This document shows, one piece after another, positions 1 through 64,000 of a DNA stretch of 64,000 nucleotides. How positions within the stretch are numbered: position 1 is the first letter of the stretch; each line of letters begins with the position of its first letter. The position numbers were made by a program, and so were the translations under genes. Source of the DNA: Methanobrevibacter millerae (GTDB taxonomy: Archaea > Methanobacteriota > Methanobacteria > Methanobacteriales > Methanobacteriaceae); NCBI RefSeq assembly GCF_001477655.1, contig NZ_CP011266.1:1348001-1412000 (forward strand). The letters are read 5' to 3'. The notes beneath the pieces are model-generated. The model did no database searches. It saw nothing but the letters and a program-made list of their open reading frames with translations, and was not told the origin of the DNA.

Positions 1-227
1 TAATCTTTTTTCAATACTTTTTTTAATTCATCCAAATCAGAACGAGAATTAATGACTCCAATTTCAATAAGCTCATTATAAACATCAGGAGTTAAAATTG
101 AATCCTCAGTATTTTTTATATTGTTCCTTTCACAGAAAACCTCGATTAAACGTGTAAACACATCAATTTCTTCAAGGAAAAAACGTTTTTCACTTTTGTC
201 TAAACCAGTGACACAATTGAAAATCAT
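1..227 (-). CDS. Hypothetical protein, 3' end cut off by the window edge
   Basis: An open frame starts at an ATG at 227 (reading leftward) with a GGAG ribosome site a few bases before it, and stays open to the window edge (75 codons seen). It begins MIFNCVTGLDKSEKRF and looks soluble and helical. It starts 44 bases after the stop of the cytosine methyltransferase in the same direction, so it is probably co-transcribed with it. A gene in that position could be the partner restriction enzyme or an accessory protein, but the visible part shows no motif I recognise. Function unknown. Confidence 0.6.
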   Translation of the reverse strand, partial: MIFNCVTGLDKSEKRFFLEEIDVFTRLIEVFCERNNIKNTEDSILTPDVYNELIEIGVINSRSDLDELKKVLKKD

Positions 228-271
228 AATATTTACTCCAAATATATATTGAATTTTTTAGAATAAATAAT

Positions 272-1966
272 TTAATCTTCATTATCTGTAATCAATACAG
301 GATAAGATTCAAAAATTTGAGATAAAATATTAATTAAAACATCAACAACTATTGAATTACCTGCCTGCTGATAGACTGATGTATCAGATACTACAATTTT
401 CCAATTATCTGAAAATCCCATTAACCTCAAACATTCTCTTGGAGTCAGTCTGCGAATTTTTCCATCAGTTGTTACATAATTATCAGTCCCCGCTCTATGC
501 ATTTTATGCATTGTAGATAAAAGAGGTAATGCAATTTTCCGGTCGATTTCCGGTTCACCATATAATCCATTAGGTCCTGAAGACAAAATTGTTTTTTTTA
601 TTCTTTCAGATAAAAAGTACTTTTCATCAATTTTTTCTTTTTTATCAGTTTGTATAAATTTTAATGTTTTATCCGGTAAAAATGTACCATAAGGAGCATT
701 ATCTAATAAAAAATCTTTCATATAATGTTCCAACGGAATAGATTTTGGAAATTCAAAATTTTTAACCAAATCCAAATCTGAACGGAAACCTACAACAAAA
801 ATTCTATTCCTTGATTGCGGAATCCCATAATCCACAGCATTCAATACAGATGGTTTATCTTCATGGGTGAAAAAAATATTATAACCTAATTCCTTAAACA
901 CTTCTTTCATTTTATCCCATGTCCTGCCGCAGTCATTGCTTAATACTGCCCGCACATTTTCATATATGAATACTTTAGGTTGAATTTCATCCACAAGTCG
1001 CGCATATTCATAAAATAATGTTCCGCGGGTATCAGATAATCCTCTTTTTTTACCCAAAGATGAGAATGACTGGCAAGGACTTCCACCAACAAACAAGTCA
1101 ACTTGATTTCTATATTGTGTACCGTCCAAAAAAGTTACATCCCAATGAAAATTATTATCAGAACACTCATAATTGGCCATATAACTAGTTTTTACTTTAT
1201 TTCTTTTTTCATTTCCATGATACAAATTGTCGACATATTCTTTCTTTTTGGAATAATCCTCAATTTTATTAATTTCATTCAAATGCTTCAAAGACTCAAT
1301 TTTTCCATATAATTGACTAACCCTCTGGCTTAAATTTCTTACTCTATTGATTACTCTTCTACCATTGTTGTCCTCTAAAAAAACATGCATATCTTTTAAT
1401 GACTTACTTATTTGGGACCAATCAATATCATATTGAGATATAAATTTCATATCATCTTTACCAAGATCATCCAAAGAATTATCTCTCTTGAAATCATTAG
1501 TAAGTTTTAATATTGCCCGGAGTAAAATTAATTTTTTTTCAGTTAATGAATAATCATCCGAATTAAGAATATATATAAAGGTATTGAATAAATTTAATCT
1601 AGTTTTATTTAATTCTGATGAATTAATAATATTTTCTAATATGCTGATAATGATAGCTATTTTATCTTTAACAATTATATTATTCAAAATATCTTTCAAT
1701 TCATCATATTCGTTTTCTGCCAGATGAAGCATATTTAATAATTGTAACTCATAGGAATCATCTTCAGAAAATTTCATATCTTCAATCAGTGACTTTAAAA
1801 CTGACAACTCATCATTAATCTGGTCCATATCAACATCTATTTTTTTTGAAAAAATATCTATATCACCATTATCACAAGCAAAGACAATGTCACTGCCAAT
1901 ATTCATACGATTTAGTGCATGTTCAACGGCTCCTATACCACTAAACACAGTTGCTAATTTAATCAT
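272..1966 (-). CDS. DNA (cytosine-5-)-methyltransferase with large internal insertion
   Basis: Methylates C5 of cytosine in a specific DNA site using S-adenosylmethionine. Visible family motifs: FSGIGAVEHAL (motif I, SAM binding, residues 8-18), GGSPCQSFS (motif IV, catalytic Cys, about residue 298), YENVRAV (motif VI), QSRNRIFVVG (motif VIII) and QQAGNSIVVDVL (motif X, C-terminal). Between motif I and the region before motif IV lies a helical, charged insertion of roughly 220 residues where ordinary enzymes have far fewer. That makes the protein 564 residues rather than the usual 310-450. The ATG at 1966 has GAGGAATC upstream. The next gene leftward starts 44 bases on and may be its restriction partner. 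The recognition site cannot be read from sequence. Family assignment is firm; the role of the insertion is unknown. Confidence 0.93.
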   Translation of the reverse strand: MIKLATVFSGIGAVEHALNRMNIGSDIVFACDNGDIDIFSKKIDVDMDQINDELSVLKSLIEDMKFSEDDSYELQLLNMLHLAENEYDELKDILNNIIVKDKIAIIISILENIINSSELNKTRLNLFNTFIYILNSDDYSLTEKKLILLRAILKLTNDFKRDNSLDDLGKDDMKFISQYDIDWSQISKSLKDMHVFLEDNNGRRVINRVRNLSQRVSQLYGKIESLKHLNEINKIEDYSKKKEYVDNLYHGNEKRNKVKTSYMANYECSDNNFHWDVTFLDGTQYRNQVDLFVGGSPCQSFSSLGKKRGLSDTRGTLFYEYARLVDEIQPKVFIYENVRAVLSNDCGRTWDKMKEVFKELGYNIFFTHEDKPSVLNAVDYGIPQSRNRIFVVGFRSDLDLVKNFEFPKSIPLEHYMKDFLLDNAPYGTFLPDKTLKFIQTDKKEKIDEKYFLSERIKKTILSSGPNGLYGEPEIDRKIALPLLSTMHKMHRAGTDNYVTTDGKIRRLTPRECLRLMGFSDNWKIVVSDTSVYQQAGNSIVVDVLINILSQIFESYPVLITDNED

Positions 1967-2204
1967 TGTTGATTCCTCACAAATACATAGTCATATATTA
2001 TTCAATAGAATAAAATATAATCTCATATAAAATATTTATTATTTACATTACAATATTATCCAAAAAGTTAATTAAAATTTAAAATCAAATTCAATCATCT
2101 GATATTTAAGTAACAATACATCATTTTAATTATAACCAAACTAAAATTTAGTTCTATATTTTTTCTATAAAATAACAATTTTACTTAAATTAAAATATTA
2201 ATGA

Positions 2205-2277
2205 AGCCTTAGGGGGGATTCGAACCCCCGACTTCCACCTTACCAAGGTGGCGCTCTACCAGCTGAGCCACTAAGGC
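2205..2277 (-). tRNA. tRNA-Thr (anticodon GGT)
   Basis: A 72-base cloverleaf plus a discriminator U folds on the minus strand: a perfect 7-bp acceptor stem (GCCTTAG/CTAAGGC), D arm AGCTGGTA, anticodon loop TTGGTAA (anticodon GGT, Thr) and T arm with TTCGAAT. U at position 73 is usual for archaeal tRNA-Thr. CCA is not encoded. It lies 30 bases downstream of tRNA-Leu, so the two are probably one transcript. Confidence 0.97.
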
Positions 2278-2307
2278 AAGACAAATACTAAATTCTAAAA
2301 AATATGA

Positions 2308-2390
<83 letters not shown>

Positions 2391-2414
2391 ATATAATAAT
2401 GTATTATTCCATAT

Positions 2415-2430
2415 ACTATATATAATTTAT
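2415..2430 (-). promoter_or_regulatory. TATA box of the tRNA-Leu/tRNA-Thr unit
   Basis: Read on the minus strand, TTATATATAG lies about 27-37 bases before the tRNA-Leu 5' end, the normal distance for an archaeal TATA box. There is no gene between it and the tRNA. Confidence 0.6.
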
Positions 2431-2455
2431 TCTAAAATTATTAATAAAAAAAATA

Positions 2456-3358
2456 TTAATCTTCTGAATTGAAATAATCCATATCTATCTTTTTTACATC
2501 ATATGAATGAACTATTGAAGTACCTAAATTAAATTCAATCATTAATTTTGCAAGTTTTTTTCCATCAATAAGAACAATTGATCTTTCAGAATGATTTTTT
2601 ACATAATTTTTTGCATTTTTTGAAAAATAAGAAGTAGTAATGAAAACTCCTTTTTTTATTCCCTTACCACTTAATGCCCCAGCAAATCTTTGTAAATCTG
2701 GACGACCAATAGAATTTTCATGACGTTTTGCCTGAATAGCTATTTTATCCAAACCTAAAATATCTTCATTTATAATACCATCTATACCTTCATCATTTGA
2801 TTGTTGAGTAGGTCTTCCAGCATCATCTCTAAAACCACCATAACCCATTTTCAATAATAAATCGACAACTAATTTTTCAAAGAATTTTGAATCCTTAGAT
2901 TTAATTTCATCAAGGATTGATTCTGACAATTCTTCATTAATTTCATTATATGCAACATCTAATCTTTCAGAAGGAGATTGGTTTTGATTATCACCAACCA
3001 TATTATCTTTATTTTTTTCTAAATTTCTATATTTTTTAAATGAATCATAATTATTTAAAAAATTTTCATCAATTTGATTTATTTCTTGGTTTAAAACTTT
3101 CTTTCCCTCTTCAGATATTAAATATTTGCCTCGTTCTATTCTTTTTAAAAGAGTAGCCCGATATAAATGATTAACTGCCCATTGGGTTCTATCTTCATAT
3201 TTAAGTTTAGAACCTTTTGAAGTTTTTTCATTCAAATCATTTTCATTCAATTCAAAAAATTTTGCTATATAATTAGATACCTCTTTTTTTGTATGAATAT
3301 CATTATCCTTAAAAAAAGAAAGCACTGGAAAATAAAATTCTTTAAATTTTGGAATCAT
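2456..3358 (-). CDS. Mrr-like restriction endonuclease
   Basis: Predicted nuclease that cuts modified or foreign DNA (Mrr family, type IV restriction). The N-terminal ~90 residues resemble the Mrr winged-helix domain. The C-terminal part holds the catalytic core: FEKLVVDLLLKMGYGG, then DEGIDGII and IAIQAKR, the D...QxK form of the PD-(D/E)xK site, followed by the helix with GRPDLQRFAGAL. The start is ATG 3358, because GGGGATGAT sits just upstream; an in-frame TTG at 3376 would lie before that site. It lies 29 bases after the DUF2075 gene in the same direction and is probably in one transcript with it and the MazG-like gene. The length (300 residues) is normal for Mrr. Confidence 0.88.
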   Translation of the reverse strand: MIPKFKEFYFPVLSFFKDNDIHTKKEVSNYIAKFFELNENDLNEKTSKGSKLKYEDRTQWAVNHLYRATLLKRIERGKYLISEEGKKVLNQEINQIDENFLNNYDSFKKYRNLEKNKDNMVGDNQNQSPSERLDVAYNEINEELSESILDEIKSKDSKFFEKLVVDLLLKMGYGGFRDDAGRPTQQSNDEGIDGIINEDILGLDKIAIQAKRHENSIGRPDLQRFAGALSGKGIKKGVFITTSYFSKNAKNYVKNHSERSIVLIDGKKLAKLMIEFNLGTSIVHSYDVKKIDMDYFNSED

Positions 3359-3387
3359 TATATCATCCCCATACAATTATAAATATA

Positions 3388-5262
3388 TTAAAATAATTTT
3401 TCAATTTTTTCCTTAAAATAACTCTGAAGAGCCATATCCTCACAGTAAATAAAACATCCCTTCATTCCACGAGTCATTAATGTACGATAAGTATTTTTAA
3501 TAATTTCATCAGCAACTTCTAAAGCTTCATCAGGATTTTCTTTATACAACTTTTTTATTCCTTTCAAAGACTGATCTGTTCGTGCACGTGAATTAAAATC
3601 TGTGATAATATGTTCCCCATCAAATTGCATATCTTCACCAATAATTACTCCAACGTAATCAAATTCAAGGCCCTGTGACGTGTGAATACACCCCACTTCA
3701 TTAACGGAATCCTCATCTATTGCCCATGTATCTGAATTTCCAAGATTCCAGCTCATTGAAAAGTCGCCAATTTCTATATCATGAACATTGGAATCATTTT
3801 TACCTTCCTTAATCCAGTTCCAGCAATATCCAGCCAACAATCTTGCATTGTTTTTTTCCTTATTTTTCTCAAAAATCAGTTCTTTCAATTCATTTGCATC
3901 ATCGATTACTCTAAAATCATAGTCAAATTCAAATCCATCATAGTTTGCCGTGTCTTCAATTTCCAATACATCTGTTAACCATGATAAATAACCGTCTGAT
4001 CCGTTGCATCTGAACTGTGATTCAAGCTTTACCTGCTCAACTTCACAATCAAACTCCTGGGCAAATATTTTAATCTCTGAAATGCTGCCATAATCCTTTA
4101 GAGTAACCTTCTGATGTTTATCAATGAAAAATACTGAAAACTTTGATGCATTTATTATTTCCTTTATCTGGTTTTCACCTAAATTACCAAACAGTCCAGA
4201 TTTTTCATTTAAACGATGGGCTTCATCAACTATCAGCACGTCAAATTCGTTTTCATTGGATTTGGTAAATGAACCTGATCCTTTAAACAGTGCTTTCAGA
4301 TAGCTTTGTGTATAGTTGCTTCCCCTTAATTTTTCAAAAAATACGTTTCTTGGAGCGGAGTTTTTCGTAACATACAATGCATTGAGCTCATCATTTATCA
4401 AATCAACCAGTAAGTTAATAGCTACAACTGATTTTCCGGTTCCAGGTCCACCTTCAACTATTAATACCCTTTTTTTATCATCACAGTATGAATCACGTGC
4501 CATTTTAACTGCAAGCTCATAGGCAACCTTCTGCTCATCAATCATATAAAAGAATCTGTTTCCTTCAAGCATTCCTCGAAGACAATCCTGCAATTTTTTT
4601 GAAGGCCTGATTTTACCGTTGTCAATCCTGTATAAAATATCTGTTGAATCACCTGTTTTGATATATTTTTTAATGAACTGCCTTAACTTCAATGCATCAC
4701 GTTTACCATATAATGGAGCCAAATCATAATATTTCTTATAAATTTCATCTGTTAATGCTTCATCATGTTTAAAATCATAATTATGCAAATATGCACATGG
4801 ATATAACTCAATTGCATCTTCTTCAACGGTTTCATTAAAGTTTTCTATTAATGAAGCATATGTCCATGCCTGATATGACGGATGGGTGGTCTCACGAACT
4901 CCACCACCCAAAAATGTTTTAACAATTGCATCCTTGCCGGTAACTTTTTCAGCAGAATCCCATTGTTTTAACTCAATAATGACAACAGAATCCGTTTTAT
5001 TATCATCCTGACCTGTCAGTATAAAATCGATTCTTTTAGATGTTGTTGGAATGGTAAACTCAATAGCTACACCACAATCATCAGGGATTTCAGAATCAAC
5101 CAAAATCTTGTTCATGAATTCCATTGAATTTTCCCAAGATCTAATCTGTGCTTTGGCAGATTTTCCAATTTTTTCCTTATATACATCATATATTTCATCA
5201 GAAATTGAACCCAATAGAACTGAATTGCAGAATTCCTCTTTTGTTGCCTCATAAACTATCAT
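3388..5262 (-). CDS. DUF2075 ATPase/helicase-like protein with nuclease-like N-terminus
   Basis: A P-loop NTPase of the DUF2075 family. Seen in order: an N-terminal region of ~240 residues with RIDFILTG...VVIIELKQW, which has the D...ExK look of a RecB-type nuclease fold; Walker A EGGPGTGKSVVA; Walker B FDVLIVDEAHRL; LESQFRCNG (motif IV-like); VGCIHTSQGLEFD (motif V); and NTYRTLMTRGMKG (motif VI). The layout is that of an SF1-like DNA/RNA translocase. The start is ATG 5262, with GGGGTGT upstream; it overlaps the end of the MazG-like gene by 14 bases. Such proteins often sit in defence islands, and the Mrr-like nuclease directly after it fits that. Exact substrate unknown. Confidence 0.85.
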   Translation of the reverse strand: MIVYEATKEEFCNSVLLGSISDEIYDVYKEKIGKSAKAQIRSWENSMEFMNKILVDSEIPDDCGVAIEFTIPTTSKRIDFILTGQDDNKTDSVVIIELKQWDSAEKVTGKDAIVKTFLGGGVRETTHPSYQAWTYASLIENFNETVEEDAIELYPCAYLHNYDFKHDEALTDEIYKKYYDLAPLYGKRDALKLRQFIKKYIKTGDSTDILYRIDNGKIRPSKKLQDCLRGMLEGNRFFYMIDEQKVAYELAVKMARDSYCDDKKRVLIVEGGPGTGKSVVAINLLVDLINDELNALYVTKNSAPRNVFFEKLRGSNYTQSYLKALFKGSGSFTKSNENEFDVLIVDEAHRLNEKSGLFGNLGENQIKEIINASKFSVFFIDKHQKVTLKDYGSISEIKIFAQEFDCEVEQVKLESQFRCNGSDGYLSWLTDVLEIEDTANYDGFEFDYDFRVIDDANELKELIFEKNKEKNNARLLAGYCWNWIKEGKNDSNVHDIEIGDFSMSWNLGNSDTWAIDEDSVNEVGCIHTSQGLEFDYVGVIIGEDMQFDGEHIITDFNSRARTDQSLKGIKKLYKENPDEALEVADEIIKNTYRTLMTRGMKGCFIYCEDMALQSYFKEKIEKLF

Positions 5263-5563
5263 ACTTAGTTGACACCCCATATGATTTTTCAACAGGATAC
5301 TTAATGGCATTTTTCTTCATTTTATTTAATATTATTTCCTTAATATCCAAATTTAATGAATCCGCCATATACATTGAATAAATTAAAACATCTGCCAGTT
5401 CATCTGCAACTTCATCAATATCATATTCCTTTCCCCATTGAAAATGTTCTAATAATTCTGCTGCTTCAATAGATATTGATTTTGCAAGGTTTTCAGGCGT
5501 GTGAAACTTTTTCCAGTCACGTTCCTCTTGAAATTTTATTAATTCTTTTTTTACTTCATCCAT
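5249..5563 (-). CDS. MazG-like nucleotide pyrophosphohydrolase
   Basis: A small all-alpha NTP pyrophosphohydrolase of the MazG/RS21-C6 type, which hydrolyses (d)NTPs to the monophosphate and removes odd or alarm nucleotides. Seen: FQEERDW, then EAAELLEHFQW and DELADVLIYSMYMAD, the ExxE...ExxD metal-binding helices of the family. The ~104-residue length is normal. The open frame extends 21 codons upstream, but the sensible start is MDEVKKEL at 5563 (5572 is a close alternative); the ribosome site is weak. It overlaps the DUF2075 gene, so the two are translationally coupled. MazG-like enzymes occur in defence operons as well as in housekeeping, and context favours the first. Confidence 0.85.
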   Translation of the reverse strand: MDEVKKELIKFQEERDWKKFHTPENLAKSISIEAAELLEHFQWGKEYDIDEVADELADVLIYSMYMADSLNLDIKEIILNKMKKNAIKYPVEKSYGVSTKYDSL

Positions 5564-5793
5564 GTGAATCATTATTAATTTGATTATAATATTAATATGC
5601 CATTTGAAATATTTACTTATTTCCAAAAAATTGATTTAAAATTTAATTGAACTCTGGTTTATTACATTAATACAGTTGGAAGAACAACTATTGTAATCGC
5701 ATTAACATGACCTTAATCATTATTGATGTTATAATTTTTCACATAATTGATTTAATTCATCATCAGATAAATTTTCTTGATGTAACCATTTTA

Positions 5794-6978
5794 TTAATCA
5801 TTTCTTTGATTAAATAGATTTAAAAATGTTTCTATAGGTATATTCATATTATACTCAGTGAAGGGATTTATTGCAATTAAAGAATATTTGTCAGTTTGTT
5901 TTAACAAATCTGCTAAATCACTCATATATAATACATATGTTGAACTTCTAAAATTTGCAGCTTCCATCATTTCGTTACTTGTAAATAATGGAACAACTTT
6001 ATTTCCGTTATTATCCGTTAAATATTCAATATTAAAACCAATTTGTCCGGCAGGTTCAATTACATCACCCATTTTTGCATTTTCAATACCTTCAAATATA
6101 TTTTCACTATAACTAACAGGCATAGATAATCTAGATTCTTTTAGTATATTTAAAAATTCAAATTGCATTATTGGTGTTATTTCTTCTTTCATCAATTCTT
6201 CCAATCTTTTATTATCATCAGGGGTTTCATTTTTTAATCCATCAGTATTTTCATCACATATATGATTTAAATAATCATTAAATTCAGAAACTTCATCTAA
6301 AATATTTTTAAAGTATTTTGCTGTATTATACATGTTCTGTTGATTGTGTAAATCTATCAAATAGATTAATATTTGAATTATTTTCGGATTAACACCAACT
6401 TGTATGTTATTTTCTCTAAAATATATTATATCATCTCTAACTGGTTTTTCTTCTTCACCAGATTTTAAAAATATGAAGAAATTAAATAGATGACCGTATA
6501 ATTCCATATTTTGCTGGGTGTGGTATAAATAATCTGCAAGTTTGAAATAATTTGAAGTTAATATATCAACATCATATGCATATTTGAAAATTTCACAGGA
6601 TAATTCTTTTAATTTTTCTTCCTCATGTTTTGATTGATATAATTCACATAATCTAATTAATATTGGTGCTGATACTGGATTAATTTTATTAGCTATTTTT
6701 AAATACTTTTCTGCTTCATCTATCTGTCCCAAATTCATATATGCTATTGAATAAATGGTATAAATATCTTCCAATGCTTCATCTAATTCAAGTGTTTTAA
6801 TTGATTCAATATTTCCAAAATAATAATCAAACAATATTTCTTCCAGAGGATTTGCAAAATGATGATAATCTATAGTTTTATATGATGGATTTTCATCTAA
6901 AAAATCATTAATATAGTTTATTATCTCTTGAAATTGCCCTGAATTTAACAAATCTATTATTTTATCCATAAATTCCAT
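5794..6978 (-). CDS. TPR-repeat protein with SseB-like C-terminal domain
   Basis: A soluble protein of ~394 residues. The first ~270 residues are helical with TPR-type repeats (for example a GQIDEAEKYLKIANKINP unit). The last ~120 residues (from LSMPVSYSENIF, through PLFTSNEMMEAANF, to IAINPFTEYNMNIP) match the layout of the SseB N-terminal domain seen in many bacteria and methanogens, whose role is unclear. The start is ATG 6978, because AAGGTGGT lies six bases before it; the frame is open 15 codons further. It stands alone, divergent from the zinc-ribbon membrane gene. No catalytic motif is seen; probably a protein-interaction factor. Confidence 0.75.
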   Translation of the reverse strand: MEFMDKIIDLLNSGQFQEIINYINDFLDENPSYKTIDYHHFANPLEEILFDYYFGNIESIKTLELDEALEDIYTIYSIAYMNLGQIDEAEKYLKIANKINPVSAPILIRLCELYQSKHEEEKLKELSCEIFKYAYDVDILTSNYFKLADYLYHTQQNMELYGHLFNFFIFLKSGEEEKPVRDDIIYFRENNIQVGVNPKIIQILIYLIDLHNQQNMYNTAKYFKNILDEVSEFNDYLNHICDENTDGLKNETPDDNKRLEELMKEEITPIMQFEFLNILKESRLSMPVSYSENIFEGIENAKMGDVIEPAGQIGFNIEYLTDNNGNKVVPLFTSNEMMEAANFRSSTYVLYMSDLADLLKQTDKYSLIAINPFTEYNMNIPIETFLNLFNQRND

Positions 6979-7094
6979 ATATACCACCTTAATCAAATAT
7001 TTATAACAACAAATTAATAACAATTACTATATTAAAGAATGATAACTTTATTACACCAAGAATATAATACTATTATAATAAGGAGGGCATGTTT

Positions 7095-7973
7095 ATGGTT
7101 CAATATTGTAGAAAATGTGGAGCAGAACTTGATGATGATTCAAAATTCTGTGCGGAATGCGGATTTTTACTTGATGATGATCCGACAAAAGAAAAAACAG
7201 AAAATAATGTCAAAAGCATAACTGAGAATCAAAGTATTGAAACAGATGATAAAAATAAATTTTTAAAAAAATTACCTCTGATAATGGCCGCTATAGCAGT
7301 TATTATGGCTATTTTTGAGGGATTGGGAACACCTATGCTGATGGGTTGGGACTCTATCTTAATGGCTATTGGAGTAGGTGTTGCTGGAGGACTCGTTGGA
7401 ATATTTTTAATGGAAAAATTAAACGAACCTCTAATTGCTGCGGTTGAATTTATTGGAGTTGGAGCAATTATTTTCATGCTCATAGGACGTTTTGGAGAAA
7501 TTTCGGCGATATTTTTTATCATAACTGCAATTATCACATTATATTTCAAAGGATTTAAAGCAATCAATAAAAAGCTATGGATAATTCCAGTAATAACTGT
7601 CATAGGAATATTTCTTATTTTAATTTTAGGTGGTGCATTATATCAAATCAATGCTGAAAATTCTGTTACTGTTGGAAATCTGACACAAAACATAACTTAT
7701 GACGGATATGGATATTATACCGGATATATTACAGGAGACATTAAAGTAGATACGAATTTTGATTATTTATCCGTTAATATAAACTACTATGATAAAGATG
7801 GAAAAATAATCAATTCAGGCATTGGCTGGAATGAATTAAATCCTCAAAGCGGACAAACATACAAAATATCTTCTATGTATTTTGAAAAAACACAACCAGT
7901 AAAAGCAGAAATCAAGGTAGTTGATTCAGCAAAATCAAATAATCCTCTATATACCGAAAATATAACTATTTAG
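7095..7973 (+). CDS. Zinc-ribbon membrane protein
   Basis: An N-terminal zinc ribbon (CRKCG ... CAECG) on the cytoplasmic side is followed by an acidic linker. Then come about four hydrophobic segments (roughly residues 60-185, starting at LPLIMAAIAVIMAIF) and an outside C-terminal domain of ~95 residues beginning ALYQINAENSVTVGN. That domain has beta-strand character (YYTGYITGDIKVDTNFDYLSVNINYY) and resembles FxLYD-type extracellular domains. The start is ATG 7095, since AAGGAGGG lies 7 bases before it; ATG 7089 would be too close. Zinc-ribbon plus membrane-stalk proteins are common in Methanobrevibacter, with unknown jobs. Confidence 0.75.
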   Translation: MVQYCRKCGAELDDDSKFCAECGFLLDDDPTKEKTENNVKSITENQSIETDDKNKFLKKLPLIMAAIAVIMAIFEGLGTPMLMGWDSILMAIGVGVAGGLVGIFLMEKLNEPLIAAVEFIGVGAIIFMLIGRFGEISAIFFIITAIITLYFKGFKAINKKLWIIPVITVIGIFLILILGGALYQINAENSVTVGNLTQNITYDGYGYYTGYITGDIKVDTNFDYLSVNINYYDKDGKIINSGIGWNELNPQSGQTYKISSMYFEKTQPVKAEIKVVDSAKSNNPLYTENITI

Positions 7974-8034
7974 TGGAGTTTAAAAACTTCACATAATTAC
8001 TTTTTTTATGAATTGATATTTTAAGTAGCTTTTT

Positions 8035-8787
8035 TCATATATATTTACGCATGAATGATGTATTACACTCCAACTTATCCAATTGCTCATCAGATAAAAC
8101 ATAAGTCTCTTCCAGACTATATGCAATTTGGAGATACTCGTCGCAGGCATAATACCAATTATCATTATCGACATACATTTCATCATTTAAAACATCAGCA
8201 ATACAGTCAAGTAATTCAAAAACAACTTCATACTGATGAATTCCCATTAATTCAAAAATTTCATCACATAAAAAGTTATGTATTTCATCGGCCAAGACAT
8301 CAATGTCATAATATCCGAAATCATAATAATTCTTGCCTTTTGACTTTTCAATGATTTGTTTTAATTTATCAAAATATGGTTTTGAGTCAATTTTAGGTTC
8401 CTTTTTAAATTTGCGAATAAAATCTTCTTTAAGTACCGGATCTTCATTTAAAACATTAATGAAATACTCCCTCAAATGATTATCATCCACAGTTTTAATC
8501 AAATCCAGAAAATCACTTTCCTTTTCCAGGAGGTTATTTTCTTCAACATATCTTAAAACAGCAGCCTGATGCTTGCAATTGTCTTTTCCACAAGTGCAGA
8601 ACATGTAAGTGATTTCATTATCTTTTATATGTATACTAACATGAAAATGTGTTGATTTTTGAAGATTTGCATTTATGTAACCTTCACTTATAATAACTTC
8701 TACAATAGAGTTCATATACCAAAAGGATTGATTAATAACTTCATTTGAAAATTTATCTTCCCAGTTTAATTTATCTACTATTTTCAT
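8035..8787 (-). CDS. SWIM zinc-finger protein
   Basis: A 250-residue protein with a SWIM zinc finger near residues 55-75: FCTCGKDNCKHQAAVL, the CxC...CxH pattern. SWIM fingers bind DNA or proteins and often occur in helicase-linked or transposon-linked genes. The rest is acidic and helical, with no motif I know. The start is ATG 8787, with AGGGTGAT upstream. The frame stays open into the CRISPR trailer (to 8931), but that part is array sequence, not protein. Its 3' end converges on the zinc-ribbon membrane gene 62 bases away. Confidence 0.8.
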   Translation of the reverse strand: MKIVDKLNWEDKFSNEVINQSFWYMNSIVEVIISEGYINANLQKSTHFHVSIHIKDNEITYMFCTCGKDNCKHQAAVLRYVEENNLLEKESDFLDLIKTVDDNHLREYFINVLNEDPVLKEDFIRKFKKEPKIDSKPYFDKLKQIIEKSKGKNYYDFGYYDIDVLADEIHNFLCDEIFELMGIHQYEVVFELLDCIADVLNDEMYVDNDNWYYACDEYLQIAYSLEETYVLSDEQLDKLECNTSFMRKYI

Positions 8788-8864
8788 AATTATATCTATC
8801 ACCCTAATATCTATAAATACAACGGATTTTCTTAAAACATGAAAAAGAGTGCCATGACTTTGAA

Positions 8865-10348
8865 TGTGCTTTCTTTCATTTAATAGAATAACCTTTGCAA
8901 TTTGAAGACATTCAAGAATACATTCAAGCAACAGGCATCACAATCCTTGTTTTAATAGAATAACTTTGCAATAATGAAAAGACATGGACTAACAAAAAAC
9001 ATAACAAAGTCACAATCCTTGTTTTAATAGAATAACCTTTGCAATATAAATTCCACAATTTTGGAGACCTTGAAGAAGTCGTCACAATCCTTGTTTTAAT
9101 AGAATAACCTTTGCAATACCTAAAAAGAAAACCATCAAGGTTTTGAAAGAGGAGTCACAATCCTTGTTTTAATAGAATAACCTTTGCAATATCAACAACG
9201 AATTATGGTCATGTTAAACTAAGGGAGTCACAATCCTTGTTTTAATAGAATAACCTTTGCAATCAGAAGTTCAAAAAGCATTTAAGACAACAGGTCACAA
9301 TCCTTGTTTTAATAGAATAACCTTTGCAATAACAAGTATGCACATTCATTTAAACAGACAATATCTGTCACAATCCTTGTTTTAATAGAATAACCTTTGC
9401 AATGATATTTGATATGATATTTAATGATAATGATAGATTGGTCACAATCCTTGTTTTAATAGAATAACCTTTGCAATAAAGCATAACATCGCAGAATATC
9501 CTTTTATGATTGAGTCACAATCCTTGTTTTAATAGAATAACCTTTGCAATTCATCAGCAGGAGTGTAAGCAAGACCACGCTTTAAGTCACAATCCTTGTT
9601 TTAATAGAATAACCTTTGCAATCTATACAATTACAAAAAAAGGAAAAGAAGATAATTGGTCACAATCCTTGTTTTAATAGAATAACCTTTGCAATGACAA
9701 TCTGCCATGATGTCACCATTGCGGAAAGTGTCACAATCCTTGTTTTAATAGAATAACCTTTGCAATTTCAGCAAGAAATAGTATTCATCAAAGGAAAAGA
9801 AGGTCACAATCCTTGTTTTAATAGAATAACCTTTGCAATGAATGTATTAAATATCGAAAACAAAGATGCAAAGCAGTCACAATCCTTGTTTTAATAGAAT
9901 AACCTTTGCAATACAATGAGTCTATAATGTATTTTGAGTTGTCAAATATGTCACAATCCTTGTTTTAATAGAATAACCTTTGCAATGAAGCAACATTCAG
10001 ATTCTACAGTTTCCTAGATATGTCACAATCCTTGTTTTAATAGAATAACCTTTGCAATTTTAGAATACATATTTGAAGAAAACGGAAAAACAAGTCACAA
10101 TCCTTGTTTTAATAGAATAACCTTTGCAATCTTATATACTGACAAATTAAGTGAGTCAGAAGAGTTGTCACAATCCTTGTTTTAATAGAATAACCTTTGC
10201 AATAAAATTGGAATTAGAAATGATAATAGGCATAAAAGGTCACAATCCTTGTTTTAATAGAATAACCTTTGCAATAAAAGAAATTATAAAAATAATTAAG
10301 GAGGAAAATGAGTCACAATCCTTGTTTTAATAGAATAACCTTTGCAAT
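8865..10348 (-). CRISPR. CRISPR array, 21 repeats and 20 spacers, transcribed leftward
   Basis: A 37-bp repeat recurs with period ~72. On the plus strand it runs from GTCACAATCC to CCTTTGCAAT. Nineteen copies, at 9009, 9081, 9154, 9227, 9294, 9367, 9441, 9514, 9586, 9659, 9730, 9803, 9876, 9950, 10022, 10094, 10167, 10239 and 10312, look identical by eye. The two leftmost have decayed: 8937-8972 (first base changed, one C lost) and 8865-8901 (5' half diverged). Spacers are about 30-38 bp and all differ. Decay on the left and an AT-rich gene-free leader on the right imply minus-strand transcription. The repeat then ends ATTGTGAC, which resembles the ATTGAAAC 8-base handle of type I-B/III crRNAs. 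No cas gene lies in the window, so the effector must be elsewhere. Confidence 0.98.
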
Positions 10349-10829
10349 AGGGTGGAAAATTTCCTTTAAATAACCTACAACTTGCAAAAATTACTGCGAC
10401 ATACAGCACTTATGAGCAAACCTAAAAATATAAGTACTATATATAAAGGTTTGCTCACTTAATATAAATAATTATTGAATAGAAATTTTAACACTTTATT
10501 CTTAAAAATATTATTTAATTAAAATTATTGTATATAATTACAAATAAAAAACAAATAAACAATATTTTTAAATATAAATGAAAATTTAAAAGAAAATTTT
10601 TTCATCAAAAAATTGAATTTTTAAAAAAATCTTTAAAAAAATGGAGGTTTGCTCAAACGACCATTTTTAATAAAAAAGTTTATGTTGATTAAATATATTA
10701 AATATCACTTAATATCCTTAAATTAAAAAAAATAAAGTTATAATTATTTATTTTGAATATATTGTTTTTTTAAACAAAATATCCGTTTTTAAATAAAATA
10801 TTTTAAATTTATAAAAAGTGATTAAAAAA
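10349..10829 (-). promoter_or_regulatory. CRISPR leader with TATA box between inverted 10-mers
   Basis: 480 bases, very AT-rich and without a gene, adjoin the youngest repeat. GAGCAAACCT at 10414-10423 and its inverse AGGTTTGCTC at 10447-10456 flank a TATA-like TTTATATATAG (minus strand, about 10437-10447), which could start the pre-crRNA about 65 bases before the array. A third copy of AGGTTTGCTC is at 10645-10654. The placement suggests an operator over the array promoter. The rest holds only A/T runs. Confidence 0.6.
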
Positions 10830-13800
10830 TCACTTTCCACAAATCTTTTTATAAGAACAGCCACTGCAGTCTGCACATTCAGCAGCAAATTGATCATTTC
10901 TAATCTTTTCAGCAGTTTCTCTCAATTCAACTTTCAGCTCTTCAATATAGTCATCATCTATATCAAAGGAAAACAATTTATTACCTTTCTTATACTTGAT
11001 TGCATAAATCTGAATTTCATCAATTTTATGGCCGTCAAATTCTTTGTTCTCATCACGTAGTGCCATCACATAGAAATGCAACTGCTTTCTATACTTAGCT
11101 AAAAACTCTTTTCCAACAAGTGAAGTGTTCTTATAATCCAAAATACCCAGTTTACCGTCTTTTTCATATATCAAATCGACTATTCCTGAAAATGTATAGT
11201 TTTCACCTTTGATATAGAACGGATATTCACTGTTTACTATAAATAAATCGTTTCCGACTTCATGATAGTATCTGATTACGTCTTTAGTAATCGTTTCCAA
11301 CTTAACATTATATTTATCAGGCTGCTCTTCTTTAAATTTCAAATTGGCCTTTTCAAATAATAACTCAACAGTTCTAGAAACTTCCTCGTCACCAACATAT
11401 TCATTATCATTTGCCTTGATTTTTTTATTTACAATCTCAAGTGCTGAGTGAATGAATATTCCATCATCGATTTCTTTTTTCTGACCCACATTTAATCCAA
11501 GTTCATTGGACAACTTGTATTTAAATGGACACTCATTGTAATTTTCAAGAGCTGTGAAACTTAAGTTTATAATTTCATCTTCCTCATCTACATGACTTGG
11601 ATTTAAAATGTTAATTTCCATATCACTTAAATCAATTTGCCTGCAGTATTCATTCATAGTGATTACATCACCGACACACTCCGGTGCTTCGCCTATGCTT
11701 GAAAGTATCAGTTCGTCTTCTGCACGTGTTTTTGCAACGTATATTACTCTTTCCTCTTCCTCGATATGTGAACTTTCAGCATCACCGTCATACTTGTCAA
11801 ATCCTAAAAACTCTTCAGGTATATATTCAACGGATTCCACATCCACTTCCTTAAAGGCTGTTGGAAAACCGTTTTCTCTGAGGGATGCCAGTATCACTAC
11901 CGGAAACTCAAGGCCTTTTGATTTGTGTACGGTCATAATCTGGACTGCATCCTCATCCGGTTTATAAGAGTCAAGTTTTTTAAGTGAGTTTTTAATAAAC
12001 CAGAACGCTCCTCTTAAACTCCTGTCATACATCACCTCACCGTAAACTGATATTGATGGAATGATGGCTGTTAAGTTATTCACTGTTTCCTCGTCATTTA
12101 CGACCAAATCATAATCAAGATAACCTGTAATGTCACATAAAAGTTCAAAGTAAACTTCTGAAACTGTTGGTCTCTCATAATATTTCTCGGCATTGACTTT
12201 AACTTTCAGTTCGTTCAGTTTCTTAAAAAATACCAAATCATTCTCATCTGTTACACTATATTTAACCAAATTCTCATCCGAAAGTATTGGCTTTTTGACT
12301 CGGCTGAATACTTCATCCTTACGCTTATTGTCTTTGGTAAATATTCCATTAAATTTCTTTATTCCTCTTCCCCAGCCATCATTTTCTGAACAAACTGTTT
12401 TGTCCATTTCAATGACTTCTTTTTCAAATCTATCCTGCAATTCATTTAAAATACTTTTAGTATCATCAGACAGTTCAAAGAGCGCATTTTCACCTGTTAA
12501 TGTTTTTAAATTCAGCCAGTCTGAAGTTTCACGGGGAACAAATGTATAGTACGGGTCATCATCCTGAATTAAGTGATACATCAGTGTTAATATATATTTT
12601 AAATCGTCATTTTCAGCCAGATCTCCAGTTCCTCGAACCTGATAGTTAATATCATTTTTCTCAAAAAGTTCAATCAGTGTGTTAAAGCATGATGATGAGC
12701 TTTTAACTGACCTTAGAAGTATTCCAATATCAGATAGCATCATCTTTTCATCTTCAGTAATATGTCTGATGACATCAAGTATGTTTTGGGCTTCGGCCTT
12801 TTTATCTTCGCTTGTCATATAGTAGACTTCATTTGTCTTTCCGCTTCCGCATTTTGCAGTTATAAAATCATCCTCTGATTCATGATGAGGCATGATAAAG
12901 TCCTGTGAAAAGTCAATTATCTCAGCAGTTGAGCGGTAATTTGTTGATAAAAACACCTCTAAAAACTTATCTGAGTATTCATCTAAAAGAACCTTGAAAT
13001 AGTTTTTGTTTGATCCTCTAAATCCGTAGATGCTTTGGTTAATATCCCCGACTACTGTAAATGAATCAGTTTCATCACTTTCAATGAACTTTTTAAATAG
13101 CTGCATCTGAACGGGATCAGTATCCTGAAACTCATCAATTAAAATATTGGTGTATGGAGGCATATAACCTTCATCCATTTTTTTAAGCGCCTTTATCTGC
13201 ATCTGATTGTAGTCAATTGAATTTTCCCTTTCAAGCAAATCCAGATATGTCTTAAATGATTTGGCAATCTGGATTTGTTTTGCATTATTATAGGAATCCT
13301 TAAAGACAGTATTTTCATTTGCCTTATCAATTTCTTTTATCTCATCAGCCGGAAATGCACCGTCGTTTTCATCCATATAAGTAGAGACAAACTCAACAAA
13401 ATCAGAAGAAACAGGAAAATTATCTTCAAGATAATCAGCCAATCTTTCAGTATCTACATTGAATGTTGAGTATTCATCATACTTTCCAATAACTTTGTCA
13501 ATTTCATAGCTTCGCAAATGTGATTCCTTTTCAAAGCCCAAATCCTTCAGATGCTTTTTAATAAAGAGATTCTGCTTGTCGCCTTCTGCAATGATGTCCA
13601 AACCGACAGTACCAGTATCCTCAAGAATTTTCAAACAGAAGGAATGTATTGTTGAAATCTGCATTTTCTGCACATCACTTGCCGGAATCTCACCTTCAAT
13701 CAGCCTGTCTTTAAGCTCATCAGCAGCTTTTGTTGAAAATGTAATAATGAGAAAGCTTTCAGGCTTTACGCCTAATTCCTTTACCATATATTTAACTTTT

Positions 13801-13910
13801 TCAACAATTACACGGGTCTTTCCGGAACCAGGTCCTGCCTGAACGCTTAAAAACTTATCACCATCATACTCCACAATTGTCTTTTGTTCCTCATTCAATT
13901 CAATTGCCAT
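10830..13910 (-). CDS. UvrD/PcrA-family ATP-dependent helicase with C-terminal RecB-like nuclease
   Basis: A 1026-residue SF1A helicase fused to a PD-(D/E)xK nuclease, an AddA/RecB-like plan. Helicase motifs seen in order: LNEEQKTIVEY (Q motif), AGPGSGKTR (Walker A, ~residues 25-33), LIDEFQDTDPVQ (II), VVGDINQSIYGFRGS (III), STNYRSTAEI (IV), MTVHKSKGLEFPVVIL (V) and IYVAKTRAEDEL (VI). The C-terminal ~250 residues contain GIFIHSALE, GILDYKNTS (nuclease D...DYK) and a Cys set (C at NECPFKYK, then CADCSGCSYKKICGK), as in the Fe-S nucleases of the AddB/Cas4 group. ATG 13910 has TGGAG upstream. It lies 23 bases after a HIRAN-domain ORF, so it is co-transcribed. Likely a DNA end-resection, repair or defence enzyme. 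Complete. Confidence 0.92.
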   Translation of the reverse strand: MAIELNEEQKTIVEYDGDKFLSVQAGPGSGKTRVIVEKVKYMVKELGVKPESFLIITFSTKAADELKDRLIEGEIPASDVQKMQISTIHSFCLKILEDTGTVGLDIIAEGDKQNLFIKKHLKDLGFEKESHLRSYEIDKVIGKYDEYSTFNVDTERLADYLEDNFPVSSDFVEFVSTYMDENDGAFPADEIKEIDKANENTVFKDSYNNAKQIQIAKSFKTYLDLLERENSIDYNQMQIKALKKMDEGYMPPYTNILIDEFQDTDPVQMQLFKKFIESDETDSFTVVGDINQSIYGFRGSNKNYFKVLLDEYSDKFLEVFLSTNYRSTAEIIDFSQDFIMPHHESEDDFITAKCGSGKTNEVYYMTSEDKKAEAQNILDVIRHITEDEKMMLSDIGILLRSVKSSSSCFNTLIELFEKNDINYQVRGTGDLAENDDLKYILTLMYHLIQDDDPYYTFVPRETSDWLNLKTLTGENALFELSDDTKSILNELQDRFEKEVIEMDKTVCSENDGWGRGIKKFNGIFTKDNKRKDEVFSRVKKPILSDENLVKYSVTDENDLVFFKKLNELKVKVNAEKYYERPTVSEVYFELLCDITGYLDYDLVVNDEETVNNLTAIIPSISVYGEVMYDRSLRGAFWFIKNSLKKLDSYKPDEDAVQIMTVHKSKGLEFPVVILASLRENGFPTAFKEVDVESVEYIPEEFLGFDKYDGDAESSHIEEEERVIYVAKTRAEDELILSSIGEAPECVGDVITMNEYCRQIDLSDMEINILNPSHVDEEDEIINLSFTALENYNECPFKYKLSNELGLNVGQKKEIDDGIFIHSALEIVNKKIKANDNEYVGDEEVSRTVELLFEKANLKFKEEQPDKYNVKLETITKDVIRYYHEVGNDLFIVNSEYPFYIKGENYTFSGIVDLIYEKDGKLGILDYKNTSLVGKEFLAKYRKQLHFYVMALRDENKEFDGHKIDEIQIYAIKYKKGNKLFSFDIDDDYIEELKVELRETAEKIRNDQFAAECADCSGCSYKKICGK

Positions 13911-13933
13911 AATAAAAACTCCATTGATTACTA

Positions 13934-14422
13934 TTAATGATTAATCACTCCAATATGGAAATTTATCTTTTCATATCTCTCCAAATGAAACAGATACTTG
14001 GCAGAGCAAACATCAGGGATTTTATCCTGAAGCTGTGATGCAGATGATGATTGTATGTATTTTGTATCAGCACTATTTGCCACATAGCCGATTTTTTTAT
14101 CATCAGCATATACTGCAATCGCATCACTGTCAAATTCATTATCCCTTTCCTTTACAAGCTTTAAAGGGCTGTAGTAGTGAAGATCCACATCACTTTCATA
14201 ATACATCATTCCGGTTATTGTAAACAAATCATCCTCATTTTCTTGTTTTAATGATTTAAGTATATCCTGATATGTTTCTTCATAATTGATGTAATAGTCA
14301 ATTGAATCTTTCAAATCAAGATATTTATTAATATTTTCCTCACTATTCACTTTAGGAATTGAATTTATTGCTCTTTGGATGACTTCTTTTGCCCCTTCCA
14401 ATAAGAACAGTCCGTTTGACAT
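13934..14422 (-). CDS. HIRAN-domain protein, downstream half of a split gene
   Basis: A 162-residue ORF with a HIRAN domain (residues ~70-160): ITGMMYYESD, LKLVKERDNEFDSDAIAV and KKIGYVANSAD match the pattern in which HIRAN binds DNA 3' ends or stalled forks. It is in the same frame as the zinc-ribbon/TPR ORF upstream and is separated from it only by a TGA and ten sense codons. The upstream residues continue the TPR (AYQLLEESKE). So this is probably the C-terminal part of one zinc-ribbon-TPR-HIRAN protein. The ATG at 14422 has only a weak AAGAGT ribosome site. The helicase follows 23 bases on, which suggests a joint role in DNA processing. Confidence 0.75.
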   Translation of the reverse strand: MSNGLFLLEGAKEVIQRAINSIPKVNSEENINKYLDLKDSIDYYINYEETYQDILKSLKQENEDDLFTITGMMYYESDVDLHYYSPLKLVKERDNEFDSDAIAVYADDKKIGYVANSADTKYIQSSSASQLQDKIPDVCSAKYLFHLERYEKINFHIGVINH

Positions 14423-14452
14423 TTCTTTTGACTCTTCAAGTAACTGATATGC

Positions 14453-14827
14453 TCAGTCATAAAGCATTCTTGCCTTGTTTTCAAAAACCAATTTATGCGG
14501 GGACAGTTCCAGTGATCTGTCATAACAATCCTCAGATTCAGCATACCTATTTAAAGCCTCAAGAATAATTGCTTTTCTATTCCAGTTATTGTAATCTTTG
14601 TCATTATGCTCCAATGCCTCATTGATTTTAATAAGTGCAAGCTCCTCCTTAAAATCCAGATATAAATTCCATGCTTCATTACTCAATTCAATAGGCATAG
14701 GCTCATCTGATGGTGCATATGAATCATCATCTTCTTCATCATCGTAACTGTAACTGTAACTGCCACCGCAGCTCATACATATGTCTCCTTCATCAACCCA
14801 GCTTCCGCAATTTGGACAAATTCCCAT
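14453..14827 (-). CDS. Zinc-ribbon/TPR protein, upstream half of a split gene
   Basis: A 124-residue product: zinc ribbon CPNCGSWVDEGDICMSCGG (residues 4-22), an acidic SYSYDDEEDDD linker, then two TPR units (ELALIKINEALEHN; RYAESEDCYDRSLELSP). It ends at TGA (14453-14455) exactly where the second copy at 16.1 kb has TGG (Trp). After the TGA the frame runs on into the HIRAN ORF. GGTGATAATTA precedes the ATG. Either a nonsense-truncated protein or a pseudogene half. Confidence 0.75.
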   Translation of the reverse strand: MGICPNCGSWVDEGDICMSCGGSYSYSYDDEEDDDSYAPSDEPMPIELSNEAWNLYLDFKEELALIKINEALEHNDKDYNNWNRKAIILEALNRYAESEDCYDRSLELSPHKLVFENKARMLYD

Positions 14828-14833
14828 TAATTA

Positions 14834-15138
14834 TCACCTATCTTTTTTTATTTCATTTAATCGTTTGGACAAGTTGGAGAATGTTCCGTCCTGCACGCAT
14901 CTATCTGAAACCTCACCGTCACCGCCATGGTGGTCTGCTCTTTCAATGTAAGTGTAGATTGTTATGATTTCTTCAAAAGTTAATTTTTCACGAGATAAGT
15001 CCAAAAGAGAGACTTTGGAATACTTTTTTCCATCTTATCCATATTTTCAAAATAATCAAAATCCATTACTCCACACCGGCAATGGGGACATCGCATATCT
15101 CCTTCAATCAGATTTTCACCGCAAAATGGACATTTCAT
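14834..15138 (-). pseudogene. Frameshifted copy of the double-CxxC zinc-ribbon protein
   Basis: ATG 15138 starts MKCPFCGENLIEGDM with two CxxC pairs, and the upstream GGGAGTG is good. Compared with the intact copy at 16439-16786, one base is missing near 15015 (after GATAAGATGG), which throws the frame into an early stop at codon 53. Past the lesion the other frame again matches the copy (TFEEIITIYTYIERADHHGG) and ends at TGA 14834. The total of 305 bases is not a multiple of three, as expected. Confidence 0.75.
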
Positions 15139-15359
15139 TTAAACACTCCCAAATAGTTCATCCGTTAATACATGTTTTTGTTTTATGTGATATTAAATAT
15201 TGTAGTTATTAAATAATATTTACTTTGTTGTTAACTTAATAAAAAGATTTAGATTATATGAAAAGTTATTTTTTCTAAAAAATAATTTCTATAGCATGTT
15301 CTCACATGTCTGAGAGATTTAATGTATAAATAATCAACATTATTATTCTAAAATAAGTA

Positions 15360-15382
15360 GGAGAAGTAATAAATACTTCTCC
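15360..15382. other. Perfect 9-bp hairpin in the intergenic stretch
   Basis: GGAGAAGTA (15360-15368) and TACTTCTCC (15374-15382) are inverted around a 5-base loop. No T run follows on either strand, so it may be a weak terminator, a processing site or an operator. It lies 128 bases downstream of the small 25-codon ORF. Confidence 0.4.
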
Positions 15383-15509
15383 AAGAATTATTTTAATAAA
15401 ATTTCATGTATGGCCAAAAGAAAATAAAATTCCAACAATGATTGGCTGAAAATCATGTTTTGAAAACTTAATACCTATCAATCAATTTCAATAAAACAAC
15501 CCTTTTTCT

Positions 15510-15587
15510 CTATCTAAATAGAGATATGAAGTATGCTAGATAACTAATAGCTAAAAAAACTATGCTATCCAGCAATACTTGTGCCAT
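15510..15587 (-). CDS. Small membrane protein, 25 residues
   Basis: ATG 15587 is preceded by a near-ideal GGGAGGT six bases away and followed by 25 codons to TAG: MAQVLLDSIVFLAISY then LAYFISLFR. One hydrophobic helix of ~20 residues with a basic end fits a single-pass micropeptide. A second small ORF of the same plan is at 57572. It lies between the two decaying zinc-ribbon blocks. Function unknown; translation is inferred from the ribosome site only. Confidence 0.5.
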   Translation of the reverse strand: MAQVLLDSIVFLAISYLAYFISLFR

Positions 15588-15999
15588 TTTACCTCCCGAT
15601 GGAAGTTTAAAAATAATATTGAAAAAATGAAAAGCATTTAAAATCCCACCATTAATTTTTATAAAATTTTTTAAGGCCAGTACAATTTTATTTTAAATCT
15701 AAGCCATATAAAAATAACTTATTTTATATCATAATATTGATTTGAAGTAATAATTAAAAAATAAGAAAGTAAAATTGATTTAATCAAATAATAGAATAAT
15801 TTAAATACTAAAAAAGATTAATATTTATATGATAATGTTGGAATATGAAAAGTCATATGTTAATAATTAAGATAGGCTGACTTTATTTTTCTTAATTATT
15901 AACCATCCATCTTTATTTCATTCTGGTTATTTACACCATCAATACTTTTTTTCATGCTTGATTCGGGAGTTAATCGAATTTCTCAAATCAAAATATTTT
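15588..15999. other. Gene-free AT-rich stretch
   Basis: Just over 400 bases between the small ORF and the remains of duplicated copy 2. I see no open frame with a ribosome site. Runs of A and T and several TATA-like strings are present (for example about 15821-15840), but none can be tied to a gene. Confidence 0.4.
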
Positions 16000-16473
16000 C
16001 TAAGACTTTCCAACACTATCACGGGGAATTGAACCTATTGCTCTTCTGATGACTTGTTTTGCCTCATCCGGTTTATCCTCTTCAAGTAACTGAGATGCCC
16101 AGTCATAAAGCATTCTTGCCTTGTTTTCATAAATCACTTTATGCGGGGACAGCTCCAGTGATTAGTCATAACACTCCTCCGATTCGGCATACCTATTTAA
16201 AGCCTCAAGAATAATTGCTTTTCTATTCCAGTTATTGTAATCTTTGTCATTATGCTCCAATGCCTCATTAATTTTTATAAGTGCAAGATTCTCCTTAAAA
16301 TCCAGATATAAATTCCAAGCTTCATTACTCAATTCAATAGGCATAGGCTCATCTGATGGTGCATATGAATCATCATCTTCTTCATCATCACAGCTGTAAC
16401 TGTAACTGCCACCGCAGCTCATACATATGTCTCCTTCATCAACCCAGCTTCCGCAATTTGGACAAATTCCCAT
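16000..16473 (-). pseudogene. Zinc-ribbon/TPR protein copy 2, nonsense-truncated
   Basis: ATG 16473 gives MGICPNCGSWVDEGD..., nearly identical to the copy at 14827, but codon 105 is TAA (16162-16164) where copy 1 has AGA (Arg). The frame resumes after the stop with SLELSPHK, the Trp codon that is TGA in copy 1, and LLEEDKPDEAKQVIRRAIG, ending at TAG 16000. No HIRAN part is present. The first 103 residues (16162-16473) could still be made. Confidence 0.75.
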
Positions 16474-16805
16474 TAATTATCACCCATCCGTTTTTTATTT
16501 CATTTAATCGTTTGGACAAGTTGGAGAATGTTCCGTCCTGCACGCATCTATCTGAAACCTCACCGTCACCGCCATGGTGGTCTGCTCTTTCAATGTAAGT
16601 GTAGATTGTTATAATTTCTTCAAAGGTTAATTTTTCATGAGACAAATCCAAAAGACTAAATGCAGAATACTTTTCTCTCATCCTATCCATGTTTTTAAAA
16701 TAATCAAAATCAATAACTCTACGCCGACAATGGGGACATACCATATCTCCTTCAATCAGATTTTCACTGCAAAATGGACATTTCATATAAACGCTTCCTA
16801 AATAG
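16090..16805 (-). repeat. Duplicated zinc-ribbon/TPR block, copy 2
   Basis: Partner of the block at 14453-15160. The two copies carry different inactivating changes: TAA at codon 105 here, TGA at codon 125 there, and a frameshift in the small zinc-ribbon gene there only. Confidence 0.85.
16439..16786 (-). CDS. Small zinc-ribbon protein
   Basis: Starts MKCPFCSENLIEGDMVCPHC: two CxxC pairs forming a zinc ribbon, then a helical domain (SLLDLSHEKLTFEEIITIY) and a glycine/acid stretch ADHHGGDGEV. ATG 16786 with GGAAG upstream is the likely start; the frame is open 8 codons further. The end overlaps the next gene by 35 bases. In copy 1 the equivalent protein stops at ...KKDR just before the next ATG, so an added base near the end here probably lengthened the tail. 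Function unknown. Confidence 0.7.
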   Translation of the reverse strand: MKCPFCSENLIEGDMVCPHCRRRVIDFDYFKNMDRMREKYSAFSLLDLSHEKLTFEEIITIYTYIERADHHGGDGEVSDRCVQDGTFSNLSKRLNEIKNGWVIINGNLSKLRKLG

Positions 16806-16915
16806 TTCATTCGTTAATATAAATTTTTGTTTTATGGGATATTAAATATTGTGGTTATAAGTTGTGAATAAAAAAATTGAATTAATGATTATAGTTAATT
16901 CCACATATCCCAATA

Positions 16916-18397
16916 TTAATGAATTACTTCTTTAAATTTCTCCCATATCTTTACCATTGCATAGGTATCTAACTTACAATATTCAAGCAAGGCTTTTCTG
17001 ATTTTAGCCTGCTCATCAGGTGTCTTTTCATTTAAGCTTAAAAATGCATTTGATGCCTCATCACCCTTATGAATCAAAGACAATTCAGAATAGTCAAGTT
17101 CCTCATCATCGGGATAAAGTGCAGGTAGGACATATTTGATTGAATATGACCCTTTCATTTCTTTTGTATAGTAATCCCTGTTTTTAAAGGGTATCATCAA
17201 GTCAACCATATTGTCATTGAATCTGTCCATTTCATCTTTCAGCTCAGGATACATTTTTGCAATTTCCCTGTTTCTTGATGCTTCAAAGGCCTTGTTGTAT
17301 ACGATTACACTTCCGTTTTCGGGCATGTCACGAATCATGCTTAAAGCAAAGTTTCTGATTAGGTTCATATCATCGGCTTCAGCGAGAAATTCTTTATGCT
17401 CCAGTGGTCCTCCCTTTTCGTGAATAATATGCAATGAATACTGGAAAGGAATCTGCTGATACGGTTTTGTTCCGACGTATTCCGGAATTGCATACTGACA
17501 TGATTCATAGTCAATAAAATAAAGAGGATATTTAAGAGAATCTAAAACTTCTCCAATAGCTTTCCTGTTGATTTTAGACTCACGGTTATTTAATTCAAAA
17601 TCAATCTGCTCAAGATATTTCGGATTTAGCTTTTCATTTTTTAAATCTTCAAATGAAATTTTGCCGTCATAATACTTTTCAAGCTTTTTGGATTTAAACA
17701 TTCCTGCAATGTCAAAGACATTAGGTTTTGGCAAATCCCTTGTACAGTAGTCCCAGAAAACGCAGTCATATGGCTTAAAGCAGTGCATTCCAATATCTTT
17801 TACAGGTTCGCTGTCATTAGCTTCCATAAACTCATTGAAAAATTCAATATTATTTTTTATTTCCGTCTGCTTTTTTAGAACTTCATGAGTCACATCATCA
17901 ATTTTAAAAAGCTTGTCAAGTTCCAGTTCACTTTCTCTTATGTATTCATTGTTAATATAGACAATTGATACCTTTTTAACGTTCAATCCAAGATTTGACA
18001 GTACAAAGTACTGATATGCTGCATCGTCAATGTAGATATCATCGATTTTTGTAGAGCTTTTAACCTCATAGATTTCCACACCATCAGCATCATTTTTTAA
18101 AATATCAACACTGCAGAAATTGTTTTCAAAACCGAATGACGCTTCGGTAATGACATTAGGCTTATTTTTCAACAATTCTTCAGTTTTATCTATTGAAACT
18201 GTTAAATCAATGTCAAACGGAACATTAACATAATCTCCAAAAAGTCCCTTTGCAAGCTCACCTACCTCACGGCCCTTTTCTAAAACAGCATCATTGCCAT
18301 CTATTGAATAATCAGGCAAGTATTTTTCCAACCATAAAATCTTTTCACACTGCACGCCCTTGCAATAGCGGGACTTTGATAAATGTATTTTACTCAT
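16916..18397 (-). CDS. DUF2779 protein: RecB/Cas4-like nuclease plus DnaQ-like exonuclease
   Basis: A 493-residue protein of the DUF2779 family. The N-terminal half resembles a Cas4/RecB nuclease: an early Cys (SRYCKGVQCEKILWL), VDIL...GVEIYEVKSSTK (the D...ExK site) and a second Cys group CFKPYDCVFWDYC, likely an Fe-S cluster. The C-terminal half (from LYFIDYESCQYAIP through SVIVYNKAFE to LEYCKLDTYAM) has the DEDD pattern of a 3'-5' exonuclease. ATG 18397 has AGGGTTAT upstream. Members often occur alone in archaea and bacteria and near defence genes. It is 107 bases after the PH/SHOCT gene, possibly the tail of that operon. Confidence 0.85.
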   Translation of the reverse strand: MSKIHLSKSRYCKGVQCEKILWLEKYLPDYSIDGNDAVLEKGREVGELAKGLFGDYVNVPFDIDLTVSIDKTEELLKNKPNVITEASFGFENNFCSVDILKNDADGVEIYEVKSSTKIDDIYIDDAAYQYFVLSNLGLNVKKVSIVYINNEYIRESELELDKLFKIDDVTHEVLKKQTEIKNNIEFFNEFMEANDSEPVKDIGMHCFKPYDCVFWDYCTRDLPKPNVFDIAGMFKSKKLEKYYDGKISFEDLKNEKLNPKYLEQIDFELNNRESKINRKAIGEVLDSLKYPLYFIDYESCQYAIPEYVGTKPYQQIPFQYSLHIIHEKGGPLEHKEFLAEADDMNLIRNFALSMIRDMPENGSVIVYNKAFEASRNREIAKMYPELKDEMDRFNDNMVDLMIPFKNRDYYTKEMKGSYSIKYVLPALYPDDEELDYSELSLIHKGDEASNAFLSLNEKTPDEQAKIRKALLEYCKLDTYAMVKIWEKFKEVIH

Positions 18398-18503
18398 AAT
18401 ATAACCCTAAATCCAACTTTTAATAATCATTTAATATAACTGGTTCATTTCCCCTGCAGGAAGCATTATTATGTATATATATTCTAAACACAATAATAAT
18501 TTT

Positions 18504-19250
18504 CTAATCGATTTTTGTTCCGCATTCACTACAAAACAGTGAATTTTCAGCAAGTTCTGCTCCACATTTTTTACAATTTGCGATATCTTCCTCTTTTAAA
18601 AGTTCGTCCTTTAAATAAGAGAATTTTTCATCAGTTATTATTCCTTGTTTATGAAAAGATTCTAATCGCTTTAAGTTACTGATTTTGTATGATTCATCCA
18701 ATTTTTTCAATTGAGAATAATCTATTTCTAAACCCCATCCATCTTCTTCATAAAGTGCTCCACTGATACGTTTGCTTAAAACATCCACACAATAATCCAA
18801 AATATGTTCTGAAATAGTGTATCCACATGTTAATTTTAAAAATATTTTTTTGTCTTTGAGCAATGTTAAAAGACCCATAGATTTTTTGTTTTTATCTTCG
18901 AGTTTTTCAAAAGAAACTATATCCTCATAAGGTATTCTAATATCACTTCCATCCATAGATCCATTTTTAAATACTATTCCTTTATCGACTACCTGAAATA
19001 AAGTAGTTATTATCCTATTTTCTTCATTTTGACTTGTTCCACTAGTTGCAGCCAAACCGATAACACCAAAAGCCAATGTAGCAACACCTTTTTTAGTACC
19101 ACTGCTCCCAGATGTTTTCAATTGTTTTTCAGGAAGTATAACTTCACATTCAACACCTTTAAAAATATCATTTTCTTCTAAAAATTTCTTTATTTGCTGT
19201 TGTTCACGTTCTTCCTCAGATAATCCATCATCTCTATCAAAAATTCCCAT
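18504..19250 (-). CDS. PH-like/SHOCT/zinc-ribbon protein
   Basis: Order of parts: a short acidic N-terminus (MGIFDRDDGLSEEEREQQ), a PH-like domain (about 35-170: VECEVILPEKQLK, KGVATLAFGVIGLA, VVDKGIVFKNG, DIRIPYEDIVSFE), a SHOCT motif (LKRLESFHKQGIITDEKF) and a C-terminal zinc ribbon (CKKCGAEL...CSECGTKID). ATG 19250 with GGTGA is the start; a TTG at 19298 is unlikely. It follows the helicase by 44 bases and looks like the last gene of the four-gene cluster upstream. Three relatives lie at 26972, 27997 and 35157. SHOCT and PH modules often mark membrane- or oligomer-binding regulators; the role here is unknown. Confidence 0.75.
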   Translation of the reverse strand: MGIFDRDDGLSEEEREQQQIKKFLEENDIFKGVECEVILPEKQLKTSGSSGTKKGVATLAFGVIGLAATSGTSQNEENRIITTLFQVVDKGIVFKNGSMDGSDIRIPYEDIVSFEKLEDKNKKSMGLLTLLKDKKIFLKLTCGYTISEHILDYCVDVLSKRISGALYEEDGWGLEIDYSQLKKLDESYKISNLKRLESFHKQGIITDEKFSYLKDELLKEEDIANCKKCGAELAENSLFCSECGTKID

Positions 19251-19294
19251 AATTTCACCATCAAATACTTTACTCCCATATCTATTCACAATAA

Positions 19295-22200
19295 TCAATT
19301 TAAATTTTTATAATAAGGACTTAGATTAATAAACAACTCTTTAATATCCTTTTTATCAATTCCACCAATAATAGAATCTATCAATTCTTCCTGTCTGGCT
19401 TGACCCAAGGTTAACCTATAAAGTGATAATATTTGAATTAATCTATCATATCTAATTTCATCACGGCTAAACGGATATGTAGGCACGATTCTTTCAATCT
19501 TTATAGTATTATCATTTATTCCCCAATAAGGGATTAAATCAGAGCTTCCACCAACTTTTTCCTTTTGACTAGCTTTTTTAAATATTTCCTTCCAAATATT
19601 CTTTTTAAAATCAGACTTATACCTCTTTGCCAGATTCTGTCTAATTGCCAAACATTCAAATCTATTAATTCTTCCCTCACGCTGCTCCAAATCAATTGGG
19701 TTTGACGGAAGGTTCCAATGGACAATTCGCCTACAATAATTATGAAAGTCCAGACCTTCTTGGCCTATTGATGTGGAAGCCAAAACAAATGGCCTGAATG
19801 GCATGTTAAATGCATCACGAATGGATTTTTTACGGTGGGTATCCTTTTCATCACTTTTTCCTTTAGTAAATGATACTGCAAAATGTGTTCTTAAATAAAC
19901 ATTTTCATACTCTTTATTGCACATACGCTTTTTAAAATTTTCCAAAGTATCAACATCATATGAGGCAGTCCGGAATTCAAATGAATTAATGAATTTCCTA
20001 TTAATTATTAAAAGTCTGTCTTCATTATTCTTATCCAACCCATTTGATAATAAATGAACATATTCATCAAATACTGCTTGAAGATTACCCTGTTTTGAGT
20101 ATTTCAATACGTTTTTCCAGTACGCATCATCTGAATTTTCACCGAAATTCAAATCTATTACTGCAATTGATTCAGGCAAATTCATACGGTCAATAAACTT
20201 TCTTCCAATTTGTGTTGTAGTGTATAAAAAATTATTAATTATCAAATTATAAGGCAATTCCTTTTCATATGCCCTGTATGCACATATTGCAGGAGAAGCC
20301 ATAGCCATATCACATAACACATTTTCCAAATCATCAGGTTTTTTACCCAATTTTCCTCCAAAACCATTATACTGTTTTTTAAGTTCCTCATAATGTGTTA
20401 AAAATCCTTTTCTAAAATAATAACCAGATTCAACCAAATCATCCGATTGCTTTATCCATAAATCAACATGGGATGGTGAATCCAAAAGCATTGGAGCTAA
20501 ATAATACCATCTGAAATCATCAAAAAGAGTGTTTTCCCATTCAATTTTTTTCAAACCATCCTGAATTTTAGTTTTAACCTCATCTTCAATTTGTTTTAAG
20601 CTCAAACCCCTATTCAAACAATCCAAAGGATCATACACATCAGCTAAAAACTTTGATGGATATAAAAGTGAAAATAATGTCATTTGCGTTGCTTTATTAT
20701 CTTTTAGAGAAAATGTCATTCTAGGGCTTGGATATCTACTTTGTGAAAAATAATTAATTTTACGACTTAATTGACCTATTGTTTCACGTTCAATTTCATA
20801 GGATACCAATGAAGAAATCATTCTTGGAACCATTTCCCATGATGAAAATATCAATGTTTTAGAAAAATCTTCTGTACCTTCAAATGCGCCTGTCAATTCA
20901 TAATATGGTAAAGATGGAGGCACCCAAAGCAAGTTAGCTGCATTATTTTTTAAAACATGACACATTAAATTTTCTAAACGAGCATTATTTGATGAAATTA
21001 TTTTATATTCATTTATATCATCTTTATTTAGCCATAATGTATCCTTTTGAATCATATCAAACTCATGGTGGTCATTAAAGTATCTCTCAATTTTCGTTTT
21101 TAACTGATAATGTTTCATGAAAGACATCAAATATGGGGATGATTTAACATAATCAATCGGCACATTAGCATTTATTCCCATTTCATCCAGCAATTTTTGC
21201 ATATCCATATAGGATACAATATCCTCTTCAATTACTTTCAGCTGATTTTCAACATCACTGCTGTCAATGATATCATCCATTTTGTCTTCAGTTATTCTTT
21301 CAGTTCTGCAGATATTTTTAAACATTGCATCTTCAGCTTTATTTTTTGCAATGATAAATGAAGTTTTATCCTTGTTGATTTCTTTTAGTTTAATTGAATA
21401 GTCATTCCATATTTCTCTAAATTCCTGCTTTTTTTCATCAGTGTTGTTTAAAAAGTCAATAACATCAAAAAATTCCTTATAGTGTGTATCCAATTGTTCT
21501 TCATCAATTTCATCCAATGTTGAATACATTTTATAAGGAGTTGCTGAAAGCATTAATATCCTTAAATCATCAGAATTGAAGAATTTTTTGGTTAATCTAT
21601 CCATATCTGAGTTTTCTTCACTATCCAATAAATATTTGAATCTTTGAAATTCATCCATGATGATTAAATCCGGATCCAGTTTATCCAGTGAAATATCTGC
21701 AAATAATAATCTCAATTTGACAATATATGGTTTTACTTCTTTTTTATCAAACTTCGTTTTTCTTATAATTTGACCGAAAGGTTCCGATAACTCATTTTCT
21801 TTAAGTTTTTCAGTGATTTTAGAAATCATGTATTTTATATATTTTCCATTGGATTTCTGGTCACATTCAATTACCTGCTTTTCAAACCAATCACGAGGAC
21901 CATCCCACCATTTGACACCAAATCGTAATATTTTTTCTAAATTTCGCATATATTCTTTAAATTCAGGAACTCTTTTTAATATTGCATACATCAGCGCCCT
22001 TTCATCAACTGTTCCCTGTGAATTACTTACCTTGAAGGATGTTTCGGGAGTTAATGGAATTAATTGAATGTATTTATTTAAAACATTCTCATCATTTTCT
22101 TCATTGAAAATATTTAAATGCTGCATTGATAATCTGGATGTATTTGTACTTTCAGCCTTGATTTCATTGACAATTCTTAATTTGTCAAGATTTTGCTCTG

Positions 22201-22459
22201 CTATTGTTGAATTAGAACAAATATATACAATTTTAACCAAATCATCATTCTCATCTTTTCTTAACTTGGCAAATTTTGCTATTGTTCCTCTTGCAACTAG
22301 TGTCTTTCCAAGTCCAACTTCATCGGAAACCAAGATACGATTTTGACCGCAACGATAAAGATAATCGATTCTCTCAACAGTAGCTCTTTGAAAATCCTTT
22401 AGTTCATCCATTACTGTTTTTTCAATTTCATCCAGTCGATTAACAATTTTACTCATCAT
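19295..22459 (-). CDS. SNF2/DEAD-type helicase of a PLD-DUF6361 cluster
   Basis: A 1054-residue SF2 helicase. Seen: LKDFQRATVERIDYL (Q-like), VSDEVGLGKTLVARG (Walker A), LIIMDEFQRFK (DExx box), LMLSATPYKMYS (III), then after a long central insertion the second RecA domain with VLASTSIGQEGLDFHNYC (V) and DLEQREGRINR (VI). The pattern is nearest to the SNF2/RapA-like helicases of defence islands. ATG 22459 follows GGGTGAT and overlaps the PLD gene by 11 bases, so the two proteins are made together. It probably translocates on foreign DNA or RNA for the nuclease partner. Complete. DISARM also pairs a large helicase with a PLD protein, but its DUF1998 and methylase genes are not next to this one. 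Confidence 0.88.
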   Translation of the reverse strand: MMSKIVNRLDEIEKTVMDELKDFQRATVERIDYLYRCGQNRILVSDEVGLGKTLVARGTIAKFAKLRKDENDDLVKIVYICSNSTIAEQNLDKLRIVNEIKAESTNTSRLSMQHLNIFNEENDENVLNKYIQLIPLTPETSFKVSNSQGTVDERALMYAILKRVPEFKEYMRNLEKILRFGVKWWDGPRDWFEKQVIECDQKSNGKYIKYMISKITEKLKENELSEPFGQIIRKTKFDKKEVKPYIVKLRLLFADISLDKLDPDLIIMDEFQRFKYLLDSEENSDMDRLTKKFFNSDDLRILMLSATPYKMYSTLDEIDEEQLDTHYKEFFDVIDFLNNTDEKKQEFREIWNDYSIKLKEINKDKTSFIIAKNKAEDAMFKNICRTERITEDKMDDIIDSSDVENQLKVIEEDIVSYMDMQKLLDEMGINANVPIDYVKSSPYLMSFMKHYQLKTKIERYFNDHHEFDMIQKDTLWLNKDDINEYKIISSNNARLENLMCHVLKNNAANLLWVPPSLPYYELTGAFEGTEDFSKTLIFSSWEMVPRMISSLVSYEIERETIGQLSRKINYFSQSRYPSPRMTFSLKDNKATQMTLFSLLYPSKFLADVYDPLDCLNRGLSLKQIEDEVKTKIQDGLKKIEWENTLFDDFRWYYLAPMLLDSPSHVDLWIKQSDDLVESGYYFRKGFLTHYEELKKQYNGFGGKLGKKPDDLENVLCDMAMASPAICAYRAYEKELPYNLIINNFLYTTTQIGRKFIDRMNLPESIAVIDLNFGENSDDAYWKNVLKYSKQGNLQAVFDEYVHLLSNGLDKNNEDRLLIINRKFINSFEFRTASYDVDTLENFKKRMCNKEYENVYLRTHFAVSFTKGKSDEKDTHRKKSIRDAFNMPFRPFVLASTSIGQEGLDFHNYCRRIVHWNLPSNPIDLEQREGRINRFECLAIRQNLAKRYKSDFKKNIWKEIFKKASQKEKVGGSSDLIPYWGINDNTIKIERIVPTYPFSRDEIRYDRLIQILSLYRLTLGQARQEELIDSIIGGIDKKDIKELFINLSPYYKNLN

Positions 22460-24215
22460 TAATCACCCGCTTAAATGTATCATGCAATTCCTCAAATCCT
22501 TCAGGAATGACATTATCTTTAGATAATGTTTTAATTAAAAACTCCAATTCAGAGAATTTTTCAGGCTCATACATTGCTGCTTTTAACATCTTCTCATACA
22601 ATTCAGGCAATTCTACGGTAAAGTTAGTATCAGATTTATCTGAACTGTAATCACCATCTTCAATGGAGCTTAAAATATATTCATCACCAAGTAAAAAGGC
22701 AACATACCTGATGAATGCGGTCTTATCATTTATTATGTTTGAAACAACATCATTTTGTCTATCTTCCGGCAGATTATCAACAGGGATTTTAATAATTCTC
22801 CTTATAGAATCATCATCTTTTGTTATGGTAATGATAAAAAATTCAGACAATTGAACTTTATCCAAATCTTTAAAAATGATTTTTCGAGAAAACTTAACCT
22901 TTTTATTTGACAGTAACGGCTGTATTTCAATATCATAGTCATCATAATCTTTATCGAATTCAACTTCCAAATCAAAAGAATCATTTCGTGAAATAACATT
23001 AGCACTTGAATTTAATCTGACTATTTGCTTAACGATTAAATTAAGGTCATTGCCATCATTTTCAGGCTCTGATTTGATGGTGTCCATATTAACCATTTGA
23101 AAAGGATTATCCTTACCATCATTGAAAATGTTTTTCAATACTTTATTAATGTTAAACCTGCGTTTTTTGGCCCAAAGTTTAATCATGAACTCAACATTGC
23201 CAAATAATGCATTGTGAGATGCATTTAGTGATCCCAAATATAAATCAACATAATTTCTTTTTTCAACAATATACATCTTGGCATGAATGTCCTGCTTTTG
23301 AGAATATTCCTCGGAAAGTAATGATTCCCCATCAACAACATCATCCTTTAGTGCGTAAAACTCAAAATTATCCAATTTTTTATCTTTAAGAGGACTGAGT
23401 GAATTCAGTCTTGTGATAAGAATAGCTTTGGAATTTGGTTTTTTACGATTATTGAAATCAATTATGACATCCTTAGACAAAAACGGAGACATTATTAAAA
23501 GATTTTCAAGAGAATTGCTATAGAACAGCTGATGATTTTGAATGGAATATTCAGCACCAACACCGTTTAAAATAAAATCAAAACCCTCAAACACATTTGA
23601 ATCCAATTTGAATTCAACATTTTCCAATTCATTCATTATTTCTCTTATCTTATCCGTTTTATCACCATCAGTAGAAAAACCAGATAAAAATTCAAGGAAT
23701 TTTATTAATGGATTGTTTTTGTCTGTTTTGGAATCTGTAATGCTACCATCCATAGAAAAGCTTAAATCCCAATTTCTATCAAATGTCAGATTCCTGCTTA
23801 AAACAGCAAATCTGTATAATATCTCTTTTTTATCATTAATATAACGCAATACCCATACTTTAGGATGAAATGATGCATATCTGGAATATTCAACATTATT
23901 ACTGTTTGTAACCTGAAATACCATATCTTCAAGAAGAATATATAATGTAGTTGTTTTGTTTGGAAGTTTTATCTGTCCGCTTTCACAGAAAAGTGCAATT
24001 TTATCTCCCGTGCTTCTTAAAGCTTCAAGCAAAAATATAGGATTTTTGTTTAACTCTGTATCATTTTCAGCTGATAAACCTAATGATATGGATGCCCCTA
24101 CCAATGCATCCAAATCCAGCGAGTAAGTTGCACCAATTGCAAAATCCAATTGATAATTTTGTGGAGGAGACAAAATACTTCCATAATCTAGACGGTCTTT
24201 TTTAGGATTTAACAT
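22449..24215 (-). CDS. Phospholipase D-like nuclease
   Basis: A 588-residue protein with two HxK half-sites: FHPKVWVLRY followed by LSRNLTFDRNWD (about 125-155), and QDIHAKMYIVEK followed by LYLGSLNASHNALFGN (about 308-340). The pair forms the active site of PLD-superfamily nucleases. The C-terminal ~250 residues have no motif I know. ATG 24215 follows GGTGATTAG, and the stop of the DUF6361 gene abuts it; its own end overlaps the helicase. Very likely the nuclease subunit of a complex with that helicase. Confidence 0.85.
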   Translation of the reverse strand: MLNPKKDRLDYGSILSPPQNYQLDFAIGATYSLDLDALVGASISLGLSAENDTELNKNPIFLLEALRSTGDKIALFCESGQIKLPNKTTTLYILLEDMVFQVTNSNNVEYSRYASFHPKVWVLRYINDKKEILYRFAVLSRNLTFDRNWDLSFSMDGSITDSKTDKNNPLIKFLEFLSGFSTDGDKTDKIREIMNELENVEFKLDSNVFEGFDFILNGVGAEYSIQNHQLFYSNSLENLLIMSPFLSKDVIIDFNNRKKPNSKAILITRLNSLSPLKDKKLDNFEFYALKDDVVDGESLLSEEYSQKQDIHAKMYIVEKRNYVDLYLGSLNASHNALFGNVEFMIKLWAKKRRFNINKVLKNIFNDGKDNPFQMVNMDTIKSEPENDGNDLNLIVKQIVRLNSSANVISRNDSFDLEVEFDKDYDDYDIEIQPLLSNKKVKFSRKIIFKDLDKVQLSEFFIITITKDDDSIRRIIKIPVDNLPEDRQNDVVSNIINDKTAFIRYVAFLLGDEYILSSIEDGDYSSDKSDTNFTVELPELYEKMLKAAMYEPEKFSELEFLIKTLSKDNVIPEGFEELHDTFKRVINDE

Positions 24216-25397
24216 CTAATCACCATGCTCCTCACTTTGATAAATATCTGCAATAATATCTTTTGCAATTGAAAATCTGTAATCCAATCTTTTGCCGGCA
24301 AACCATTCATTTGTATCATATTCACCGGGATGTGCAGTTTTAGATCTGTTGACACCTTTCAAAAAGATTTCACGATTTTGAATAATATTTTTCAATTCTT
24401 CAAAATCTTCATTTTTCATAGCTTCACAGGAATTTTTTAAAAAGATTCTAAGATAAGGATTGAAAACGCCTAAAGAAGTCATAATACCATCAATATCAAT
24501 ATTTGAAATTTCATACAAATTCAAATTATCGAATTCCCTAATAGCTTCCTCATTTTTATTTTCAGACACAATCAGATTATAAACTACCCTTAAAGCAAAA
24601 CAAAACTCGCTAAATGAATTAGCATTATTGTAATTATTTTTAATTTCATCAGGAAACATGTAGATAATCGCTTGCAAATCGCTGAAAGAGGAAATATCCA
24701 AAAATTCATGAATATCATATTTCAAAACATAAGCCATTAGTGAATCAGGACAAGTTTCTATAATTTGATTTTTTAAAAATTGTCCTTCTTCAAAGGTCAA
24801 GTTTATATCCAAATCGTCAATCCAATCTCTCTTATATGAAGGAATATTGAATAAATGTATTTTTTGAACATCTCCAGCATTTTTATCATCATGCGCTTCA
24901 TCGCTGCTATTTCCTAATTTAACAGCACCTAATGTGTTTTGCTTTTGAATAGCAATGAACTTGATATACTGGTCAATTGACATTTTTCCTTTAAAAAAGC
25001 CATATTTTCTAAGACCCACCCAATAGATGCTGGCAGGAGTTCGAGATACCCAAGAGCCACCATGAATAGATCGACTTCCAATAACACCCACCTCATCAGG
25101 ATTATTTTCAAGAAATATATGGGCACATTCTTTTTCTGTTTTGTCAAATGTTTTCTTTAATTTAAAAAAGTCATACTGATTGTTAAATTCCAAATCTCTT
25201 AATGCATAAGGAACAATGAAAAAGTATTTGGCTCTAGTTTGGATTGTAGAAGTCCCTGGAAAAAACAAATCTGAATAAGCATCACGAATCTGTGAAATTC
25301 CCAGCTCATCAAGAACTCCTTTTTCCCCCAATAAATCTAAAACAGAAAGTATTTTACTTCTTTCATCTTTTGAAAAGTCAATCCATCCTATTTCCAT
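24216..25397 (-). CDS. DUF6361-family protein
   Basis: A 393-residue protein beginning MEIGWIDFSKDERSKIL, then GISQIRDAYSDLFFPGTSTI and TRAKYFFIVPYALRDLE, which I recognise as the DUF6361 pattern. Also seen: a strongly conserved-looking IGSRSIHGGSWVSRTPASIYWVGL and a C-terminal basic stretch. No known enzyme motif. It abuts the PLD gene and starts 28 bases after the EEP gene. In defence-island genes of this kind it may be the sensor or specificity part; that is inference from position only. Confidence 0.75.
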   Translation of the reverse strand: MEIGWIDFSKDERSKILSVLDLLGEKGVLDELGISQIRDAYSDLFFPGTSTIQTRAKYFFIVPYALRDLEFNNQYDFFKLKKTFDKTEKECAHIFLENNPDEVGVIGSRSIHGGSWVSRTPASIYWVGLRKYGFFKGKMSIDQYIKFIAIQKQNTLGAVKLGNSSDEAHDDKNAGDVQKIHLFNIPSYKRDWIDDLDINLTFEEGQFLKNQIIETCPDSLMAYVLKYDIHEFLDISSFSDLQAIIYMFPDEIKNNYNNANSFSEFCFALRVVYNLIVSENKNEEAIREFDNLNLYEISNIDIDGIMTSLGVFNPYLRIFLKNSCEAMKNEDFEELKNIIQNREIFLKGVNRSKTAHPGEYDTNEWFAGKRLDYRFSIAKDIIADIYQSEEHGD

Positions 25398-25425
25398 AAT
25401 ATCCCAAATATTAATATATAATTTA

Positions 25426-26715
25426 TTATTTATTTTTAAAATATCTTTTACCCAATAGCCATAAATATCTATCTAACTCTTTCAGTGAATATTGTTCTAA
25501 TGAATAGTAATGAGCAAATTGATGTAAGATATCATTAAATTTAACATAATCCTTTAAATCATTATTAGAAAATTTAGCGAATTTATCTTTTTTTCTAAAA
25601 TACCTCAATATCTTATCAACATAACTGTCATATATAGGAAATCTATCGGGATTGTGATGTGAACAATATTTTGTAGCAAATGAATAAAATCTCCTATTTA
25701 ACTCCTTAACATCAGCAATATCATTTACTAATGTTAAATCACCCTCATCAAGTCTTTTATCAATATCCAATTGATAAATATGTTTACCAACTGTAAAAAT
25801 AGAAAATATCTGAGTACTATAAAAATCATTTAAAGTACTTGATTTAATTAAAATATCTTCTATTAATTTATTCTCAGGTATCAAATCGAAAAACAACTTA
25901 TCAAGACTATTTTCCTGATTAACATAATTTTCTAAAGAATACCATTCACCAATATACTTCTCAACTTCTTCAACAGTTGGTGTTGGTATAACAAAATCTT
26001 CGTTTTTGACAGTATTATAACTCGTATCAAAAACTATAGGAATATGATCGCTTAATTTTATCCATTTTTCCCCATCACCAATTTGCAAATCATCAATCCT
26101 GCCTTTTTTGGCAAATACATGATCCAAATGGAATGGCTTGTCCAAATGTCTGTACATGAAAAATGTAGGCTGACTTTCTTCGCCTTGCGTTTCATTATTT
26201 AGATAGTGATATGTGTCTGTAAGACCATATTCAGATAGCTTTTCAATTACTTCATTAACATTTTTAGCGTGAGCTCCCTTTAAACGCACATCACAGTTAA
26301 AGTCACCACAAATTATCATGTCTTCATTAAAGAATCCGGAATCTTTATGATTATCATAATATTTAGTAATTTCCTTTGGATAATAAACTGTTTTAGTGCC
26401 CCCCATATCCGGATTGGTCCAGACTCCCAAAAGATTAAATTCATCATTTACCCTAACAGGTATGAAATATCTAAGTCCATTATCATCCAAATCAGCCAGT
26501 TCCAGTTTCACATCATCACGAGCAAATATTCCAAGGCCATAATACTGGTTTTCACCAACCCAATAGCAATTGGAAGCAAAATCTTTATATTCTTCTGAAT
26601 CAATTATTGATGGATTTTCACATTCCTGAATCACATAGATGTCTGCATTCTCTTCAAGAATTGCTGGAAACTTTTCGCTGAATTTACCGTTGCAGTTCCA
26701 AGATATTATTTTCAT
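25426..26715 (-). CDS. Endonuclease/exonuclease/phosphatase-family protein with C-terminal helical domain
   Basis: Residues 1-235 are an EEP (DNase I/ExoIII-like) metal-dependent phosphodiesterase: ISWNCNGKF, DIYVIQECENP (catalytic E), MIICGDFNCDV (D-x-N), HLDHVFAKKG and LSDHIPIVF (final D-H). The remaining ~195 residues are helical with SHHNPDRFPIYDSYVDK and no catalytic motif I know. ATG 26715 has GAGGTG upstream. It is the first gene of the EEP-DUF6361-PLD-helicase run (28-base gap), so a role in that system is likely; a stand-alone DNA-repair role is the alternative. Confidence 0.85.
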   Translation of the reverse strand: MKIISWNCNGKFSEKFPAILEENADIYVIQECENPSIIDSEEYKDFASNCYWVGENQYYGLGIFARDDVKLELADLDDNGLRYFIPVRVNDEFNLLGVWTNPDMGGTKTVYYPKEITKYYDNHKDSGFFNEDMIICGDFNCDVRLKGAHAKNVNEVIEKLSEYGLTDTYHYLNNETQGEESQPTFFMYRHLDKPFHLDHVFAKKGRIDDLQIGDGEKWIKLSDHIPIVFDTSYNTVKNEDFVIPTPTVEEVEKYIGEWYSLENYVNQENSLDKLFFDLIPENKLIEDILIKSSTLNDFYSTQIFSIFTVGKHIYQLDIDKRLDEGDLTLVNDIADVKELNRRFYSFATKYCSHHNPDRFPIYDSYVDKILRYFRKKDKFAKFSNNDLKDYVKFNDILHQFAHYYSLEQYSLKELDRYLWLLGKRYFKNK

Positions 26716-26971
26716 AAAGAAAACACCTCACACAAATAGATTATTAATAATTTATGTTAATTGATAACTTATATTTTTACAAACCCATACAGTTTAAATT
26801 ATTTTTTTCAGTTACATTCCATTAAACAATGATTGTGATAATAAAAATATTTAAAAATGAATTCTTACATAATCACTTTTAATTGAGATTATTATTATAC
26901 GAGTTCAAAATACTTTAATAAATTAATAAAGCCATGGAAAATTTTTTAAAAATATATGAGGAGGATTTAAT

Positions 26972-27955
26972 TTGCCTTTGAAAAAATTCAATTCAAATGA
27001 TGAAAAGTTGATTAAAGACACGATAAATGAAAACATTGCGAGTTCCATGAAAACACAACCCTCTTTTGCTAAATTATTGCAGTTAAATGGATGTTCTTCA
27101 TTAAAACTTGGTTTAATGGGAAGAAAAATTAGAAAACAGTTATTAAAAGAAGCTGAAAGTGGATATTTAACTGTAGAATCAGTTATGCCCAGAGCTTATT
27201 CATTAATGGGAGAATATTTACAAATTAATGAAGTTAAAACATTTGAAGAATTGGAAATTGGAAATAGCATTCCCAATATTGAAAATGACACTTCTGAAAT
27301 TGTAAATACTGAGGAAAAGATTGATACAATCCTTCAAAAAGGATTTAATGCTACATTACCATATATAAGTTCCGGTGTCAGATTTGGGCAAGCCGGAGGA
27401 AATAGTTTTGGAGGGGCTACTTATGTTTCATCCCAATTTGGAGAAGGGCAAACCGAATGGAAAAATAGTATGGTCTTTTTCGTGGAAAATGGATTAAGAA
27501 TAGATGAAACAGAACAATTCATTCATTATAAACAAGTAGATTATGTGGATTATTCAGAAAAAGAAGATAGAAAAGGTTTATTTGCATTTAAAAGAAAAGG
27601 CATCACTTTTATCATGAAAAATGGTGAACAAATTATTATGAGAGTTTTGGCAGATGAATTAAATGCCATTAGATATTTAATAGATACAAACATGGAAAAC
27701 AATAAAAAAACAAATATTGTCGAAAATAGGGATAATAATGAGGATATTTTAATTAAATATTTTGACATGTTTGAAAAAGGTTTAATTACTCGTGAAGAAT
27801 TTCAGTTAAAAAAAGAGCAGTTATTTGAGAATAATAATTCTGATAATTCACTTTTAAAATCAAAACAACAACAATTATATTGTACTAAATGCGGAAGTTT
27901 AATTGATACAGATTCAAATTTTTGTAGCAATTGCGGAAATCAGCTAAAACAATGA
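26972..27955 (+). CDS. PH-like/SHOCT/zinc-ribbon protein (TTG start)
   Basis: A 327-residue relative of the 18504 gene. It has an N-terminal helical region (LIKDTINENIASSMKTQPSF), a PH-like domain with VFFVENGLRI and HYKQVDYVDYSEK...GKRKGITFIMKNG-type strands, a SHOCT motif (YFDMFEKGLITREEFQLKK) and a zinc ribbon (CTKCGSLIDTDSNFCSNCG) at the end. The start is TTG 26972: GAGGAGGAT lies 7 bases before it and no in-frame ATG is near. It diverges from the EEP operon across 256 bases. Function unknown. Confidence 0.72.
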   Translation: MPLKKFNSNDEKLIKDTINENIASSMKTQPSFAKLLQLNGCSSLKLGLMGRKIRKQLLKEAESGYLTVESVMPRAYSLMGEYLQINEVKTFEELEIGNSIPNIENDTSEIVNTEEKIDTILQKGFNATLPYISSGVRFGQAGGNSFGGATYVSSQFGEGQTEWKNSMVFFVENGLRIDETEQFIHYKQVDYVDYSEKEDRKGLFAFKRKGITFIMKNGEQIIMRVLADELNAIRYLIDTNMENNKKTNIVENRDNNEDILIKYFDMFEKGLITREEFQLKKEQLFENNNSDNSLLKSKQQQLYCTKCGSLIDTDSNFCSNCGNQLKQ

Positions 27956-27996
27956 AGAACTTTTATGTTTTATAATTTGAACTTAAATCTTTCAAA

Positions 27997-29097
27997 TCAA
28001 TTTAATTTAGTGCCGCAATTCGTGCAAAACTTCTGATCTTCGTAGTTAACAGGAGTCTTGCAATTAGGACATTCAAGAATAGCTTTTTTCCCATGTAAAA
28101 TTTTGGATTTTTCCATTTCAAATTCTTCTTTCGTCAAATAACCATGCTCATACAATTCAACATATTTTAAAATCTCATCTGCATCGGAAACTTTGTTTGT
28201 CGGTTCATTTTGAGAAATTTCATCCCAGCCTTTTTCTTCAAATTCTCGTCCTCTGGCATTTTGATTGACAATATCCATGAACTGGTCATTGATAAGATTT
28301 TGAATCTTTACAGCATCCCATATTGCTACAACAACAAATCCCATGTATATTATCTGGTTTTCAAGAAGTATTATTTTCAAATTATTATTGACGTGAGGCT
28401 CAACGGATATGATGGACTCATAAGGAATTCTTAAATCTTTTCCGTCCTTTTGAGCGTTTCTGAATACTATTCCATTATCCACCACAAGCATTTGTGTTGA
28501 AATTGTTCTGTTTACCTCCTCCTGCTGAATTTCATCCTGAATAGCTAATCCAATGAGCCCAAAATATTTTGTTGCAACACCTCTTGATAGGCTATTATCA
28601 ATATATTTGAGTTTTATTTCCTTTTCGGGAAGTATTACATTAACAGTGACTCCCTGATAAATATTATATTTGGTATAAATCTCCAATTCCTTCTGTTTGT
28701 TTTTTTTCATTTCCGATTCATATTTAAGTCTTTTATGTTCAAGTTTTTCATGATACTTTATATAATAGCTTGGACCCAGGAAATTATCTATATCATTTTG
28801 TGTTTTAAATTCGCTGGTGTTCCTGTGATATTTCTGCCTGATTTTTGAATTAAGAGCATTACAGTCCATGTGCAGTAATTCATCAAGACGCTTTTCAATA
28901 TCTTCCAAAGCCAATGTTTTATTGAGACATTCATCTTTTAAAATAGCTTTTTCATTATTATTGGTGGGATTCTTTTCATATTTATATGAATATGCTTTTT
29001 CAGTAAAATAATCACTTGGCGTGAATCCACCGCATAGCTCCTTAATTTTATTTTCACATGCCTTTTGATAATCTGAAGTTTTATTGAATAATCCCAT
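27997..29097 (-). CDS. PH-like/SHOCT/zinc-ribbon protein, long form
   Basis: A 366-residue paralog with an extra ~140-residue charged helical N-terminus (MGLFNKTSDYQKACENK...). Then comes the same PH-like core as the 18504 gene (VNVILPEKEIKLK, SRGVATKYFGLIGLA, VVDNGIVFRNA, DLRIPYESIISVE), SHOCT (LKYVELYEHGYLTKEEFEME) and a zinc ribbon (CPNCKTPVNYEDQKFCTNCG). ATG 29097 follows AAGTGATG, 5 bases after the potassium-channel stop; the two genes are coupled, which hints that the PH-like protein may act at the membrane with the channel. Confidence 0.75.
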   Translation of the reverse strand: MGLFNKTSDYQKACENKIKELCGGFTPSDYFTEKAYSYKYEKNPTNNNEKAILKDECLNKTLALEDIEKRLDELLHMDCNALNSKIRQKYHRNTSEFKTQNDIDNFLGPSYYIKYHEKLEHKRLKYESEMKKNKQKELEIYTKYNIYQGVTVNVILPEKEIKLKYIDNSLSRGVATKYFGLIGLAIQDEIQQEEVNRTISTQMLVVDNGIVFRNAQKDGKDLRIPYESIISVEPHVNNNLKIILLENQIIYMGFVVVAIWDAVKIQNLINDQFMDIVNQNARGREFEEKGWDEISQNEPTNKVSDADEILKYVELYEHGYLTKEEFEMEKSKILHGKKAILECPNCKTPVNYEDQKFCTNCGTKLN

Positions 29098-29102
29098 AAT
29101 CA

Positions 29103-29921
29103 TCACTTCCTATTTTTTAAGATATCATTTAACTTTAAAATCTCATTGCCTAACATTTCATTTTGTTCTTGCAATTTTGAATTTTCCCTTTTTATTTCCT
29201 TAAGCTCTTCACTTATTGAATTTAGACTATCCATAATAGCTTCCTTATCGACCTTTTCATCTTCAGAAATCAGTCTGTCTGTCAAATAAGAGGATATTGC
29301 TGCGGTTATCATGGAAAATATAAATATTCCAACAATTATTAAAATCAATGCAATAACCTTTTCATTGAATGTGACAGGTGTAATATCACCATATCCGACA
29401 GTGGTCAATGTTACTACCACGAAATAAAAATCATCGAATAAACCATAGGAAGGACCGAAAAAATACATCAATAGAGTGAAAAATAACACAGTTAATATTA
29501 TTCCAAGACCTATCCTGTCGAGGTTACTTTTTTTAAGGAATATATTGAGGCTGTCAAAGAATTTGCTGAATAAAACAATTACACGTAAAAACTTAAGCAG
29601 TCTAATCAGCCTTAAAAAACGGGCTGATGAAAATATTGCAGGTAAAATCAAATCAAATGGAATAGCCGCAATCAAATCTATCCAATTGCTTTTCTGCTTT
29701 AAAAATACCTTTTTGGGTTTCGACAAGTAAAAATTAATGCAAAATTCACCTAAAAGAATAAAACATACCATCAAATCAAAAATATATAAAGCCCATGCAA
29801 TATCTGAAGGAAGTTCAAAACAGATTAAAAGCAAAATGCAAACTATATCTATTAGAACCAATATGTTTAATATAAACCATGCGATATATCTTGCATTATA
29901 TTCCTTACCTCTAAATTTCAA
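29103..29921 (-). CDS. Voltage-gated potassium channel (six-helix type)
   Basis: A 272-residue ion channel: S1-S4 voltage-sensor helices with arginine-rich S4 RFLRLIRLLKFLRV, then S5, the pore loop with selectivity filter TTVGYGDITP, S6 (LILIIVGIFIFSMITAAIS), and a C-terminal coiled coil (EAIMDSLNSISEELKEIKR...) for tetramer assembly. It starts at TTG 29921 behind GGTGA. It resembles KvAP-type archaeal channels. The next gene starts 5 bases after its stop. Confidence 0.9.
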   Translation of the reverse strand: MKFRGKEYNARYIAWFILNILVLIDIVCILLLICFELPSDIAWALYIFDLMVCFILLGEFCINFYLSKPKKVFLKQKSNWIDLIAAIPFDLILPAIFSSARFLRLIRLLKFLRVIVLFSKFFDSLNIFLKKSNLDRIGLGIILTVLFFTLLMYFFGPSYGLFDDFYFVVVTLTTVGYGDITPVTFNEKVIALILIIVGIFIFSMITAAISSYLTDRLISEDEKVDKEAIMDSLNSISEELKEIKRENSKLQEQNEMLGNEILKLNDILKNRK

Positions 29922-30081
29922 AATTTCACCACAATCACTTTTTGAACATCCAATTTAATTTAAAGACTTCATTTTACAAATATTTTCTATATAATTGTAT
30001 ATATAATGTTAATAATATAAGTTTATATTAATACTTACAAATAATATATACTTTTTAAACAACAAGAACATATCTTATATT

Positions 30082-32478
30082 ATGATGAAAATGAAACAAA
30101 ATGCATTTACAGGAAACAACACTGATTTTTACAAACAGCTGAAAAAAAGCATCAAAGATGCTGATAGCATTGATATTATTGTTTCATTTCTTATGAAATC
30201 CGGCGTCAAACTGATCATTGATGATTTGAGGGATGCTGTTGACAACAACAAAAAGATTCGCATCCTGACAAGCAGATACCTGAACATCACACAGCCAGAG
30301 GCATTAATTCTACTAAAAGAATTAAAAGACATTGACTTAAGATTCTACTCAAATAAAAACAAGAGTTTTCACCCAAAAGCATACATTTTCCACAATAAAG
30401 ACTATGATGAAATCTATGTGGGTTCATCAAACCTTTCAAAAGGAGCTTTAACTGATTCTATCGAGTGGAACTACCATTTTACAAAATCCCAAAACGAGGA
30501 TGACTTCAATCATTTCCAGGAAACTTTCAATGATTTATTTGAAAAACATTCCATCGAAATCACAGATAAGATTCTGAATGAATATTCCAAAAAATGGAAA
30601 AGGCCAAAGCTTCAATTAAATCAAAGGGACAATGAATTATTTGAACCGAACGGTGCACAACTTGAAGCATTATACAACTTAAACAAATCTCGTGAAGAGG
30701 GTTATGACAAGGCACTTGTTGTTGCAGCTACAGGTATAGGAAAAACATATCTTGCTGCATTTGATGCAAAAAATTATGAAAAAATTTTATTTTTAGCACA
30801 TAGAGAAGAAATCATAACACAGGCTTCAGAGAGCTTTAAAAACATATACCCAAATAAAACCCAGGGATTTTACTACAGCAAAGATAAAGATATCGAAAAA
30901 GACATAATTTTCGCACTGGTTCAAAGTCTAGGAAAAAAGACAAACCTCAATGAATTCAAAAGGGATTATTTTGACTATATTATCATTGATGAGTTTCATC
31001 ATGCTGTAGCAGACAATTACAAAAGAGTTCTTGATTATTTCACACCAAAATTCCTTTTGGGCCTTACTGCAACACCTGAAAGGCTTGACAACAGGGATGT
31101 ATTTGCACTGTGCGACTACAACAATGTATATGAAATCCGATTAAAAGAAGCAATCAACAAAGGATATCTCTCACCATTCAGGTATTATGGAATCTATGAC
31201 GATACTGTTGACTACAGCCAAATCAATATGAAAAACGGAAGGTATGATGAAAAGGATCTTGAAGAAAAGCTGATGATTCACAAAAGGGCAGAACTTGTTT
31301 TAAGACATTTTCTTAAATACAATTCATCTTCTGCAATAGGTTTCTGCTCATCAAGAAATCATGCGGAGTATATGGCTAAATATTTCACAGAAAATGACAT
31401 TCCTTCAGCTGCTGTATACAGCGGAAGCCAGGGAGAATATACAGAAAACAGAAAGGATGCAGTAGAAAAACTCAAAAATAACAAACTTAAAGCTTTATTT
31501 ACAGTAGACATGTTCAATGAAGGGGTTGACATTCCATCAATCGATACTGTTTTATTTTTAAGGCCGACACAGTCACCGACGATATTTCTCCAGCAATTGG
31601 GAAGGGGACTTAGAAAAGATGAAAACAAAAAATACCTGACTGTCCTTGACTTTATCGGAAACTATAAAAAGGCAAATATGGCGCCGTTTCTTTTAAGCGG
31701 ATATGACTACAACACAAAAACACTTTTAAATGAAAGTGTTATGGAGTTTGAATATCCTGATGATTGCTATATTGACTTTGACTTTAAGCTTGTTGACTTG
31801 TTTAAAATCCAGGCAACTCAGGAGCTTAAAATAAAAGATAGAATCGTCCTTGAATATGAAAGTATAAAGGCTAAAATCGGCAAAAGGCCAAGCCGTGTTG
31901 ATCTGTTTTTAGGAATGGATGACAGCATTATCACATCAATGAAAAAATCATCTAAAATAAACCTTTTTAGAGATTACCTGAAATTTTTAGACGACAATGA
32001 TGAATTAAATATTGAAGAAAGGGAATTCATATCAACGCCTGCCCATGACTTTTTAAAAACAATCGAAACGACAAACATGACCAAATCATACAAGATGCCC
32101 ATACTTAAAGCATTTTATAATGATGGAGAGATAAAGTTAGACATAACAGAAGATGATGTCTATAAAAGCATGAGGGAATTCTACTCATACAAGTCAAATG
32201 CAGTGGACATGCTCAAGGACAAATCATCCAAAAACTTCGCTTCATGGCAAAAAAAGCAATACTTATCTCTTGCAAAAAGAAATCCGATAAAATTTCTGCT
32301 TAAAACCCATAGCGAGTTTTTTATAAAAAAGGAAGGATATGCAATAAGCCTGTCAGATGAACTGAAAGATTATATTAATTTGGATTCATTCAAAAATCAT
32401 TTTAAAGACATTATAGAATACAGAACCCTATACTATTACAAGACAAGATATGAAAAGAAAAGTGATAATTATGAATAA
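30082..32478 (+). CDS. PLD-domain DEAD/DEAH-box helicase
   Basis: A 798-residue fusion. Residues 1-190 are PLD-like, with one HxK site FHPKAYIFHNK followed by VGSSNLSKGAL. Residues 195-560 are an SF2 helicase: VVAATGIGKTYLAAF (Walker A), YIIIDEFHHAVADN (DEFH box), LLGLTATPERLD (III), FTVDMFNEGVDIPSIDT (V) and QQLGRGLRKDENK (VI). The C-terminal ~240 residues are family-specific and helical. A TATA-like string at 30041-30050 lies ~36 bases before the ATG and no ribosome site is seen, so the mRNA may be nearly leaderless. It overlaps the methyltransferase by 8 bases. Likely a nucleic-acid-degrading defence or repair enzyme. Confidence 0.87.
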   Translation: MMKMKQNAFTGNNTDFYKQLKKSIKDADSIDIIVSFLMKSGVKLIIDDLRDAVDNNKKIRILTSRYLNITQPEALILLKELKDIDLRFYSNKNKSFHPKAYIFHNKDYDEIYVGSSNLSKGALTDSIEWNYHFTKSQNEDDFNHFQETFNDLFEKHSIEITDKILNEYSKKWKRPKLQLNQRDNELFEPNGAQLEALYNLNKSREEGYDKALVVAATGIGKTYLAAFDAKNYEKILFLAHREEIITQASESFKNIYPNKTQGFYYSKDKDIEKDIIFALVQSLGKKTNLNEFKRDYFDYIIIDEFHHAVADNYKRVLDYFTPKFLLGLTATPERLDNRDVFALCDYNNVYEIRLKEAINKGYLSPFRYYGIYDDTVDYSQINMKNGRYDEKDLEEKLMIHKRAELVLRHFLKYNSSSAIGFCSSRNHAEYMAKYFTENDIPSAAVYSGSQGEYTENRKDAVEKLKNNKLKALFTVDMFNEGVDIPSIDTVLFLRPTQSPTIFLQQLGRGLRKDENKKYLTVLDFIGNYKKANMAPFLLSGYDYNTKTLLNESVMEFEYPDDCYIDFDFKLVDLFKIQATQELKIKDRIVLEYESIKAKIGKRPSRVDLFLGMDDSIITSMKKSSKINLFRDYLKFLDDNDELNIEEREFISTPAHDFLKTIETTNMTKSYKMPILKAFYNDGEIKLDITEDDVYKSMREFYSYKSNAVDMLKDKSSKNFASWQKKQYLSLAKRNPIKFLLKTHSEFFIKKEGYAISLSDELKDYINLDSFKNHFKDIIEYRTLYYYKTRYEKKSDNYE

Positions 32479-33052
32479 CTTTTATGATGATAATGCAGAG
32501 GAATTCTTTAAAGGAACAGTAAACGTAGACATTAGCTATTTATATGACGACTTTTTAAGTCTGATTCCAGATAACGGGAACATCCTTGATGCAGGATGCG
32601 GATCCGGAAGAGACTCAAAGTTTTTCATCTCTAAAAACTATAACGTAACATCAATCGACGGATCTTATGAAATGTGCAGGGTTGCAGGCGAATATCTTGA
32701 ACGAGAAGTCATGCACATGCAGTTTCAGGAAATGGAATTTGAAAATGAGTTTGACGGAATCTGGGCTCTAGCATCACTATTGCATGTGCCGTCTGATGAA
32801 ATCAAAGATGTTTTAAAAAGATTTAAAAACGCATTAAAGGAAAATGGAGTAATTTACGCATCATTCAAGTACGGCGAGTTTGAAGGAGAGAGAAACGGAA
32901 GATACTTTAATGACATGGATGAGAAATCATCAAATGAGCTATTCGAAAAGTTAGGCTTTGAAATCATTAAAACCTGGACAACACAGGATGCAAGAAAAGA
33001 CCGTGAAGATGAAAAATGGCTTAATATCATTGTTAAAAAAATAAATTTTTAG
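32471..33052 (+). CDS. SAM-dependent class I methyltransferase
   Basis: A 193-residue Rossmann methyltransferase: NILDAGCGSGRDSKFF (motif I, SAM glycines), VTSIDGSYEM (acidic loop), FDGIWALASLLHVP (motif IV region). ATG 32471 follows AAAGTGATAATT and overlaps the helicase end by 8 bases; the frame's earlier ATG lacks a site. The substrate is unknown: there is no DPPY/NPPY, so not an N6-adenine DNA methylase of the usual kind. The tight coupling to a PLD-helicase suggests a joint function. Confidence 0.85.
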   Translation: MNNFYDDNAEEFFKGTVNVDISYLYDDFLSLIPDNGNILDAGCGSGRDSKFFISKNYNVTSIDGSYEMCRVAGEYLEREVMHMQFQEMEFENEFDGIWALASLLHVPSDEIKDVLKRFKNALKENGVIYASFKYGEFEGERNGRYFNDMDEKSSNELFEKLGFEIIKTWTTQDARKDREDEKWLNIIVKKINF

Positions 33053-33144
33053 ATAATGTACGAAACATTAAAATTAATTAAAAAAATATTTTTATTAAAT
33101 TTTTGAAATACCTCATTATCTTTCAATTTATCAATGTTAATTTG

Positions 33145-33381
33145 TTATTTTCCACCTCCAGAATTTTTACTCTCGAAATCAGTGAAATTAATTCCAGTTG
33201 ATCCTTGAGTGTTATCTTTACTTCTTATAACATAATTAATTGGATAAACAAGCGAATAATAATTATTTTCGTAGAGTTTATCTGAAGTATCATTCATTGC
33301 CATAAAATTCACCGATAAGAATAAAATAAATATGATTATTGGAATAGCAATGAAAAGTTTAAGAGTAAAATTGTCCTTCAT
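33145..33381 (-). CDS. Small membrane-anchored protein, 78 residues
   Basis: MKDNFTLKLFIAIPIIIFILFLSVNFMAM: one N-terminal membrane helix, then a polar outside tail ending SKNSGGGK. ATG 33381 lies inside the end of the Ig-like gene (23-base overlap in another frame); GGAG is 12 bases upstream. The coupling suggests the two surface proteins work together. No known family. Confidence 0.55.
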   Translation of the reverse strand: MKDNFTLKLFIAIPIIIFILFLSVNFMAMNDTSDKLYENNYYSLVYPINYVIRSKDNTQGSTGINFTDFESKNSGGGK

Positions 33382-33901
33382 CAGGGAAAAATTCTCCAGA
33401 TTTACTATATACACCCCGAATACCATCTTTATAACATACTGTGCGACCATCATAAACTGGTTTGGTACTATAAGGAGAACTTGAGACCGATTTGGTAGTT
33501 TCTTTTACAACTTCCTTTATTTCTATTTTTTGAGTCATGTTTGAAACTGAATAATTATCATTTCCGCCATATGTAACATTAAATGTATACTCCCCAGGAG
33601 TTAACCCTTTCAATTGCAGAATTCCATTACCCATTCCGTCTGTTTTTACTTGTTGTTGGTTTTTAGCCCCATTTGCATCGATAATAGTTATGTTAACTGT
33701 TTGGTTTGCAAGTGGTGTACCATTAATATCTGTTAACGCGATAGAAAAACTATCTCCATCATGTAAAGTATTATTGCTTGTAACTGTAATTTTCGTGTTT
33801 ATTTTTGCATTTGTTGTTGGATTTATATACATCACACCAAAAACAACAAGCAAAGCGATAATTATTATTAATAAAGCAATTATAATCTTATTATTTTCCA
33901 T
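33359..33901 (-). CDS. Membrane-anchored Ig-like domain protein
   Basis: 180 residues: an N-terminal helix (IIIALLIIIIALLVVFGVMY), then one Ig-like domain (~30-125: TLHDGDSFSIALTDINGTPL, ANQTVNITIIDANG, LKGLTPGEYTFNVTYGGND) and a variable tail. ATG 33901 follows GGGGAGTG. It is one of several paralogs (34115, 40113, 58213, 59555) sharing helix and Ig domain but not tails. Probably exposed on the cell surface; role unknown. Confidence 0.75.
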   Translation of the reverse strand: MENNKIIIALLIIIIALLVVFGVMYINPTTNAKINTKITVTSNNTLHDGDSFSIALTDINGTPLANQTVNITIIDANGAKNQQQVKTDGMGNGILQLKGLTPGEYTFNVTYGGNDNYSVSNMTQKIEIKEVVKETTKSVSSSPYSTKPVYDGRTVCYKDGIRGVYSKSGEFFPDEGQFYS

Positions 33902-34006
33902 TTGCACTCCCCATTTATTAAATTTGTTATTATGTTGTGTATTAATATCTTGCCAACAACATTTAATATTTTCTGTTAATGTATTTTTATTATTAGTTAA
34001 TAGTGT

Positions 34007-34044
34007 ATAAAAAAATAGAAAAAGAGTTGAGAATAAATCCCAAC
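34007..34044 (-). terminator. Hairpin terminator after the truncated Ig-like gene
   Basis: On the minus strand GTTGGGA/TCTCAAC forms a stem with loop TTTAT, followed by a T-rich run (TCTTTTTCTATTTTTTT). The same stem-loop design occurs at 56425-56470. Confidence 0.6.
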
Positions 34045-34114
34045 ATCAGATGTTTGAATCTGCAAAGCTTCCCTGCATAATGCGCCAGCCATAATGTAAA
34101 TGTTAAAAACTTAT

Positions 34115-34648
34115 CTAAGTATGATAAATCCCCCGCTTCGGATTATATTGTACATAAAGACCGCTTTTGGCATCATATTTTACATCCAGGCCACTGATCC
34201 GTTCTGATCGAAGAGCCTGCTCTTTTGTTATACCAAGACTATCGGCTTCAGGACCTTCCAGATAATCCCCATTATTAGTGCTTCCTACACTTTCAATAAC
34301 GGCTTTTTTAACAGTGAACTGTTGGGCTGAAGAGCAGTTCAGATAATTATCATTACCGGCATAACTAACGGTTACATTATATTGGCCATCACTTTTATCC
34401 AATTTTAAAGCAGCAATTCCTTCGCCATTAGTAACTGCTGAATGATAATCCCTATTCCCGTCTTTATCAGTTACAGTTATATTTACGGTCTGATTGGCCA
34501 GTGCTGTTCCATTAGCATCAGTCAGCCTAATCTGTATTGAATCACCTTCGTTAAGTTCCGGTCCATTTGCAAAGGTCAGATTTGTGTTTTGTTTATTTGC
34601 ATGAGGCATTATTGCAACTAAACCCGCCAAAAGAAGTATAACAATCAC
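34115..34648 (-). pseudogene. Ig-like surface protein with lost 5' end
   Basis: The Ig-like body is intact (LNEGDSIQIRLTDANGTAL, ANQTVNITVTDKDG, YNVTVSYAGNDNYL) with a tail ending NPKRGIYHT. The frame opens with IICLLVVIVILLLAG, so the first residues of the usual M-x-x-N-K-I start are missing. The only start-like codon is GTG 34648, inside the membrane helix, with no ribosome site. Homology stops near 34669, exactly where a specificity-subunit fragment begins on the other strand. Likely broken by a rearrangement. Confidence 0.6.
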
Positions 34649-34654
34649 AACTAA

Positions 34655-35179
34655 AAGGCAAATAATGATTTAACCGTCAGTAATTTAGTTGGAATGAATA
34701 TTAATAAAGAATTCATTCCCTCTGTTGCAAACACAGTCGGAACTAATTTAGCACGATATAAATTAATCCATAAAGACCAATTTGCATATAATAATATGCA
34801 AGTAGGTAGAGATAGAACCATACGTGTTGCCAGATATAATAATGAAAATCCATCTATAATATCTCCAGCTTATAAAATATTTCAAATATTGGATGAAAAT
34901 ATATTAAAATCAGAATTTTTAATGTTATATTTTTTAAGATCAGAATTTGATAGATTGTGCTGGTTTTATACTGATAGTAGTATCAGAGGAAGTTTAGATT
35001 GGTCTCAATTTTGCGATATAGAAGTTCCAGTTCCATCTATTGAAATTCAAGATAAAATAGTTAATATTTATAATTTTTTAAATGAACGAATCCAACTCAA
35101 ACAAAATATAAATAAAAATTTATATAAAAAAAGTAGTAAAAAAAGATTTTATATTTTTAGAAATCTTTTAAATATTTAG
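34655..35179 (+). pseudogene. Type I restriction specificity subunit (HsdS) fragment
   Basis: The frame is open from 34655, and the HsdS-like part begins about 34670. It encodes one target-recognition domain: VSNLVGMNINKEFIPSVANT, then KYKLIHKDQFAYNNMQVGRD-type residues, DWSQFCDIEVPVPSIEIQDK and the coiled-coil spacer NFLNERIQLKQNI. A full subunit has two such domains and ~400 residues; here the N-terminal domain, a start codon and the partner hsdM/hsdR genes are absent. It may be a dead fragment or a silent recombination cassette. Its 3' end overlaps the next gene's end. Confidence 0.7.
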
Positions 35180-36023
35180 CTTTGATTTTATCAAATTCTT
35201 CTTCAGTTATTGCACCAACATCCAATAACTCTTTAGCTTCTTTTATTTTTTTCATTGGATCAACTTTATCTGATTCAGAACTAGTTTTTTCAATAACAAC
35301 AGTATTTTGAGTGGCGTTATTTTTATGATGTAAAAAAGAATTATATCTACTATCAATTGCATTAACCATGTTCTCAGGAACATTTTTTAATTGAATAAAA
35401 TCAGCTGATTTTAAATTAATAATCAAACTGCTACTTAAATGTAATTTACCTCGTGCATCATAATCAATACCAGCGACATTTTCAAAATAAATCTTACGTG
35501 TACCCATATTAGATTTTAAGAATACAGATTCTTTAAGTATTTCTAAATAGTTGTTTTCAATGAAAACATATGCATTATCAACTTCTCTACGACTAGTATT
35601 TGTGAAAGTTGAATTTTTTCTTTCTTCAATAGCACATTTAAACCATACTCTATTCTGGAATTTGATATTAAATTTTTCTTCTAATTTCTTTTCATTTTCT
35701 TTTAATGGTTTTAGTTTTTCTTCTTGTAATTTTTTGTTGGCTTCATATTGGTTCATTGGTTCACCATACTTTTCATTTAAAAGTTCAGTAAACCTGCCTT
35801 TTATTTCATTTGATTTTAAACTATTATTTTTTATTTCTTTTTTAATTTTTTTAAAACAAGTATTGAAGAATCTTGTTTCTGAAAACCCCATATTGGATAT
35901 ACCATATAATGGTAATAATTGTCTGAATTTGAAAAAAGTATCTTCTTTATAAGTGTCTAATTCTTTTAATGCTTCGGATTCGATTCTTTTTTCTTCATCA
36001 GTTTTCTTATCGAATAAACCCAT
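35157..36023 (-). CDS. SHOCT-domain protein with PH-like core
   Basis: A 288-residue soluble protein beginning [17 protein letters not shown], with a charged helical first half, a PH-like region ([41 protein letters not shown]) and a C-terminal SHOCT motif ([26 protein letters not shown]). No zinc ribbon, unlike its relatives. ATG 36023 follows GGGAGGG. Fourth member of the PH/SHOCT set in this window. Confidence 0.72.
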
Positions 36024-36184
36024 TTTAATATTCCCTCCCATATTAATACAAATTATTTTATTTTTAATAGTTATACATAATTTATATCTAAACTGTCAAT
36101 ATATAATTTTATATTTAATTAAAAATAAAAATATTTTATTCATATTTATCACATCGAAATAATCTCATATAAAGATTTCCGTAT

Positions 36185-36196
36185 GCAAGTACTTGC
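36185..36196. promoter_or_regulatory. 12-bp perfect palindrome
   Basis: GCAAGTACTTGC reads the same on both strands. It lies between the SHOCT gene (162 bases upstream of its start) and the small zinc-ribbon gene, and could be an operator for either. Single occurrence, so weak. Confidence 0.3.
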
Positions 36197-36351
36197 TTGC
36201 ATCTTTTAAACCAATATAATAATCTATTTTTTTATGTGTTGAAATAAAAATCTTTATTTTAATAAAATACGTGTATTTATGTTAATAAAAACATATTTAT
36301 CATATAATGCATAATAATTAATAATATGATATTCTACAGGAGGCAAATAAT

Positions 36352-36558
36352 ATGATAACCTGTTCTGTTTGTGGTGGATTGAATAATCCGAATAATGCGG
36401 TTTGTCAACATTGCGGGTCTGATTTAATCGATGAAAGCGAAGCGATGAATTTATTCTATGACAATGATGACAATGACACATCATTTTTCGATTCATCCGA
36501 TGACGATTCCGGAGATTCAAATTATATTGATGATGACGATGATTATGAAGATTATTAA
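36352..36558 (+). CDS. Small zinc-ribbon protein with acidic tail
   Basis: 68 residues: zinc ribbon CSVCGGLNNPNNAVCQHCG, then a strongly acidic tail (DNDDNDTS, DDDSGDSNYIDDDDDY). CAGGAGG lies 8 bases before ATG 36352. Acid tails of this kind bind basic partners or metal ions; no family known. Confidence 0.72.
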   Translation: MITCSVCGGLNNPNNAVCQHCGSDLIDESEAMNLFYDNDDNDTSFFDSSDDDSGDSNYIDDDDDYEDY

Positions 36559-36783
36559 AAATCATTATTTAACTTAAATATTTTTCTAAATTTGCTGAAA
36601 TAACTAATACACAGATATTCGCCAAACTCATTTACATGAGCATGCTAATACATATTAAAAATAATTTAAATTTATTTGAAAAGCAAATAAAAATCCCCTT
36701 TCATAATAATATTTGATTTTCAAATCTCACTTTTTGTTTTCAATATCTTCACAGATAAAAAAGCATTTAGGGGTCTGAATTTT

Positions 36784-37146
36784 TTAGTTCTCAGATAATT
36801 GTTGTATGGCTGTTTTTGAGTAAAATCCTTGTGATATGATTAAGGCTCCTAAAAATACATTTAAATATACTGTTTTTGCCATTGATTTTGGTGTATATTT
36901 GTGTATTTCTTTCATGTTGAGTCCTTGTTTGAGTAATTTAAAAAAGTCTTCTATTTTTCCTCGAATTGGTTTGAATTTCTTCCAATCGTCTAATTTTTTG
37001 AATAATTCTATTTTTAGGTTGTTATAAAATTGTTTTTGTGCTAAAACTTTCTTTGTTTTTTTAAATACTTGTAATGGGTAGGATAATTGGTCGTTAAGCT
37101 TTGTTTTGTTGAAATTGTCTTTTGGAAATTTTTGAGGACATTGCAT
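36784..37146 (-). pseudogene. IS4/IS5-type transposase, C-terminal remnant
   Basis: 120 residues ending RGKIEDFFKLLKQG, TPKSMAKTVYLNVFLGALI: the C-terminal part of a DDE transposase. A stop codon directly precedes the ATG, and the N-terminal catalytic D residues are missing. No terminal repeats seen. Confidence 0.7.
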
Positions 37147-37426
37147 TCAATCTATCTTAATCATCAATTAATCCATGTTATTCTCAGCATAGTTCGATAA
37201 ATCCGTTTTATTACCAGAACATTACTTGAAAAGCAATTCAACCAAACTGTTCGTTTTTGGTATTTTTTTATAATCAGTTAAATTTTTTATCAAAAATATC
37301 TAAAAGATAATACGATGTTTAGCAAGTTAATACGTTTTTTATATGTTAAAAACATAAATAATAAATAATGATTCAAAAAACACACTGTTTTAAAGTTTGA
37401 ATCACCAATTGCTAAAGGATGAGTTT

Positions 37427-38842
37427 ATGATAGATTTACTTACAATACTAACACAAATCGACGATTTTATGTACTTTCCTGTTCTGATTATTGTAATGGC
37501 AGCGGCAGGATTGTATTTTACTTTCACTACAAAAGGAGTGCAAATCAGATTGGCAGTTGAGTCTGTAAGACTCATATTGGAACCGAAAGAAGATCAAAAT
37601 TCAGTATCCTCCCTGCAGGCAATGCTGGTGTCAACCGCATCAAGGGTGGGAACCGGAAACATCATCGGAGTATCGACTGCAATATGTCTGGGAGGGCCTG
37701 GGGCCTGTTTTTGGATGTGGATTATGTGTATTATCGGAGCGTCTTCAGCATTCATGGAAAGTACCCTGGCACAGATATATAAACGAAAAGACAATAACGG
37801 ACAGGCATACGGCGGTCCTGCATATTACATCGAAAAAGGACTGAAACAGCATAAGCTGGCGATACTCTTCTGCATATGCCTGATTGCAACATATGCACTG
37901 GGATTCAATCTGTTATGTTCATACAACCTCCAGTCCACATTCATGGATTACTCATTCTATAACCCTGCCGTTACTCCGCTCATTATAGGGGGCATTCTTG
38001 CAGTCATTACAGGATATTGCCTCATGGGTGGTGGAAAAAGAATCATTAAAGTTACTGGTACAGTTGTGCCTATCATGGGCGTGGCATATGTTGCAGTTGC
38101 CTTAATCGTGATTTTAATAAACTACCAAAACATTCCACCAATGTTTCTGCTTATTTTCCAGGATGCATTTGATTTCAAGTCAATTGCCGGAGGTATTGTA
38201 GGGTCATGTCTGGTTTACGGAATAAAAAGAGGACTCTTTTCAAACGAGGCGGGTGTAGGTTCAGCACCTAACGCATCAGCCTCCGCAAAAGTCTCACACC
38301 CTGCAAAACAGGGACTGGTGCAAACACTGTCAGTCTACATTGACACACTGATTTTATGTACAGCCACAGCACTCATGTGCCTGTCAACAGGAGTTGCAAG
38401 AGATGCTGCGGTTTCAGGTGCTCCATATGTGCAAAATGCAATATCAACCGTATTTGGAACTGCCGGGCCTGTATTCATCACAGTTGCAATGGTTCTTTTT
38501 GCTTTCACAACATTGCTTGGAAACATCTACTATGTCGACAATGCACTTACATTCATGAACAATAAGGTCAAGCCTTCAAAAAGATTCATGAACATATTTT
38601 ATATTGCATGTACAGTAGTCATTTTTGTCGGTGCAATAATTCCTATGGATGCCGCATGGGCGATGGCAGACATCACAATGGGAGCGATGACACTCATCAA
38701 CCTGCCGACATGTATGATTCTTGGAAAACATGCTATAGCATGTCTTAAAGATTATGAAATACAGAAAAAAGCCGGGAAAAATCCTATATTCAAGGCAAGT
38801 TCAATAGATATTAATGAAGAAGACTTGGATTTCTGGAAATGA
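37427..38842 (+). CDS. Alanine/glycine:cation symporter (AGCS family)
   Basis: A 471-residue transporter with ~11 membrane helices that imports alanine or glycine with Na+ (or H+). Seen: VSTASRVGTGNIIGVSTA and GGPGACFWMWI in the first helices, ESTLAQIYK, GGPAYYIEKG and GLFSNEAGVGSAPNASA, all AGCS hallmarks. ATG 37427 is chosen because GGATGAG precedes it; the frame is open 10 codons earlier. Monocistronic; the base composition is less AT-rich than the island upstream. Confidence 0.93.
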   Translation: MIDLLTILTQIDDFMYFPVLIIVMAAAGLYFTFTTKGVQIRLAVESVRLILEPKEDQNSVSSLQAMLVSTASRVGTGNIIGVSTAICLGGPGACFWMWIMCIIGASSAFMESTLAQIYKRKDNNGQAYGGPAYYIEKGLKQHKLAILFCICLIATYALGFNLLCSYNLQSTFMDYSFYNPAVTPLIIGGILAVITGYCLMGGGKRIIKVTGTVVPIMGVAYVAVALIVILINYQNIPPMFLLIFQDAFDFKSIAGGIVGSCLVYGIKRGLFSNEAGVGSAPNASASAKVSHPAKQGLVQTLSVYIDTLILCTATALMCLSTGVARDAAVSGAPYVQNAISTVFGTAGPVFITVAMVLFAFTTLLGNIYYVDNALTFMNNKVKPSKRFMNIFYIACTVVIFVGAIIPMDAAWAMADITMGAMTLINLPTCMILGKHAIACLKDYEIQKKAGKNPIFKASSIDINEEDLDFWK

Positions 38843-38959
38843 ACAATTCATTTCCCAACACAATTTTAACATCACCATCAAATGAATATTTTCCGCTTGA
38901 AACCTCTTTAAATGATAATCTGAAAGATATTTATAAATAAAGGATAAATATTTAATCAG

Positions 38960-39937
38960 GTGAAAAAAATTTTTACTACTGCATTTTTGTTATTTCTTCA
39001 GGGAATACGTGAATCAATAGGAGCACCCTTAAATACTTTCTTTATGAATTTTACGGACTTTGGAAACTTACCTATTATCCTGTTTTTTATTGCTGTAATC
39101 TACTGGAGTTACGATAAGAAATTAGGGGAATACCTGTTAGTGTCACTGTCATTTTCCCGTTTGGCCAACAGTTTTGCAAAACTTACGGCCTGTGTTTATC
39201 GTCCGTGGATGAGCGATCCCAATGTTCATCCTTATGAAAAGGCTTTGGAATCAGCTACAGGATATTCCTTTCCAAGCGGACACATTACATCCGCAACAAT
39301 ATTATTTATCGGATCCGTCATCAGAGGCAATATCACAAAAGGACTGCAGTTCCTTTTCATTTTCTGTCTTGTGCTGATGGCATTTACCCGATGTTATTTC
39401 GGTGTGCATTATTTATCCGATGTTATAGGCGCATTCATAATTTCCCTGATAATACTGTTTATTGTTGGAAAATTATTTGATAAGCTGGAGGACAATCCTA
39501 ATTTTGATTTGATTATAGTCGGTGCAGGTATCTTACTGTCAGTTCTGCTTTTGGTTTATGCAACATTCAAATCCTATCCAATGGATTATGACAGTGCAGG
39601 CAAATTAATAGTTGATCCTGCAAAAATGGCTATTGATGCATATAAGGATGTCGGATTTACCATTGGAATATTGGTTCCATGGATAATCGAGAGAAGATTC
39701 ATTAAATTTACAATCGACGGACCTTTTGACTGTAAATTTTTAAGAATTGCCGGCGCTTATATAGGTTACATGATTTTGATGTATGCTTTATATCCTTTGA
39801 TTAAAGCTTCACTTAACCCGTTAATGTCTAACTTCCTGAACTTTTTCATGTTCCCATGCTATGTGATACTGATTGTTCCTGCCGTTATAAAATTCTTCCA
39901 AAACCGTAAAAAGGATGTTTATGAAGACATTTCATAA
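38960..39937 (+). CDS. PAP2-family membrane phosphatase
   Basis: 325 residues with ~8 helices. The PAP2 triad motifs are present: KLTACVYRPW (KxxxxxxRP), YSFPSGHITSA (PSGH) and RCYFGVHYLSDV (SRxxxxxHxxxD type). These enzymes remove phosphate from lipid phosphates or polyprenyl pyrophosphate. Start GTG 38960 with only AAAGGATA upstream; it may be leaderless, since TATA-like ATTTATAAAT lies ~30 bases before. A T-rich run after the stop (39941 on) looks like its terminator. Confidence 0.88.
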   Translation: MKKIFTTAFLLFLQGIRESIGAPLNTFFMNFTDFGNLPIILFFIAVIYWSYDKKLGEYLLVSLSFSRLANSFAKLTACVYRPWMSDPNVHPYEKALESATGYSFPSGHITSATILFIGSVIRGNITKGLQFLFIFCLVLMAFTRCYFGVHYLSDVIGAFIISLIILFIVGKLFDKLEDNPNFDLIIVGAGILLSVLLLVYATFKSYPMDYDSAGKLIVDPAKMAIDAYKDVGFTIGILVPWIIERRFIKFTIDGPFDCKFLRIAGAYIGYMILMYALYPLIKASLNPLMSNFLNFFMFPCYVILIVPAVIKFFQNRKKDVYEDIS

Positions 39938-40112
39938 CATCTTTTCTTTTTTTTAGCATTGCAGAAATTAACTGAATTCTCAATTATTTTTCAAAGCAAT
40001 ATTTTTAAACTCAGTAATTGAAAGCGGTTAATGGTATTGAACCCAAGCAACGGATTAAAAAGATAAAAAAAGCAGGAGATAATCTGTAGCAATAATCAAT
40101 TTAAAGAAAATA

Positions 40113-40670
40113 TCAGGCCATTCCATGTTCTCTAACATAATTACTGGTTGCAATATCCATATGCTGCCCATCTCTTGAACCAACATATTCCTTTCCGTTT
40201 TCATAGAAATGAGGTACACCATTAGAATCAACCCAATCAGAAGGTTGGCTGGATGAAACTGCATTAGAGTTTGATGAAGTTACCGGTTTTTCAATAGTTA
40301 TCTTTTGAGTGAAATTGCAGTCAGTATAATTCTCATTACCACCATATGTAATATTAAAAGTATATTCTCCGGGAGTTAAACCGTTCAACTGCAGACTTCC
40401 ATAACCATTTGCATCAGTGTTTACCACCTGAGGATTTTTTCCACCATTGGCATCAATTATTGTAACATTAACTGCCTGATTGGCTATTGGAGTGTTATTC
40501 AAGTCTGTCAGTTTGACGGCAAAAGTATCCCCATCATGCAAAGTAGAATTGCTTGTTACAATCACTCTTGAATCGACCTTGGCATGGCTTGGGTTTAAAA
40601 ACAGAAATCCTGCCGCAAGCATGACGACAATCACGACAACCAATGCTATTATTATCTTATTGTAATCCAT
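40113..40670 (-). CDS. Membrane-anchored Ig-like domain protein
   Basis: 185 residues: helix MDYNKIIIALVVVIVVMLAA, Ig-like domain (LHDGDTFAVKLTDLNNTPIA, LNGLTPGEYTFNITYGG), then a private tail with DSNGVPHFYENGKEYVG and a Tyr/His-rich end. TTGGTGATAAG precedes the ATG. Paralog of 33359, 34115, 58213 and 59555. Probable surface protein. Confidence 0.78.
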   Translation of the reverse strand: MDYNKIIIALVVVIVVMLAAGFLFLNPSHAKVDSRVIVTSNSTLHDGDTFAVKLTDLNNTPIANQAVNVTIIDANGGKNPQVVNTDANGYGSLQLNGLTPGEYTFNITYGGNENYTDCNFTQKITIEKPVTSSNSNAVSSSQPSDWVDSNGVPHFYENGKEYVGSRDGQHMDIATSNYVREHGMA

Positions 40671-40807
40671 CTTATCACCAAATTTTTATTTCCTATCCAA
40701 TTTTTAAAGTTAAAATCATGAAGGAAACAATTCATATAATTAGTATATATGATGTTAGTAATATAAGTTTATTTTCAAATTCAATAAAAAGGATCCACTA
40801 TAATTGG

Positions 40808-42193
40808 CTAATCATAGCGGAATTTTGAGTAGAAAAGCAATATGGCTGCAGACAATGTCAAAACACTAGCTATTGCCATGATTAAATGTGAAGATGAAAT
40901 CAGCCCAGGTATTGTATCACTGCCTATTGCCTGATTTCCTATTATTACAAGACAGATTACATTATATGTGGATAGGCTGATTGTTTTACCTATCTCTTTG
41001 CTGGAGGTCAGCATTGATGATGCATCACCCAAATCATCATTGTCAACAAGCGTGAGAACATACTTGTTGTTTGGAGGTGAAAATAGACCGTGTCCGATAC
41101 CCTGAACAATCATGACCGCTACCAGCAGATACAACGGCAAGAGCTCTATGAAACATAGTGAAAACATTACAACGAGCAGTATTGACATTGCAATTCCGGC
41201 CAGAACCCTGTCATCATACTTATCGGAGAGCTTTCCGCTGTATGGGGAAACTAAAACCATAATCAAAGGAGTTGAAAGCAGTATTATACCTGCAATTCTT
41301 GAATCAAAGCCGAGAACGTACTGCAAATGAAAATTAAGAATATATGTTGAAATGAAAGTGATGAAATAGGCGATGAAAGCCGCATAATTGCCTACCACAT
41401 ACCTGAAGTCACGGAAAAGGTTCAAATCAAAAATCGTGTTTGAATTGTGAATTTCAACCTTGACAAATATGAAAAATGAAATGAAGCTTAAAATCAGAAG
41501 CGGCACGCCGAATGGCCTTGTAATATTGGTTAGGCCTAAAACAAACAAAATCATTATAAGAATATAGAAAAATGATCCCCTTACGTTAATCGGTTTTGAG
41601 TCATTTTTCCATTCACCGTCAATTTTAAAAAGCAATATCAGTTCAATTACAAGTGCTACGGCCATTACAACAAAAAGCGGCCTCCATGAGAGGTAATAAA
41701 CAACAAATCCTGAAATCGTCGGAGCGGAAGTCATTCCAATATATCCCATGGATCCGACAATGCCCAGTGCACTGCCGACATTATCCTCAGATATCTGATT
41801 GACAACGAACATGTAGATACTTATGAGAAGTACTGCAACGGAAATTCCCTGAATGACCCTTGAAAAAAGAAGGAAATAAACGTCAGAAGCAATTGCGGAC
41901 ATGATTAATCCAATGCTTAAGACAATTACGCCGATGATGGTAAATCTCTTGACGCCATACTTGGAAATGACTCTTGACAATGGAATTGAAACTGCAATCA
42001 ATGCAATCATATATGAAATTGAAATCCAGTTTGCAAGTTCAATAGTCAAATTCAGGTCACTGGACATTAAAGGTATTGCAACCTGAATCATGCTTCCGAT
42101 AAATGATGTTATAAACTGAATCAATGCTGCAATAACTAAAACCAACATATCTTTTGAACTGAATTTTGAATTATGACCTGAAAGAAAACTCAT
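40808..42193 (-). CDS. MFS multidrug-type exporter
   Basis: 461 residues with 12-14 membrane helices. The MFS signature loop between helices 2 and 3 is SRVISKYGVKRF, and RVIQGISVAVLL follows in helix 4. The pattern fits the DHA (drug:H+ antiport) group near EmrB/QacA. The ATG has no ribosome site; a TATA string ATTAAATATAATC (minus strand) lies ~25-35 bases before it, so translation is probably leaderless. A two-copy 15-bp element at 42281-42318, shared with pyruvate kinase, lies further upstream. Confidence 0.88.
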   Translation of the reverse strand: MSFLSGHNSKFSSKDMLVLVIAALIQFITSFIGSMIQVAIPLMSSDLNLTIELANWISISYMIALIAVSIPLSRVISKYGVKRFTIIGVIVLSIGLIMSAIASDVYFLLFSRVIQGISVAVLLISIYMFVVNQISEDNVGSALGIVGSMGYIGMTSAPTISGFVVYYLSWRPLFVVMAVALVIELILLFKIDGEWKNDSKPINVRGSFFYILIMILFVLGLTNITRPFGVPLLILSFISFFIFVKVEIHNSNTIFDLNLFRDFRYVVGNYAAFIAYFITFISTYILNFHLQYVLGFDSRIAGIILLSTPLIMVLVSPYSGKLSDKYDDRVLAGIAMSILLVVMFSLCFIELLPLYLLVAVMIVQGIGHGLFSPPNNKYVLTLVDNDDLGDASSMLTSSKEIGKTISLSTYNVICLVIIGNQAIGSDTIPGLISSSHLIMAIASVLTLSAAILLFYSKFRYD

Positions 42194-42280
42194 AGTTTTA
42201 TTTTAATCGATGATTATATTTAATGTTTTTTAGAATCCCATTTTAAACATTCAAAAATTATCACAGCAAAACTTTAAATA

Positions 42281-42318
42281 ATTTTATGTTTTTCACCAAT
42301 TTCATTTTATGTTTTTCA
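42281..42318 (-). promoter_or_regulatory. Tandem 15-bp upstream element of the MFS gene
   Basis: ATTTTATGTTTTTCA occurs twice (42281-42295, 42304-42318), exactly repeated, separated by CCAATTTC (period 23). The same architecture is found upstream of pyruvate kinase at 56208-56245. Likely two sites for one DNA-binding protein on the same face of the helix. Confidence 0.6.
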
Positions 42319-42403
42319 TATAATTGCATTACGAAAAACCCAAAAGATATAAATTAGGATTTACCTAATCCCCCATTAAGCATATCCATTTCGATACTCA
42401 AAT

Positions 42404-43045
42404 TCATTCAACATCAAAGCCCTTTTCAATCATGCTCTTTTTAAGAATCTCCATAGCTTCAATCGTATCCTCATCGGAAACCCTTTTTATCATACGATTG
42501 TTTTCATTGAATCTTCCGATGAAATAATCCTGCTGGTCCTTTCCTACAAGGTCAAGTCGGGTATAGTTTGTAAGGAATTCGAGAAGCGCGAAAAGTCCTC
42601 TGTTTATAGCTTTTGCACAGGGATTGTTCTTGACGATTTTTAAAGCGTCACTTGATATGATATATGCTTCGCCGTTGGATGTGACATGGTCTTTAATCGG
42701 ATCCATTTTTCTGATGCTTGTAACCTCACAGATAATGTATGCTTCCGCATTTTTAAGTATTGCAATATCCTCATCATCACTGAACTCAGTAATATCAAGA
42801 TTGCCTATGGTTGATTTTGCAAAATAAAGGGGGTCGAAGGTTATGTTTATGACGTATTTTCCTGTGTCCATAATATTTTTCAATGTTTGAGTGCCTACAA
42901 AGAGCCTGCATTCAAGCTTATCCTTTCCTTTGCATGCAATTCCGATAGGAGCCGCATTTTTCACCCCGTCTTTGCTCATTGTGGTGTAAATTCCTTCATA
43001 TTTTTGCCCTTCTTCAATACCTATATCAGTTAAATCTATTGCCAT
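42404..43045 (-). CDS. DUF447 flavin-binding protein
   Basis: 213 residues with YEGIYTTMSKDGVKNAAPIG and MDTGKYVINITFDPLYFAKS near the N-terminus, the pattern of archaeal DUF447 (a flavoreductase-like split barrel). Then comes the domain ending IIKNN-type, AIEAMEIL-type helices (here DTIEAMEILKKSM). ATG 43045 follows AAGTGATAAA. Widespread in methanogens; role unknown, probably FMN-dependent. Confidence 0.8.
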   Translation of the reverse strand: MAIDLTDIGIEEGQKYEGIYTTMSKDGVKNAAPIGIACKGKDKLECRLFVGTQTLKNIMDTGKYVINITFDPLYFAKSTIGNLDITEFSDDEDIAILKNAEAYIICEVTSIRKMDPIKDHVTSNGEAYIISSDALKIVKNNPCAKAINRGLFALLEFLTNYTRLDLVGKDQQDYFIGRFNENNRMIKRVSDEDTIEAMEILKKSMIEKGFDVE

Positions 43046-43324
43046 TTTATCACTTAAATAATAATTGAAACGATTCACTATTATATATATTACTCAAGCT
43101 GTACAAACAACTGTTTAGATTCCATTATTTTAAAAAAACTATTTTTTAGATGTTTTCATGATAACCAATAATTATTGAACTGATTTAAACAATCAGCACT
43201 CAGTTGAAATCACACAAAGCCTAATCACAACATCTTGCCTGAAACTGGAGGAATTAATTTTTAATATTAAATATCATAAAAAACAAAACAATTATTGTAA
43301 AAAATTAAAAAAATGGTTGATATA

Positions 43325-46300
43325 ATGAATAAGTACATAATAGGACTAGTTTTAGTATTATTTATGTTTTCAATAGGTAGTGTTTGTGCAGGCGACATGG
43401 AAAACACATATGAACTGGCAGATGGTGGTTCAAATTCTCCAGCCACATTCACCGACCTGAAAAATAATATTACGGCTAGTGAAAATGAATTCAGCATGAG
43501 CTCAGACTATAAATTTAATAAAGAAGCGGATTCGGATTTTTTAAATCCAAAAAATAAGAATAACATAACTATAGACCAGAAGAATTTTGTAATTAATGGA
43601 AATAACCACACCATAGATGCCGACAGCACAGAGGGACTAAGTTTATTTAATTTGAAAGGATCCAATATAACGATTAATGATTTAACAATTAAAAATGTTT
43701 TAAATATGTCAATTAATTCAAAATCCAACCTAACTCTAAACAACGTCAAGTTTATCAATTCAGGCACAATAAATGACCCAGTTATTTATTCTGCATCCAA
43801 TTTAACACTCAATGAGTGTATTATGGAAAATATTTCAGGATATGGAATTCGCATACAATCAGCAAAATCACTGACTGTAAAAGACTCAGTATTTTCAAAT
43901 TCAAAAACAAAAATGGGATTCATAAATGCCAGAACAGAGACCGTGAGATTGGACAATTGCGTATTTGAAAATATTGAATCAGAATATGGTGCTGCATTAT
44001 ACTATAATGGAATAGAATTATTCGTTGAAAACTGTCGGTTCAATAATTTGCATTCAAGCTTGACTGGCGGCGCAATTGCAGTCAAAGGAATACCTCTTAA
44101 CAATATGACAAAAAAGTACCCTCATGAAACAAGAATAGTGATTGAAAAGTCTATTTTCAGCAATGTTTCAAGCGAAAAGAACGGAGGAGCAATATTTACA
44201 GATATGGGAGGAATGTATTTCGAAAATAACAGTACTGCAGGAGATATGCTTATTTCCGATTCCAATTTCATCAATTGCAAATCCGAATTTGGAGGTGCAA
44301 TCCTAAACCTCAACGGTGCCTTATACATACTGAACAGCAGCTTTACAAACAATGAAGCAAGCGTTAGCGGCGGAGCACTATACACATCATATTCAGACCT
44401 GATTATTGAAGATTCCCTATTCAAAGATAATAACGCATTAAAATATGGTGGAGCAATATATTCTGAATTGAACGCCACAATTATAGATAACTGCAGTTTT
44501 ATTTCAAACAAAGTTGATAATTCCAGTGAATTCAATCCAAACACCATCTATAATTATGATACCTCAACATATATCAGAAATTCATTTTTCAACAACTCAA
44601 AGCAAAGCATATCATCACTTTTTACAAAGGAATTCATTGAGGAGAACAATATATGGAACGATGACGAATTTTATACAAACTTAAGCATTTATCCGATTGC
44701 ATATACAGATGAAGGCCTTGAACTTACCCTAATCAACAACAGCATCAACGTCACAGACTTGCCATCCAAATTTGACCTTCGTGACTGGGGCTGGGTAACA
44801 CCAATTAAAGATCAGGGACGAATGGGTGCCTGCTGGGTATTCGGTACAATTGCAGCACTTGAATCAGCACTTCTAAAAGCAACAGGAACAGTATATGACT
44901 TATCTGAAAACAATGTTCAAAACAGCGAACTGATATACAGCAGATACGGATCTACATCTAACTTTGAAGGAGGATTTTCACTAGACGCATTAGGATATAT
45001 CTTAAGTTGGATGGGTGTTTTGCCTCAAGAAGATGACATATACGATCAGGCAGGAAAAATTTCAGACATACTCGACAGCATAAACAAAATTCACATCCAG
45101 GATGCATTATTAATTCCAATCAAGAGAGATGAAAACAAATTATGCTACAACCAAACAGGAGAATTAATCAAAAGAGCAATTATCGAATATGGAGCAGTTA
45201 CTTTTACATATGCAGGAGACGGTAAATATTACAATGAAAAAACAACTTCAATATACAACAACAACACATATGAACCAAATCATGAAGTAGCTGTAATAGG
45301 ATGGGATGACAATTACCCTAAAGAAAAATTTAATATAACCCCACCAGGCAACGGAGCATGGATAATAAAAAACAGCTGGGGTAAAGAATGGGGAGATGGC
45401 GGATATGCATACATATCCTATTATGATACATCAGTTTATGGTAAAGATAAAGACACTATTGATTATACTGTAGCTTTTATAATAGAAAACACTGAAAACT
45501 ACACATACAATTATCAGACAGATTTTTCAGGCCTTAAAAATTTCACAAGCAACTACACATTCTACAGCAATGAATTTGAAGCTGTTGAAAAGGCAGACCT
45601 GGCGGCAGTGGGAACCTACTTCAACGATACTGGGGTTTATTATGAGTTCAAGATATATGTAAATGGCGAGTTGAAACTTACGCAAAACGGAACAAGTCCA
45701 TTTGCAGGATTCAGAACAATCAAACTAAACAAAAACATTCCAGTAAAAGAGAATGACACATTCAAAGTCGTATTCAAAAGCAATAACGTTCCGTTCCAAG
45801 ATAAATCAAGACAACACTTATTGCCTGAAATGTCTTATGTAAGCAGTGATGCAAACACATGGATTGATTTTTCCAAAAAGAACATGACAGTTTGCCTTAA
45901 AGTATACACACTGGAGTCCAAAAATCAGATAATAACCGAAGATTTAGTTAAAATATATAAAAACGATTCCAGGTTTGAAGCTGAAATCGGTGCAGTAAAC
46001 GAAAGCGTTGCATTTGAAATCAACGGCATGAACTATACAAGAATCTCAGATGAAAACGGAACCGCAAAAATAGCCATTAACCTAAATCCTGGAAACTACA
46101 CAATAAAAACAACTTACAACGAAGCAACTGTTGAAAACACGATTACAGTATTGCCGACATTAATGGCTGAAAATCTCATTAAATACTATAAAAACGAATC
46201 ACAGTTCTATATTTCATTGATTGACGGTGCCGGCAAAGCTGTCCCTAATGCCAACATTACAATGAACATCAACGGAGTGTTCTACAACAGAACCACCAAT

Positions 46301-46666
46301 GCAAACGGAACCGCAAGACTAAACATCAACCTTAACCCTGGAGAATACATATTAACAGCAATAGACCCATTGATCGGCCTTCAAATGTCATACAGTATTA
46401 CAGTATTGCCTGTACTGAGCGCAGAAGACATTAACATGACATACATGGACGGAACACAGTTTGCGGCAACATTGCTTGACGAAACCGGAAAAGCACTGGC
46501 TGGCGTCAACATCACATTCAACATCAACGGAGTCTTTTATAACAGAACAACCGATGAGAATGGAACCGCAAGACTAAACATCAGACTGATGGCAGGCGAA
46601 TACATCATCACATCAATGTATGAAAACGGCGCTGCAACATCAAACAAAGTAACTATCAGAAGTTGA
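43325..46666 (+). CDS. Adhesin-like surface protein with papain-family (C1) protease domain
   Basis: 1113 residues. Signal peptide MNKYIIGLVLVLFMFSIGSV...CAGD. Residues ~60-470 are a right-handed beta-helix of N/T/S-rich repeats (GGAIYTD/GGALYTS type). ~475-720 is a C1 protease: PSKFDLRDWGWVTPIKDQGR, catalytic Cys in MGACWVFG, His in NHEVAVIGWDD, Asn in KNSWGKEWGDGGYAYISY, so the active site looks complete. The last ~370 residues are a beta domain plus Ig-like repeats with NINGVFYNRTT twice. ATG 43325 is chosen for the signal peptide. Probably acts on outside peptides or cell-surface partners, as in Methanobrevibacter adhesin-like proteins. A hairpin terminator follows. Confidence 0.9.
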   Translation: MNKYIIGLVLVLFMFSIGSVCAGDMENTYELADGGSNSPATFTDLKNNITASENEFSMSSDYKFNKEADSDFLNPKNKNNITIDQKNFVINGNNHTIDADSTEGLSLFNLKGSNITINDLTIKNVLNMSINSKSNLTLNNVKFINSGTINDPVIYSASNLTLNECIMENISGYGIRIQSAKSLTVKDSVFSNSKTKMGFINARTETVRLDNCVFENIESEYGAALYYNGIELFVENCRFNNLHSSLTGGAIAVKGIPLNNMTKKYPHETRIVIEKSIFSNVSSEKNGGAIFTDMGGMYFENNSTAGDMLISDSNFINCKSEFGGAILNLNGALYILNSSFTNNEASVSGGALYTSYSDLIIEDSLFKDNNALKYGGAIYSELNATIIDNCSFISNKVDNSSEFNPNTIYNYDTSTYIRNSFFNNSKQSISSLFTKEFIEENNIWNDDEFYTNLSIYPIAYTDEGLELTLINNSINVTDLPSKFDLRDWGWVTPIKDQGRMGACWVFGTIAALESALLKATGTVYDLSENNVQNSELIYSRYGSTSNFEGGFSLDALGYILSWMGVLPQEDDIYDQAGKISDILDSINKIHIQDALLIPIKRDENKLCYNQTGELIKRAIIEYGAVTFTYAGDGKYYNEKTTSIYNNNTYEPNHEVAVIGWDDNYPKEKFNITPPGNGAWIIKNSWGKEWGDGGYAYISYYDTSVYGKDKDTIDYTVAFIIENTENYTYNYQTDFSGLKNFTSNYTFYSNEFEAVEKADLAAVGTYFNDTGVYYEFKIYVNGELKLTQNGTSPFAGFRTIKLNKNIPVKENDTFKVVFKSNNVPFQDKSRQHLLPEMSYVSSDANTWIDFSKKNMTVCLKVYTLESKNQIITEDLVKIYKNDSRFEAEIGAVNESVAFEINGMNYTRISDENGTAKIAINLNPGNYTIKTTYNEATVENTITVLPTLMAENLIKYYKNESQFYISLIDGAGKAVPNANITMNINGVFYNRTTNANGTARLNINLNPGEYILTAIDPLIGLQMSYSITVLPVLSAEDINMTYMDGTQFAATLLDETGKALAGVNITFNINGVFYNRTTDENGTARLNIRLMAGEYIITSMYENGAATSNKVTIRS

Positions 46667-46694
46667 GGTAATTCTCAACCTTTTTTCTTTTTTT
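46662..46694 (+). terminator. Rho-independent-like terminator of the adhesin-protease gene
   Basis: Stem GTTGAG/CTCAAC with loop GTAATT overlaps the TGA stop and is followed by a long T run (TTTTTTCTTTTTTT). Confidence 0.8.
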
Positions 46695-46787
46695 AATTCA
46701 TGAAACGTTTTTTGATGTTTATAATTAAAAAATATTTAGACTTTGTAAAAAATTTTGTGGGTTATAATATAATTTTTACAAATTTTT

Positions 46788-48308
46788 TCATGTTTTTGTC
46801 ATGAGTTTATTCTTCCCAGATTTTTGGCTTAATTTGGACCATGCGTCATTTTTATCTGGAATTATCTCAGTTTTTAGTACTATATTTTCGTACCATTTGA
46901 TTTTTCCATTTCTTAAGAATCTTTTTACTCCTTGGGTTGTTTTAAATCTTTTTCTGTATTTTTTAGGAAATACAATTTTGAAGAATATTTCAAGCCAGTT
47001 GTTTGTTTTGGGAATGTTTTCATTTTCAATATGTGATAATGTGTTGTCTAGGTCTTTGCCTAGTTTAGTTATGAATTTTGCTATTTCGTCAGGTAAGTGT
47101 TTTATTTGATTTTTTAGTATGTTATATCTTAATTTTGCATTTTTAAATGTTTCTTGATTGAATATTTCGGATATTCTTTCATTGTAATTTTCATATTGGT
47201 CTATTTCCTTTTGTATTTTGCTATTTTCTTTTTGTAGTGTTCTGTTTTCCTTTTCCATTTTTATGACTTTGTCTTTTTGTTTTCGTCGTGAGTCTTTATT
47301 TTTAAAATTTGGGGATTGTCCTTTGTATTTTTCATAGTATTCATGTATTTTTTCTTTGTTTTTGTTGATTCTATTTTGATTTCTTTGTTTTTTCTGTTCT
47401 AGTCGTTTTTGTGTTTTCCATACAGGTTTTCGTTGGTTCATGATTATATGAAATCCGCAGGGGTGGAAATTCATGTTTGCTTTCTTTGCAATTATTGGAT
47501 ATTCTTTTAATTCATCTCCAATTAATGTATTCTTTTTTAAATCTGTTAATAATAAAGGATGTCGTGGATTGAGAGTGTTTGGGTCTTTATATGGTGATAA
47601 ATCTTTTTGTGAGTAGATTATAAATGTTTCTAAAAAATCTCGATATTCATTTTCAGGTATTATTTGATCATTTATGATACTTTGGTTGTTGGAATCAATC
47701 ATTGCTAGAAATGCAAATTTTTTTCCATTTATTGTTAAAAATGATTCATCATGGCCTGGAAATCCTGTGGATTCAATATTTTTTTCATTTAACTTTTCTT
47801 GTATTTTTTCTTCTTTTTTAGAAATATATTTCTCTGATTATTTATCATTAAAATTATAAGTAGATTGCCTTGATAAATTCAAATTATATGCTTCATTTAA
47901 GAATTTAGTGGCATTTGCATAGGATATGTGTTCTTTAGAATATAAATTCATAGTCATGACTCGAATATCTTCAGTATAATTGCATCCTTTTTTAACTATG
48001 GGTTCTAAAGGTGTTATTATTGTTTTCTTGCATTTTGGACAAATATATCGGTATTTAAAAATTGGATATTTTTTATCCATGTTCCAATTTATTAAATCGT
48101 GTTTATGAAGCTTACTTCCACATTCACAGACAGGATTGCTCATTTCATAAATAATTTTAATGTCTGAGGGTCCAATATGATAAAATAATATTGCAATTTC
48201 TTTAGGAGCAAAATCCTTCAACAAAACAGCATTTTCACAAAATGTAACGATATCATTAAATACTAATTCAGACCTAAATTTAAATGTAGGGGCGTTATTT
48301 CGAGACAT
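46788..48308 (-). pseudogene. Transposase with N-terminal zinc ribbon, killed by one stop codon
   Basis: The first ORF (47838-48308, 156 codons) has a zinc ribbon (CECGSKLH...CPKCKKT) and ends at TAA 47838-47840 after STYNFNDK. The same frame continues at once (SEKYISKKEEKIQEKLN, FPGHDESFLTINGKKFAF) and joins the second ORF (46788-47702), which carries a DDE-like core (LLTDLKKNTLIGDELKEYP) and a long coiled coil. So it is a full ~505-codon insertion-sequence transposase with a single nonsense codon. Layout resembles ISL3/ISNCY-type archaeal elements. No clear terminal repeats found. Confidence 0.75.
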
Positions 48309-48684
48309 ATATAAATATATGCCTCTACAAACTATTTAAATTAATTTAATTTACTTATAAATCATTATAAATGCTTTAATTTTAATAAATTAATAGAGGA
48401 AACTTCAGTAGAAGTACAAAACTCCAGAATAAAGAAACAAAACTCAAAGATGTATTATATAACATTTACAGAGCAATACAAATATTTTAAAAATGGTTTC
48501 TACAAGGTTAATTTAATGTTTAAATAAATCTCCGAAAATCAGTGATAAAAAAAAGTCAAATTTAATGTCTTATTGCAGAGAAAAAATCTCTACAATATTC
48601 CACATAGACATTAAAAACTATAGATTTGCATCTCCATAGAGGTTTACTTTAAAAGTAATTCTCTTATATACTTGTATTATCAAA

Positions 48685-48700
48685 TTATTATATAAACTTA
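48685..48700 (+). promoter_or_regulatory. TATA box before the candidate structured RNA
   Basis: TTATATAAAC is centred ~27 bases before GGTAATTAAA at 48720, the expected distance for an archaeal transcription start. No protein gene follows on this strand. Confidence 0.45.
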
Positions 48701-48719
48701 ACTATTTTTTTAAAAGAAG

Positions 48720-48807
48720 GTAATTAAACAGTGTTCTCTCCGGGAAAAAGGCCTCACGAAACTTGAATTTCAAAGTCCGTCATTGAATTGTTTATATTTA
48801 ATTACCC
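48720..48807 (+). ncRNA. Candidate structured RNA
   Basis: Perfect 10-bp inverted ends, GGTAATTAAA (48720-48729) and TTTAATTACC (48798-48807), enclose a stretch richer in G/C than its surroundings (CTCCGGGAAAAAGGCCTCAC, then a small ACTTG...CAAAGT hairpin). A TATA box lies at the right distance upstream. Downstream, AGAGGTGA at 48820 looks like a ribosome site but its GTG is followed at once by a stop. No RNA family recognised. Confidence 0.4.
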
Positions 48808-48886
48808 GTTAAACAGAGGTGAAAAAGTGAGCTAATATCTTCTACATTTAATTAGAATCATCAATGATTTAATAAATGAAGCAAGA

Positions 48887-49024
48887 TTAAACCAATATGT
48901 TCCAATCGTGAAGATGATTAACTCCACCGTTCTCACCTCCGTAGAGATGCATGGAAAGAACACCAATGCAGCATGTGGAAAAAACTGAACTGATAAACAA
49001 ATAAACATTACTTAAAAATTTCAT
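48887..49024 (-). CDS. Small secreted or membrane protein, 45 residues
   Basis: ATG 49024 follows GGGAGGTGA by six bases. 45 codons: MKFLSNVYLFISSVFSTCC, IGVLSMHLYGGENGGVNHL, HDWNILV, stop TAA 48887. One N-terminal hydrophobic helix with two Cys at its end, then a Gly/His-rich tail. A TATA-like TTTAAATAAG lies ~65 bases upstream on the minus strand. The strong ribosome site argues for real translation; function unknown. Confidence 0.55.
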   Translation of the reverse strand: MKFLSNVYLFISSVFSTCCIGVLSMHLYGGENGGVNHLHDWNILV

Positions 49025-49187
49025 GATTATTCACCTCCCACCATACCTATAGTTTGAGGCCTTTTACTAGATAACATATTGTTAAAATCTTATTTAAAGT
49101 TTGTTTAAGCCATTTTGTAAAATTATAACCATTTTAAAAAATTGTAATCAAAAAAACATGATATATAAATGTTTTGGCGATGATTGA

Positions 49188-49334
49188 ACTTGGATTAAAA
49201 GAAATCCAGCAGCGGTGGCCGACAGTATTGATGGTAATGTCAGGCCCATCTGGTGCACAATCATAGAAACTGACGAACTTGAAGACATTAACACCACCTA
49301 TTATCTAAAAGAAGTAGATATAGAGAGACTATAA
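49188..49334 (+). pseudogene. C-terminal remnant of an unknown gene
   Basis: The frame directly after a TGA reads TWIKRNPAAVADSIDGNVRP, IWCTIIETDELEDINTTYYL, KEVDIERL and ends TAA. The composition is protein-like and base use is coding-like, but there is no start. Possibly the tail of a lost gene. Confidence 0.35.
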
Positions 49335-49405
49335 AGTTAAATAATACTGTAAAATATTCCTGTCAAAAAAACCTACTCCTGAGAATAAAAAAATTGGGAA
49401 AGAAT

Positions 49406-50089
49406 CTATTGATTATCTTTCCAAAGTTTAAAGGATTTAGGAATACCTACAAGAGTCAAATTTTCTAAAGTGGAATCTTTAAGTCTCTTTTTATAATATT
49501 TCTCCTTATTAAAAGTTCCTTTTTGCTTTTCTTTTTCAATGTCTTGAGCAATATTATCTGCCCATTCCTGATAGAATGCAACGGCTTCATCATGAGGCAT
49601 GCCTTTTGTTGGAACATAGACTGATGAGATAACTACGCCAAGAGCACTTCCTCCGCCGGATCCTAAAATATTTCTTTCTATCATGAGAACTGCTCTTATA
49701 AACTCATCTTCAATTGTATCTAAAACTTCAAGGAAAACTGGTTCAATTAATTCCCATTGTTTTCGGGAGATGACATTATCTCCACCATCTGCATATTTAA
49801 GACCTATAGATGCTGTTTTATCAAATATTTTATCAACAGCCCTGCTTTTACCTAATGCCCTGGAAAATTTACCTGATAATTTACTATCAATATCAATTAT
49901 CTTATCTAATTTATCAGAACTGTCGCGGGATTCACTCCAGCCGCAGTTTGGACAGAACTTGCTTCCGCCGATTTCACTTCCGCAATTAGGACATAATTTA
50001 TTGATAGATTCTTTTTCAATTTTAGTACCGCATTCGGGACAGAACTTACTTTCACCGGCATTATGTCCGCAATTTGAACAAATAACCAT
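49406..50089 (-). CDS. Double zinc-ribbon protein
   Basis: 227 residues with two zinc ribbons (CSNCGHNAGESKFCPECG; CPNCGSEIGGSKFCPNCG), then a helical domain (KLDKIIDIDSKLSGKFSRAL, FIRAVLMIERNILGSGGGSA) with no motif I know. ATG 50089 follows AGGTGTTGA, 9 bases after the calcium-repeat gene's stop. Last gene of a four-gene run. Confidence 0.78.
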   Translation of the reverse strand: MVICSNCGHNAGESKFCPECGTKIEKESINKLCPNCGSEIGGSKFCPNCGWSESRDSSDKLDKIIDIDSKLSGKFSRALGKSRAVDKIFDKTASIGLKYADGGDNVISRKQWELIEPVFLEVLDTIEDEFIRAVLMIERNILGSGGGSALGVVISSVYVPTKGMPHDEAVAFYQEWADNIAQDIEKEKQKGTFNKEKYYKKRLKDSTLENLTLVGIPKSFKLWKDNQ

Positions 50090-50098
50090 TTTCAACAC

Positions 50099-50815
50099 CT
50101 AGAAATCATCAAATACATCGTCATCAATATCGTCGGTGTAGTAGTCTATATCTCCGTCACCGTCTTCATCGATGCCGTATTCATCAATTTCGCCGTCTTC
50201 ATCATAGTCAAAGCCGTATGTGTCAGGATTCCCGTCACCTGTTGTATCTGCAGCATAAGTATCAGCATAGCCGTCATGATTAGTGTCTGCAACCCCAACA
50301 TCAATATTGCCGTCACCGTCAGTGTCTTGGCCAACGAAATCTACATATCCATCGCCATTTGAGTCATATGCATATGTATCGTAATTTCCGTCACCTGTTG
50401 TGTCAGCAGCTGCAAAGTCTGCATAGCCGTCACCGTCAGTGTCATATTCACCGTAATCAATGTTTCCGTCACCGTCAGTGTCATATTCTGCCGCATCAAC
50501 ATAACCGTCACCGTTTGTATCATATACGTAAGTATCAAAGTTTCCGTCACCTGTCGTGTCTGCTGCGGCCGCATCAACATAACCATCACCGTTGAGATCT
50601 GCTTCTGCATAATCTGCGTAGCCGTCACCGTCAGTGTCATATACTGCAGTATCTGCGTAGCCGTCACCGTCAGTATCCGTTATGACAGTGTCAACATAAC
50701 CGTCACCTGTTGTATCGCTTGAAACTGTATCGTAGTTTCCGTCACCGCTTTCATCTGATACTATTGTTTCTTTGTAGCCGTCACCGTTTAAATCAACATA
50801 TTTTTCATCTGCCAT
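50099..50815 (-). CDS. Calcium-binding repeat protein (about seventeen 13-residue repeats)
   Basis: 238 residues, almost all a tandem 13-residue repeat of the form DTDGDGYADxxxx, like the Ca2+ loop of EF-hand, dockerin or thrombospondin-3 repeats: D at positions 1, 3, 5 and 9. About 17 units in a row. No signal peptide or membrane helix, which is odd for such repeats, usually outside the cell. ATG 50815 follows AGTGATAA, 8 bases after the stop of the preceding gene. In the DNA the repeat shows as ~39-bp units with CCGTCACCGTC blocks, which can vary in number by slippage. Confidence 0.82.
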   Translation of the reverse strand: MADEKYVDLNGDGYKETIVSDESGDGNYDTVSSDTTGDGYVDTVITDTDGDGYADTAVYDTDGDGYADYAEADLNGDGYVDAAAADTTGDGNFDTYVYDTNGDGYVDAAEYDTDGDGNIDYGEYDTDGDGYADFAAADTTGDGNYDTYAYDSNGDGYVDFVGQDTDGDGNIDVGVADTNHDGYADTYAADTTGDGNPDTYGFDYDEDGEIDEYGIDEDGDGDIDYYTDDIDDDVFDDF

Positions 50816-50823
50816 TTTTATCA

Positions 50824-51354
50824 CTATTCTCTCATGAGTTCATTATAACGTTCTTGTAAGTTAAAGGGATCCCTGTCAACAAGCGTTGATACTTTTGGAA
50901 GTCCCTGTTTATCGTATGAAATTGAAAAGTATTCTCTGGGTTTTGGAGGAGCCTTTTTTTGGTCTGGTGATCCTTTTCCTTTTTTGTTTAATTTTTCTAC
51001 TTTAGCATCATGCTTTTCCTGATCAAATGTTAAATTATCATCAGCCATTATCCTTCCAATATTGGCCGCCATCAAAACCGGAATTCCAACACCTGTTGCC
51101 ATTCCTGCAACCGTCAAACCATACATTCCTAATCTTTTTAGATTTTGATTTCGTTTCTGAATCCGTTTATATTCCACTTTCTCTTCGACAGACAAGCTTT
51201 CAAAGTATTCTTTTTCTTCCTTTTTCTTTTCCTTTTCCTTTTCAGCCTGATCATCTATTTTATCAAATATGCCCTGAAGCTGGTCAATGTTTTGAATGGA
51301 ATCAATTTCCAAAGCCTGATCCTTTATGTTTTTAATGTTATTGAAAAACCCCAT
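50824..51354 (-). CDS. Coiled-coil protein with hydrophobic segment
   Basis: 176 residues: MGFFNNIKNIKDQALEIDS, then a long charged helix (EKEKEKKKEEKEYFESL), a hydrophobic GMYGLTVAGMATGVGIPVLM segment (possible membrane helix), and a Pro/Lys-rich tail. GGTGATTTGAA precedes the ATG. Second gene of the run 51953 to 49406. No known family. Confidence 0.7.
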   Translation of the reverse strand: MGFFNNIKNIKDQALEIDSIQNIDQLQGIFDKIDDQAEKEKEKKKEEKEYFESLSVEEKVEYKRIQKRNQNLKRLGMYGLTVAGMATGVGIPVLMAANIGRIMADDNLTFDQEKHDAKVEKLNKKGKGSPDQKKAPPKPREYFSISYDKQGLPKVSTLVDRDPFNLQERYNELMRE

Positions 51355-51368
51355 TTCAAATCACCGAA

Positions 51369-51953
51369 CTACAGTTTTGTACCGCATGAATCACAAAATA
51401 CGTAGCCCTCCTGAATTTGAGAACCGCAATTAGGGCATGTTTTTAATCCTTCTTTAGAAGTTTCATTTGCAGATGAATCTTGGGATGTGCTGGAAGATGG
51501 ATTCACTGCACCGTAATAACCGGAAACATTAGAAACTGCAGGAGTCTGTTTGGATTTGGATAAATCATCCTGTAATTTTTTAATTTGAGATTCCAAACTG
51601 GTCTGCTTTTTGATTAATTCCTCATTTTTCTTTTGTTCAGCTTCCAAATCATCAGTTAAATTTTTAATAACCTCCCCATAATCCTTATGGAGATTCTGTT
51701 GGATTTTGAGCTGTTCTTCAAGTTCCTTTTTAAGTTTTGCCACTACATTCTTCTGCTGTGTAACAGTCTTATTCATATCCCTTGTAAGGCTTTTGTGCTT
51801 TTGGATATCCTCTTTTAAATATTTGTTCTGTTTTGCCAAAGACGCATTCAAGGAATCCTGCTGATTGAACTTGGAGTCAAGCTGTGAGAGTAAAGCATCC
51901 TGCTTATCAATGATTTTTTCAAGTCTTTCGACATACTCCTTTTCCGTTGTCAT
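51369..51953 (-). CDS. Coiled-coil protein with C-terminal zinc ribbon
   Basis: 194 residues: ~130 residues of coiled coil (ERLEKIIDKQDALLSQLDSK through LESQIKKLQDDLSKSK), a Ser-rich linker, and a zinc ribbon CPNCGSQIQEGYVFCDSCG at the end. GGTGTGAAGT precedes ATG 51953. First gene of the operon; 14 bases separate it from the next. Confidence 0.78.
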   Translation of the reverse strand: MTTEKEYVERLEKIIDKQDALLSQLDSKFNQQDSLNASLAKQNKYLKEDIQKHKSLTRDMNKTVTQQKNVVAKLKKELEEQLKIQQNLHKDYGEVIKNLTDDLEAEQKKNEELIKKQTSLESQIKKLQDDLSKSKQTPAVSNVSGYYGAVNPSSSTSQDSSANETSKEGLKTCPNCGSQIQEGYVFCDSCGTKL

Positions 51954-52223
51954 ACTTCACACCAAAAAATATTACTATTTTATTGATAATCTGTTAATAA
52001 TGATATAAAAATTTAGGTGTTTTAGAAATCCCCGTTTAATTTGGGGTGAGGAGTTTTGTTTTCTTATCAGCTTTTTTTAAGCCCATATTATCCAACATTC
52101 AAATATTCTTTTCAAATAGAAATAATAATTTAAAATAGTGACATGAATGATGATTAATGTTTTAAAAAAATTTCAAATCAAAAAAAATAATAAATAGCTT
52201 AGAGTTAAGCTATTGTTTAGAAT

Positions 52224-53828
52224 TTAAAGATTAGTATTTCTATAGACAACCTCACCGTCAACTATTGTGGAAATTAGCTTTGCATCAGGTATCTTTTCAA
52301 TATCATCATTTAAAAAGTCCGTATCATAGACAACCATGTTTGCAATCTTTCCAATGTCAAGAGATCCGAGACGGTCTTCCTGGCCGAACTGGTAGGCGGC
52401 ATTGATTGTCATTGCATCCAGTGCATCCCTAACGCCAATTGATTCTTTTAGATTTCTAGGCTGGCACTCTGCAAATGTATATTCTCTTTTAACGGCGGCA
52501 TAAATTGATTGTGGAATATTGAAATGTGAAGATACAGGATAATCACTGTGAAAAGTAATCTTTGCACCCTCATCAATGAAGGATTTTATCGGATAGCAGT
52601 TTTCGGCCCTGTCCTCTCCGAGATATGCCACTTCAAGGTCGTATTGAATATTTTCCTTTGGAGACCATAACGGCGGAACAACAGCTATGATATTGTATTC
52701 GGCCATTCTTTTAATGTCTTCCGGAGCTACAATCTCGAGATGGGCAAAGGCATTTCTCTGGTCCATATTAGCAGTTTCGATTTGAGCTTGACTTAATGCA
52801 TCCAGAGCGAATTTGACTGCTCCGTCACCTACCACATGGCAGTGAACGTTCATGTCATGTTCTCCTGCAATCTTTGCAAATTCCACAAGCTTATCATGGT
52901 CATCGAATGATTTGACTCCAAAATATCCCGGCTGGTCTTCATATTCATCCAGAAGCCAGGCCGTATGTGCCTCCACAACACCGTCAACGAATACCTTAAC
53001 ACCTGTAATCCTGAAGTATTCGTTGTTGACTTCACTGGCCAGTTTGATGAGATCCAAAACATCATCTGTGTTTCCTACCGTACGGACTGCATATGTTCTA
53101 AGCTTCAGCTTTCCCTCTCTGGAGAGGTCAGCATATGCTTTGATTGACGGATATCCGTAATAGCCAACATGAGCATCGAGAGCTGCAGTGATTCCGTTGC
53201 TGAATGCAAATTCCTGCCAGATTAAAAGAGACTCCCGCAGTTCCTCATCGCTTTTTGTTATCCGGGAATTCAATGTGATGGCCGGTTCTTCTGAGAGGTA
53301 TCCTGTAGGCCTGCCGTCATCATCAACACGGACTTCATTTGTTGAGTATTTTTCAAGAAGCTTTTCATCGATGTCAAAATATTCCATTGCAGCCGTATTC
53401 AGCCATATGGAATGGCCGTCCTGTGTGGTCAGTGCAATTGGAACATCGGCTGAAACATCATCAAGCATTGATGCTGTAGGCTCTTCATTATCGAATTTCC
53501 AGCTGTTTCCAGTGTAAATTTTTCTTCCGGGATTATCCTCAACATACTTTCTTGTTATTTCAACATAATCCTCAAGGGTCTTTCCCTCACTCAGGTCAAT
53601 TGAAAATCCCTTTATATTTCCTGCCGGAAGTCCATGAGCATGACCTTCCATAAATCCAGGATAGATGAAATTGTCTCCAAAATCCAAAATTTCTGTATTT
53701 TCATCAATCAGCTGAAGGGCAACTCTTTTTGAACCGGCATACTGGATTATTCCATCCTTTACGCATACCGCTTCTACCTTTCTGTCCAGGGTATAGATAT
53801 TTCCTAAAATTATTTGATCCATTGTCAT
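52224..53828 (-). CDS. Amidohydrolase-family metal-dependent hydrolase (YtcJ-like)
   Basis: 534 residues. N-terminal small beta domain, then FIYPGFMEGHAHGLPAG with the metal-binding HxH, MNVHCHVVGDGAVKFALDAL (H site), AFAHLEIVAPED (H) and ITFHSDYPVSS (final D). This is the amidohydrolase_3 pattern; substrates of YtcJ-like enzymes are mostly unknown. ATG 53828 follows GGTGGTAATC. Monocistronic. Complete. Confidence 0.88.
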   Translation of the reverse strand: MTMDQIILGNIYTLDRKVEAVCVKDGIIQYAGSKRVALQLIDENTEILDFGDNFIYPGFMEGHAHGLPAGNIKGFSIDLSEGKTLEDYVEITRKYVEDNPGRKIYTGNSWKFDNEEPTASMLDDVSADVPIALTTQDGHSIWLNTAAMEYFDIDEKLLEKYSTNEVRVDDDGRPTGYLSEEPAITLNSRITKSDEELRESLLIWQEFAFSNGITAALDAHVGYYGYPSIKAYADLSREGKLKLRTYAVRTVGNTDDVLDLIKLASEVNNEYFRITGVKVFVDGVVEAHTAWLLDEYEDQPGYFGVKSFDDHDKLVEFAKIAGEHDMNVHCHVVGDGAVKFALDALSQAQIETANMDQRNAFAHLEIVAPEDIKRMAEYNIIAVVPPLWSPKENIQYDLEVAYLGEDRAENCYPIKSFIDEGAKITFHSDYPVSSHFNIPQSIYAAVKREYTFAECQPRNLKESIGVRDALDAMTINAAYQFGQEDRLGSLDIGKIANMVVYDTDFLNDDIEKIPDAKLISTIVDGEVVYRNTNL

Positions 53829-53922
53829 GATTACCACCAATTATGTAATATATTTGAACAAAGATATTAATAAATTTTTAAAAAATATCATAAAAGAATT
53901 ACATTTATTAAAAATAAGTAAA

Positions 53923-53963
53923 CAAAAAAAGTTAAAGGAAAGTAATTGGATAATCTAATTACT
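53923..53963 (-). terminator. Terminator after the flavoprotein gene
   Basis: On the minus strand AGTAATT/AATTACT forms a stem with loop AGATTATCC, followed by a T-rich run ending TTTTTTTG. It overlaps the TAG that closes the 24-codon in-frame extension after the gene's TGA. Confidence 0.6.
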
Positions 53964-54029
53964 CCATTTCCTTTGCAGTTCTTTATCGCTGAATACGCTT
54001 TCAGCACATTTATCATATTGGCTAACTTT

Positions 54030-54584
54030 TCAGATTAAGTTTTCACCAAGCTCTCTTGCCTTCTGCAACTGTTCATCCTTATCGCTGATAGCTCCAGGAA
54101 CATTATTGTCCTCCAGATTAATAATATCGCCAGTTTTGAATCCCAATACTTCAAAAGCTGCCATTTGAGTGTTAAGGGAACTTTCAAATGCTTCAAAAGG
54201 AGCGGCACCATGGGTTGCAATAATTGAAACTTTCTTATTTGAAAAGAGTTCGCCATATTTAGGGTTCATAAAGTAAGAATATAGTCTGTCGATTACGAGT
54301 TTTGATTGAGCGTTAACGTCACAGAAGTATATTGGACTTGCAAGGATTATTGCGTCAGCTTCTTCTATTTTTTGATAGATATCCTGCATATCATCATTTA
54401 AAGCGCATTCGGAATCATGCTCTTTACAGTAGTTGTCACCCTGACATGGAGTGATTGTTAATTTGTTTACATCTACAATTTCGCTTTCAGCCCCTTTTGC
54501 ACAGGCGGCATCAAGTGCAGCTTCAAGAGCAATTCTCACGTTACTTACTTCTCTTGGACTTGTATTGATTCCTAAAATTTTCAT
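54030..54584 (-). CDS. Flavodoxin-like NAD(P)H-dependent FMN reductase
   Basis: 184 residues: KILGINTSPREVSNVRIALE (FMN phosphate loop), EIVDVNKLTITPCQGDNYC then C at SECALND, ADAIILASPIYFCDVNAQSK and KKVSIIATHGAAPFEAFESS. The fold is NADPH-dependent FMN reductase/flavodoxin; the Cys set (C-x5-C...C) resembles archaeal iron-sulfur flavoproteins, but the spacing is loose. The TGA stop at 54030 is followed in frame by 24 more sense codons (KVSQYDKCAESVFSDKELQ...) to TAG 53955, so the protein may have been longer. Confidence 0.85.
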   Translation of the reverse strand: MKILGINTSPREVSNVRIALEAALDAACAKGAESEIVDVNKLTITPCQGDNYCKEHDSECALNDDMQDIYQKIEEADAIILASPIYFCDVNAQSKLVIDRLYSYFMNPKYGELFSNKKVSIIATHGAAPFEAFESSLNTQMAAFEVLGFKTGDIINLEDNNVPGAISDKDEQLQKARELGENLI

Positions 54585-54718
54585 AATAAAATCTCCAAAA
54601 AATATAATAATATATTTCAGATTTAAATATTGATATTTGTTTCTATTTAAGCTAATGATTTTGCTGAAAGCGGGCGATAATGCTTAAAAAAGCATTGCAT
54701 TATCACTGAAAGCTTCAC

Positions 54719-56122
54719 TCATATCTCCATTATCCTTAAATAATTTGTTTTTCTTGTCTTTCCTATTGGAAATCCACCTGTTACTATTATCAAATCTCCC
54801 TTCACTAAATCGAATTCCTTTATGGCCATTTTTCTTGCATTTTCAACCATCTTGTCAGTGGTTTTATATACGTCGGTTATTATTGGCTTGACGCCGAAGT
54901 TCAAAACAACCTTTTCTGCAATGTGCTTGGACGGACAGCAGGCCAATATTGGTGAATTTGGTCTCAGATTGCTGATTTTTCGGGCAGTGAAACCTGTCAT
55001 GGTTGTTGTGACAATCAGCTTGATGTCAGTGTATTGTGCGGCTTCCACAACCAGTTTTGCTATTGTATCGCTGATGCCTATTGATCCTGTGTAGGCAACA
55101 TGCTTTGAATAGTCGATTGTTGATTCCACATATTCACATATCCTGCTCATTATTGAAACGGCATCTATAGGATATTTTCCTATTGTTGTTTCACCGGAAA
55201 GCATCACGCAGTCAGTTCCGTCAAGTATTGCATTTGCAACATCTGATACTTCCGCTCTTGTAGGCCTTGGACTTTCATACATTGATGCAAGCATTTCTGT
55301 TGCGACAATTGCGAATTTGCCTTTCTCACGGCATTTTCTGATGATGTCTTTTTGAATCATTGGCAGTTCTTCCATAGGAGCTTCCACTCCAAGATCTCCT
55401 CTTGCAACCATTATTCCGTCGGATTCGTCTATTATCTCATCAATGTTATCTATTCCCATCTGGCTTTCTATTTTTGAAATGATAAGCGCATCTCCTCCAG
55501 CTTTTTCGACAATTTCACGGGCTTCAATGACATCCTCTTTTGCATTTACAAATGACAGTGCCAGATAGTCACATGAATGTGTAGCTGCAAAGGTAATGTC
55601 TTTTCTGTCGTCATCGCTCATGAAATCCAGCTTCAGATTTACTCCCGGAACATTGATTGTTTTGTGGTCCTGGATTTTTCCGTCCCCCAATGCCTTTAAA
55701 AGAACATAATCATTTTCCTTTCTGATTACTTCAAGCTCAAGAAGGGCATTGTCTATGAGCACCTTGTCGCCCACCTCAATAAAGTCGATTGCATCACTGT
55801 GGTTTACTCCGAATTCAAGTTCGCTTCCCTTATTGCAGGTTTTGCTCATTTTGATTGTATCTCCCCTTTTAAGACTGACGCCTCCGTTTTCAAATTTTAA
55901 TGTTCGAAATTCCGGTCCCTTGGTATCATACAATAATGCTACAGGAAGATTTGTGGCTTTTCTAACTTCACGAATATTATCAATGGTTTTAAGTATTCCA
56001 TCTTCTGTTGCATGGCTTAGGTTAATTCTAGCGCAGTTCATGCCTTCATTAACCATTTTTTCCATGACTTCGGCTGAATCAGATGCCGGACCTATAGTAC
56101 ATATGACTTTCGTTTTTTTCAC
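54719..56122 (-). CDS. pyk: Pyruvate kinase
   Basis: 467 residues, the normal length. Converts phosphoenolpyruvate and ADP to pyruvate and ATP. Seen: KVICTIGPASDSAEVM and ARINLSHAT (N-terminal), LYDTKGPEFR, LIISKIESQMGIDNIDEII (signature with the catalytic Lys and E), GIMVARGDLGVEAPMEELP, MLASMYESPRPTRAEVSDVA and MLSGETTIGKYPIDAV. All three domains present. Start is GTG 56122 because GGGTGATATC lies just before it; a TTG at 56134 is less likely. A tandem 15-bp element lies ~86-124 bases upstream, shared with the MFS gene. Confidence 0.96.
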   Translation of the reverse strand: MKKTKVICTIGPASDSAEVMEKMVNEGMNCARINLSHATEDGILKTIDNIREVRKATNLPVALLYDTKGPEFRTLKFENGGVSLKRGDTIKMSKTCNKGSELEFGVNHSDAIDFIEVGDKVLIDNALLELEVIRKENDYVLLKALGDGKIQDHKTINVPGVNLKLDFMSDDDRKDITFAATHSCDYLALSFVNAKEDVIEAREIVEKAGGDALIISKIESQMGIDNIDEIIDESDGIMVARGDLGVEAPMEELPMIQKDIIRKCREKGKFAIVATEMLASMYESPRPTRAEVSDVANAILDGTDCVMLSGETTIGKYPIDAVSIMSRICEYVESTIDYSKHVAYTGSIGISDTIAKLVVEAAQYTDIKLIVTTTMTGFTARKISNLRPNSPILACCPSKHIAEKVVLNFGVKPIITDVYKTTDKMVENARKMAIKEFDLVKGDLIIVTGGFPIGKTRKTNYLRIMEI

Positions 56123-56207
56123 GATATCACCCAATTAAAAACAACTATATAATTTTCTGGTTAACATATTTGATAAACTCATTGGACAGTATTTTTCACA
56201 AGACACT

Positions 56208-56245
56208 ATTTTATACTTTTCACCAAATTTATTTTATATTTTTCA
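56208..56245 (-). promoter_or_regulatory. Tandem 15-bp upstream element of pyruvate kinase
   Basis: ATTTTATACTTTTCA (56208-56222) and ATTTTATATTTTTCA (56231-56245), separated by CCAAATTT (period 23), match the pair before the MFS gene in sequence, spacing and distance to the start codon. TATA-like AAATTATATAG (minus strand) lies between it and the GTG. Confidence 0.6.
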
Positions 56246-56424
56246 TCCCATATCTTTGATATTACATAAACAGTCAATAACCACACCAAATAATGTGCAC
56301 CAACTATAATATAACTTAGCCAATACTTAATTAATTAAATAATTTTAATAATAAGCATGAAAATTTTCATAGTTATAATAACAAGTACAAAAATAATGAA
56401 TCATAAAATCAATAATTCATGCAT

Positions 56425-56470
56425 AAAAAAAGCAGAAAAAAGAAAAAAATAGTTGGGAATAAATCCCGAC
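56425..56470 (-). terminator. Hairpin terminator after the adhesin remnant
   Basis: On the minus strand GTCGGGA/TCCCAAC with loop TTTAT is followed by TATTTTTTTCTTTTTTC. Same stem-loop design as at 34007-34044. Confidence 0.65.
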
Positions 56471-56475
56471 AACAA

Positions 56476-57054
56476 TTAAGTTTTATCACCAAAATGATTT
56501 CCATCAACAACAATATCATCAACATAATACTCATAAGTACCATCAGGATAATATACATACCCATTAGCACCATTTGGACCAAGAATGTCAAAATATTGTT
56601 CCTCAGGAGATTTTATATTTGTAGAATTTGTATTAACATCAGAACCACTAATTATTATTTTATTTGCCAATGAAGCACCATTGAACGTGGAAGTAATGAT
56701 ATATTCACCGGCCTGCAGGTTAATGTTTAAACGAGCTATTCCTCCTGCATCGGTTGTCCTTTCATAAAAGACTCCATTGATGTTGAATGTAATTTTTTGT
56801 GCTGCAAACAGATTTCCTTTACCGTCCACGAGTTTTGCTTCAAATTTTGTTCCATCACGATATTTCATATTAATGTCTTTTGCTGAAAGAACAGGCAATA
56901 CTTTAATGGTGTTTGATGCCATCAAACCATTGTAATTAGCAGTGATGACGTAAGTTACAGGATTCAAGTTGATGTTCATTTTCACATGTCCTGATGCATT
57001 GCTGGTTCTTTCATACATTACGCCGTTGATATTGAATACAACTTTTTCTCCTGC
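56476..57054 (-). pseudogene. Adhesin-like protein, C-terminal remnant with Ig-like repeats
   Basis: Homologous to the end of the adhesin-protease: IKVLPVLSAKDINMKYRDGT and ITFNINGVFYERTTD match its repeats. The frame opens at a TAG (57055) with AGEKVVFNINGV, in the middle of a repeat, so the 5' part is gone. A private C-terminus (YYPDGTYEYYVDDI) and a terminator are kept. Confidence 0.7.
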
Positions 57055-57571
57055 CTATAAAATAAATTAACCTAAAACTAATAATTATTATAGTTAATTA
57101 TTTTGAAAAAATCAATTGATAAAAACAATAGTGATTGATGAAAATGTCATTATAATAAATAATATATTGAATATGAATACTCACAATCACAAATTAAAAA
57201 AAAAGTGAAATTAAATACATTTCATACAAAAAAATCGAATTAAAAATAAGTTTAATTTAAGGATAGGAAAAATCCCATCCTTTTCCACAAAATAAATCAT
57301 GTATATGCTATTAAATGATGAATACATGATTAAACATCAAAAGATGTCTATACTAGAATATGAAAGTTATAGTATTTAAACCCTTTTATTATTTATTAAA
57401 GCAAAATTACATACTGAAATATATTTTACAGAAACAATAGAATTTTATTTTAACAAAAAACTTATTAATTTAAATATTTCAAAAGATAAACCATTACATC
57501 TAAATATTGGTAAAACTCCCACAAAATATATAGAGAAAAATAATATGCTATTAAATTTTAAGGTGATACAA
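57055..57571. other. Gene-free AT-rich stretch
   Basis: About 515 bases between the adhesin remnant and the small ORF at 57572. No frame of useful length with a start signal; no strong hairpin. It may hold the degraded front of the adhesin gene and the promoter of the small ORF. Confidence 0.4.
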
Positions 57572-57646
57572 ATGATTGAAGATATTTGTGTTGCAATTGC
57601 TTATTTAGTCATTGCCCTGCATTATCTTCACCTAGCTATAGGATAA
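57572..57646 (+). CDS. Small membrane protein, 24 residues
   Basis: AAGGTGAT lies 5 bases before ATG 57572; 24 codons follow: MIEDICVAIAYLVIAL then HYLHLAIG, TAA. A single hydrophobic helix with an acidic start and one Cys. Same plan as the 25-residue ORF at 15510. Function unknown. Confidence 0.5.
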   Translation: MIEDICVAIAYLVIALHYLHLAIG

Positions 57647-57881
57647 ATAGCCAATAGTTATGAATTGAATATAGTTTTGAATTTTTTATGGATGATATTA
57701 ACATTGTTAATTGACTAGTTTTCTCTCAACATTTATAATTCAAACATAACTATTAATAATTTAAAAAGATTATTTTCAATCATGATTAGTCTTTTTATAA
57801 AATATATATCCAAAATCCCAAATATTAAAAAAAATACTGTTAATTTCACGTATTCTTTGAAATAATTCATCAAAATAATTT

Positions 57882-58103
57882 TTATTGAACAATTACCAAT
57901 TTTAGTAAATCATCATCTAATGCAAATCCATTAATTATCTATTCGTTTAATAATTTAGTATTCCATTTTATGAAATGTGTTGCATTTTTTGAGTTTACTC
58001 TATAACCTACAGATATTATTGCATCCAAATTAAAAAAATTATTTTCATAACTTTTACCATCACGGGGAGTTGTCAAAATTTTTTTGACAACTGAATTTTC
58101 ATC
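57882..58103 (-). pseudogene. RhuM-family remnant
   Basis: Read leftward: ENSVVKKILTTPRDGKSYE, NNFFNLDAIISVGYRVNSK and THFIKWNTKLLNE, then TAG, then IINGFALDDDLLKLV. This matches the central part of RhuM-type proteins (NLDAIISVGYRVNS is the hallmark), where the stop should be Tyr. A TAG also opens the fragment. The ends are lost. RhuM genes are often near restriction systems. Confidence 0.7.
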
Positions 58104-58212
58104 CTACAAATGTATTATTCCAATTGAAAATAATTTTAAAAAAAGAAAAGGAGATTGAATAAATTTGAAAATTACTCCTTAATTCAATTCCCATTTAAAG
58201 TTATACTTTAAA

Positions 58213-58803
58213 TTATATTTTGTTTACCCAGTACCCGCTAGGACTTCCTGGCTCATCAGTATCTTTATATATATAATTACCTCCTTTAGTCATTGGAACA
58301 TCTCCTCCCACATCATTATGAGCATACATGATATTACCATTAGCATCACGGACATAATTATCATTTACAGTACTAGACTTTGTAGATGTACTACTACTTG
58401 TTTGAGTAGGTAAAACTTTTTCCTTCATTTCCATCTTTTGAGTAGTGTTGCATGCAATATAGTTGTCATTTCCTCCATAGGTAACATTCATAGTATATTC
58501 ACCGGGAGTCAAGCCGTTCAGCTGCAATTTACCTTCACCGTTCGCATCAGTGGTTACAGCCTGAGGATTTTTCCCACCATTAGCATCAATTATAGTTATA
58601 TTAACACGCTGATTAGCTATTGGCGTATTGTTCAAGTCAGTCAGTCTGATTGTAAAGTTATCCCCATCCTGCAAAGTGGAATTGCTTGTAACAACAGCTC
58701 TTGAGTCAACCTTTGCATGGCCTGAATTTAAAAATATGACTCCTGCTGCAACAAGAACGACAAGAACAACAACCAATGCAATTATTATTTTATTGTAATC
58801 CAT
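58213..58803 (-). CDS. Membrane-anchored Ig-like domain protein
   Basis: 196 residues: helix MDYNKIIIALVVVLVVLVAA, Ig-like domain (LQDGDNFTIRLTDLNNTPIA, LNGLTPGEYTMNVTYGGNDN), Thr/Ser linker and a private tail (DNYVRDANGNIMYAHNDVGG). 176 bases inside the gene (58532-58707) equal 59880-60055 base for base, so it was recently duplicated or converted from the 59555 gene. Surface protein; role unknown. Confidence 0.8.
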   Translation of the reverse strand: MDYNKIIIALVVVLVVLVAAGVIFLNSGHAKVDSRAVVTSNSTLQDGDNFTIRLTDLNNTPIANQRVNITIIDANGGKNPQAVTTDANGEGKLQLNGLTPGEYTMNVTYGGNDNYIACNTTQKMEMKEKVLPTQTSSSTSTKSSTVNDNYVRDANGNIMYAHNDVGGDVPMTKGGNYIYKDTDEPGSPSGYWVNKI

Positions 58804-58881
58804 TTTATCACATTATAAATATTAATATTATACTCTCTATTTTAATGACAATAATCGCAAATTTTAATTATAAACGCACAT

Positions 58882-59517
58882 TTAAGAATATAAGTCAACA
58901 ACACCATTATCAATAGCTTTCAGATTATTATCCCTCAGCATACCGTTCAAATATAATTGATAAGGTTCGACTTTATTCACATAATATGCAGCTTCCATCG
59001 TTGCCAATGTCACCACTGCCTCAGGATTTGCATAAGGATATCTTTCTTGTATTGAAGGAGTAGAACTTGACTTTTCTATAGGCTTATAGCAAGTTATCGT
59101 ATATTTCTTAAACCAACATGTTACATTCGCCTTTTTACCAGCAACATCATCTATTGAATATGATGTGTTCGGATTGTCAGCTTCCTTAACTTCCATATAT
59201 ACATTGTCTTTTGAGTTATGATATAATGACACATTATTTTCATTACTGATTAATTCAAATCCCTGTCGAGGATCCAAATCTTTCATAAACATTTCATTTA
59301 CGAAAAGAGCACTTAAAATAACAATAATACATATTAAAATTATTATTAAAAAATTTCTACTTTTAATGAAATTCAAAATTTTGGTCTTATCCCTTTTCAT
59401 AACCGGAAGAGGTTTTGGTTTTTCTTCTTTGACATAATTTGATAGTGAAGCACCACAATTTCGACAGAATTTAGCACTTTCATCCTCAATTTTTTCACCA
59501 CATTTATCACAAAACAT
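58882..59517 (-). CDS. Zinc-ribbon protein with one membrane helix
   Basis: 211 residues: zinc ribbon CDKCGEKIEDESAKFCRNCG at the N-terminus, basic linker, one helix (FLIIILICIIVILSALFV, ~70-88) and an outside domain of ~120 residues with several Cys-free beta segments (LYHNSKDNVYMEVKEADNPN) and a Tyr-rich end. GGGGAATAGGT precedes the ATG. Same plan as the 7095 gene with fewer helices. Sits between two Ig-like paralogs. Confidence 0.75.
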   Translation of the reverse strand: MFCDKCGEKIEDESAKFCRNCGASLSNYVKEEKPKPLPVMKRDKTKILNFIKSRNFLIIILICIIVILSALFVNEMFMKDLDPRQGFELISNENNVSLYHNSKDNVYMEVKEADNPNTSYSIDDVAGKKANVTCWFKKYTITCYKPIEKSSSTPSIQERYPYANPEAVVTLATMEAAYYVNKVEPYQLYLNGMLRDNNLKAIDNGVVDLYS

Positions 59518-59554
59518 ACCTATTCCCCACTTATTTTAAAGTATAACATATTAA

Positions 59555-60151
59555 TTATACCATTACAGGCTCACCACGTTCCCATCTATCCCTATATTCA
59601 CGAAGATCACTATAACGACTTCCAACAGACTGTGAATGCTTACCGTCAGGATCAACAACTATACCATTGCTATCATAATAGACATTTACTTCAGGATCGA
59701 AGAAAATTTCATTTGATGAACTTGAAGATTTTGTTGATTGCTGATTTACAGTCTCATGAACCACTTTTTTCTCCATTGTCAATTTCTGTGTGGTATTGCA
59801 TGCAGTATAGTTATCATTTCCACCATAGGTAACATTCATAGTATATTCACCAGGAGTCAAGCCGTTCAACTGCAATTTCCCTTCACCGTTCGCATCAGTG
59901 GTTACAGCCTGAGGATTTTTCCCACCATTAGCATCAATTATAGTTATATTAACACGCTGATTAGCTATTGGCGTATTGTTCAAGTCAGTCAGTCTGATTG
60001 TAAAGTTATCCCCATCCTGCAAAGTGGAATTGCTTGTAACAACAGCTCTTGAGTCTACTTTTGCATGACCTGGATTTAAAAATATGACTCCTGCTGCAAG
60101 AACAACAATCAGCACAACAACCAATGCAATTATTATCTTATCATTATTCAT
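59555..60151 (-). CDS. Membrane-anchored Ig-like domain protein
   Basis: 198 residues: an N-terminal helix, one Ig-like domain nearly identical to that of the 58213 gene, then a linker and a private tail (FFDPEVNVYYDSNGIVVDPD). Nine bases after the stop of the 60161 gene, so probably co-transcribed with it. Surface protein; role unknown. Confidence 0.8.
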   Translation of the reverse strand: MNNDKIIIALVVVLIVVLAAGVIFLNPGHAKVDSRAVVTSNSTLQDGDNFTIRLTDLNNTPIANQRVNITIIDANGGKNPQAVTTDANGEGKLQLNGLTPGEYTMNVTYGGNDNYTACNTTQKLTMEKKVVHETVNQQSTKSSSSSNEIFFDPEVNVYYDSNGIVVDPDGKHSQSVGSRYSDLREYRDRWERGEPVMV

Positions 60152-60160
60152 ATTATCAAC

Positions 60161-60697
60161 CTATTTTAATATTAATGAATTATACATGCTCGTACTAACA
60201 GGATTATCCATAAATTCTAAAACTAAATATGTTTTATCATTATTATGAAGTACCATATGCATTAACATCGTTTTAGTTCCATCATATGGGTTTTGGCATA
60301 AAATACTTACTTCAGGTTCTCCCCTAAAATCACCCACATTAAAGTCTAAAGCTTTCATACTTACATCTGAGCCAATTCCTTCATTAAATGATTTAATTAT
60401 TTCAGTTTTAGAAATTTCTCCCTTATTATAGACATCAATCATTTCTTTAAAATCATTAGCACTAAAATTTTGCATTTCACCAATTTCAAAAACTGGCATA
60501 GACTCATTTTCACCCAAATAAAATATAGTGTCATTTATTCCTTTATGATAATGACTTCCTGCAGGTCCAGCCACTTTAAAATCTCCTAAATCAAAAGTTT
60601 CAGGCTGTGAATCTACATATGAATTGTAAACACCATAGGCCAGCATTGCGATTATCACCACAAGAAGACCAATAATAATATAATCTCTTTTATCCAT
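60161..60697 (-). CDS. Membrane-anchored protein, 178 residues
   Basis: MDKRDYIIIGLLVVIIAMLA forms a membrane helix, followed by an outside domain of ~150 residues (FKVAGPAGSHYHKGINDTIF, EVSILCQNPYDGTK). ATG 60697 follows AGGGTGAAAA; the frame is open 18 codons further. Followed after 9 bases by an Ig-like gene. No family recognised. Confidence 0.72.
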   Translation of the reverse strand: MDKRDYIIIGLLVVIIAMLAYGVYNSYVDSQPETFDLGDFKVAGPAGSHYHKGINDTIFYLGENESMPVFEIGEMQNFSANDFKEMIDVYNKGEISKTEIIKSFNEGIGSDVSMKALDFNVGDFRGEPEVSILCQNPYDGTKTMLMHMVLHNNDKTYLVLEFMDNPVSTSMYNSLILK

Positions 60698-60859
60698 TTT
60701 TTTCACCCTATTTGAGTACAAATTGTTACTCATTACACATATTATATCCATACATGCAAATAACTATTTTGATATTAACTTCACCAAAGATGTTATAAAA
60801 AAGTTTTTAAAATAATAAATAATATATGTCCAAATAATTAATTAACTGGAGAACTTCAA

Positions 60860-61273
60860 ATGGAAAGAAATAACTTAATAATTATTATTTTAGCCATAAT
60901 ATGTCTAATTATGGCTACTGCATTAGCAACATACATAATTGTTGGAAATCAGCAGCAGGATGTAAAAGTAGTGAACAATACCACAAATACGACAAATACA
61001 ACTGTCACAACAGAAAAAGTCAACCAGGAAACTCAAAAATCAGTATATGCATACAAAAGCGATGGTACACCAATGTACAGCCAGGCCGAAGTCGACAGCT
61101 ATGTAAAAAGCAAATATGGAGCAGTAAACTACCATATTCAGGACAATGGATATATCAACATAGATGATCCCGGATACACTGACGACGGAGCAAGAGTAGT
61201 CAAAGGAGGAGTAAACAAAGACGGTAAAACATATGAAAGAAGCTTTTATGAAAACCATATTATGGGAAAATGA
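60860..61273 (+). CDS. Membrane-anchored protein with Asn/Thr-rich stalk
   Basis: 137 residues: helix NLIIIILAIICLIMATALAT, a stalk NNTTNTTNTTVTT likely to be glycosylated, and a small domain (PMYSQAEVDSYVKSKYGAVN, YHIQDNGYINIDDPGYTDDG). GGAGAACTTC precedes the ATG. Its last part resembles the private tails of the Ig-like proteins next to it. Unknown function. Confidence 0.7.
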   Translation: MERNNLIIIILAIICLIMATALATYIIVGNQQQDVKVVNNTTNTTNTTVTTEKVNQETQKSVYAYKSDGTPMYSQAEVDSYVKSKYGAVNYHIQDNGYINIDDPGYTDDGARVVKGGVNKDGKTYERSFYENHIMGK

Positions 61274-61329
61274 TAGAGTAGAAAAAAATACTTCATGAGT
61301 TCGTCCAATAATTCAATTTTTTGATTGGA

Positions 61330-61560
61330 TTTTTATTAAAAGGATTTACTCTTAGAATGAGATTAGTGGAGTTTCAGAAGTTATTTTACACTTGAAATTT
61401 CACTTCATTACTTTTTTAGTATTTTATTTTTAGCTGGATATTGATTAATTGTTTATTTTGTATTTTTTGTTTGGAAACGTGTTTTTATTTGTTTGAACGA
61501 GTGTTGCATTAGTTTTTCGTGTATTTTTTGCAGGTTATATAACTTGTGTATAAATTATTT
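61330..61560 (-). pseudogene. Probable insertion-sequence remnant
   Basis: One frame (minus) reads KLYNLQKIHEKLMQHSFKQI then KTRFQTKNTK and stops, like the tail of a transposase; the plus strand is strikingly T-rich, as in the transposase at 46.8 kb. No start or terminal repeat found. Tentative. Confidence 0.35.
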
Positions 61561-61642
61561 GAATAATCTGACTATTCAACAAATAATGAAATAAAAAAAA
61601 ATGAATGGAAATAGTTTAATCGCCCATAACATGAAATGAAAA

Positions 61643-61810
61643 TCATTCTTCATAATCTTCACAGAACAACCTGTTGTATATCTCAGATTTTCCCAAATCA
61701 CAGTAATGTCGTTCAATTTCACTGTAGTTTCCTTCGCTGTCGTATTCTCCTTCATAGCTGCTTCTGAAATGAATGCAGCTAAAGTAACAGTAATTGCCTC
61801 TTGTCATCAT
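61643..61810 (-). CDS. Small Cys-containing protein, 55 residues
   Basis: ATG 61810 follows AGGTGAT and lies 6 bases after the stop of the membrane gene before it, so the two are coupled. It reads MMTRGNYCYFSCIHFRSSYE... with four Cys (8, 12, 37, 50) and ends LFCEDYEE. A small metal-binding or disulfide protein is possible. Unknown. Confidence 0.55.
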   Translation of the reverse strand: MMTRGNYCYFSCIHFRSSYEGEYDSEGNYSEIERHYCDLGKSEIYNRLFCEDYEE

Positions 61811-61815
61811 ATCAC

Positions 61816-62754
61816 CTAATCCTTGTATTCGTTTATTGAAGTTATAAGATTTTCCATGTCATCCAAAACGTCATGCACTTCATCCGCATCGCTTTTGGAC
61901 ATGCTTATAATCAGTTCGCTTGAAAGGTCATCGAGCTTATCTATGATTGCCCTTAAGCTGTCAAGTCTTGATGTTAGCTCATTATCTATCCTGGCTGAAT
62001 CTTTGCCTGCAAAATTAATCATGTTCAATATTGATTTGTAGTATTCATTGAAGACCTTGGTGGATTCATCCACAACGGCCATGAACTTCTCGTTTGTAAT
62101 CTGTGGAGGAGTGAACCTTTTGTTGATAAGTTCCCTTGTTTGTCTTTCCTTTTCATTATACTCCATTTTCAATTCCCTGGCCTTCAATGCATACCCCATA
62201 TAATCCGGAGAGTTGAATGCATTCTGATTCGGACGACTTTCTTGAGTCCTGACAGGTTGCTGAACAGGTTTTGAAGGTTGCTGAACAGGTTTTTTCGCAG
62301 AAGTCCTCTTATGAATGAAATAGCCTATGAGAAATGCAGGTACTGCTATGACAATAGAAACTACAGTAGATGCAAATGCCTGTCCGGAATATTGGCCGGG
62401 AAGAGCTGAACCCAAGCCTGAAATCAGACCCAGCACAATAATTAACAAAGTAATCAGTTTGGTTTTTGACAGTCTGAACCTATCATCCTCATGCCAGTAA
62501 AGGAGAAAATGCACAATATCCTCACCGGCATTTCCGCTGTAATAGCTGGAATCTATATCCATTATTGAATGAATAAAAAAGCCTATAATAAATGTGGGCA
62601 CTGCAAAAACCAATGCGATGACAAGTGCAGTGCCAAACTGCCAGTCCTGAAGGCCATAGATAAAGGATACGACAAACACCAGCAAGGTCAGAAACTTTGT
62701 CCTTGAAAATACATATCTGTTGTTTTCCTTCCAATACAATAAAACGTTTCCCAT
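61816..62754 (-). CDS. Membrane protein with duplicated two-helix module and coiled-coil tail
   Basis: 312 residues. Two homologous modules in tandem: LLYWKENNRYVFSRTKFLTL and LLYWHEDDRFRLSKTKLITL, each followed by two membrane helices. Then a Pro/Gln-rich linker (KKPVQQPSKPVQQPVRTQ) and a ~130-residue helical C-terminal domain (LINKRFTPPQITNEKFMAVV). ATG 62754 follows AAGTGATTTTA. No known family; perhaps a membrane scaffold. Confidence 0.72.
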   Translation of the reverse strand: MGNVLLYWKENNRYVFSRTKFLTLLVFVVSFIYGLQDWQFGTALVIALVFAVPTFIIGFFIHSIMDIDSSYYSGNAGEDIVHFLLYWHEDDRFRLSKTKLITLLIIVLGLISGLGSALPGQYSGQAFASTVVSIVIAVPAFLIGYFIHKRTSAKKPVQQPSKPVQQPVRTQESRPNQNAFNSPDYMGYALKARELKMEYNEKERQTRELINKRFTPPQITNEKFMAVVDESTKVFNEYYKSILNMINFAGKDSARIDNELTSRLDSLRAIIDKLDDLSSELIISMSKSDADEVHDVLDDMENLITSINEYKD

Positions 62755-62785
62755 TAAAATCACTTGATATTATATTTGAAATATT

Positions 62786-62801
62786 GAATATTTAAATATT
62801 C
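62786..62801. promoter_or_regulatory. 16-bp palindrome before the duplicated-module membrane gene
   Basis: GAATATTTAAATATTC reads the same on both strands, 32-47 bases before ATG 62754. It may be the TATA region with an operator. Confidence 0.35.
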
Positions 62802-63078
62802 ACAAAATAGTCACAATTCAAAAGAAAATAATAAGTCGCATGCACAATATTTTAGCCTTAAATGCCCATACACTTAAAAAATAGATGCCGACATATCAGT
62901 CATTCAAAATAATACATACACATGTTAAAAAAATAATAGGCAATGATGAAAATTAAAAAGAAATACTTTTATATCTTTATCAATAGAATTAGAAATTATA
63001 TAATCAGATATATGAAACTAAAAACTACATTTCAATAAATTATCCTGCACACAAGTGTTATCATTCAAATCGGGAGGG

Positions 63079-64000
63079 ATGATCATTTCTGAAAATCAAA
63101 AAGAAAAAAAGAAGTATACAAAGCGTAGGCTTAAGCACTACCAATACCGGCGAAAAGCGGACAGGGCAATTAAAAAAAGACCTCCATGGAAAGAATATCA
63201 TTTGCATATAATTGTTCTGGTTCTGGTCATTATTGCAATGTTTATTGGAATCAAAGAAATTAGAATAACAGATACCATAAGCTTTTTGCTTTTGCCTTTA
63301 ATATATGCTCTTGTTATGGGATTGGCTCTTTATCTGATAAAGTCCATCAAATGGGTAGGTCCTTCACAGGCCAAGGTAGCTGAAGGAGTTATGGTTTTAT
63401 TCATTGGTGTTTTGCTTTCCAAATTAGCAATTTCAAGCGGACAGTCAATTGAAACCATATTTCATGTAGGTCCCGCATTGATTCTGCAGCTTTTAGGTGA
63501 TTTAGGTACTCTGATTGCATTGCCGGTTGCTTTGTTTTTAGGTTTTAGAAGAGAAGTTATCGGTATGACAAGTTCCATTTGCCGTGAACCTAACCTCGGT
63601 GTTATCATTGACAAATACGGATTTAAATCACCTGAGGCAAGAGGTGTTTTAGCAATCTTCGTTATAGGATCAATTATAGGTACACCATTCATCAGCTTCC
63701 TGTCAAGCCTGAGCGTTTCACTTCTGCCGTACCATCCATATGCATTCGCAATGGCATCAGGTATTGGAAGCGCAAGTATGAATGCCGCTGCATTGGTTCC
63801 ATTGGTACACATGCATCCTGCCATGGAAACACAGCTGGAAGCGTTTGCGGGGTGCAGTAATATTCTTTCATTCTGTTTGGGAATCTACATGTGTATATTC
63901 ATATCATTGCCTATTGCAGAAAAACTCTATAAATGGTTATCCCCAAGAATAGGTAAAGGAAATGCAATAATTGGAAACGACTCAGATTCCGATGAAATAA
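63079..64000 (+). CDS. DUF3100 membrane protein, 3' end cut off
   Basis: 307 codons seen, frame open at the window edge. Basic N-terminus (KKYTKRRLKHYQYRRKADRA), then about nine membrane helices. MASGIGSASMNAAALVPL and HMHPAMETQLEAFAGCSN are the DUF3100 hallmarks. GGGAGGG lies directly before ATG 63079 (an ATT at 63085 would have better spacing). Homologues are in bacteria and methanogens; probably a transporter. Confidence 0.82.
   Translation, partial: MIISENQKEKKKYTKRRLKHYQYRRKADRAIKKRPPWKEYHLHIIVLVLVIIAMFIGIKEIRITDTISFLLLPLIYALVMGLALYLIKSIKWVGPSQAKVAEGVMVLFIGVLLSKLAISSGQSIETIFHVGPALILQLLGDLGTLIALPVALFLGFRREVIGMTSSICREPNLGVIIDKYGFKSPEARGVLAIFVIGSIIGTPFISFLSSLSVSLLPYHPYAFAMASGIGSASMNAAALVPLVHMHPAMETQLEAFAGCSNILSFCLGIYMCIFISLPIAEKLYKWLSPRIGKGNAIIGNDSDSDEI

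Follow-up and report, generated by a model that had tools for sequence, protein, structure and literature searches.

The DUF6361, PLD and helicase genes described here very probably form an Azaca (ZacABC) anti-phage operon, which is carried by a gut archaeon and headed by a chimeric first gene. They lie in a 64,000-nucleotide stretch of the Methanobrevibacter millerae genome, called the window below. The host genome is a single contig of 2,543,538 bases. The features of the locus are as follows.

25426-26715, minus strand: EEP gene, an ORF of 429 aa and the first gene of the operon
26023-26715, minus strand: nuclease domain of the EEP type (ExoIII/AP-endonuclease-like), encoded by the first gene as residues ~1-231
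25429-26022, minus strand: C-terminal all-helical domain (EEPc), without family name, residues ~232-429 of the first gene
24216-25397, minus strand: ZacA (DUF6361), an all-helical protein of 393 aa (PADLOC PDLC03828)
22449-24215, minus strand: ZacB, a PLD-superfamily nuclease of 588 aa (PADLOC PDLC03829)
19295-22459, minus strand: ZacC, an SF2 (SNF2/RapA-like) helicase of 1054 aa (PADLOC PDLC03830)
18504-19250, minus strand: PH-like/SHOCT/zinc-ribbon gene (SHOCT gene), 44 bases 3' of ZacC (Zn_Ribbon_1 6e-7)
16916-18397, minus strand: gene of the DUF2779 family of Cas4-like nucleases, further downstream in the same orientation (DUF2779 1e-43)

Identity and conservation of the three-gene core

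The EEP gene is followed on the minus strand by the DUF6361, PLD and helicase genes. An earlier note on this DNA had given them as head to tail with spacings of 28, 0 and -11 bases, and the coordinates of the ORF list agreed. It had also placed the SHOCT gene 44 bases further on. The ORF list starts this gene at a TTG at 19298; the start of its homologue in another genome (G006) corresponds to MGIFDRDD (19250). The homologue's start makes 19250 most likely the true one, so that the gap to the helicase is 44 bases, as had been claimed.

The earlier note knew of no named system with this gene set, but the PADLOC comparison supplied a name for three of the genes. The ZacA model PDLC03828 matched the DUF6361 gene with an E value of 1.3e-85 over residues 3-388 of 393. 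The ZacB model PDLC03829 matched the PLD gene (1e-149) and the ZacC model PDLC03830 the helicase gene (E value 0, 1041.6 bits), both over the full length. The EEP gene had no PADLOC match. The Pfam analysis gave Exo_endo_phos at 6e-8, DUF6361 at 2e-18, a sub-threshold PLDc_2 at 4e-4, and DEAD, Helicase_C and ResIII on the helicase at 1e-6 to 1e-7. We take the names ZacA, ZacB and ZacC to be those of the Azaca system (ZacABC), which Millman et al. 2022 reportedly described. Published papers name ZacC as the Azaca helicase (PMC12278908) and mention a PLD-like domain in Azaca (PMC10952713). A 2026 review still gives the mechanism as unknown (PMC12926258), and we found no published mechanism for Azaca in the literature.

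Genome contigs were scanned with the aligned ZacC sequences of the window and of four plasmids. Of more than 500 loci matched, the 80 best were kept and the four plasmid loci added, which makes 84. The order A-B-C was found in 74 of these 84 loci, and no other order occurred among the 74, where the Zac genes normally abut or overlap. In the remaining 10 the three genes were not all resolved, most having a contig end inside or just before the operon. Because ZacABC is preserved across phyla, the gene array is not a product of chance.

The catalytic motifs were also conserved. ZacB contains two invariant HxK...N motifs, H117/K119/N142 and H311/K313/N331, which were 100% conserved in 74 sequences. 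In ZacC, G51-K52-T53, D269-E270, S305-A306-T307 and QR..GR..R (926-933) are intact, and the Walker A, DExx, SAT and motif VI residues were conserved in 76 sequences. The AlphaFold 2 model of ZacA is all-helical (pLDDT 89.5) and had no fold match in the PDB.

The flanks of Azaca are variable and of the defence-island type, with HsdR/HsdM/HsdS, WYL regulators, macro-domain and ADP-ribosylglycohydrolase-like genes; these neighbours were named from sequence, except on the annotated plasmid L002. Macro-domain and ADP-ribosylglycohydrolase-like genes, called by eye on the sequence and by clustering, recurred beside Azaca in L010, L012, L024, L039, L040, L057, L067, L069 and L078.

The chimeric first gene

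The first gene encodes two domains, and its EEP part is limited to residues ~1-231 (TIGR00633 xth 6e-10, below that model's cut-off). Free-standing EEP genes were present in 15 of 36 genomes of the same genus, and ZacA was absent from all 15. These Methanobrevibacter nucleases of the ExoIII/AP endonuclease type have about 230-250 aa and are up to 81% identical to window residues 1-231. They end after the EEP domain, whereas the window copy alone runs on into the helical domain. Since the EEP half is resident in the genus and the C-terminal half is distributed differently, the first gene is, judged from its sequence, a lineage-specific in-frame fusion of a genus-resident EEP nuclease with a mobile helical domain.

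No family in Pfam, PADLOC or PHROGs corresponded to the helical domain, and it was absent from all 60 relatives searched. It carries the motif FYSFATKYCSHH...PIYDSYV, and a relative of it matched DUF6308 weakly (0.003). Its AlphaFold 2 model is all-helical, with a pLDDT of 88 and a pTM of 0.82. The top five PDB matches of this model in Foldseek were HhH-GPD DNA glycosylases (Ogg2, MagIII, EndoIII), none of them significant (E values of at least 0.27, TM scores of at most 0.49). An hhalign profile comparison with 30 EndoIII-type sequences gave a probability of 0.2%. Because the structural matches were not significant and the profile comparison was null, no fold is claimed for this domain. The glycosylase reading was set aside as improbable: besides the hhalign result, the HhH-GPD-like Lys/Asp spacing is lost in distant members.

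The helical domain adjoined ZacABC in 4 other loci of the 74 (from the best 80 of more than 500 matches plus four plasmid loci), at 9-88 bases in three of them:

L051: helical domain divergent from ZacABC, 81 bases away
L012: helical domain 88 bases downstream of ZacABC, frame disrupted
L069: remnant of the helical domain, adjoining a recombinase-like fragment and 9 bases 5' of ZacA
L072: helical domain in the fourth upstream ORF from ZacABC

Two of the six Methanobacteriaceae Azaca loci had the helical domain, which may therefore be of importance in this lineage.

The earlier note had treated the EEP gene as a member of a four-gene candidate defence system. That the four genes form a new defence system, with EEP as an essential second nuclease, is now highly unlikely. 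The tight same-strand spacing, with 28 bases between the EEP gene and ZacA, speaks for such a system, as does a Methanobrevibacter locus (L236) with EEP on the Azaca contig, about 6.5 kb away and behind McrBC. Besides the window and L236, no Azaca locus examined had EEP nearby. However, 65 of the 74 resolved loci (among the best 80 of more than 500 plus four plasmid loci) offer 1.5 kb or more of sequence upstream, and EEP adjoined ZacA in not one of them. The same holds for the five further Azaca loci of Methanobacteriaceae, two of whose contigs end ~0.6 kb or less upstream of ZacA. The earlier note had named absence of the EEP gene from all related loci as a refutation of its reading, and this is essentially what these loci show. 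The 15 genomes mentioned above have EEP alone, without Zac. Scans of viral contigs with EEP, with ZacC singly and with the ZacC alignment gave no matches. The EEP fusion gene is probably an add-on or cargo outside any new system; as an open frame at the head of the operon in a finished genome, it may have a working role here.

Azaca could instead exist as a variant with plug-in accessories, in which the helical domain docks on Azaca or on its DNA substrate and carries any N-terminal partner. We consider this unlikely. Its N-terminal partners do vary (none, DUF7669, DUF7662 and unnamed domains), and the four loci listed above place the domain beside Azaca. When 50 Azaca genomes were searched, 8 had a match to the helical domain, and 4 of these had it at the Azaca locus, against ~0.05 predicted by chance placement in a span of ~20 kb, a rough estimate that ignores defence-island clustering. 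This enrichment can be explained by ordinary clustering in defence islands, and the domain is commoner away from Azaca than beside it, prophages included. It was matched in 17 of 397 genomes of one Lachnospiraceae family, and the best 12 of these places, when inspected, were near Azaca only in the already known L012 genome. Azaca was found in none of the 17 viral-contig loci carrying the domain. The last two results also weakened the candidacy of the helical domain as an Azaca-specific fourth component. A further reading makes the domain a mobile module, carried by prophages and serving defence or superinfection exclusion, that swaps its N-terminal partner and in some lineages docks effectors onto Azaca, here the EEP nuclease; we regard this as rather improbable. 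In its extreme form, with fold support that is not significant, the helical domain may be glycosylase-like and EEP may cut the resulting abasic sites. An Azaca operon with a lineage-specific fusion gene at its head is still the reading that we prefer.

The helical domain recurred in viral contigs (L211-L227) and in L143 and L169-L176; its sites include tail regions of prophages and the neighbourhood of serine recombinases. In the viral contigs L223-L225 its neighbours are tail-type genes of the other strand, and such a placement, judged from the neighbouring sequences, would be typical of cargo genes. The part that may be worth keeping is this mobile, unnamed helical domain, which sits by Azaca, prophage tail genes and serine recombinases, with differing partners or none.

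The free-standing Methanobrevibacter EEP gene repeatedly adjoined a DUF5655-containing gene, possibly as a separate two-gene module. The pairs were co-directional at 12-14 bases in L110, L113 and L124 and divergent in L116, L120-L122 and L236; the DUF5655 family was tested in L110 only, and the other loci were assigned by clustering or by eye. The window also contains an Ion_trans ion-channel gene (29103-29921), whose cluster recurred near free-standing EEP in L112, L114 and L121. In L114 the Ion_trans gene is co-directional with EEP, which begins 67 bases after it.

Neighbouring genes and origin

The SHOCT gene had no match in any related Zac locus (best 80 of more than 500 plus four plasmid loci), and a 66% homologue lies beside a free-standing EEP gene in G006. 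It is a probable local cargo gene. The idea that Zac had been inserted into a resident locus, separating EEP from SHOCT, was considered and rejected. G006 has the two genes adjacent but in the opposite order, so it offers no simple empty site.

The DUF2779 gene was likewise not found near other Zac loci among the best 80 of more than 500 and the four plasmid loci. A homologue with 65% identity was present upstream of ZacABC in the Methanobacteriaceae locus L237 (11574-13067). L144 has a DUF2779 relative (6652-8160) with the helical domain after it, and no Azaca. Other defence-type genes of the window are listed below.

3388-5310: Schlafen group 3 helicase
10830-13910: UvrD helicase with PD-(D/E)XK nuclease
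30082-32478: PLD-ResIII helicase, a type IV restriction enzyme according to PADLOC
32450-33052: methyltransferase

In a ZacC tree built by a quick method, with SH-aLRT as its only support, the window and two other methanogen loci (L008 and L051) formed one clade (SH-aLRT 99). This clade was nested in a group of 15 rows that otherwise consisted of gut Bacillota (SH-aLRT 99). The nesting fits a transfer from gut bacteria to methanogens, and the Azaca operon was probably acquired by a Methanobrevibacter-like archaeon from gut Bacillota.

Possible mechanism and comparison with known systems

The domain content suggests how the operon might work. ZacC, an SF2 ATPase, would sense invading phage DNA or translocate on it, and ZacB, a two-HKD PLD enzyme, would cut it. 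ZacA would serve as an all-helical adaptor that bridges or recruits; as ZacA has no recognisable fold relative, this role is a guess. The EEP fusion would be an optional second, metal-dependent phosphodiesterase, and the core activity would be independent of EEP. As a whole, this mechanism of ZacC on DNA, ZacB cutting and ZacA bridging is tentative, and we give it somewhat less than an even chance on sequence grounds. The layout had earlier been described as that of an anti-phage system. This stood for the two-HKD PLD protein and the SF2 helicase, which belong to Azaca, but not for EEP, which falls outside the conserved set. One candidate new defence system can be struck off: it is already named Azaca, and its EEP gene is probably a lineage-specific add-on.

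A resemblance to part of DISARM had also been pointed out. It extends to the helicase and PLD superfamilies, which DISARM and the window operon have in common, and to nothing beyond them. The helicase matched DrmD at 4e-13 over ~60 residues and, in NCBIfam, at 4e-16, far below the cut-off, and the PLD protein matched DrmC weakly (1e-3). The ZacB and ZacC matches are full-length and far stronger than these short, partial ones, and on this ground a DISARM variant was ruled out. DrmA, DrmB (DUF1998) and the DISARM methylase were not found among the scanned genes adjoining the window operon. A diverged DISARM-like locus is therefore extremely improbable.

The window differs from the other Azaca loci examined in two genes unseen there, the upstream EEP-helical fusion gene and the downstream SHOCT gene. 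Its archaeal host is also unusual for Azaca. In a search of the phylum, 6 of 152 genomes had ZacA, and a 2026 paper citing Millman et al. counts 2 Azaca carriers among 382 complete genomes of archaea (PMC13321033). With Azaca the window operon shares the pairing of a PLD-like protein with an SF2 helicase and, beyond this pair, all three ZacABC genes at full length and in the same A-B-C order.
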